The notes under the pieces: generated by a model
The model's database searches: none
Told to the model about the DNA's origin: nothing
Seen by the model: only the letters and a program-made list of their open reading frames with translations
Part shown: positions 1 through 33,566 of the stretch, one piece after another
Layout of the letters: each line of letters begins with the position of its first letter
Position numbering within the stretch: the first letter of the stretch is position 1
Program-made: the position numbers and the translations under genes
DNA from: Akkermansia muciniphila
Lineage (GTDB): Bacteria; Verrucomicrobiota; Verrucomicrobiia; Verrucomicrobiales; Akkermansiaceae
NCBI GenBank assembly: GCA_945883695.1
Contig: CAMCYK010000040.1
Span: 1-33,566, forward strand
Reading direction: 5' to 3'
Length of the DNA stretch: 33,566 nucleotides

Positions 1-2817
1 CTCCGCCTCGGCAAGCCCGGCCTCGCCTCCCGCGATGCCCCTCTCTCCGGCGAGCCCGAGGAATTGATCACCGTCCGCGGCACCGTCCACCAGATCCGCG
101 AGGATGATGCCATGGGCCGCTTCAATCTCGAAGCCACCCAACTCCCCGCCCCCGCCGTCTTCCTGCCCATCGAGACCCTCGCCGAAGCCATCGACCGCGG
201 CGACCGCGCCAACCTCCTGCTCTTCCGCGACCCGCTCACCGCCGACCAAGCCACCGCGCTGGTCCGCCAGCACGCGCAACTCGCCGACTACGGGCTCTCG
301 CTCCAGGACATCCCGCTCTCCGCCGCCACCGAAATCCGCACCGACCGGATTTTCCTGCCCACCCTGATCGAGGAAAAGCTCAGCGCACTCCTCCCCACCG
401 CCCGCCCCGTCGTCACCTACCTCGCCAACACCATCGCCGCCAACGGCAAGGCCACGCCCTACTCGATGGTCACCGGCTTCACCCCCGACAAAAGGGGCTC
501 GGGCGGCCCGCCCGTCACTTCCCCTCCCCCGATTCCCTCCTTCATCCCCGCCGACCTCGCCCCGAACGAGATCCTCCTCAACTCCTGGGAAGCCGAAGAC
601 CTCGCCGCCAAACCCGGCGACACCGTCACCGTGAGCTACTACACCCTTGGTAGTGGCAACCGCCTCGTCGAAAAATCCACCGACTTCACCGTCCACGGCA
701 TTGTCCCGCTCGAAGGTGCCGCCGCCGACAAACTCTGGATGCCCGAGTTTCCCGGCATCGCCGAGGCCGACAGCAACGCCGACTGGACCCCCGGCCTGCC
801 ACTCGACCTGACCCGCATCCGCGAGAAGGACGAAACCTACTGGGACGATCACCGGGGCACCCCGAAAGCCTTCATCCCCTACGAAGCCGCCCGCGCCATG
901 TGGAGCAACCGCTGGGGCAACGCGACCTCGCTCCGCATGCCCGCGGGCGAAGCCGATCTCGAACGCCGCATCCTCGACACCCTCACCCCCGCCGACGCCG
1001 GCCTGCTCATCCGCGACCTCGGCCGCGAATCCCGGACCGCCGCCGCTTCGCCGGTCGACATCGCCAGCCTGTTCCTGAGCATGTCGTTCTTCCTCATCCT
1101 CGCCGCCGTGGCCCTCACCGCGATGCTGTTCCGCTTCAATGTCGAGCAGCGCAACCACGAGTCCGGCCTGCTCGCCGCCCTCGGCATCCCGCCGAAGATG
1201 ATCCTTCGCTGGCGTTTGTTAGAAGGACTCATTGTCGTCACCCTCGGCAGCATTCTTGGAACTTACCTCGCCTTCGCCTACACCCGCGGCCTGCTGCTTT
1301 TCCTCGAATCGATCTGGAACCGGGGCGGTGATAGCCTGTTCCGCTTCCACGCCGCCCCCGCCTCGATCGCCGGCGGGCTGTTAGGCTTCATCGTGCTGAT
1401 GATGATCACCATCTGGTTCGTCACCCGCCGCCAGGCCAAGCGTTCCGCCAACCTGCGCCTCGAGTCCGGCAGCGAGGAAGTCATCCGCCACGGGAAATCC
1501 CGCGCCCGCTGGATCGCCCCCGCCGCCGCTCTCACGGGCCTCGCCGCCCTCGCCGGATCGAAAGCCATGGGCCCGCAAGGCGCTTTCTTCCTCGCCGGCT
1601 TCTCCTTCCTCGTCGCCGGCCTCGCCACCTTCCTCGCCGTCCTCAACCGCTCGCGGAACAGCCACTCCAGCAGCCTCTCCCCCGCCCGCCTCGCCACTCT
1701 CAACGGTGCCCGCCGCCCGACCCGCTCGCTGGTCGTCGTCGGCAGCCTCGCCGCCGGTCTCTTCCTCGTCGTCTCGGTCACCGCTTTCCAAAAGCATGGC
1801 GGCGGCGAGTGGCAGGAGCGCTCCCGCGGCTCCGGCGGCTTCGCGTTCTGGATCGAGACCACCACACCCGTCCACCGCGGCTCGAACAGCGACTCCACTG
1901 AAGACATCCTCAAGCTCGGTGACCAGCGCGGCCAGCTCGGCGATATCCTGCCCTTCCGCATCGGCACCGGTGACGATGCCTCCTGCTTCAACCTCAACTC
2001 CGTCGCCCGCCCGCGCCTGCTCGCTACCGACACCGCCGCCCTCGAACAACGCGGGTCCTTCACCATCAAGTCCACCGCCCCCGGCATCGAGCCCTCGTGG
2101 AAATCCCTGCGCGAGGGTGATGAGCTCCGCGCCTTCATCGACGAAACCACCTTGCTGTGGGTTCTCAAGAAAAAGCCCGGCGACCGGATCGACTACACCG
2201 ACGAGCAGGGCAACACCTTCCCCGTCGAGATCGCCGGCACGCTCGATGGCACCGTCTTCCAAGGCAGCTTCATCGTCGACGAGCAACGCTTCCTCGAGCG
2301 CTTTCCCTCCACCGGCGGCTACCAGCTCTTCCTTGCCGACACGGCCGGCGATCTAACAGCAACGCGCGGCATCCTCCAGAAGTCCCTGACCGACCTCGGA
2401 GCCACCGTCACTTCCACCTCCGACCGCCTCGCCGCCTTCCACAGTGTCGAGAACACCTACATCTCGATCTTCAACGTCCTCGGCGGTCTCGGCGTGATCC
2501 TCGGCGCCGCCGGCCTCGGCCTCGTCACCGCCCGCAACCTCGCCGAGCGCCGGAACGAGTTCACCCAGCTCCATCAGCTCGGCATTTCCCGCAAGATCAT
2601 CCGCTCGCTGGTCTTCCGCGAGACCCGCCAGTTCATCTTGTGGGCCGTCGGCATCGGCCTCGTCGCCGCCATCGTCTCGATCCTTCCCGCCCTGCCCAAG
2701 ACCGGCCTGCTGGTCACCCTCGGCTGGATCGCCGCCCTCGCCGCGATGTTTCTCCTCACCGCCGCCTCCTGCGCCTGGCTCGCCTACCGCAGGTCGGCGC
2801 TGTTCGTTGCGCCGTGA
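1..2817 (+). CDS. ABC transporter permease, FtsX/MacB type (5' truncated by window edge)
   Basis: The reading frame is open from the first base, so the true start lies left of the window; the TTG at 64 is only an internal candidate. About 938 residues are visible. A long extracytoplasmic region comes first. Then comes an FtsX-like block of hydrophobic segments (about nt 1060-1430), including a loop EQRNHESGLLAALGIPP that is typical of FtsX domains ('GxLxAlG'). Further membrane segments lie near nt 1500-1800, followed by a second extracytoplasmic domain. A second FtsX block (about nt 2455-2800) carries ERRNEFTQLHQLGISRKII. Two FtsX domains in one chain fit the large permeases that work with a LolD/MacB-like ATPase in lipoprotein release or substrate export across the inner membrane. 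The ATPase would be expected upstream, outside the window. The substrate cannot be inferred. The stop lies 2 bp from the stop of the convergent peptidase gene. Confidence 0.85.
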   Translation, partial: LRLGKPGLASRDAPLSGEPEELITVRGTVHQIREDDAMGRFNLEATQLPAPAVFLPIETLAEAIDRGDRANLLLFRDPLTADQATALVRQHAQLADYGLSLQDIPLSAATEIRTDRIFLPTLIEEKLSALLPTARPVVTYLANTIAANGKATPYSMVTGFTPDKRGSGGPPVTSPPPIPSFIPADLAPNEILLNSWEAEDLAAKPGDTVTVSYYTLGSGNRLVEKSTDFTVHGIVPLEGAAADKLWMPEFPGIAEADSNADWTPGLPLDLTRIREKDETYWDDHRGTPKAFIPYEAARAMWSNRWGNATSLRMPAGEADLERRILDTLTPADAGLLIRDLGRESRTAAASPVDIASLFLSMSFFLILAAVALTAMLFRFNVEQRNHESGLLAALGIPPKMILRWRLLEGLIVVTLGSILGTYLAFAYTRGLLLFLESIWNRGGDSLFRFHAAPASIAGGLLGFIVLMMITIWFVTRRQAKRSANLRLESGSEEVIRHGKSRARWIAPAAALTGLAALAGSKAMGPQGAFFLAGFSFLVAGLATFLAVLNRSRNSHSSSLSPARLATLNGARRPTRSLVVVGSLAAGLFLVVSVTAFQKHGGGEWQERSRGSGGFAFWIETTTPVHRGSNSDSTEDILKLGDQRGQLGDILPFRIGTGDDASCFNLNSVARPRLLATDTAALEQRGSFTIKSTAPGIEPSWKSLREGDELRAFIDETTLLWVLKKKPGDRIDYTDEQGNTFPVEIAGTLDGTVFQGSFIVDEQRFLERFPSTGGYQLFLADTAGDLTATRGILQKSLTDLGATVTSTSDRLAAFHSVENTYISIFNVLGGLGVILGAAGLGLVTARNLAERRNEFTQLHQLGISRKIIRSLVFRETRQFILWAVGIGLVAAIVSILPALPKTGLLVTLGWIAALAAMFLLTAASCAWLAYRRSALFVAP

Positions 2818-2819
2818 AA

Positions 2820-3479
2820 TCACCAATCCACGTTCTGACCCCGCGTGTCGACGTGGGTAAAACCGGAATAACGACCGACCCCGCCGCGGAACATGCCGCG
2901 GGAGCGCAGGGTGCGGGCGGTCTGTGCGACCGTCGAGGCATGGACCGGAAACTTGACGTCCACCGCCACGTTCGCCTGGTGCCACGAACCGCTGCGGGCA
3001 CCGGGACAGCGGGCATTGTAGGCCGGACTGCGGTAAGCGGAAATAATTTCCTTCACCGGTTGCTCCAGTTCCAGCGAAACCCGGTCGATCACCATCAAGG
3101 TCGGAACCATTTGGCGCCACAAGGTGCGCGGCGGCAGGGAATTCCAGACCGAGCCACGCTGCTTGGCATGGGCCACGAGCACCTGTTTGACCGTCAAGCG
3201 CTGGAACTTGATGCTGGCGAGATAACCGGCATAAGCCTTGAGATTCGAACCCTGCAGGGCCACCCAATCGGCGGGCAGATCCGAAAAATCGACCGCTCCG
3301 CCTCCGCCGCCGCCGTTGACAAGAACCCGCGGGGTCCTGGGCTTCCGGGAGAACAGCGCCGATGCGGGCAGCGAACTGCCGATCAGGGCCAGGGCACCAG
3401 CCCCGAGCGTGCCAAGGGCACCGCGCCGGGATTGAAATTGAGAGCTGGGGGACTCGGCGGAAGATTGAAAGCAAAGCAT
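2820..3479 (-). CDS. Tat-exported M15-like (DUF882/YcbK-type) peptidase
   Basis: The 219-residue product begins with an N-terminal region containing S-R-R-G-A-L-G (Arg18-Arg19) before a hydrophobic stretch ending near SLPASA, which looks like a twin-arginine or Sec signal. A short Gly run follows. The C-terminal half has the M15/DUF882 layout: AYRSPAYNARC, then SWHQANVAVD (His167, Asp174) and FTHVDTRG (His209, Asp211), the expected zinc ligands and catalytic acid. Family members are periplasmic murein peptidases or peptidase-like wall proteins. The ATG at 3479 was preferred over an upstream TTG (3518), because the twin-arginine segment then lies near the N-terminus. The gene is convergent with the ABC permease and divergent from the LptF-like gene. 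Peptidoglycan as substrate is inferred from the family. Confidence 0.8.
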   Translation of the reverse strand: MLCFQSSAESPSSQFQSRRGALGTLGAGALALIGSSLPASALFSRKPRTPRVLVNGGGGGGAVDFSDLPADWVALQGSNLKAYAGYLASIKFQRLTVKQVLVAHAKQRGSVWNSLPPRTLWRQMVPTLMVIDRVSLELEQPVKEIISAYRSPAYNARCPGARSGSWHQANVAVDVKFPVHASTVAQTARTLRSRGMFRGGVGRYSGFTHVDTRGQNVDW

Positions 3480-3723
3480 GTCGTGAGCGTATGGCTGGTT
3501 GGGATGGCACGTGAGCAAGCTCCGTGCCGCCGTGATTGATGTTCTCTCCGCCGGGTCTCCCCGAACGAATTGCAGACGAGAAAAGCAGCCGACCCGGACC
3601 CCGCAAGGATTTTCTGCCGCATTCGCTAACCGTTAGAAAGTGGCGCCTTCAAGCCTCGGGTCTCAAGCCCCGGCCCTCAGGTCTCTCTCGACAGCGCCCC
3701 CGCCGCCGACCAAAGTCCTCAAA

Positions 3724-4842
3724 ATGATGCGTCTCTCCGACCGCTACATCGGCCGCCAAGTCCTTGTCGGAACGGTGTTCGCGATTCTCCTGCTCAGCAC
3801 CATCCTGATCATGGGCAGCCTGTTCCAGAAGATCCGGCCGCTGTTGGTGGACTTCGGCGCGCCGCCCTCGATCATCGGGGAGTTCCTGCTCAGCATCATC
3901 CCGTTCTCGCTGATCTACACCATCCCCTGGGCCTTCCTCTCCGCCGTGCTGCTGGTCTTCGGCCGGCTCTCGTCCGACCACGAGCTCACCGGCTTCAGGG
4001 TCGCCGGAATCAGCCTGTCCCGGCTCGCCGCTCCGGTTTTCGTCCTAGGTGCCGCCCTTTCCGCCTTGTGCCTTTGGCTCAATATCGAGGTCGCCCCGAG
4101 GTCCAACCGCGGAGCCGACGAGATCGCCCTGCGGGCCTTCTTCAAGGACCCCCGCAGCATGCTCAGCGCCGCCGCCGAACAGGACGGGCTGGAACGCCTC
4201 GAAGACAGCTTGAAGGGAGTCCGCGCCTACATCGAGAAATCCGACGAATCGAAGATGGAGGGACTTCACCTCTTCAAGATCCACGAACGCGACAAGCCCG
4301 ACGCCCCCGACATCTATGTCCATGCGATGCGCGCGGAAGCGGTCGTCGACGAGGCCAAGCGGGAGTTCCGCTTCCACCTCTACGATGCCCTGTTCGAAAC
4401 CACCGACAAGGATGGCAAGCCGCAGTTCGTCCAATCGGGCGAAGCGGTGCCGATGGTCCTGCCCTTCGAAATCGCCTTGCGCAAAGAACGCCCCGCCTCG
4501 AAGACCAACCGGGAACTCCGCGAGTTCATCGAGGTGCTCCGTGAGCGGGGCCCGCGCGCGAGGACCTACATTCCGAACTACGAGGCGGAGATCCAGCGCC
4601 GCTACGCCTCGTCGGTGGCGTGCTTCGCCTTCGCCTTCATCGGCATTCCGCTCGGCATCAAAACCCGCCGCAAGGACACTTCCACCGGCTTGATCCTCGC
4701 CCTGCTGATCGGCGCCGCCTATTTCGTCTGCGGCATGTTGGGCGGCAGCACCCAGCGCGGCGTGATGATCGCCGCCTGGGCCCCGAATGTCATCTGCGTG
4801 ATCCTCGGTCTTTTCTTGCTCCGTCGGGCGCGCTTCCGCTGA
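3724..4842 (+). CDS. LptF/LptG (YjgP/YjgQ) family permease
   Basis: The 372-residue protein has the architecture of the LPS-export permeases. The N-terminus (RLSDRYIGRQVL) leads into three transmembrane helices (about residues 15-120) with FGRLSSDHELTGFRVAGIS, the conserved cytoplasmic coupling loop of this family. A periplasmic beta-jellyroll-like domain (about 130-275) follows. A second set of three helices carries the PLGIKTRRKDTSTG loop. LptF and LptG form the inner-membrane dimer that, with the LptB ATPase, extracts lipopolysaccharide for delivery to LptC. Only one permease gene is present here, so the partner and LptB must be elsewhere. Tandem ATGs at 3724 and 3727 are both plausible. 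The frame extends upstream to an ATG at 3640, but that adds a Pro/Ser-rich stretch unlike the family. SulP follows after 11 bp, suggesting co-transcription. Confidence 0.88.
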   Translation: MMRLSDRYIGRQVLVGTVFAILLLSTILIMGSLFQKIRPLLVDFGAPPSIIGEFLLSIIPFSLIYTIPWAFLSAVLLVFGRLSSDHELTGFRVAGISLSRLAAPVFVLGAALSALCLWLNIEVAPRSNRGADEIALRAFFKDPRSMLSAAAEQDGLERLEDSLKGVRAYIEKSDESKMEGLHLFKIHERDKPDAPDIYVHAMRAEAVVDEAKREFRFHLYDALFETTDKDGKPQFVQSGEAVPMVLPFEIALRKERPASKTNRELREFIEVLRERGPRARTYIPNYEAEIQRRYASSVACFAFAFIGIPLGIKTRRKDTSTGLILALLIGAAYFVCGMLGGSTQRGVMIAAWAPNVICVILGLFLLRRARFR

Positions 4843-4853
4843 AGATCGTCAGC

Positions 4854-6725
4854 ATGATCCCGCATTTCCAGCCCCGCCGGATCCTCCGCAATCTCGTCGC
4901 GTTCTTCCGCAGCGGTCAACTCGACCCGCTGCCGATTCGCCACACCGTCCGGAAATACAGCCGCGAGAAATTCCGCGCCGACGGCAAGGCCGCCCTCAAC
5001 GTCTCGCTGCTCGATATCCCGCAGGGCATCGCCTACGCCGCGATCGCCGAACTGCCGATCGTCTTCGGCATCGCCTGTTCCGCCACCGCCTCGATCATCG
5101 CCCCGCTGTTCGCCGGCTCACGCCACACCATCCTGGGACCGACCAACGCCACCGCGTTCATGCTGTTCGGCTTCTTCGCCGTGGAGCCCGCCCTGGCCGC
5201 CCGCGAAACCCAGCTGGTGCCGCTGCTGGTGATGATGGTCGGCATCCTCTGCCTGATCGGCTCGATCCTCCGCATCGCCGACCTGCTCCAGTACATTTCC
5301 CGCTCCGTCCTCGTCGGCTACGTCTCCGGTGCCGCGGTGCTGATCATGACCAACCAGCTCAAGCACCTGCTCGGCGTCGCCCACGAGGTGGACGAACTCC
5401 GGCCGCGCAGCTTCGCCAGCCTGGTGGAAGCGCTGGCCCGCTCGTTGCACGCCGTTGATTGGGGCCCGCTCATCATCGGCACCGTCACCTTCGCCCTGTT
5501 CCTCGGGCTGAAGCGATGGAAACCCCGCTGGCCGAATCTCGCCCTGGTTCTCGTCCTCGTCTCCGCCGTCTTCGGAACCCTCATCCTGCGCGGCGTGGAA
5601 CCCTTCGCCAGCGCCGCCCGCTTCAGCACTTTCTCACCGCAGGACCTGATCCCTTCCTTTCCCTCGCTCGCCCGCGCCGGGATCTTCGAGGACATCTCGA
5701 TGCTGCTCGGCGTCGCCCTTGCCATCGCCTTCCTCGCCTGCCTCGAGAACAGCCTGATGGCGAAAACCATCGCCTCGCGCTCCGGCGACCGCGCCGACGT
5801 CAACCAGGACATGTTCGCGGTGGGTGCCGCCAACGTCGCCTCCGCGATCGCCGGGGGCATGCCCGCCTCCGGCTCCCTGCTCCGTTCGTCGCTGAATTTC
5901 AGCTCCGGCGCGCGCACCCGGATGTCATCGGTGTATTCCGGCACCCTCGTCCTGTCCACCGCCCTGCTGATCGCATGGCTGCCGAAATTCGGCATCGACC
6001 TGATCGGCCATGTCCCCAAGGCCGCCCTCGCCGCGCTGGTCATCGGGATCGCTCTCGCCCTGATCAACCGGCACAACATCCGGGTCTGCCTGCGCTCCAC
6101 CCCGGATGACGCGGCGGTGCTGGTCATTACCTTCATCGCCACCTTGATCGCCCCGCTTCACGTCGCGATTTTCATCGGGGTCGCCATCTCGATCACCCTT
6201 TTCCTGCGGAAGGCCAGCCGACCTCACCTGGTCGAATACGAATTCAGCGACGCCGGCGAACTCCGGCAGATGGGCGAGAAGCGCCAGCGGCCGAACCCCG
6301 CGATCTCGATCGTCCACGTCGAGGGCGACCTGTTCTTCGGGGCCGCCGAACTTTTCCGCACCCAGATCCAGCGCACCGCCGCCGATCCATCGCTGAGCAT
6401 CCTCATCCTCCGCCTCAAGAACGCCCGCCACCTCGACGCCACCTCGGTGCTCGCGCTCGAGGACCTGATCAAGTTCATGCGTGCCAACGAGCGCCACGTC
6501 CTGATTTCCGGTGCCACACGGGACGTTTACCGGGTGCTCAAGAACTCCGGCGTCCTCACCACCATCCAGCAGGGAGCCGACCGCAGGAAGGGCGAGAGCA
6601 ACCTCTTCCTCAATCGACCCAGCAATCCCAACCTCTCCACCCGCGACGCCCTCAAACGCGCCCAGCAACTCCTCGGCGGCGCCAAGGCCGAAGTCCGCAT
6701 CTTTTACGATCCGACGAAGAAGTAG
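4854..6725 (+). CDS. SulP family inorganic anion transporter with STAS domain
   Basis: The 623-residue protein has the SLC26/SulP layout. A cytoplasmic N-terminus of about 50 residues is followed by ALNVSLLDIPQGIAYAAIAE, the SulP signature around TM1-TM2. A polytopic membrane domain follows (to about residue 450), including GPTNATAFM and the NQDMFAVGAANVASAIAGGM segment typical of the family. A C-terminal STAS domain (about 481-572) contains HLDATSVLALEDL, where anti-sigma-antagonist-like domains have a conserved Asp/Ser pair. Family members carry sulfate, bicarbonate or other anions with H+ or Na+; the substrate here is not readable from sequence. The ATG at 4854 is 11 bp after the LptF-like stop; an overlapping upstream extension was rejected. 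It ends just before the 7-bp repeat spacer. Confidence 0.9.
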   Translation: MIPHFQPRRILRNLVAFFRSGQLDPLPIRHTVRKYSREKFRADGKAALNVSLLDIPQGIAYAAIAELPIVFGIACSATASIIAPLFAGSRHTILGPTNATAFMLFGFFAVEPALAARETQLVPLLVMMVGILCLIGSILRIADLLQYISRSVLVGYVSGAAVLIMTNQLKHLLGVAHEVDELRPRSFASLVEALARSLHAVDWGPLIIGTVTFALFLGLKRWKPRWPNLALVLVLVSAVFGTLILRGVEPFASAARFSTFSPQDLIPSFPSLARAGIFEDISMLLGVALAIAFLACLENSLMAKTIASRSGDRADVNQDMFAVGAANVASAIAGGMPASGSLLRSSLNFSSGARTRMSSVYSGTLVLSTALLIAWLPKFGIDLIGHVPKAALAALVIGIALALINRHNIRVCLRSTPDDAAVLVITFIATLIAPLHVAIFIGVAISITLFLRKASRPHLVEYEFSDAGELRQMGEKRQRPNPAISIVHVEGDLFFGAAELFRTQIQRTAADPSLSILILRLKNARHLDATSVLALEDLIKFMRANERHVLISGATRDVYRVLKNSGVLTTIQQGADRRKGESNLFLNRPSNPNLSTRDALKRAQQLLGGAKAEVRIFYDPTKK

Positions 6726-6739
6726 GTCCGGGAATGGAC

Positions 6740-6835
6740 GATTGCCGATTGCCGATTGAAAGCCGCGAACCGCGATCCCTCCACTCGCCTCACCCAATCA
6801 AAAATCACAAATCAGCAATCAGAAATCATCAATCT
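6740..6835. repeat. Two arrays of imperfect 7-bp repeats in opposite orientation
   Basis: The spacer holds three GATTGcc/aa heptamers at 6740-6760. About 33 bp later come six consecutive NNAATCA-type heptamers (6794-6835: ccaatca, aaaatca, caaatca, gcaatca, gaaatca, tcaatct). The right arm is roughly the reverse complement of the left (GATTG versus CAATC), so a bulged hairpin could form. It is much more AT-rich than the flanking genes and ends 3 bp before the start codon of the next gene. Function is unknown; heptanucleotide arrays of this type are known from other bacteria (for example cyanobacterial STRR sequences). Confidence 0.7.
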
Positions 6836-6838
6836 CCC

Positions 6839-7969
6839 ATGCATCCCATCCCTCTCCTCCTCACCTTCACCGCCCTCGCCGCCGCCCAGACCCTTCCCCG
6901 GGTCGTGCAATCCATGGATGGTGCCATCGCCGCCAAGGAGATCGCCGGTTCCGTGACCCTCGTCACCGAAAACGGCAAGACCCTGCACCTCGCCGCCCAG
7001 GGCTTCGCCGACCTTGAGAAAAAGATTCCGATGAAGACGGACTCGATCTTCTGGATCGCCTCGATGACCAAGCCCGTCACCGGCACTGCGGTCATGATGA
7101 TGCAAAACGCCGGCAAATTGTCGGTGGATGATCCGGTCTCGAAGTATCTTCCCGAGTTCAAGGATCTCAAGGACGCCAGCGGCAAGGAGGTCGTCATCAC
7201 CCTCAAGCAGTGCCTCGTCCACAGCAGCGGCTTGAGCGAGGCCACCCCGCTCGAATCCGGCGACCTCACGACCTTGAAGGAACTCATGCCGCTCATCGTC
7301 GCCAAACCGGTCCAGTTCGCGCCCGGGTCGAAGTGGCAGTATTCCCAATCCGGCATCAACACCGCCGCTCGCGTGGTCGAAGTCGTCTCCGGCCAGGACT
7401 TCGCCACTTTTCTCGACCAGCACCTGTTCACGCCCCTCGGCATGAAGGACACCACCTTCTACCCGACCGATGCCCAGGCGAGGCGCATCGCCGTCTCCTA
7501 CGCCCGGACCGACGCCGGCGAACTGGAGAAGTCCGGCCTGATGTTCCTCGGCCGCGCCCCGGTCACCAGCCGCGAGCGCTACCCGCGGGCCAACGGCGGA
7601 CTGTTCTCCACCGCCGCCGACTACGCGAAGTTCGCCCGGATGATCCTCCGCGGCGGCGAGCTCGATGGAAAACGCTACCTCTCCGAAAAGTCCGTCCAAC
7701 AGATGACCACCGTCCAGAGCGGCGACCTCGTCACCGGTTTCACCCCCGGCAACGGCTGGGGCCTCGGCTGGTGCGTGATTCGCGAACCGCAGGGCGTCAG
7801 TGCCGCCTTGTCTCCCGGCACCCACGGCCACGGCGGGGCCTACGGAACCCAGGCGTGGATCGATCCCGTCAAAAAGCGCGTCCACCTGCTCATGGTCCAG
7901 CGCGCGAACTTCCCGAACTCCGACGGCTCCGAAGTCCGCCGCATCTTTCACGACGCCGCCTCCCGTTGA
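6839..7969 (+). CDS. Beta-lactamase-fold serine hydrolase (class C / EstB-like), secreted
   Basis: The 376-residue protein has a short hydrophobic leader (about residues 3-16) ending AAAQ, consistent with a signal peptide. The active-site serine lies in S75-M-T-K78, preceded by FWIA as in class C beta-lactamases and esterases of this fold. The second motif is Y168-S-Q, where Y-x-N is usual. The C-terminal motif is H329-G-H-G-G, in the KTG/HxG position. The family includes esterases, D-aminopeptidases and penicillin-binding-like enzymes; true beta-lactamase activity should not be assumed. The ATG at 6839 directly follows the heptamer repeat, and the upstream in-frame sequence is that repeat, so the longer ORF was rejected. 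An esterase gene follows in the same direction. Confidence 0.85.
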   Translation: MHPIPLLLTFTALAAAQTLPRVVQSMDGAIAAKEIAGSVTLVTENGKTLHLAAQGFADLEKKIPMKTDSIFWIASMTKPVTGTAVMMMQNAGKLSVDDPVSKYLPEFKDLKDASGKEVVITLKQCLVHSSGLSEATPLESGDLTTLKELMPLIVAKPVQFAPGSKWQYSQSGINTAARVVEVVSGQDFATFLDQHLFTPLGMKDTTFYPTDAQARRIAVSYARTDAGELEKSGLMFLGRAPVTSRERYPRANGGLFSTAADYAKFARMILRGGELDGKRYLSEKSVQQMTTVQSGDLVTGFTPGNGWGLGWCVIREPQGVSAALSPGTHGHGGAYGTQAWIDPVKKRVHLLMVQRANFPNSDGSEVRRIFHDAASR

Positions 7970-8001
7970 GCTTTCTTCCGAACACGCTCCTCCGGTTCCG
8001 C

Positions 8002-9540
8002 ATGATCCACGCCCTCTCCTTCCGCCTGCTCCTGCTGCTCGCCTTCCTCTCCGCCGCCCGCGCGGAGCCGGTGAGAATCCTGCCGCTCGGCGACTCGATC
8101 ACGGAAGGTGGCGGCCAGCTTTGCTACCGTCCCGCCCTTGCCAAGCTGCTGAAGGACGCGGGGCACGAGGTCACCTTCGTCGGCCCGAAAGAAGCCCCCG
8201 CCGGCCTCCGCCATGGCGGCTACGGCGGAAAAAACGCCGGACAGATCGCGGAGCTCTACGCCGGCTTCCATGCCGCCACGCCCGCCGACATCGTGCTGAT
8301 CCACGCCGGCCACAATCACTTCGCCGACGAGCAACCGATCCCCGGCATCCTCCGCGCGACCGACTCGATGATCGCCACCGCCCGCAAGGCCAACCCGAAG
8401 GTCACCGTCCTCCTCGCCCAGGTCATCACCAGCGGCAAGCTGCCGAAATACAGTTATCTTCCCGAGCTTGACCAACAACTCGCCGAACTCGCCGCAAAAC
8501 TCCACCGCCCGGAACAGCCGGTCATCCTCGTCGACCAGGCCACCGGCTTCAATTGGAAGACCGACGCGGTCGCCGACCTCGTCCACCCGAACGCACAGGG
8601 TGCCCAAAAGATGGCCGAGTGCTGGTTCCGAGCCCTCAAACCGCTGCTGCCCGACAAGGAAGCCGGCTTCCCGCTGCCTGCCGACGAAACCGCCGCCCTC
8701 GCGCAAGCCACCCGCAAGATCACCTACAAGCGCGTCGGCAACCTCGATCTCGACCTTTATCTCTTCCAACCCGCCGGCCTCAAACCCGGCGACTCCCGCC
8801 CGGCCATCCTCTTCATCCACGGCGGCGGCTGGTCAGGCGGCCAGCCCTCCGCGATGGCGATGCATTGCGTCCACTACGCGAGCCAGGGCCTCGTCACCGC
8901 CACCATCCGCTACCGTCTGTTAGGCAACCGCACCGCATCCTCGCCCGCCGATTGCCTGGCCGATGCGAAGTCGGCGATGCGCCATCTCCGCGCCCATGCC
9001 GCCGAGCTCGGCATCGACCCGCGGCGCATTGCCGCGGGCGGCGGTTCGGCCGGCGGCCACCTCGCCGCGGCGCTTGCCACGATCGAGGGTCATGACGATC
9101 CGCAGGACGACCTCGCGGTTTCCTGCAAGCCCGGACTCCTCTTGCTTGACTACCCGGTCATCGATCTCGTCGATGCCTGGAAAGACGGAGCCGCCAAATG
9201 CCGCAAGGCCGGGCTCGATCCCGCGGAGTTCTCCCCCGCCCTCGCGCCGCTCGCCGCCATGCCTCCGACCTTGATCCTGGCCGGCGCCGACGACCCGATC
9301 TCGTCCGCCGAGAGCAACCGGCGCTTCGTCCGCGCGATGGCCGCCGCAAGCCGCGACGCCGATCTCTTCACCTTCCCCGGCAGGGGCCACGCCCTGTTCA
9401 CCCGCCAGCCCGCCGACCCGCATCTGCAAGCCGTGCTCGGCCTCGGCACCCGCTTTCTCCAGACCCACGGTTGGCTCGTCAAGACCCCGCTGCCCCCGCT
9501 ACCCGACGTGAAATTCGAACGGACCTCCAGCACCCTCTGA
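8002..9540 (+). CDS. Two-domain secreted esterase: SGNH hydrolase fused to alpha/beta hydrolase
   Basis: The 512-residue protein has a signal peptide (FRLLLLLAFLSAARA) and two complete hydrolase domains. The first (about 23-220) is an SGNH/GDSL hydrolase: GDSITEG with Ser32 (block I), G-H-N105-H in place of GxND (block III), and D192-L-V-H195-P-N (block V). The second (about 235-500) is an esterase/lipase alpha/beta hydrolase: oxyanion H273-G-G-G-W, nucleophile elbow G-G-S349-A-G-G, acid in GADDPI (Asp430 or Asp431) and His463 in GRGHALF. Both catalytic sets look intact. Such enzymes commonly deacylate plant or algal polysaccharides, for example acetylxylan; the substrate is inferred. The ATG at 8002 is 32 bp after the serine hydrolase stop, and the two may be co-expressed. 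Confidence 0.88.
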   Translation: MIHALSFRLLLLLAFLSAARAEPVRILPLGDSITEGGGQLCYRPALAKLLKDAGHEVTFVGPKEAPAGLRHGGYGGKNAGQIAELYAGFHAATPADIVLIHAGHNHFADEQPIPGILRATDSMIATARKANPKVTVLLAQVITSGKLPKYSYLPELDQQLAELAAKLHRPEQPVILVDQATGFNWKTDAVADLVHPNAQGAQKMAECWFRALKPLLPDKEAGFPLPADETAALAQATRKITYKRVGNLDLDLYLFQPAGLKPGDSRPAILFIHGGGWSGGQPSAMAMHCVHYASQGLVTATIRYRLLGNRTASSPADCLADAKSAMRHLRAHAAELGIDPRRIAAGGGSAGGHLAAALATIEGHDDPQDDLAVSCKPGLLLLDYPVIDLVDAWKDGAAKCRKAGLDPAEFSPALAPLAAMPPTLILAGADDPISSAESNRRFVRAMAAASRDADLFTFPGRGHALFTRQPADPHLQAVLGLGTRFLQTHGWLVKTPLPPLPDVKFERTSSTL

Positions 9541-9589
9541 ACCGGATTCCTTTCGACAGCCCGCCCGCCAGCCACGATACCCGCCGCGG

Positions 9590-10258
9590 ATGAAGGTCAC
9601 CACCACGCTCGCCTCCTGCCGCACGCCCGACGGCGCCCTGATGGTGCTCCAGGAGCACGACGGCCAGCATTACCTGAAAATCGGCGGCGTGCCGCTCATG
9701 AGCACCACCGCCTCTTACTCGGAGCAGCAGATGGCGGAGCTCGCCTGCTCCGCCCTCCCCGCGAAGCCGCGCGTCCTGATCGGCGGACTCGGCTTCGGCT
9801 TCACCCTGCGCCGCGTGCTCGAACTCTCGCCGCCCGACGCCGTCGTCGATGTCGCCGAGCTGCTCCCCGAGGTCATCGCCTGGAACCGCGAGTTCCTCCA
9901 ATCCGTCAACGGCGGCCTGCTCGACGACCCGCGCGTCCGCATCCACGTCCGCGACGTCGGCGAACTCATCGACCGCTGCGGCCAGGACCGCTACCACGCC
10001 ATCCTGTTAGACGTCGACAACAGCCCCGACCCGCTCGTCCAGCAGGGCAACGCCCGCCTCTACAACCGCGGCGGCATCACCCGCACCAAGTCCGCCCTCC
10101 ACCCGCAAGGCCGCGTCGTCTTCTGGTCCGCCAACCGCGACAAGCACTTCGCGGATTCCCTCGGCCGGGTCTTCAAGCGGGTCGAGTGCGTCGGCGCCAA
10201 GGCCTACCCGCAGGCGAAGAAAATCACCCACACCCTGTTCGTCGCCGACCGGGACTGA
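9590..10258 (+). CDS. Spermidine-synthase-like class I methyltransferase-fold protein
   Basis: The 222-residue protein has the compact layout of spermine/spermidine synthase-like proteins. A short N-terminal beta region (LMVLQEHDGQHYLKIGG) is followed by the nucleotide-binding loop L-I-G-G-L-G-F-G (about 64-70), an acidic strand end (VDVAELLPEVIAWNREFL) and LLDVDNSPD (Asp141-Asp147), where true SpeE proteins have their catalytic DxxDP segment. It is shorter than SpeE (about 280 residues) and lacks the usual GGxDGG substrate motif. It may therefore be an orphan family member acting on another substrate. No speD or other polyamine gene is nearby. The ATG at 9590 gives a normal N-terminus. It is convergent with the repeat-protein gene at 10440-11822. 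Confidence 0.75.
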   Translation: MKVTTTLASCRTPDGALMVLQEHDGQHYLKIGGVPLMSTTASYSEQQMAELACSALPAKPRVLIGGLGFGFTLRRVLELSPPDAVVDVAELLPEVIAWNREFLQSVNGGLLDDPRVRIHVRDVGELIDRCGQDRYHAILLDVDNSPDPLVQQGNARLYNRGGITRTKSALHPQGRVVFWSANRDKHFADSLGRVFKRVECVGAKAYPQAKKITHTLFVADRD

Positions 10259-10383
10259 GCGCAGTGGTTCGGGATGAGGCCTGGCACCCGGCCAGCAGCG
10301 CGGACGTCCCACGGTGCGCTGGCGTTGAAGCGCTCCAAGTTCCTCACGGGCGGGCGCGGCTCCGGGGCCGCCGCATCCGGACA

Positions 10384-10416
10384 AGAAAAGGCCGCGCGGG
10401 ATCATCCCGCGCGGCC
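10384..10416 (-). terminator. Rho-independent terminator of the repeat-protein gene
   Basis: A perfect 12-bp GC-rich stem (10390-10401 paired with 10405-10416) encloses a 3-nt loop. On the minus strand it is followed by a T-rich tract (read from 10389 back to 10384). It lies 24 bp past the stop of the minus-strand gene ending at 10440. The plus strand has no T tract on the other side, so it terminates mainly leftward transcription. Confidence 0.8.
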
Positions 10417-10439
10417 CATTCATGCCTGAACCGTAAAGA

Positions 10440-11822
10440 TCAGTTGCCGCGGCCACGCCCGCCGCCCGGACCGCCACGACCTCCCCAGCCGCGACCTTCA
10501 CTCTCGATCAGGCGCTGCTTGGCCTCGTCGTCGAGGACGGTGGACTGCTGGATGTAAGTGGTGGCCGCTTCCTTGTCTTCCTGCATCCAACGCATCGCGG
10601 CCATGCCTACGGTGCGGCTGCGGGCACCCTCGTCGGAGATCGACTCGGCGAGTTGGATCGTTTGCTGGGGAGTCGAGTCGCGGTTCGACCAGATATACGT
10701 GGAGGTCGCCTCGTCGCGCAATTCGCCCGCGGGCTGCTGCTGGATGAAGGCAAGCGCGCCGGCGCTATCCTGGGTCGCCCAGGTCGAGATGACGCTGCGG
10801 ATCGCATCGTCCGGATCTTCAATCTCCTGCTGGGTCACCCAAGCGGCGGCTCCGGCGGGGTCCTTGCGGGCCCAGGATTCAGCGACGTCTTCGATGGCGC
10901 GGTCACGGTCGCGTCCGACCGGGATGCTGGCCACCTTGGCGGCCGCGCCCTGCGGATCGGTCGCGGCCATGCTCTCGATCGCTTCCGACATCGCGCGGTC
11001 GCGGGACTCGGCCGGGAGGCCTTGGATCCACGCTTCGGCGGCGGCGAAATCGGTGCTGGCCCACTTGCCGGCGATCTCGCCGTAGGCACGGGCCTGGTCG
11101 TCGCCGGTCAGGGTGGCGGCGACCTGGGCGGCCTTGACCGGGTCCTTCGATGCCATCTCGCTGATGACTGAATTGAGCGCGCCGCCCTTGTCGCGACCTT
11201 CGAGGCCGTTGGCCCAGGCGAGGGCCGCCTCGGGATCGAGCTTGGCCCATTCCGCGGCGATCACCGAGACTCCGCTCTCCCCGCCGCCGGGTCCGCGACC
11301 GCCGAATCCGCCCATCTGGGCGAACTCGCGCGGGTTCTCGCCGAAATATCTCGCCGCGTTCTCCGGGTCCACGCTGGCCCAGCTCTGGAGAATGGTCGGC
11401 CGGACGAACATGCCGCCCATCCCCATGGTATTGGAATACGCGAGCGCGCCGGTCGGATCCACCTCCGCCCAGCGGCCGAACAACAGGAACGAGGCCATGA
11501 TCCGCTCCGCCATCGGCAGGCCGTCGAGCTTGCCCGCTTCGGATTCCAACTGGGCGGCATCCATGCCGGCGTAGAGGTCGAGCAGCGACTGCATGCGGGC
11601 CATCTGGCCGGGCTCGCGGAGGATGTCGTCGACCTTCTTCTCGCGTCCCTTGCCGGACTCGGAGCTTGCGGCCGAACCGGCGCGGCGCTGGCTCTTGGTG
11701 TCGGACATCGATTCGGTCTTGGCGACTTCCTCGGGCGACGGGCCGCCGGCCTTGCCGGCGAGATATCCTCCGGCAGCTCCGGCGAGCAGGGCTGCGATTC
11801 CAATGGTGGCGGTGTTTTTCAT
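10440..11822 (-). CDS. Membrane-anchored protein of about ten 32-residue alpha-helical repeats
   Basis: The 460-residue product starts with an uncleaved-looking hydrophobic segment (residues 5-26, Gly/Ala rich) that could anchor it in a membrane. A charged linker (about 30-70) follows. Then come about ten tandem units of 31-35 residues with the pattern W-A-x-x-D-P-x-x-A-A, for example EWAKLDPEAALAWANGL, KWASTDFAAAEAWIQGLP and SWARKDPAGAAAWVTQQ. The pattern suggests paired helices like TPR or SEL1 solenoids, used for protein-protein contact. The C-terminus is a short Arg/Gly-rich tail. The ATG at 11822 is chosen because a GGAG site precedes it and the frame upstream is unconserved. It lies 58 bp downstream of the sulfatase on the same strand, so the two may share a transcript. 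No specific family name is assigned. Confidence 0.75.
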   Translation of the reverse strand: MKNTATIGIAALLAGAAGGYLAGKAGGPSPEEVAKTESMSDTKSQRRAGSAASSESGKGREKKVDDILREPGQMARMQSLLDLYAGMDAAQLESEAGKLDGLPMAERIMASFLLFGRWAEVDPTGALAYSNTMGMGGMFVRPTILQSWASVDPENAARYFGENPREFAQMGGFGGRGPGGGESGVSVIAAEWAKLDPEAALAWANGLEGRDKGGALNSVISEMASKDPVKAAQVAATLTGDDQARAYGEIAGKWASTDFAAAEAWIQGLPAESRDRAMSEAIESMAATDPQGAAAKVASIPVGRDRDRAIEDVAESWARKDPAGAAAWVTQQEIEDPDDAIRSVISTWATQDSAGALAFIQQQPAGELRDEATSTYIWSNRDSTPQQTIQLAESISDEGARSRTVGMAAMRWMQEDKEAATTYIQQSTVLDDEAKQRLIESEGRGWGGRGGPGGGRGRGN

Positions 11823-11831
11823 GATTTCGAT

Positions 11832-11835
11832 CTCC
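11832..11835 (-). promoter_or_regulatory. Shine-Dalgarno site for the repeat-protein gene
   Basis: GGAG on the minus strand, 9 nt upstream of the ATG at 11822, decides that start over a longer frame reaching 12026. It is notable because most genes in this window have no evident Shine-Dalgarno site. Confidence 0.6.
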
Positions 11836-11880
11836 AGAGCCGGGAAACCCGCCGTTGAAAGGAAGGTTGCGTCCGACCCG

Positions 11881-13686
11881 TCACTTAGATGGTTTGACCC
11901 GGAATTCCGGTTTCGGAGCCGTCCGTTCGCCCTTGCGTTCCAACGTTGCGAAAAAGGCCCCGAGGATCCGGTCGTTGAGCAGTTGCCGGTCGAACCAGAT
12001 TTCCAGATCGACCGGTCCGGCGTCAAGATCCACCGGCACCCGGAACGAGGTCGCGCCCTGCTTGACCTCCATCCGCTGTTCCTCCTGCCCGGCCCGGATA
12101 TGGACCAGCCCCGGCCGCAATTGCCCGAGCTCGCGGCGCTCCTCGGCGCTTGCCTCCGGCGGCATCAGGGAAAAACCCACCTCGTAGTTCCCCTCGCGCT
12201 CGACCTGCAGCTTCCAATGGCCGGAGGTGGAGGGCAACGCGTTGCGGGTCGCGGCGACCTGCGCTTTTTTCAGGAAATCCCGGATCTGCGAGTGGGCGAA
12301 CTTTCCCTCGGCTCCGCTCGCCTCGGTCTCCTTCGAGGGCCACCAGTCGTGCGCCGTCAGGCGGACCAGCGGACAGGCCTCCGAGCCGATCACGTAGCGG
12401 ACCGGTTCCCGGAGCACGGGCAGCACGCCCTCCCACCACTTGCCGTATTCGGTCAACAGCCGCTGGGCCTCCGCCGCTTGATCGGCGAAAAGATTCCGGG
12501 TCTGTCCGGGATCGGCGACCATGTCGAACAGCTCCAGCCCGACCAGCCGCCAGCGCGCGTCCCGCACCGAGAAATTCTGGCCGCGGAAGCGCCCCGCCGC
12601 CTCGTCCCCGTGCCAGCGGCCGACCTGGGTGAACAGGACGCGCTCTTGCGGGAACCCCGCCTTGCCCAGCAAGGGCTGCGCGAGGTCCATCCCGTCGCCG
12701 CGCCAGCCGAACGGCCGCGCGACGCCGCACAGCGAGGTCAGGGTCGGCAGCAGGTCGAAATGGGCGGCAATCTCCGGCACCACCTTGCCCGCGGCGATTT
12801 TCCCCGGCCAGCGGACGAAACACGGCACCCGCACCCCGCCCTCGTCGGGGCTGCCCTTCGTGCCTTTCATCCCGGCATTCGCGGCACCCACGGCCGACCC
12901 GTTGTCGGTCGTGAAAACCACGATGGTATTTTCCGCCGCCCCGCTCTTTTCCAAAGCTTCCATCAACTTCGCAAAGTTCGCGTCGATGTTGTCGATCATC
13001 GCGTGGAAGGCGTCTTCGGCCGCCATCTTCGCGCCGCGGACCGGCGGGATATAAGGTCCGTGCGGCGCGTTGGTCGCCAGATGCAGGAAGAACGGCTGCC
13101 GCTCCGCCACCCGCTCGCCCATCCAGCGGATCGCCTCGCCGAAAAAGACATCGGTGCAGTAACCCTCGGTCTTTTCCCAGCCGTCGCGGCGGCGGATCAT
13201 CGGGTCGAAATAGCCGTTCCCCCAGTGGTCCGGCGTCTGGCCGATCCCGCCGCCGCCGTGCACGAACACGTCGTCGAAACCCCGGTCCTCCGGCCGGCAC
13301 GGATAGGCGTCGCCGAGGTGCCACTTGCCGATAATCCCCGTCCGGTAGCCCGCCGCGCGGAACATTTCCGGCATTGTCGGGAGTCCCGGTTTCAACAGGC
13401 TGCGCCCCATGATGGTGTGGCTGATCCCGCAGCGGAACTCGTGCAAACCGGTCATCAGCGCCGCCCGCGTCGGCGCGCAGGTCGGGCTGGCGAAAAAGCG
13501 GTCGAGCGAGGTCGACTCACCGCGGAACTTGTCGAGCGCCGGGGTCTTTACTTTGGTGCTGCCGTGCGCTGTTAGATCCCCGTAGCCCTGGTCGTCGGTG
13601 ATCACCACCACCACGTTCGGCCCCGCCGCGAGGACGGGTCCGAGCATGACCTTTGCGATTGCCACCAGCGCGATTGAACGGAGCAT
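11881..13686 (-). CDS. Secreted arylsulfatase-type sulfatase
   Basis: The 601-residue protein has a short hydrophobic leader (about residues 4-21, ending LAAG). Its sulfatase N-domain has the metal-binding Asp pair in ITDDQGYGD (Asp31-Asp32). The active-site signature is C70-A-P-T-R74-A-A-L-M-T-G, the CxPxR motif whose Cys becomes formylglycine. GKWHLGD and TTDNGS complete the catalytic set. A C-terminal region (about 490-580) is beta-rich and looks like an added sandwich domain. The Cys-type site requires a formylglycine-generating enzyme encoded elsewhere. Substrates in related organisms are sulfated glycans; the exact substrate is not predictable here. The ATG at 13686 gives a signal peptide; upstream in-frame sequence is antisense to the phosphatase and was rejected. 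Confidence 0.92.
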   Translation of the reverse strand: MLRSIALVAIAKVMLGPVLAAGPNVVVVITDDQGYGDLTAHGSTKVKTPALDKFRGESTSLDRFFASPTCAPTRAALMTGLHEFRCGISHTIMGRSLLKPGLPTMPEMFRAAGYRTGIIGKWHLGDAYPCRPEDRGFDDVFVHGGGGIGQTPDHWGNGYFDPMIRRRDGWEKTEGYCTDVFFGEAIRWMGERVAERQPFFLHLATNAPHGPYIPPVRGAKMAAEDAFHAMIDNIDANFAKLMEALEKSGAAENTIVVFTTDNGSAVGAANAGMKGTKGSPDEGGVRVPCFVRWPGKIAAGKVVPEIAAHFDLLPTLTSLCGVARPFGWRGDGMDLAQPLLGKAGFPQERVLFTQVGRWHGDEAAGRFRGQNFSVRDARWRLVGLELFDMVADPGQTRNLFADQAAEAQRLLTEYGKWWEGVLPVLREPVRYVIGSEACPLVRLTAHDWWPSKETEASGAEGKFAHSQIRDFLKKAQVAATRNALPSTSGHWKLQVEREGNYEVGFSLMPPEASAEERRELGQLRPGLVHIRAGQEEQRMEVKQGATSFRVPVDLDAGPVDLEIWFDRQLLNDRILGAFFATLERKGERTAPKPEFRVKPSK

Positions 13687-13705
13687 GGGCAAGCTTCTCC
13701 ACCCG

Positions 13706-14197
13706 ATGCCCGCCGACCGCAAGCCCTTCCGCGTCCTCTTCATCTGCATGGGGAACATCTGCCGCTCCCCCGCCGCCGAAATCGTGTTCCGCCGGCAGGT
13801 CGCCGAGGCCGGGCTGGCCGGGGCCATCGAGATCGATTCCGCCGGCACCATCGGCTACCACGCCGGCAAGGGCCCCGACCCCCGCATGGCCGACACCCTG
13901 CGCCGCCGCGGCTACCCGATCGCCGGGCGCTCCCGACAGGTCACGGGACATGATCTGGCGGACTTCGACCTGGTGCTCGCCGCCGACCAGGAGAATCTCG
14001 CCGACCTCCACCGACTCGACCGCAGCGGCGTGCACCGCGGAAAGGTCCGCCTGCTGGTCGACTACTGTGTTGAAAAGCAGGCGACCCATGTCCCGGACCC
14101 CTACTACGGCGGACAGCGCGGCTTCGAAGAAGTGGCCGACCTGGTGGAGGATGCCTGCGGCGGGCTATTGGAGGAAATCCGCAAGTCGATGCCCTGA
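13706..14197 (+). CDS. Low-molecular-weight protein-tyrosine phosphatase
   Basis: The 163-residue protein matches the usual LMW-PTP size. The P-loop is C14-M-G-N-I-C-R20-S-P near the N-terminus, with nucleophile Cys14 and phosphate-binding Arg20. The general acid is Asp131 in HVPDPYYGG near the C-terminus. Bacterial members dephosphorylate phosphotyrosine on kinases controlling exopolysaccharide export, or act on other proteins; no partner kinase is present here. The start at 13706 gives an ordinary family N-terminus. An upstream in-frame ATG at 13685-13687 would add seven residues and overlap the start codon of the divergent sulfatase. Confidence 0.9.
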   Translation: MPADRKPFRVLFICMGNICRSPAAEIVFRRQVAEAGLAGAIEIDSAGTIGYHAGKGPDPRMADTLRRRGYPIAGRSRQVTGHDLADFDLVLAADQENLADLHRLDRSGVHRGKVRLLVDYCVEKQATHVPDPYYGGQRGFEEVADLVEDACGGLLEEIRKSMP

Positions 14198-14371
14198 CCG
14201 ATTTCCGGCCCGTCGATCCAGCGGGTGGTCGACGAAAGAGGGTTTTCACAGCGCTGTGCCCATGGTATTCAAACGCCGTCGGCCGGGTCATGTCCGCCGC
14301 GCCGCGTTCCCGCCAGCGCCATTTCAAGACCGCACGCCCTGCATCACCCCGACCCGCCCCACATCGCGCAG

Positions 14372-15367
14372 ATGATCCCCGTCAAACCGCCTGAAAACGC
14401 AACGGCGGCAAGTCTCCTTGCCCTGCCGCCGGACCCTTGGGGTGTCCGCAGCGTGGAGTTCCGGGCGCTGGGGACCAACTGCTCGCTCAAGTTCCGCCAC
14501 GAAGACGAGCGGACGTCGCTGGAGTTCGCCGCCCGGGCGCTCGGCTGGCTGCAGGACTTCGAAGCGAAATTCTCGCGCTACCGTCCGGATTCGATGATCT
14601 CCCGCATCAACCGCGGCGCGGGCTTGGACTGGGTCGCGACCGATCCGGAACTGGAGCACCTGCTCGACCTCGCGGAAGACATCTGGCGGCGCAGCGATGG
14701 CATCCTCGATCCGACCTTGTTGCCGCTCCAGCGGATCTGGGATTGGAAAACCGTCCATCTCCGGCTTCCCGAAACGGCCGACGTGAAGCGGGCGCTGGCC
14801 TTGACGGGGTGGCGAAAGGTCGAGCGGCGGCCCGGCGCGGTGCGTTTGCCGGAAGCCGGGATGGGCTTGGATTTTGGCGGCTTCGGGAAAGAACACGCGG
14901 TCGATCAACTGGCCCGGCTGGCCCGCGACCACGGGATCCGCGATGCCCTCGTCGATCTCGGCCGCGACCTATTCGCGCTCGGCGGGAACGGCCGGCATCC
15001 GTTCTGGCACGTCGGGATCGAGGACGGCTGCCATCCCGGAACCTGCTGGGGCGGTCTCGCGGTGAGCGGCCAGGGGGTTTCCTCGTCCGGCGATTATGCC
15101 CGCCACTTCACCCACGGCGGCATCCGCTACGGGCACATCCTCGATCCGCGGACCGGCTGGCCGGTCGCGAACGGCATGCGGGCGGTGACCGTGGTCGCGC
15201 CGACCTGCCTCGAGGCCGGGATCCACAGCACCACCGTGTTCGTGCTCGGAGTCCGCGAGGGGCTTCACCTTGCGTCCCTGGCCCGCGGCGTGGAGGTTTG
15301 CGCCCAGACGGAATCCGGCATCGAAGGCAGCCGCGCCTTCGGCCAATACCTTGTGAAAGCCGCATGA
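14372..15367 (+). CDS. ApbE-family FAD:protein FMN transferase
   Basis: The 331-residue protein has the ApbE fold order. FRALGTNCSLKF at the N-terminus is followed by FSRYRPDSMISRINRGAG, where the family has F(S)rfdpdSeiSrLN. Next come DILDPTLLPL-like flavin-contact residues around 110-125, DFGGFGKEHAVD and YGHILDPRTGWPV (the HixDPxTG signature). ApbE enzymes attach FMN from FAD to Thr/Ser of target redox proteins, usually outside the cytoplasm. The conserved ADxxST Mg-binding segment reads AGIHST (Gly283, Thr287), so the usual Asp is absent. No signal peptide or lipobox is seen at the chosen ATG or in the upstream extension. Its stop overlaps the DUF4266 start in ATGA, implying translational coupling. 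Confidence 0.85.
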   Translation: MIPVKPPENATAASLLALPPDPWGVRSVEFRALGTNCSLKFRHEDERTSLEFAARALGWLQDFEAKFSRYRPDSMISRINRGAGLDWVATDPELEHLLDLAEDIWRRSDGILDPTLLPLQRIWDWKTVHLRLPETADVKRALALTGWRKVERRPGAVRLPEAGMGLDFGGFGKEHAVDQLARLARDHGIRDALVDLGRDLFALGGNGRHPFWHVGIEDGCHPGTCWGGLAVSGQGVSSSGDYARHFTHGGIRYGHILDPRTGWPVANGMRAVTVVAPTCLEAGIHSTTVFVLGVREGLHLASLARGVEVCAQTESGIEGSRAFGQYLVKAA

Positions 15368-15594
15368 AACTCCTGAAGCCTGTAATCGCGGCCATCGCCG
15401 CCGCCCTGCTGCTGCCGGCCTGCTCGCCCGCCCTGGTGCGGGTCAAACCCTACGAACGGGGCACTCTCGCCCGGCCGGTGATGGCGGACAGCCTCGACCC
15501 GCTGGGCACCGCGATGACCGACCACGCCTACTTTTCCCGCGAAGCCAGCTTCGGCGGCGGTGGCGTGGGCGGCGGCGGCTGCGGCTGCAATTGA
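15364..15594 (+). CDS. DUF4266-type small lipoprotein with Gly/Cys-rich tail
   Basis: The 76-residue precursor has a lipoprotein signal with lipobox L-P-A-C20, so the mature protein is about 57 residues, lipidated and facing the periplasm or cell surface. It has the DUF4266 pattern: VKPYERGTLARPVM, then SLDPL, HAYFSREA and a terminal run of Gly with the ending GGGGCGCN. The family function is not established. From memory, members occur beside ApbE, thioredoxin-like and DUF3570 genes. Here only ApbE is adjacent. The start codon overlaps the ApbE stop (ATGA at 15364-15367). The two closely spaced C-terminal Cys residues could bind metal, carry a modification or form a disulfide; this is inference. 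Confidence 0.85.
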   Translation: MKLLKPVIAAIAAALLLPACSPALVRVKPYERGTLARPVMADSLDPLGTAMTDHAYFSREASFGGGGVGGGGCGCN

Positions 15595-15601
15595 ATTTCC
15601 G

Positions 15602-17053
15602 ATGACCCGTTCGAACACCTTTCAAACGCTCCGTCACGTCGTGGCACGCCGCGGCCTGCCTTCGAAGCTCGGTTCCTTGCTGATGCTGTTCCAGCGCTCG
15701 CCGCTGGTTCAGATGCTGCTGCCGGAGGCGCGGGTGGCGGGCGGTGCCGGGCTCGGCGAGCTCACCAAGTGGACCGTCAAGGCAGTGGTGGGGCTGGGCA
15801 CTTTCGATTCCGTGACGGGGGCGACCGAAATCGTGCAGGTGCAGCCGGAGCCCTTGGAAGGCGAGGTTCCCGCATGGACCGGCGGGTTTCTCAATTTCGT
15901 GGTCCAGATCACGGGAACCCCGACTGACGATCAGGTGAGCTGGAGCGTTGACGGACTTCCTCCCGGCCTGACGAACAGCGCCACGACGACCCCGGCGGTT
16001 CATGTGATCAGTGGAACTCCGACCGAAGTGGGTCAAACCACCGTCAACATCACGGCGTGGGAAAAACCCAACCAGACCGGTTCCTCGTTCTCGCAGGAGT
16101 TCCTGATCATCGTCGCCCCGGGAATCATCACGACCCAACCCGCTTCCGTGGTGATCGCGAGCGGCGGCAACACCATCTTGAGCGTCGCCGGCAATCCCGC
16201 CGGGGGCACGCTCAGCTACCGGTGGTTCCAAGGAACTTCCGGGTTCGGCACCGAGATCGGCGGCAACCAAGGAAACAAATCCACCTTGTCGATTTCCAAC
16301 CTGAGCACCACCACGCGCTACTGGGTCCGCGTCACCCAAGGCGGCATCACCCAGAACTCCAACACCGCCACGGTGACCATCGCCACCGCGCCGGCCATCA
16401 CCGATCAACCGGTTTCCACCAGCATCCCCAGCGGCGGCTCCGCGCAACTGAGCGTCGGCGTCTCCGGCAACGCGCCGTCGATCCAGTGGTATCGCGGAGC
16501 CTCGGGTATCACCACCGACCCGGTTGCCGGCGCGACCTCCGCCATCATCACCACCCCGGCGCTCGCCACCACCACCTCTTTCTGGGCCCGCGCCACCAAT
16601 CCGGCCGGCTTCGTCAATTCGAACGCGGCCGTCGTCACGGTCACCGCCGATCCCTTCGAGGAGTGGCGGACCGCGCAATTCAATTCCGCCCAGCTTGCCA
16701 ATCCCGCGATTTCCGGCGCGACCGCCGATCCGGACGGCGACGGGAGGCCCAACCAAGACGAGTATGTCTTCGGCACCCTCCCTCTCAACCGCGAGCCGGC
16801 ACCGCTGGCGATCACCGTCACCCCCGGCAGCCCGGTGTCGCTGGCTTTCACGGCCAAGCTGGCCAGCGGCGCGGGCTATGCGGGGAAATCCCGCCGCTAT
16901 GCCTTGGAATCGAGAACCGACCTGGTCACGGGCGGCTGGACACCGGTCACCGGCTTCGAGGATATCGCGGGGAACAACCAGCTCGTGACCCACCTCGCCG
17001 CGGGCGGCGCGCCGCGGGCTTTATATCGGCTGCGGGTGTGGCTTTCACCCTAA
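15602..17053 (+). CDS. Ig-like domain surface protein with atypical N-terminus
   Basis: The 483-residue protein lacks a classic signal peptide. Its first 80 residues contain a moderately hydrophobic amphipathic region (FQRSPLVQMLLPEARV) and LTKWTVKAVVGLGTFDSVTG. Next come three beta-sandwich-like units. The first, about 88-180, is a putative-Ig segment with DGLPPGLT and ISGTPTEVG. Two Ig-like repeats follow, about 180-270 and 270-360, each starting xITxQP and containing SYRWFQG or IQWYRG. A calcium-binding TSP3-like motif DPDGDGRPNQDEYVFGT (about 376-392) precedes a C-terminal domain of the kind often found at the end of verrucomicrobial secreted proteins. It follows DUF4266 by 7 bp. A surface or matrix adhesion role is inferred from the domains only. 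Confidence 0.75.
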   Translation: MTRSNTFQTLRHVVARRGLPSKLGSLLMLFQRSPLVQMLLPEARVAGGAGLGELTKWTVKAVVGLGTFDSVTGATEIVQVQPEPLEGEVPAWTGGFLNFVVQITGTPTDDQVSWSVDGLPPGLTNSATTTPAVHVISGTPTEVGQTTVNITAWEKPNQTGSSFSQEFLIIVAPGIITTQPASVVIASGGNTILSVAGNPAGGTLSYRWFQGTSGFGTEIGGNQGNKSTLSISNLSTTTRYWVRVTQGGITQNSNTATVTIATAPAITDQPVSTSIPSGGSAQLSVGVSGNAPSIQWYRGASGITTDPVAGATSAIITTPALATTTSFWARATNPAGFVNSNAAVVTVTADPFEEWRTAQFNSAQLANPAISGATADPDGDGRPNQDEYVFGTLPLNREPAPLAITVTPGSPVSLAFTAKLASGAGYAGKSRRYALESRTDLVTGGWTPVTGFEDIAGNNQLVTHLAAGGAPRALYRLRVWLSP

Positions 17054-17285
17054 GGCAGGCAAGACAGGGCACCGGAGATAAAGCCCTCACTCGGTGGCTC
17101 CGGTGGGGATCGCCCCGCCTGCCGGCGGATACCGACGTCAATCCTTAACCGTTGATTTTCCGGGTCAAACATACTTTCCGCTCGCAACTGGCGGATCATT
17201 CTGGCAGAAGGTCGTTTCACCCGTCGCGCCGCCCCCACCTCCGCGCGTCCCCCCCGCGGAGCGGTTACCCTTACAACCCGCCGCC

Positions 17286-20200
17286 ATGCACCGTTCCTTT
17301 TGTACTGCCACGCTCATCGCTTGCCTACTCGCCCCGGCCCGGGCGGACCTCGACCTTGACACCAATGGTTTGGGAGATGTCTGGGAAGCCAAGTTCAAAC
17401 CCGCGATACTTGTCCCGTCCGAAGACAAAGATGGTGACGGGAGGACCAACCGGGAGGAGTTCGAGGCCGGAACCGATCCTTTACGGGCCGACGATGTCTT
17501 TGCCATTCGCGAGTTGAAGCCAACGGCCGGCGACCTCGAACTGAAGTGGTCATCCCAAGCCGGGAAACGCTACCAACTTCAAACGACCGAAACCCCGGGG
17601 GTCCCCGCGTCGTGGCAGAACATCCCGGGCCAGCATGCCGGGAACGATGCGGATCTCACGGTTTCCACTCCCCGACCCGCCGCGGGCACGGCCTTTTTCC
17701 GGGTGATCGCGGCCGATGTCGACAGCGATGGCGACGGGCTGACCGATTGGGAGGAAATCCAAACTGGATCCAATCCCCTCGGCGGTGCCGACCTGGCGAA
17801 ACTCACCGCCGCGCTGCAAAGCGAATCGGTGGTATCGATCTCGGCGGTCGACGCCGAAGCCACCGAACCCGTCAACAACCCCGCCGCCGACACCGGCAGC
17901 TTCCGGGTGCGCCGCAGCGGCGGGATCAGCCGGATCACCGTCAACCTCGCGGCGAACGGCAGTGCCAGCGCCAGCGATCACAGCGGGCTGCCGACCACCG
18001 TGACGCTTCCCCTGTCGGTCAACGAGGTGTTGATTCCACTGACGCCGCTGGCCGACCTCGCGACCGAGTCCGACGAACTCGCGGTTCTGTCGGTATCACC
18101 GGGTGCCGGTTATACCGTGGCCTCGTCCACCATCGCGGGCGTGCTGATCAAGGACCTGGTGCAGCCGAACGGGACCGGCCTCCGGGGCGAATACTGGGAT
18201 CACCCGAACAACACCCTCAACGCCCCTTACTTTGGCGGAGCCGCCCCGCTTCCGCCGACGCTGACCCGGATTGATCCCCAGGTGAATTTCAACAACGCCG
18301 TGGTCGCTTGGCCGGGTGTCGCGCCGATCACGGTCGGCACCGCCTCGGATTACTTCTCCACCCGCTGGACTGGCGAGGTCCTGCCGGAGTTCTCCCAAAC
18401 CTACACGATCTACGCGGATGGAAACGAAACCCTCCGCCTCAAGATCAACGGTCAGGTCGTGATCAACAACTGGCCCGTCGTTACCGACCTTCCGGAAACC
18501 CCCGAGAATGAAAACTGGCCGAACCGTCTCAACGGGGTTTCCGGCGAGGCCTCCGCGGTCTTCAATTTCGAAGCCGGCAAGCGCTACTCCGTGCTGCTGG
18601 AGCATTACAACAACAGCGGAGGTCACCGGGCGATCCTCTCCTGGCAATCGACCAGCCAGGCGAAACAGGTCATCCCCCAGACCCGCCTCTTCCCGAACAC
18701 CCCGCCGCGAATCCATGCCGCCACGGAGGCCTTGACCTTTGTCGGCGGACCGGTCTTCAGCTACCCGCTCCTCACCAGCGGATCCCCGACTTCCTTCTCG
18801 GCCTTGAATCTGCCTCCTGATTTCCAGATCAACCCGTCCACCGGCGAGATTACCGGCGCGCCCTACACCCCGGGCGAATGGCGGGTGATGGTGACCGCCA
18901 CCAACGCGTATGGCTCCGGTTCCGCCTTCCTCGACATCACCATTCTCCAGACCAGCGGCGGGATCACCCGCGAGTTGTGGACCGGCGTCGCGGGTTCCGG
19001 TCTCGCCCAGATTCCTTTGAGCCAGCCACCGGCCCCGAGTTCCCTGCTTTCGTCGCTGGAAGCGCCGGCCGATGCCGGCGATGACTACGGGGTGCGCCTC
19101 CGCGGCTTCCTGACCGCGCCGGAGTCCGGGGACTACCGGTTCTACCTGCGGGCTGACGAGGCGGCGGCCTTCTACCTTTCCAACGACGCGGAACCCTTGA
19201 ATTCCTGGAAGCGGGCCGAACTGACCGCACCGGTCGCTTCCACCGATTGGGCCACCGCCGCCCCGTCGCCCCTCCTTCGCCTGGAGGCCGGCAAACGCTA
19301 CTACCTCGAGGTCTTGCACAAGGAAGGCAGCGGCAGCGATCACCTTGCCATCGGCTGGCTGAAGCCCTCCGAAATGGCCAAGCCCGCACCGGTCATCGCC
19401 ACCGTGCCGGGACACGTGCTGACCCGCTTTGAAGATGTCACCCTGGGAAGCTGGCCGGTCTTCACGCCGCCCGCACCAGCGCCGGACTGGACAACGGATC
19501 CCGCCGCTTCCAACACCCAGGCCAAAGCCGCCGCCCGCTTCCTCCAACAGGCGACCTTCGGCGCCAGCCCGGCGGACATCTCCGCCCTTCAGGCAATGCC
19601 TTCTTTCGAGGCCTGGATCGATGCCGAGTTGCTGAAGCCCGCGACGGACCACCTGCCCTACGTCGAGCAATTCCGAACCGTCACCAATCCGAACAGCCCG
19701 ACCTACCCCGAGACCCTCTCCTATAACTCCTGGTGGAAGCACTCGATCCAGTCCGACGACCAACTCCGCCAGCGGGTCGCCTTTGCGCTCAGCCAGATCA
19801 TGGTGGTCTCCGGAAACGTTCCGCTGGATGACCGCGCGGACGCGGTCTCGGACTACTACGACATGCTGCTGGCGAATGCTTTCGGCAATGTCCGCGACCT
19901 CCTCGAGAACGTCACGCTGCACCCGGCGATGGGCCGCTACCTCGACATGCTGCGCAACGACAAGCCCAGCCTGACCGCCGGACGCATCCCGAACGAGAAC
20001 TATGCCCGCGAAATCCTCCAGTTGTTCTCGCTCGGACTTTACCGCATGAACCCGGACGGTTCCCAGATGCTCAACTCAAAAGGCGAGCTGATCCCCGTGT
20101 ATGACCAGGAGGCCATCATCGGCTACGCCCATGTCTTCACCGGCTGGGACTACTTCTACACCGGAAACTATCGCACCACCCTGGGTGCCGGATCCAACTG

Positions 20201-21980
20201 GATCGATCCCATGCGCGAAGTCCCCGCCCGCCACTACACCGGCAGGAAGCGCCTGCTCAACAACGTCGTCCTCCCTGGCATCCCGTTGCTCAATGGCGCG
20301 CCGCTCAATCCTTACGGCGATCACAGCGGATCGACCATCGCCGACAATCCCGAGTTCCAGGCGCTGCCCTCGCTCGAACTGGATGCCGTCCATGACCAGA
20401 TCTTCCAGCACCCCAACATCGGGCCATTCCTTTGCCACCAGTTGATCCAGCGCCTGGTCACCTCGCATCCGAGCCCGGGCTACATCTACCGTGTCGTCAG
20501 CAAGTTCAACGACAACGGCTCCGGCGTCCGTGGCGACTTGAAGGCCGTCATCAAGGCCATCCTCCTGGACTACGAGGCACGCTCCACCGTCGTCGCGAAC
20601 ACCGAAGAAAGCTTCGGCAAGCAGCGCGAACCGGTCCTCCGCGTGACCCAGCTCGCCCGCGCCTTCCGGCCGGCCAACAGCTTCGCAGGCACTTACACCC
20701 AGGACGGCGGCCTGATCAACGTCAACACGGGGGCCTTCAGCCACCGCATGAACAACAACCAGAAGGCGCTCCTCGGCTTCTCGGGGGCTGGAGTCCAATC
20801 CCACGATAGCGGTGACTACACGGTGATCAACACCCCACCACCGACCACGAACACCTACACCGTCCGCACCCGCGATGTCATGCGTGGAACTTGGTCGATC
20901 CCTGCAGACTCGACGGTGATGACGGTAACGACAGCCGCCAACCACGGCTCCGCGAACGGACAGTCGGCCTATCTCCGATTCCGCACCGGCAACAGCCCCG
21001 TGACCGATGGCGTCTATCCGCTCGCCCTCCTCGTCACTGACGGTGTCACCAGTACCACCAAGTTCACCTTCGCCGTCACTGCCGACCCCCTCGCCCGCAG
21101 CGGGGAGATCGACGCCGCCTGGCTCCGCGGAAGCTACAGCCAGAGCTACAACAGCACGACTGGGGTTACAGTCCTGACCGTGACCTGCGGCACCCTGCCC
21201 GGCCAGGTGGTGGGTAACAAGCTGACCATGAGCTTCATTTCGTCCAACACCTTGTCAACGCCTCCGAATGGTGTCTACACGATCGCGACGATCAGCGCCA
21301 CGGAACCCCGGCGCTTCACCCTCACCCCGGACAGCGGGACTCAATCCTTGCTCAACAGCAGGGCCGGCACCTTCAACGCCGCACCCCACACTCCAATCCT
21401 CGACCGCGGTGGTGATGTCACCTCGGGCTATTCGGACTGGAACGTCGGAAACACCGACACCGTCCTCGGCCAGACCCCGCTGGGCGCCCCCACGGTCTTC
21501 AACTTCTTCGAGCCGACCTACAAGTTCCCCGGGGAGCTCGCGGATGCCGGCCTGACCACGCCCGAATTCCAGATCAGCTCCGACACGAATGTCGTTCGCC
21601 AGGCGAATTTCATGTTTGGAGGAATCTACAGCAGCTCGTCCAGCTTGACCTCGGGAGGATACTCCAACGGCTTCGGCAGCTTCCGTGATGGCGCACACGA
21701 CATCATGATGGATTTCTCACCCTGGATGGGACCCCGGACCACCGGCACCGACTACCGGACGAACACCGTCAATCTCCGCGACTTGATCCGGGAATTCTCG
21801 AAACTGCTCATGGCCGGCCAGATGAGCCAGGCCATGGAGGATCAAATCTACAATCACGTCACCAACACCGCGAACGTGGCGTACAACGCCACGACTTCGA
21901 CCGACTCCGAAAGACGGAACCGTATCCGCGGCATCCTTTACTTCATCGCCGTTTCCCCCGAGCACGCGATCCAACGCTGA
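17286..21980 (+). CDS. DUF1800 protein with EF-hand-like motifs, two PA14-like domains and an internal beta insert
   Basis: The 1564-residue protein has a signal peptide (FCTATLIACLLAPARA). Asp-rich TSP3/EF-hand-like motifs (about 21-60 and 144-165) come first, then a Calx-beta-like segment (about 180-290). PA14 domain 1 (about 295-460; GLRGEYWDH, TYTIYADGNETLRLKING) precedes a putative-Ig segment (about 480-555; SGSPTSFSALNLPPDF). PA14 domain 2 (about 557-715) is followed by a DUF1800 domain from about 740 (AARFLQQATFGAS; GRIPNENYAREILQLFSLGL; TPLGAPTVFNFFEPTYKFPG). The DUF1800 domain is interrupted at about 1177-1370 by a beta-rich insert. DUF1800 has no proven activity but is usually encoded with DUF1501. 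The ATG at 17286 starts the signal peptide. It heads a three-gene operon with 14- and 13-bp gaps. Confidence 0.9.
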   Translation: MHRSFCTATLIACLLAPARADLDLDTNGLGDVWEAKFKPAILVPSEDKDGDGRTNREEFEAGTDPLRADDVFAIRELKPTAGDLELKWSSQAGKRYQLQTTETPGVPASWQNIPGQHAGNDADLTVSTPRPAAGTAFFRVIAADVDSDGDGLTDWEEIQTGSNPLGGADLAKLTAALQSESVVSISAVDAEATEPVNNPAADTGSFRVRRSGGISRITVNLAANGSASASDHSGLPTTVTLPLSVNEVLIPLTPLADLATESDELAVLSVSPGAGYTVASSTIAGVLIKDLVQPNGTGLRGEYWDHPNNTLNAPYFGGAAPLPPTLTRIDPQVNFNNAVVAWPGVAPITVGTASDYFSTRWTGEVLPEFSQTYTIYADGNETLRLKINGQVVINNWPVVTDLPETPENENWPNRLNGVSGEASAVFNFEAGKRYSVLLEHYNNSGGHRAILSWQSTSQAKQVIPQTRLFPNTPPRIHAATEALTFVGGPVFSYPLLTSGSPTSFSALNLPPDFQINPSTGEITGAPYTPGEWRVMVTATNAYGSGSAFLDITILQTSGGITRELWTGVAGSGLAQIPLSQPPAPSSLLSSLEAPADAGDDYGVRLRGFLTAPESGDYRFYLRADEAAAFYLSNDAEPLNSWKRAELTAPVASTDWATAAPSPLLRLEAGKRYYLEVLHKEGSGSDHLAIGWLKPSEMAKPAPVIATVPGHVLTRFEDVTLGSWPVFTPPAPAPDWTTDPAASNTQAKAAARFLQQATFGASPADISALQAMPSFEAWIDAELLKPATDHLPYVEQFRTVTNPNSPTYPETLSYNSWWKHSIQSDDQLRQRVAFALSQIMVVSGNVPLDDRADAVSDYYDMLLANAFGNVRDLLENVTLHPAMGRYLDMLRNDKPSLTAGRIPNENYAREILQLFSLGLYRMNPDGSQMLNSKGELIPVYDQEAIIGYAHVFTGWDYFYTGNYRTTLGAGSNWIDPMREVPARHYTGRKRLLNNVVLPGIPLLNGAPLNPYGDHSGSTIADNPEFQALPSLELDAVHDQIFQHPNIGPFLCHQLIQRLVTSHPSPGYIYRVVSKFNDNGSGVRGDLKAVIKAILLDYEARSTVVANTEESFGKQREPVLRVTQLARAFRPANSFAGTYTQDGGLINVNTGAFSHRMNNNQKALLGFSGAGVQSHDSGDYTVINTPPPTTNTYTVRTRDVMRGTWSIPADSTVMTVTTAANHGSANGQSAYLRFRTGNSPVTDGVYPLALLVTDGVTSTTKFTFAVTADPLARSGEIDAAWLRGSYSQSYNSTTGVTVLTVTCGTLPGQVVGNKLTMSFISSNTLSTPPNGVYTIATISATEPRRFTLTPDSGTQSLLNSRAGTFNAAPHTPILDRGGDVTSGYSDWNVGNTDTVLGQTPLGAPTVFNFFEPTYKFPGELADAGLTTPEFQISSDTNVVRQANFMFGGIYSSSSSLTSGGYSNGFGSFRDGAHDIMMDFSPWMGPRTTGTDYRTNTVNLRDLIREFSKLLMAGQMSQAMEDQIYNHVTNTANVAYNATTSTDSERRNRIRGILYFIAVSPEHAIQR

Positions 21981-21994
21981 ACCCTACCAAAGCC

Positions 21995-23533
21995 ATGTCC
22001 AACCTCGACCAGGACCGCGCCCGCCTCCTCCGCACCCGCCGCAGCTTCTTCCGCACCGTCGGCGGAGCCGCACTGGGATCCGCCGCCATCTCCAGCGCTC
22101 TGCGGGATTTCCGGCTGATCAATTCCGCCCTCGCCCAAGGTCCCGGTGCTGGCGGCTTCAACGACTATAAGGCGCTCGTCTGCATCTTCCTCAACGGCGG
22201 CAACGACAGCAACAACCTGATCGTGCCGCGCGGCGCCACCGCCCATGCGAACTACGCTGCCATCCGCGGGAACCTGACCATCCCGGAATCCGCCCTGGTT
22301 CCCATCACGCCCGACAACAACGACGGCAATGAATACGGTTTCCATCCGCTCTGCACGGAAATGGCGAACCTCTTCCAGGCCGGGAAACTGGCCACGGTCT
22401 TCAATGTCGGCCCGCTGCTCTTCCCCACCACCCGGGTGCAGTACCAGAAAAAGACCATCGCCCTGCCGCCCCAGCTCTTCTCCCACTCCGACCAGGTCAC
22501 CCATTGGCAGACCTCCCTGCCCGACCAACTGCCGCGCTCCGGATGGGGCGGCCGCATCGCCGACCACCTGCATGCTTGGCAGGACAACCCGCTCATGGAC
22601 CCGGCTGATCGTGCGAAGATCGCCCTCTGCACCAGCATCGCCGGATCCAATACGTTCGAGGTCGGAAACAGCATCCAGCAGTTCCACGTTTCCACCAGCG
22701 GTGCCGTTGTACTCTCTGGCGCCGCCACCGGCTCCGCCCGCGAGAATGTCGTCAAAAGCATCGCCAACCTGCAGGGCAACAACCTCCAGGCCAAGGCCTT
22801 CGGCGACGTGATCGACAACGCCATCGCCGCCGGTGCCTTTCTGAACGACGCGATCGGTGAAACAGCCCCCCCCGTGTCTACAAACCCAAACTCGTTCTGG
22901 AACACGCCGTTCCCGAGCGGCTCGCTCGGTGACCAGTTGAGAATGGTGGCCCGAATCATCGCAGGACGGAAGGAACTCAAGATCAAGCGCCAGATCTTCT
23001 TCGTCACCGTGGGCGGATACGATACCCACACGTCGCAGATGGGTGCCAACAACGATGCCTTGACCGGCTCCCACGCCAACCTCCTTGGAACCCTCAGCAA
23101 GGCCATCGGCGCCTTTCAAGCCGCTATTGAACAAATCTCCGCTCATCCGGTCCTCGGCGACGGCCCGGCCACCAACACCAAGGTGGCCAACAACGTGGTC
23201 GGATTCACCATCTCCGACTTCGGCCGCACTTTCCCGACGAACAGTCAGGGCAGCGACCACGGCTGGGGCGGCCATCATGTTGTCTTCGGCGGCAATGGCA
23301 ATCCCACCACCGGTGCCGTCATCGGCAAGAAAACCTACGGCCGCTTCCCGGTCCACCAGATCAACGGGCCCGACGACACCAGCACCGGCCGCTGGATCCC
23401 GTCGACCAGCGTCGACGAATACAGCGCCACACTGGCGAAATGGTTCGGCGTGTCCCCCACCTACATGCCTGACGTCTTCCCGAATCTCGATCGCTTCGCA
23501 CAGCCCGACATCGGATTCATGAGGTCATCATAA
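21995..23533 (+). CDS. DUF1501 family protein, Tat-exported
   Basis: The 512-residue protein has a twin-arginine signal TRRSFFR (Arg15-Arg16) followed by a hydrophobic stretch to SALAQG. It shows the DUF1501 family motifs: YKALVCIFLNGGNDSNNLIVP near the N-terminus, VGGYDTHTSQ in the middle, and SDFGRTFPTNSQGSDHGWGG toward the C-terminus. The family is distantly related to sulfatase/alkaline-phosphatase-fold proteins, but its catalytic role is not established. The Tat signal suggests export in folded form, possibly with a metal bound. It lies 14 bp after the DUF1800 gene and 13 bp before the pseudopilin-tail gene. This strongly suggests that the three are co-transcribed and work together at the cell envelope. 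Confidence 0.93.
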   Translation: MSNLDQDRARLLRTRRSFFRTVGGAALGSAAISSALRDFRLINSALAQGPGAGGFNDYKALVCIFLNGGNDSNNLIVPRGATAHANYAAIRGNLTIPESALVPITPDNNDGNEYGFHPLCTEMANLFQAGKLATVFNVGPLLFPTTRVQYQKKTIALPPQLFSHSDQVTHWQTSLPDQLPRSGWGGRIADHLHAWQDNPLMDPADRAKIALCTSIAGSNTFEVGNSIQQFHVSTSGAVVLSGAATGSARENVVKSIANLQGNNLQAKAFGDVIDNAIAAGAFLNDAIGETAPPVSTNPNSFWNTPFPSGSLGDQLRMVARIIAGRKELKIKRQIFFVTVGGYDTHTSQMGANNDALTGSHANLLGTLSKAIGAFQAAIEQISAHPVLGDGPATNTKVANNVVGFTISDFGRTFPTNSQGSDHGWGGHHVVFGGNGNPTTGAVIGKKTYGRFPVHQINGPDDTSTGRWIPSTSVDEYSATLAKWFGVSPTYMPDVFPNLDRFAQPDIGFMRSS

Positions 23534-23546
23534 AGCCTCCCGACCG

Positions 23547-24065
23547 ATGAGAGCCTTCGCCACCGCCCTCCTCGCCATCCTGCTGGTGGCGCTCCTGCTC
23601 TGGCGCCCCTGGGAGACCGCTCCGCTTGACGAAAGCCAACCCGCGGCGTCCGTCAGGACCGTAGCCGTGCCACCATCCCCGCCCCAGGCCGGGTTACCCA
23701 TCGAAGAACCCGAAGTAGCGCCACCCGTCGCCCCCCCGGCCGAGCCGAAAGGCCTGACACCCCAGGAGATCCAGTCCGTCCGCGACGCGATCGACAACCT
23801 CGAATTCGTCTTCCGCGACTTCGCCACGGCGGTCGGAGGCAACCCGGTCGGCACCAACGCCGAAATCACGGCCGCCCTCCGCGGCGTCAATCTCAAGCAA
23901 CTCAAGCTCGATCTCCCGGCCGGCTCCAGCGTGAACCCCGCCGGGGAGTTGTGCGATCCCTGGGGAACCCCCTGGTTCTTCCACCAGCTCAGCAGCCGCA
24001 AGATGGAGATCCGCTCCGCTGGTCGCGACCGGCAGCTTTACACCGACGACGATTTCGTCCGCTAG
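23547..24065 (+). CDS. Single-pass membrane protein with type II secretion pseudopilin-like C-terminus
   Basis: The 172-residue protein has an N-terminal hydrophobic helix (FATALLAILLVALLLW) and a Pro/Glu-rich linker (about 30-68). A helical region with LTPQEIQSVRDAIDNLEFVFRDF follows. The C-terminal segment C136-D-P-W-G-T-P-W with RSAGRDRQLYTDDDF resembles the end of GspG-type pseudopilins (DPWGxPY... SLGxDGxxGTxDDi). The prepilin peptidase motif (GFTLxE) is absent, so it is not a normal pseudopilin. As the last gene of the DUF1800-DUF1501 operon it may connect that pair to the envelope or to a secretion apparatus; this is inferred from position and domain likeness only. Confidence 0.75.
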   Translation: MRAFATALLAILLVALLLWRPWETAPLDESQPAASVRTVAVPPSPPQAGLPIEEPEVAPPVAPPAEPKGLTPQEIQSVRDAIDNLEFVFRDFATAVGGNPVGTNAEITAALRGVNLKQLKLDLPAGSSVNPAGELCDPWGTPWFFHQLSSRKMEIRSAGRDRQLYTDDDFVR

Positions 24066-24160
24066 ACCACTCAGCTCTCCGTGCTCCGATGCCGGAGGGG
24101 TCCCGACGGCGTGCGGTTCCCCGCAGGAAGAGCCCCCGGCGCGCCGCTCGGAGATCCTCA

Positions 24161-24189
24161 TTGACCGTTGGAAGCAAAGAAGATAGGAA
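24161..24189 (+). promoter_or_regulatory. Candidate sigma-70-like promoter upstream of the RHS gene
   Basis: TTGACC (24161-24166) matches five of six -35 positions. It is separated by 17 bp from TAGGAA (24184-24189), a weak -10. The surrounding AT-rich patch (tttttaaagg at 24199) stands out in this GC-rich window. No Shine-Dalgarno site precedes the ATG at 24279. Confidence 0.35.
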
Positions 24190-24278
24190 CATCTCCACTT
24201 TTTAAAGGGTTCACCTTGCCGTGGCCGTCTTCCGATGTCTTTGGCATCATCCTACCCGGTTGATTCTCCCCAAATCCC

Positions 24279-27200
24279 ATGAAAACCCGTCTCCTCGCGA
24301 TTGCGCTGTTGTTGGCCACGGTGCCTCACTTGCTCGCCGCCGACCCCGTCCCGCCGCCCTTGCTGGAGATCTCCTCCGGCCTCCCCGGCCAGCAGGTGCG
24401 CCTTGAATGGCCCGCCGAAGCAGGCCTCCGCTATCTCGTTGAGAAGTCCACTTCGCTTGCCCCGGCCGATGGCACCGCGGCCGGCCCTTGGGCCCCGGTC
24501 GCCCTGGTCGAGGCCACTTCCTCGGAAGCCGTCTGGCTCGATCCCGAGCCGACGACCACCCGCGCTTTCTATCGCATCTCCGTCCCCGGGGCGGAAATAT
24601 TCTCACTCTCCCCGCCGCTGCTTTCCACCACCGGCGGCACCCTCCTCGTCACCGGCCAGCGACTTCCGGCCGGCAGCTCGCTCACGCTGGAAATCACCGG
24701 ACTCGGGCAAGTCTCGGCACCGCTCGAACTCCTTGCGCCCGGCCATTGGCGGGCCGTGTTCTCGTTCACGCCACCCCTTAGCGCCGGAGTGCATATCACG
24801 AGCGTCACCTGCACCGACGGCAGCGGTCTCGCCCTCGCCACCGCCGGCCAAGTCATCACCGTCACCGAATCCGGACGCGCCACGGACGCGCCGTCATCCG
24901 TCCCGCCCGCCGCCCCGGTGATCCCGACACTCGACAGCTCCAACCCCATCCCGGGCATCGGCATCGTGGTGAAAAGAAACAAGGGCTTGAGCCGCATCGC
25001 TTCCGGCGGGGGTGACGATTGCGACGACCGGGACGAATTCCCCCTCTCGGGTCTCATGCCCGCGGCGAACTTCCTCGCCATCAAGACCAAAGGCACCGGG
25101 GCAGACGCAAACCGCGTCTTCTCTCAAGGCCCAGACGACGACGGCGACGGCGACGACAGCCTCTCGCTGCCGTCCGCCGCCCGGATGGCCATCAAAACCA
25201 AGGGCACCGGCGCCGCCCACGGCAGGATTTCACCCGCCGCCTCCAGCCTCCCCGGCGAAGTCGCCTTCCACACCTGCCCGATCGAGGTCGTCTCCCCCGC
25301 CGGTCCCTCGCTGGCCTGGGTCTGCACCTATCGCTCGATGGTCCCCATCTCCTCGGGCCATGGTCCCGGCTGGGATTTCTCTTACAATATCTCGATCACG
25401 CCGATCCCCGCCAACTCCGGCAATCAGGCCCCGCGCCTGCTGATCCGCGATGGAGGCGGACGTGCCGACGTCTTCCACCGCCAGCCCGACGGCAGCTACC
25501 GTTGCGACGGGCTGTTCCGCGAAGGCCGTTTCACCGGTAATACTTTCACCCTCACCTTTGCCGACACCGGCACCTGGAATTTCCTGCCGCTCGATGGCTC
25601 CCCCGCATCCGGTAAGATCTCGACCATCACCAGCCGCCACGGATTGTCCCTCACTTGCATTTACGATACCTCCGGCCTGCTCAGCCAGGTCAGCGATTCC
25701 TCCGGCGGCCGACTCTCCGTCAGATGGTCCCCCACCGGGCAAATCTCCAGCGTTTCCGACCAAACCGGCCGCAGTGTCCAGTTCACGGCCTTCGGCGGCG
25801 AACCGGGCGGCAACCCTGGCGACCTGAAATCCATCTCCAGTCCGCGGCTTCCCGGCATCCCGTCCCTTGTCGGTGATCTCTCCTTCACCTACTCCAGCGG
25901 CTCCGCCGACCCCCGGCTCAACCACAACCTGCTTTCGATCACCGCCGGGGCCAACCGCCTGGTCGAGGCCTACACCTATTCGGGCAGCAGCAACCCCACC
26001 GACATCGCCTACGACACCTGCACCGGCAACAACCGCCATCGCATCGCCGGTGAAGCAGGCCCCGACCACCGCACTCACTTCGAGACCCTGCCTTCCGGCG
26101 ACTACCTGATGAGCGAGCTCGATGAAGTCGGCCGCCTCACCCACACCACCTTCGACCGCCTCCACCGCGCCCGATCCGTCCGCCAGTTCACCGGTTTCGC
26201 CCCTCCCGGCGTGCTTCCCGTCGCCGCCCCGCTCAGCGGGAAAATCCGCCCCGGCGACCCGGATTTCTTCGAAACCACCTTCGCCTGGAATGCCGATCAC
26301 CTCTGCACCCGCGTCACCCACCCGGACGGCACCAAGGAAGCCATCACCCACGACCGCGAACTTCGCCCCGGCTGCCCCGTCACCGAGCGCGGGAATCCCC
26401 GCATCTTCACCCTCACCTCACCGCTCGGCGAAGTCCGCAGCGTGTCGTGCGACTACCTGCCCCGCTTCGGCACCACCGAATCCGCCCGCCCCGGCAATCC
26501 GATCAAAGGCATGACCGTGAAAGGCGGCAGAAACCCGGGCGGCGACATTGTTCACCAGAACCGCCCCGGCAATCCGATCAAAGGCATGATCATCAAAGGC
26601 GGCAGAAACCCGGGCGGCGACGTCGTTGCCGTGGTCCGGTCGTCCGGCAACGTCGACCAGGACTGCGACGGCATTTCGGAGGATGCCGCTCTGCTCTCGA
26701 AGAAGGGTTATGACTACTATCAGGCGCAATCCGATCTCAAATCCTCCGCCACCTGCCTCCTCGCCCCGCCCGCACCGTCGTTCCTTGATCCCGTGGACGA
26801 CGATTGCGATGGCGATGACCCCTCCGCGATCGTTGCCTTCCTGAGCAAGAAGGGCTACGACTACTATCAGACAAGGTCCGGCTGCAGCTTCGTCACCCGC
26901 GTTCTCACCTCGCACGGCCAGACCTTCGCGTGGTCGCACAACGAGCGTGGAGACATCGTCAGCCGCAGCAGCCCGATCCCCGGCCAAGGCACGCTTTTCC
27001 AATATCTGCCCGACGGCCGTTGCCGCTCCGTGACCGAACTCAATGGCAATGGAGTCCCCATGGAAGTGACCATCGCCCACGGCCCCGGCGGCATCAGCGG
27101 CGTCACCCGCCAGCGCGGCGGCGCCCCCTCTCTCACCACCACCTTCGTTCGCGACGATCTCAACCGGATCACGCACATCTCCGATCCGCTCTCCCGGCAG

Positions 27201-30200
27201 TGGATCCTCAGCTACAGCCCGGAGGGCCTCTGCACCCAGGTCAGTTCCCCGCCCGTACCCGCGCCGATCGTCCTGAAACTCGCCTACGACCCCGCCGGCG
27301 AGCTCGCCCGCTGCGACCTCGACCACCTCGACGCCGCCGGCGCACCCGTCACGGCAAACCCGGCCTACTCCACCTTCATCGTCCGCAACACCCGCGGCCG
27401 CCTGCTCCGGATCGCTCGGGAAGAACGCCCGGTCGATGGCTCCTCCACCCTCGATCCCGCCACCCTCGGCATCGAGAATTTCAGCGCCATCGATATCACC
27501 TACGACGCCTCCGGGGCCTGCATCGCCCTCACCACCCCCGCCGCCTGCCGCGGCCAGACGACCGACGCCGTCACTTCCTTCGTCCTCGACGAGCGCCGCC
27601 TGCTCCATCGCCGTGTCGACGGCGGACTCGGAAATCCCGACGCGGTCACCACCGAGCATGACTACAGTCCGCGCGGGGCCCTCACCCGCATCGCCACCAT
27701 CGCGTCCGGGGTTCCCAGCCCCCCAACGCTCTACGCTTACGATGGCTTCAATCGACTGGCATCGGTCACCGATCCGATGGGCAATCAAAGCACCTTCGAG
27801 TATCTTCAGGACGGCTCGGTCATCACCGAGCATTTCGGCGAGCTGATCGACGCACCCGGCGATAGCAACAACATCCTGCTCGCCCGCAGCACCGTCCGCA
27901 CCCGCGGCGGAAGGGAGCAGTGCGACGATAGGGATCCGGTCCACAGCGGCGCGCTCTTCACCCGCCACTACGCCCACGTCGACACCCAGATGGTCGAGCG
28001 TTTCACTCCCGGCTCCAGCGCCCCCGCCGTCCTTGAAACCACCACCGTCCACCGCTCCCCCGCCGGACTGGTCACCCACATCGTTTGCAACGGTGACACC
28101 CGGGGCAGCTACGAATACGACGATCTCTTCCGCCTCGTCGGCATCTCCGATGGTTCCTGCACCCTGTCCTTCACCCTCGACGGAAACGACCGCCTGGTGG
28201 TCTGCGGCCGGACCGACCATTTCCGCGCCGCCGGAATTCCCGACAAGGCCTTCACCACCACCTGCGTCCGCGACGCCCTCGGCCGTGTCACCGCCTGCAC
28301 CGACGGCGCCGGCAATACGACCCTCGCCACCTTCGACTCCCTCGGCCGGACCACCTCCCTCACCCGGCCCGGCCGCGCCACGGTCCACCACGCGTACGAC
28401 GGCACCTCCGCCACCGGAGATCCCGTGAGCGTGCTGGTCACCTGCGACGTTTCCGGCACCGGTACCGCCGAAGTTCTTTCCAGCTCGCTCGTCCGCAACG
28501 GCGAACTCCGCCGCACCACCGACTCCTACGGTCATAGTACCCTCTACACCTACGACGCCCTCCATCGCCTCACCCGCTGCGACTTGCCGGACGGCACCTT
28601 TTCCACCACCCGCTACGACAGCCGCGGTTTCGAACGGCAGGCCGTGCTGCTGGACCGGCGGGTTCACCAGCTCGGGCACGACGCCCTCGGCCGGATCACC
28701 ACCTCCACCTGGAGCGACCTCCCCGCGGGCGTCCTCCCGGTGGGCCCTTCCACCTTTGTCCACGACGGGCTCGGCCGCCTTGTCAGCACCACCCAGGACG
28801 GCTCCACCCTGTCCTTCACCTATGATTCCTGCGGCAACCCGCTGACCGAAACGTCGAATATTCTCAACGTCCAGCGCACCGTCCAGCGCAGCTTCAGCCA
28901 CCGCGGCCGCACCGGCATCACCTATCCCGACGGCCGCCGCTTCGTGGAAAGCCGGGGTGCCCTGGGCGAGTTGCTTGCCATCTCCGCCGTCGATCCCGTC
29001 GGCGCGCCCGTGCAACCGCCGGTCGTCGCCTACAGCCACGTCGGCCAGCGCGTCCACACCGCCACCCAGGCCAATGGAACCGTCACCACCCACACCTATC
29101 GCGGCGATGCCGACGTCACCACGGACCATTCCTTCGACAGCTGCATCCGCACCGTCACCCGCGACGCCTCCTCGGCGGTGCTGTCCGATGTCGCCGTCTT
29201 CCGCTCGCCCGACCAGTCGCCGGTCCGCTGCGAATCGCTCTTCAGTTCCGCCGCCGACGGCCCCGGCCGCTTCCAGACCTTCAGCCACGATGCCTTGGGA
29301 CGCCGCCTCTCCTGCCTCACCGAGCGCCGCGAGGTCACCGGCGGCCCCCTGATTGTGGAAGACAATGTCGCCTATACCCTCGACCTCGAAGGCCGCCGCC
29401 AGCTCGCCACCGGCGGCCAGGATCCGGGCCCCTATTCGCAGAACAGCAAGATCCCTCCGGGCGACCAGCAGATGGGCCAGTATTCCACCTGGCCGGGCGG
29501 TGACCTGATTTGGGATGACACCGGCAATCTCAAATCGATCCACCGCGGTTCCGTCATGCAGGTTTCCTCCTATGATGCCGAGGGCCGCTTCGTCGCGTGC
29601 GACAATCCGCTCACCGGCACGCCCGTGTGCAGGGTCACCTACGATGCCCTCGGCCGCACCTCCAGTCTCACCGTTCACCGCGGCGGCGGCCTGCCAGCGG
29701 TCACCACCCGTTTCCTTTACGACGGACTCTTCTGCATTCAGGAACTCACCGATCCCGGCGGCACCGGCCCGCTCGAGCCCGCCCTCACCTTCGTCAGCGC
29801 CGGCGGTCTCAAAGTCTGCATCTCCACCCGCGACGGCAGCCTCTACTACCCGCACTCGTCAGGTGGTTCCCACCGCTACGGAGACGGGGGCGGCGGCGAC
29901 ATCACCTACATCGGCCCCTGCGATGCCAGCTTCACGGCGATGACCGGCTCCAACGGCGCGGTGGTCGAACGCATCGCGTATGACGACGCGTGCAAGCCGG
30001 TCTTCCTCGACGGCAGCGGCCAGCCCACGCCCTCCGGAACCTCCATTGGCCCGCTCCGCTGGATGACCCCGGAAAGCATCTGGGAAGCCGGCTCCGGGCT
30101 CTACCTTTGCCCCGACGGCACCTTCTGCCCGGACTTCGCGTCCGCGGCGTCCTCCCTCATGGGCGGCGGCCACGTCACCGTGCTCAAGGCTGCCGCCAAG

Positions 30201-30440
30201 GGCGAGCCTGCCAGCGGCCAGGCCACCGGCAGACGGTGCCACAGCCCCTTCGGGATTGCCCCGGGTCTTGGAGAAGGCTCCGGCGGCATGGCCACCGGCA
30301 AGCGCACCCACGGCCTCCCCACCGGCCGCCGCGGTCACGTCACCGTCCTCAAGGCCGCCGCCACCGGTGGCGGCGGCGGCAGCAGCGGCTCGAAGGGCGG
30401 GGATCACAACTCCACCCGCTCGAACAAGACCGCCAGTTGA
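24279..30440 (+). CDS. Large secreted RHS/YD-repeat protein with repeated non-YD peptide cassettes
   Basis: The 2053-residue protein has a signal peptide (LLAIALLLATVPHLLAA). A beta domain with LRYLVEKSTSL...FYRIS (about 30-105), common in verrucomicrobial exported proteins, precedes an IPT/TIG-like domain (about 106-200). An RHS N-region (about 335-420; AWVCTYRSM, GHGPGWDFSY) leads into a long YD-repeat shell (to about 1930; for example YDALHRLTRCDLPDGT, YDALGRTSSLTVHR). The core ending is degenerate (LRWMTPESIWEAGSGLYLCPD) and no recognisable toxin follows, only a Gly/Lys/Arg-rich tail. Between YD blocks lie unusual peptides, each present twice: AIKTKGTGA (267, 304), LSKKGYDYYQ (806, 855), CDDRD (248, 1215), GHVTVLKAAA (1964, 2019), and a 25-residue tandem pair at 737-783. 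It converges with tex, 18 bp between stops. Confidence 0.9.
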   Translation: MKTRLLAIALLLATVPHLLAADPVPPPLLEISSGLPGQQVRLEWPAEAGLRYLVEKSTSLAPADGTAAGPWAPVALVEATSSEAVWLDPEPTTTRAFYRISVPGAEIFSLSPPLLSTTGGTLLVTGQRLPAGSSLTLEITGLGQVSAPLELLAPGHWRAVFSFTPPLSAGVHITSVTCTDGSGLALATAGQVITVTESGRATDAPSSVPPAAPVIPTLDSSNPIPGIGIVVKRNKGLSRIASGGGDDCDDRDEFPLSGLMPAANFLAIKTKGTGADANRVFSQGPDDDGDGDDSLSLPSAARMAIKTKGTGAAHGRISPAASSLPGEVAFHTCPIEVVSPAGPSLAWVCTYRSMVPISSGHGPGWDFSYNISITPIPANSGNQAPRLLIRDGGGRADVFHRQPDGSYRCDGLFREGRFTGNTFTLTFADTGTWNFLPLDGSPASGKISTITSRHGLSLTCIYDTSGLLSQVSDSSGGRLSVRWSPTGQISSVSDQTGRSVQFTAFGGEPGGNPGDLKSISSPRLPGIPSLVGDLSFTYSSGSADPRLNHNLLSITAGANRLVEAYTYSGSSNPTDIAYDTCTGNNRHRIAGEAGPDHRTHFETLPSGDYLMSELDEVGRLTHTTFDRLHRARSVRQFTGFAPPGVLPVAAPLSGKIRPGDPDFFETTFAWNADHLCTRVTHPDGTKEAITHDRELRPGCPVTERGNPRIFTLTSPLGEVRSVSCDYLPRFGTTESARPGNPIKGMTVKGGRNPGGDIVHQNRPGNPIKGMIIKGGRNPGGDVVAVVRSSGNVDQDCDGISEDAALLSKKGYDYYQAQSDLKSSATCLLAPPAPSFLDPVDDDCDGDDPSAIVAFLSKKGYDYYQTRSGCSFVTRVLTSHGQTFAWSHNERGDIVSRSSPIPGQGTLFQYLPDGRCRSVTELNGNGVPMEVTIAHGPGGISGVTRQRGGAPSLTTTFVRDDLNRITHISDPLSRQWILSYSPEGLCTQVSSPPVPAPIVLKLAYDPAGELARCDLDHLDAAGAPVTANPAYSTFIVRNTRGRLLRIAREERPVDGSSTLDPATLGIENFSAIDITYDASGACIALTTPAACRGQTTDAVTSFVLDERRLLHRRVDGGLGNPDAVTTEHDYSPRGALTRIATIASGVPSPPTLYAYDGFNRLASVTDPMGNQSTFEYLQDGSVITEHFGELIDAPGDSNNILLARSTVRTRGGREQCDDRDPVHSGALFTRHYAHVDTQMVERFTPGSSAPAVLETTTVHRSPAGLVTHIVCNGDTRGSYEYDDLFRLVGISDGSCTLSFTLDGNDRLVVCGRTDHFRAAGIPDKAFTTTCVRDALGRVTACTDGAGNTTLATFDSLGRTTSLTRPGRATVHHAYDGTSATGDPVSVLVTCDVSGTGTAEVLSSSLVRNGELRRTTDSYGHSTLYTYDALHRLTRCDLPDGTFSTTRYDSRGFERQAVLLDRRVHQLGHDALGRITTSTWSDLPAGVLPVGPSTFVHDGLGRLVSTTQDGSTLSFTYDSCGNPLTETSNILNVQRTVQRSFSHRGRTGITYPDGRRFVESRGALGELLAISAVDPVGAPVQPPVVAYSHVGQRVHTATQANGTVTTHTYRGDADVTTDHSFDSCIRTVTRDASSAVLSDVAVFRSPDQSPVRCESLFSSAADGPGRFQTFSHDALGRRLSCLTERREVTGGPLIVEDNVAYTLDLEGRRQLATGGQDPGPYSQNSKIPPGDQQMGQYSTWPGGDLIWDDTGNLKSIHRGSVMQVSSYDAEGRFVACDNPLTGTPVCRVTYDALGRTSSLTVHRGGGLPAVTTRFLYDGLFCIQELTDPGGTGPLEPALTFVSAGGLKVCISTRDGSLYYPHSSGGSHRYGDGGGGDITYIGPCDASFTAMTGSNGAVVERIAYDDACKPVFLDGSGQPTPSGTSIGPLRWMTPESIWEAGSGLYLCPDGTFCPDFASAASSLMGGGHVTVLKAAAKGEPASGQATGRRCHSPFGIAPGLGEGSGGMATGKRTHGLPTGRRGHVTVLKAAATGGGGGSSGSKGGDHNSTRSNKTAS
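25077..25214 (+). repeat. Duplicated peptide AIKTKGTGA inside the RHS gene
   Basis: Two identical nine-residue peptides are encoded at 25077-25103 and 25188-25214. Four codons differ between the copies and all four changes are synonymous (aag/aaa, aaa/aag, ggg/ggc, gca/gcc). Between them lies an acidic DDDGDGDD stretch. Confidence 0.85.
26486..26627 (+). repeat. 75-bp tandem duplication in the RHS gene
   Basis: Two units start exactly 75 bp apart at 26486 and 26561 and match over about 67 bp with five mismatches, changing three amino acids. Each encodes RPGNPIKGM-x-x-KGGRNPGGD-x-V. The period is a multiple of three, so the frame is kept. The near-identity suggests a recent duplication. Confidence 0.9.
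26694..26870 (+). repeat. Duplicated peptide LSKKGYDYYQ inside the RHS gene
   Basis: Identical ten-residue peptides are encoded at 26694-26723 and 26841-26870, with four codon differences, all synonymous. Each is preceded by a Cys/Asp motif, DQDCDG at residue 793 and DDDCDG at residue 840. Confidence 0.85.
30168..30362 (+). repeat. Duplicated C-terminal motif GHVTVLKAAA in the RHS gene
   Basis: The ten-residue peptide is encoded at about 30168-30197 and 30333-30362 with three synonymous codon differences. Between the copies are three short TG(R/K)R motifs (ATGRRCH, ATGKRTHG, PTGRRGH). This lies beyond the degenerate RHS core, where other RHS proteins carry variable tips. Confidence 0.8.
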
Positions 30441-30458
30441 GCTCCGGACCAGCGGCGG

Positions 30459-32774
30459 CTACTTTTTCTTCGCCTGATTCAGCGCCTGGCTGAACCAGTC
30501 GTTGGTCCCACCGCCCTGCGGCGGCCGGGAATCGCGGCGCGGCTCCGGCCGCGAGCCCCGGTTGTCGCCACCGCCACCGCCACCGGCCGGCGCGCGGCGC
30601 GGCTCGAGGTCCGGCTTCGATTTCATCGAAAGCGAGATGCGGTTCCGCGGGAGGTCCACCTCCATCACCGTGACCTGCACCTTCTGCCCGACCTTCACCA
30701 CCTCGCTGGCGTCGCGGATGAAATGATCCGCCAATTGGCTGACATGCACCAGTCCGTCCTGATGGACGCCGACATCGACGAAGGCCCCGAAGGCGGCGAC
30801 GTTGGTGACGATGCCGGGCAATTTCATGCCCGCTTTCAAGTCGGTCGGCTTCTCGACGCCCTCGGCGAACGAGAACAGCTCGAACTGCTTGCGCGGGTCG
30901 CGGCCCGGCTTGGCGAGCTCGGAAAGGATGTCCTGCAGCGTCGGCAAGCCGACGTCGCCGTCGACATACTTCTTGAGGTCGATCTTCTTGCGCAGCGCCT
31001 CGTTGGTCATCAGGTCGGCGACCGCGCAGCCGGCATCGGCCGCCATCCGCTCGACCAATGGATACCGCTCGGGGTGGACCGACGAGGCATCGAGCGGGTG
31101 CTTGCTGTCGCGGATCCGCAGGAAGCCGGCCGCTTGTTCGAAGGCCTTCTCGCCGAGCCGCGGGACCTTCTTCAACTCGTCGCGCGACGTGAAGCCGCCC
31201 TTCTCGGTACGGAAGGCGACGATGTTCTCGGCCAGCGAGGCGTTGAGGCCGGAAACATAGGCGAGGAGCTGCTTCGACGCGGTGTTGAGCTCGACCCCGA
31301 CCGCGTTCACCGAGTTGGTCACGGTGTCGTCGAGGCTCGCCTTGAGCGCGCGCTGGTCGACATCGTGCTGGTACTGCCCCACCCCGATCGCCTTCGGGTC
31401 GATCTTCACCAGTTCCGCCAGCGGGTCCATCAGGCGGCGGCCGATGCTGACCGCGCCGCGGACCGTGACGTCTTCATTCGGGAACTCTTCGCGGGCGACA
31501 TCGGAGGCCGAGTAAACGGACGCGCCCGACTCGTTGACCATGATCACCGGGATCGAGGACGGTAGATTGAGTTTCTTCACGAAGGCCTCGGTCTCGCGGC
31601 TGGCGGTGCCATTGCCGATGGCGATTGCCTCGATCTTATGCTTCCCGATCAAGCCGGTGAGTTCCACCGCGGCTTCATACATCTGGTTGTTCGAGCCGGC
31701 GGTCGCGTAAAGCACCGTGTGGTGGAGCAGCGCGCCCTGGGCATCCAGCACCACGGTCTTGCAGCCGGTGCGGAAGGCCGGGTCGATCGCCAGCGTGCGC
31801 TTGCGGCCGAGCGGCGAGGCCAGCAGCAGTTCGCGGAAGTTGTCGGCGAAGACTCGGATCGCGGTCTCGTCCGCCGCCTTCTTGCCGGCGAGGCGCATCT
31901 CGGTTTCCATCGAGGGCATGAGGAGCCGCTTGCAGCCGTCTTCCACCGCGAGGCGGACCTGCTCGGCGGCCGGGCCGCGGCCGGTGACCCACTCGGGCTC
32001 GGCGAGGCGGCTGACGCGGTCGAGCGGGACCTCGATCCGCAGGATCAGGAAGCTCTCCTTCTCGCCGCGACGGATGGCGAGCATGCGGTGGGACGGGATC
32101 GTTTTGAACGGCTCGCTCCACTCGAAGTAGTCGCGGTATTTCGCCGCCTCGGGGTCGCTGTCTTTCCCATACATCACCTTCGAGGCCACGGTCGCCTCCT
32201 CCTCGTAAATCCGCCGCACCCGGCCGCGCAGCGCGGCATCGTCGGCCACCCGCTCGGCGATGATGTCGCGGGCCCCGGCCAGCGCGTCCTTGGCGTCGGG
32301 GACTTCCTTCTCCGCATCGACATACTTCGCCGCCTCATCCACCGGATCCGCGGCCTGGTGGGCGAGCAGCCAGTCGGCAAGCGGTTCGAGACCCTTCTCC
32401 TTCGCCTTGGTCGCCCGGGTGACGCGCTTCGGCCGGAACGGCGCGAAGATGTCCTCCAGCACCGTCATCGTCAGCGCGGCATCGATCTTCTTCTTCAGCT
32501 CGGGTGTCAGCAGGTTGCGTTCTTCGAGCGACTTGAGAATCGAAACGCGACGACCATCGAGTTCGGCAAGCTGCACCATCCGGTCGCGCACGGCCTGGAT
32601 CTGCACTTCATCGAGCGAGCCGGTGGCCTCCTTGCGGTAGCGGGAAATGAAGGGCACCGTCGCGCCTTCTGCTAGCAGCTTGGCGGTCGCGGCAGCGGAA
32701 CTGGCGGAAATGCCAAGCTCCTTGGAAATGGTCGCAATGTGCAGGGCGGCTGCTTCGTTCGGGACGTCACTCAT
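30459..32774 (-). CDS. tex: Tex-family S1 RNA-binding transcription accessory protein
   Basis: The 771-residue protein has the full Tex layout and normal length. The N-terminal helical Tex domain contains AEGATVPFISRYRKEATGSLD (about 32-52), a near-invariant Tex segment. A YqgF/RNase H-like domain (about 320-445; LAIDPAFRTGCKTVVLD, AIAIGNGTASRETEAFV) and helix-hairpin-helix motifs (about 488-558; VNTASKQLLAYVSGLN, KVPRLGEKAFEQAAGFLRI) follow. An S1 domain (about 645-718; GIVTNVAAFGAFVDVGVHQDGLVHVS) precedes a Gly/Arg/Pro-rich tail. Tex binds nucleic acid and contacts the transcription machinery in bacteria where it has been studied. The ATG at 32774 gives the standard N-terminus. It is convergent with the RHS gene and divergent from the tail-end gene of the window. 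Confidence 0.95.
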   Translation of the reverse strand: MSDVPNEAAALHIATISKELGISASSAAATAKLLAEGATVPFISRYRKEATGSLDEVQIQAVRDRMVQLAELDGRRVSILKSLEERNLLTPELKKKIDAALTMTVLEDIFAPFRPKRVTRATKAKEKGLEPLADWLLAHQAADPVDEAAKYVDAEKEVPDAKDALAGARDIIAERVADDAALRGRVRRIYEEEATVASKVMYGKDSDPEAAKYRDYFEWSEPFKTIPSHRMLAIRRGEKESFLILRIEVPLDRVSRLAEPEWVTGRGPAAEQVRLAVEDGCKRLLMPSMETEMRLAGKKAADETAIRVFADNFRELLLASPLGRKRTLAIDPAFRTGCKTVVLDAQGALLHHTVLYATAGSNNQMYEAAVELTGLIGKHKIEAIAIGNGTASRETEAFVKKLNLPSSIPVIMVNESGASVYSASDVAREEFPNEDVTVRGAVSIGRRLMDPLAELVKIDPKAIGVGQYQHDVDQRALKASLDDTVTNSVNAVGVELNTASKQLLAYVSGLNASLAENIVAFRTEKGGFTSRDELKKVPRLGEKAFEQAAGFLRIRDSKHPLDASSVHPERYPLVERMAADAGCAVADLMTNEALRKKIDLKKYVDGDVGLPTLQDILSELAKPGRDPRKQFELFSFAEGVEKPTDLKAGMKLPGIVTNVAAFGAFVDVGVHQDGLVHVSQLADHFIRDASEVVKVGQKVQVTVMEVDLPRNRISLSMKSKPDLEPRRAPAGGGGGGDNRGSRPEPRRDSRPPQGGGTNDWFSQALNQAKKK

Positions 32775-33185
32775 GGTCGGACGGCGAAACTACAGCCTCC
32801 CCCGGAGCGGTGGCAAGCAGCGGGAAATTGCAAGGCCAAGTCGCGCAATTTTTCCAACCGCATGCTTCCGAGCCGCCTTCAGGGCCACACTGCCGATTCT
32901 CCCGTGAAAAAAGGGCGGTGACCGAAAAATTGAGACCGCCGCGGTCGGGAAAATGGAAGCACTGCCGCTTCCCGAACCGGTCTTTCCTCTCTCCGCCCGC
33001 GGCAACTTGTTTCACCAAGATGAAGCCCCTGGCGACGCCGGTCAGACCCTCCGGCCACCGCTCGCAGCCTCTCAGGCCGGCGACGGCGAAGCACTTTTGC
33101 AATTGCTGCACGCGAGGATCAACGAATCCGGCACCGACCACTTGACCTTCGCAATCCGCTGCCATTCCTCAGCCGAGGGCCCGAT
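32775..33185. other. 411-bp spacer between divergent tex and the TolB/TPR-type gene
   Basis: No known gene is recognised here. The left half includes A/T-rich patches (gcaatttttcc near 32845, gaaaaaaggg near 32904) and an imperfect inverted repeat GGCGGT/ACCGCC around 32915-32941 that could serve tex regulation. The right half holds a weak 85-residue frame, listed separately. The promoters of tex (leftward) and of the downstream gene (rightward) should lie here, but no clear -35/-10 pair was seen. Confidence 0.5.
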
Positions 33186-33210
33186 TTGGAAAACCACCGC
33201 GACTCAGTGA
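32953..33210 (+). CDS. Possible small ORF of 85 residues, unknown
   Basis: The frame starts with ATG and ends in TGA at 33208-33210, overlapping a possible GTG start of the next gene (GTGA at 33207-33210). Such four-base overlaps suggest translational coupling. Third-position GC (about 71 percent by hand count) is above the local background but below that of clear genes in this window. The product, MEALPLPEP...TTATQ, has no signal peptide, membrane segment or recognised motif. It could be a chance frame. Confidence 0.25.
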   Translation: MEALPLPEPVFPLSARGNLFHQDEAPGDAGQTLRPPLAASQAGDGEALLQLLHARINESGTDHLTFAIRCHSSAEGPIWKTTATQ

Positions 33211-33566
33211 TTCGCCAGGCGGACCGGATCGCCCGGTCCGGTGCCTTCGGTGCCTCGGCGCGCTTGAACCGCCTGTTCAAATACACGCTGAGCGAGTCGC
33301 TGGCAGCGCGTGGCTCGCTCATCAACCAGTATTCGATCGCGTTTGATGTTTTCGACCTCAAGAAAGATTTTGATCCCTCCTCGAACGCCACCGTGCGGGT
33401 GCATGCCACGAAGTTGCGACGGGCCCTGCAGCTTTATTACGCCGGCCAGGGTGCGGAGGATCCGGTGAGGATTGAAATGCCGCCGGGCTCCTACGCACTC
33501 GCATTTTCGGCGATGAAGGTGCCCGGCCGCGGATTGCCGGACTCCGGTGGCCGCCGCCCGGTAGTC
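33186..33566 (+). CDS. N-terminal part of a TolB/TPR-type signalling protein (3' truncated by window edge)
   Basis: The visible 127 residues contain LNRLFKYTLSESLAARGS, then QYSIAFDVFDLKKDFDPSSN, VRVHATKLRRALQLYYAG and VRIEMPPGSYALAF. This order matches the N-terminal domain that, in Acidobacteria and Verrucomicrobia, precedes TolB-like and TPR segments in proteins often annotated as adenylate cyclase-like; the domain's own role is not established. The helix RRALQLYY following the conserved VRVHA is its best-conserved part. Two starts are possible: TTG at 33186 with a GAGGG site (33175-33179) 6 nt upstream, or GTG at 33207 overlapping the small upstream frame. The TTG was used because of that site. 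The remainder of the protein lies outside the window. Confidence 0.75.
   Translation, partial: MENHRDSVIRQADRIARSGAFGASARLNRLFKYTLSESLAARGSLINQYSIAFDVFDLKKDFDPSSNATVRVHATKLRRALQLYYAGQGAEDPVRIEMPPGSYALAFSAMKVPGRGLPDSGGRRPVV

What the first reader, a model, noticed from the sequence alone, without database searches (positions are those of the whole stretch)
25011..27941. RHS protein carries a set of short non-YD peptides, each present twice with synonymous-only codon divergence
AIKTKGTGA, LSKKGYDYYQ, CDDRD and the D-C-D-G motif each occur twice between YD blocks. In AIKTKGTGA and LSKKGYDYYQ four codons differ and every change is silent; CDDRD differs at three codons, also silent. Identical peptides with diverged codons imply old copies held by selection on the peptide, not recent duplication. 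They alternate basic (KTKG, SKKG) and acidic Cys-containing pieces (DDCDDRDE, DDDCDGDDPS) that resemble MopE-type DxDCDG motifs. The set could be a metal-binding, processing, cross-linking or secretion-recognition code on an RHS shell. I know of no described family that combines them.
Basis: partly seen in the sequence, partly recalled or inferred. Interest (0 to 1): 0.8.

Follow-up and report, generated by a model that had tools for sequence, protein, structure and literature searches.

The report
Recurring peptide modules on giant RHS protein
A very large, probably exported bacterial protein carries short peptide modules, inserted between its ordinary repeats, that recur in its relatives and in unrelated giant proteins of another phylum, some of the relatives' modules copying pieces of other proteins such as EF-Tu and Hcp; what they are for is unknown.

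Summary
Confirmed and extended. The window gene 24279-30440 (2053 aa, RHS/YD) carries AIKTKGTGA, LSKKGYDYYQ and CDDRD twice with silent differences only (4 of 9, 4 of 10, 3 of 5 codons). The first two are far beyond chance; CDDRD as a bare 5-mer is not. All 15 RHS proteins examined, the window's included, carry peptides of this set in non-YD insertions or tail, with patchy content. Codon identity between copies within a gene ranges from random to clearly above it; related species share module codons above random in 5 of 6 pairs, strongly in one. The same peptides occur in unrelated giants of Verrucomicrobiota and of a UBP7 record and its relatives: RRRVEVLKSNKQGDPDANR is 19/19 identical across them. 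Some relatives' modules are EF-Tu fragments (three in L027, L028 and L193, out of order) or resemble Hcp. The window's own named peptides have no identified source. Most likely the RHS shell is a scaffold for short recognition or mimicry peptides under selection; partners unknown. A MopE metal code, a processing operon and eCIS loading are not supported.

The parts
24279..30440 (+). RHS/YD-repeat protein, 2053 aa, N-terminus looks like a Sec signal peptide (by eye, no predictor run)
   Evidence: ORF; PF05593 RHS_repeat E 1e-29; TIGR01643 E 2.9e-21
24921..25244 (+). insertion site A (about residues 215-322), non-YD, peptide-bearing
   Evidence: relatives carry other modules between the same anchors; pLDDT about 20 in a shallow model
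24942..24980 (+). NPIPGIGIVVKRN module
   Evidence: PGxGxVVK-type peptide in 8 of 15 RHS proteins, window included
25011..25037 (+). GDDCDDRDE acidic Cys peptide
25077..25103 (+). AIKTKGTGA copy 1
25134..25157 (+). DDDGDGDD acidic peptide
25188..25214 (+). AIKTKGTGA copy 2, at the position just before xPGEV where L028, L029, L030, L033 and L034 also have such a peptide
26481..26888 (+). insertion site B (about residues 735-870)
26486..26627 (+). tandem RPGNPIKGM..KGGRNPGGD pair, 93% DNA identity, recent duplication
   Evidence: family D7; 9 of 9 compared codons identical
26655..26672 (+). DQDCDG, MopE-like by eye
26694..26723 (+). LSKKGYDYYQ copy 1
26796..26825 (+). DDDCDGDDPS, MopE-like by eye
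26841..26870 (+). LSKKGYDYYQ copy 2
27921..27935 (+). CDDRD copy 2 (insertion site C); a 5-mer, not beyond chance alone
27963..27983 (+). RHYAHVD, exact 7-mer of the host EF-Tu, but not above chance by score
   Evidence: score 42; 30 of 160 shuffles reach 41 or more
30168..30197 (+). GHVTVLKAAA copy 1 (C-terminal tail, site D)
30222..30332 (+). ATGRR, ATGKR, PTGRR pieces, loosely like the SGLATGRRQH stretch of some Hcp proteins
   Evidence: the two Hcp loci of the window's genome show no such stretch
30333..30362 (+). GHVTVLKAAA copy 2
30402..30437 (+). DHNSTRSNKTAS terminal module (DHNSSRSNKTSS-like in L006, L030, L032, L034)

Best explanation
The gene makes a large, probably exported YD/RHS shell protein whose non-YD insertions (A, B, C) and C-terminal tail (D) carry short linear peptide modules. 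Shown: modules of the set recur in 15 RHS proteins and in unrelated giant proteins of two lineages far apart; the window's two long pairs differ silently at near-random codon identity; in related species modules are inherited and at least as conserved as the core; some relatives' modules are EF-Tu fragments. Inferred: the shell is a scaffold that presents these peptides outside the cell as recognition or mimicry elements, each engaging a partner, with copy number giving avidity; selection acts on the peptide and module content turns over between species. The partners are unknown.
For: Homologues: 13 of 77 relative genomes, window genome included, plus L007. All 15 RHS proteins have at least one module by hand-written patterns. 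Shared segments of the RHS set with unrelated giants (score >= 52, low-complexity ones dropped): L010 165, L071 14, L072 25, L074 21, L075 14, against 4, 1, 1, 1 and 0 for five other, mostly shorter, window proteins. Score >= 55: L193 58, L192 19, against 3, 1 and 1 for three shuffles of L193. EF-Tu fragments of score 67-99 in 5 of 20 proteins, against a maximum of 50 in 160 shuffles and 46 in 20 reversed EF-Tu comparisons; EF-Tu also by Pfam, NCBIfam and PDB search. Inheritance: module codon identity in related pairs 68 of 96 against 45% random (L027/L028), 45 of 75 against 50%, 28 of 44 against 48%, 44 of 70 against 48%; amino-acid identity of modules above core in all six pairs. Outside these giants the modules are rare: IKTKGTGA in 1 of 387 phylum genomes, KGYDYYQ in 2 of 387, both this family; a module query matched 8 of 209 genomes of the order, 7 of them in the RHS gene.
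Against: No partner, phenotype or expression is known. The window's own AIKTKGTGA and KKGYDYYQ match no known family, and its RHYAHVD is within chance. Within-gene copies are not uniformly saturated: 389 of 610 compared codons are identical where 280.8 are expected at random, and 37 of 89 copy pairs exceed expectation by more than 1.5 codons; without L010, 215 of 372 against 178.7, and 14 of 53 pairs. Module positions were chosen by patterns that must match both genes, which inflates their amino-acid identity; codon identity is below random for window/L031 (16 of 39, 50% expected) and barely above for L029/L033 (21 of 42, 44%). The model has low confidence throughout (mean pLDDT 43.6, 5 sequences), so exposure is not shown. 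Patchy content could also mean that modules are dispensable.
Confidence: 0.4

Rival explanations
1. The insertions are a landing zone where fragments of other genes were caught by illegitimate recombination; they are tolerated outside the shell and have no function of their own.
For: Recognisable fragments of EF-Tu, out of order, and Hcp-like stretches; patchy presence along the tree; insertions poorly modelled.
Against: Some long peptides stay identical at near-random codon identity; modules are more conserved than the core in all six related pairs (selection bias noted); exact 19-residue identity between far lineages; the EF-Tu-type module LxKEEGGRHTPFHNKYRPSA differs from the G390 EF-Tu in the same way in L027, L028 and L193, so modules seem to derive from one another rather than from fresh captures.
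Confidence: 0.21
2. The modules are docking, loading or sorting signals for contractile injection systems or another secretion machine.
For: L010 matches Hcp, gp19, VgrG-type and PAAR-like models in part; L074 and L075 match Hcp weakly (E 0.23 and 0.051); eCIS_core stretch in 5 of 15 RHS proteins. The SGLATG[KR]R module occurs in RHS proteins of three genomes and in L072 of a fourth, all with ordinary Hcp genes, and in 0 of the 5 genomes without Hcp. Genome G392 has the variant GRRM both in an Hcp and in its RHS module.
Against: 5 of 15 carrier genomes have no Hcp match at all, and the L010 genome shows Hcp only inside the giant. Of the carriers only G389 and G392 show such a stretch in an Hcp that I read; G307, G319 and the window's genome do not, while G178 and G395 have it in Hcp but not in their RHS protein. 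eCIS_core matches in the RHS proteins cover 14-21 of 79 positions (one, in G389, passes the cut-off), and those five genomes have no other match over the cut-off. The N-terminus looks like a Sec signal (by eye); PMC11297309 (passages read) hypothesised that eCIS toxins should not carry the canonical one.
Confidence: 0.11
3. Metal-binding (MopE or calcium-loop type) linkers stabilise the outside of the shell; the basic peptides are spacers.
For: CDDxD-type peptides in 6 and DxDCDG-type in 3 of the 20 proteins scanned, all of them RHS proteins; weak Cu-binding_MopE matches in 2 of 15, best 0.047.
Against: No listed match for the window protein; does not explain the EF-Tu pieces or KKGYDYYQ.
Confidence: 0.1
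4. The insertions are diversified by recombination for immune or phage escape (variable surface), the peptide identity being a by-product of module exchange.
For: Species-specific module sets at fixed sites; a recent tandem duplicate in the window; many within-gene copies share more codons than random.
Against: Exchange should carry DNA identity, but several copies are at random codon identity (L029, L031, L034) and most listed far-lineage copies are near random.
Confidence: 0.11
5. Sequence-record artefact (chimeric or otherwise unnatural records).
For: Random-like codons with identical peptides in some genes and between far lineages are what back-translated inserts would show.
Against: Long open frames in many separate assemblies, including a single-contig genome (G319) and a record without MAG label (L006); related species share module codons above random in 5 of 6 pairs and within-gene copies do so overall; insertions sit in homologous sites.
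Confidence: 0.04

Closest known systems
RHS/YD-repeat shell proteins (T6SS Rhs, TcC, teneurin YD shell)
   Same: RHS_repeat in 15 of 15, DUF6531 listed in 15 of 15 (E up to 1), TEN_YD-shell in 7 of 15; PDB Rhs relatives
   Different: exported-looking N-terminus, no toxin domain listed by Pfam or NCBIfam for the window protein, peptide-bearing insertions, module tail
Polymorphic toxin systems (PMC3482391, search listing and start of abstract only)
   Same: large RHS trafficking proteins (recalled)
   Different: here the variable part is a set of short internal modules, not a C-terminal toxin cassette
Hcp/TssD tube proteins
   Same: modules such as SPRDAASGLATGKRQHSP (L032) match the PRDPASGLATGRRQHKP stretch of an ordinary Hcp of G178, with variants in G389, G392 and G395
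   Different: only pieces, embedded in giants; Hcp loci read from G307, G319 and the window's genome lack the stretch
Elongation factor Tu
   Same: P-loop, switch-I-region, domain 2 and domain 3 peptides in relatives (region names recalled)
   Different: about 15-29 residue pieces, out of order, no GTPase domain
Cu-binding MopE motif
   Same: DxDCDG
   Different: isolated motifs below the curated cut-off

Membership tests
RHS/YD-repeat proteins | significant RHS_repeat / YD repeats | tested here: met
   E 1e-29; 15 of 15 RHS proteins
Polymorphic RHS toxins | C-terminal toxin domain | tested here: not met
   no Pfam or NCBIfam domain listed in the window protein's tail at E up to 1; an undescribed toxin cannot be excluded
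Cu-binding MopE (PF11617) | profile match over the cut-off | tested here: not met
   none for the window; 2 of 15, best 0.047
eCIS cargo / eCIS_core (PF13699) | full eCIS_core domain | tested here: not met
   window none at E up to 1; 5 of 15 relatives match, best 0.0013, over 14-21 of 79 positions; one of them (G389) passes the cut-off
EF-Tu | complete GTPase and domains 2-3 | tested here: not met
   only short fragments in relatives; window none beyond chance
Hcp (PF05638) | whole 129-position domain | tested here: not met
   no Pfam match in the window protein; giants match only in part

The most novel reading that the evidence does not exclude
Bacteria of at least two phyla share a lexicon of short peptide modules, often kept letter for letter while codons drift, which they mount on unrelated giant exported proteins; part of the lexicon copies the most conserved stretches of EF-Tu and of contractile-injection proteins, so the giants act as molecular mimicry or decoy arrays.
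Probability: 0.25. Interest if true: 0.92.

Novelty: categorically new. Interest (0 to 1): 0.74.

Why it matters
If the modules are selected recognition or mimicry elements, this is a new layer of protein evolution: re-used peptide words shared by non-homologous giant proteins of distant bacteria. It gives a search key (module profiles) for unannotated giant proteins and a testable case of bacterial mimicry of EF-Tu and Hcp.

Tried and rejected
A known source for the window's own peptides: six exact peptide strings gave 0 of 5.39 million papers; typed tag queries gave nothing useful in PDB (one ankyrin hit, E 1.1), no match in plasmids, one weak helicase hit in phages (E 0.3), and none of 3 viral stretches was confirmed. 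Window RHYAHVD as an EF-Tu piece: not above chance. A conserved partner gene: no frame family was shared by more than 6 of 14 neighbourhoods; one such family is an rRNA methylase, another shows no Pfam match and looks like shadow frames. Structure: model too weak to use for a fold search. eCIS link: only fragments. L004 and G512 hits: chance-like. PHROGs: the three RHS proteins given match one family without a name, L032 also two weak ones, L072 none. Literature: concept searches showed no description of such modules in their listings; that is all that was searched. Patterns were written by hand after reading the sequences, so their counts are descriptive.
Full report
What is there. The window gene 24279-30440 encodes a 2053-residue RHS/YD protein. 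Repeated 9-mers number 7 pairs against none in 200 shuffles; CDDRD and DCDG alone would not stand out among 5-mers and 4-mers.

Codons. For each repeated peptide I compared codons of the copies with the identity expected if codons were drawn at random from that gene's usage. AIKTKGTGA: 5 of 9 identical, 5.5 expected. KKGYDYYQ in the window: 6 of 8, 4.5 expected. In relatives: LKSNKxGDPxAN in L031 4 of 11, 7 of 11 and 7 of 12 (5.4-6.0 expected); ASGLATGxRQH in L032, four copies, 3-7 of 10-11 (4.5-5.0). This is not general. Over all 89 copy pairs of 14 pattern families, 389 of 610 codons are identical where 280.8 are expected, and 37 pairs exceed expectation by more than 1.5 codons; without L010 the figures are 215 of 372 against 178.7, and 14 of 53 pairs. 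Pairs are not independent. Clearly above random are L010, L006 and L008; close to random are L029, L031, L033, L034 and, slightly above, L032 and the window. So some copies are old with the peptide kept, others are younger.

Relatives. A search with 187 N-terminal residues found the gene in 13 of 77 relative genomes, the window's included; genome contigs gave L005-L008. L005, L006 and L008 match L025, L026 and L037 in contig length and protein and were counted once. With L007 there are 15 distinct proteins. They share a core (35-48% identity to the window protein) and insertion sites, but the modules in them differ. On a core tree (1632 columns) module presence is patchy. All 15 carry at least one module by hand-written patterns; L036 has only one.

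Outside the family. IKTKGTGA was found in 1 of 387 phylum genomes, the window's own; KGYDYYQ in 2 of 387, both in this RHS family; a 119-residue module query matched 8 of 209 genomes of the order, in 7 the RHS gene and in one a weak match with a stop codon. These samples hold only part of the genomes that carry the gene. In 15 chosen genomes the modules also turned up in unrelated giant frames: an FG-GAP protein (L071), L072 in a single-contig genome, L074, L075, and L010 of a record titled UBP7. Two further giants, L192 and L193, came from a search among 40 relatives of the L010 genome; their taxonomy is not told.

Chance controls. Ungapped segments of score 52 or more, low-complexity ones dropped, between the 15 RHS proteins and the unrelated giants: 165, 14, 25, 21, 14; with five other window proteins 4, 1, 1, 1, 0 (the controls are 497-1628 residues long, the giants 893-3935). 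Some weaker segments are YD, FG-GAP or glycine-rich resemblance rather than modules. L193 gave 58 at score 55 or more, three shuffles of it 3, 1, 1. RRRVEVLKSNKQGDPDANR is identical in 19 of 19 residues between L193 and L006/L031, with 10-12 of 19 codons shared (8.8 expected).

Borrowed pieces. L027 and L028 hold three EF-Tu stretches out of order (domain 3, switch-I region, domain 2), L005 two, L007 the P-loop stretch, L010 one: scores 67-99 against a maximum of 50 in 160 shuffles; L193 holds three. Names of EF-Tu regions are recalled. The other 15 of 20 proteins have no EF-Tu piece above controls; the best of them is TIGHVDHGSS in L072 at 48, and the window's RHYAHVD scores 42 and is not significant. 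Hcp-type modules (SPRDAASGLATGKRQHSP) resemble a stretch of ordinary Hcp proteins read from G178, G389, G392 and G395; only G389 and G392 have it both in Hcp and in their RHS module, and the Hcp loci read from G307, G319 and the window's genome lack it. Pfam also lists eCIS_core (5 of 15, best 0.0013), GTP_EFTU_D3 (2 of 15, best 1.1e-4), Integrin_b_cyt (2 of 15, best 0.08) and MopE (2 of 15, best 0.047), a tyrosine-kinase stretch in L010 at 4.3e-5 and Hc1 in L072 at 0.0013. Integrin, VWD, RCC1, LDL-receptor, pilin, DUF1559 and type IX sorting resemblances that I noted by eye are recalled or weak and carry no weight here.

Inheritance and selection. In six pairs of RHS proteins, codon identity inside modules is 71, 60, 64, 63, 50 and 41% against random 45, 50, 48, 48, 44 and 50%; core 52, 58, 61, 54, 52, 53%. 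One pair (L027/L028, 68 of 96 codons) is strongly above random; three pairs among L030, L032 and L034, which are not independent of each other, are moderately above; L029/L033 barely; window/L031 below. Modules are thus handed down among closer relatives, which speaks against independent insertion and against artefact. Amino-acid identity of modules exceeds that of the core in all six pairs (90/67, 85/66, 68/64, 67/62, 74/57, 71/44), but the patterns used to mark modules inflate this.

Structure and context. AlphaFold2 on residues 190-1000 with five sequences gave mean pLDDT 43.6; both tag regions are at about 19-29, the last YD block near 80. This agrees with insertions outside the YD strands but cannot prove disorder. 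Window neighbours include DUF1800, DUF1501 and Tex genes. In 14 RHS neighbourhoods, some read on one side only, no frame family was shared by more than 6; one is an rRNA methylase, and of the 8 frames annotated none looks like a processing enzyme.

Judgement. I read the protein as a shell that carries selected peptide modules; the copying of EF-Tu in relatives is shown as sequence, the Hcp resemblance likewise but with a weaker link to the carriers' own Hcp, and the purpose of either is not shown. Secretion code, metal code, module exchange and neutral debris remain rivals. Literature searches returned no description; of PMC11297309 I read passages, of the other papers only listings.

Noticed in passing
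L193:3521-14026 (a relative of the L010 genome): 3502-aa frame with many LLLPAVQKxREAAA-like copies, three EF-Tu pieces and several modules of the RHS family; the richest module carrier seen here by eye.
   Followed up: partly
L072:2240-8254 and L075:2275-8409: A second giant family with repeated VSNLGSSGQDGVSIDL-like stretches and Hcp-like pieces; long matches in G319 and G435, a short one in G392, of 15 genomes searched.
   Followed up: partly
L071:1758-4436: FG-GAP repeat protein that holds the RRRVEVLKSNKTGDPYANR module and ALIWSPRSN among its repeats.
   Followed up: partly
window 26418-29855, minus strand: 1145-aa open frame antisense to the RHS gene, most likely a GC-rich shadow frame.
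   Followed up: no
G000:C105:10644-11544 (L079, L094): Two Hcp-like genes side by side in the window's genome, with N-termini that look like signal peptides by eye; similar pairs in several relatives.
   Followed up: no
window 17094-23533: DUF1800 protein with PA14 domains followed by a DUF1501 protein, upstream of the RHS gene.
   Followed up: no
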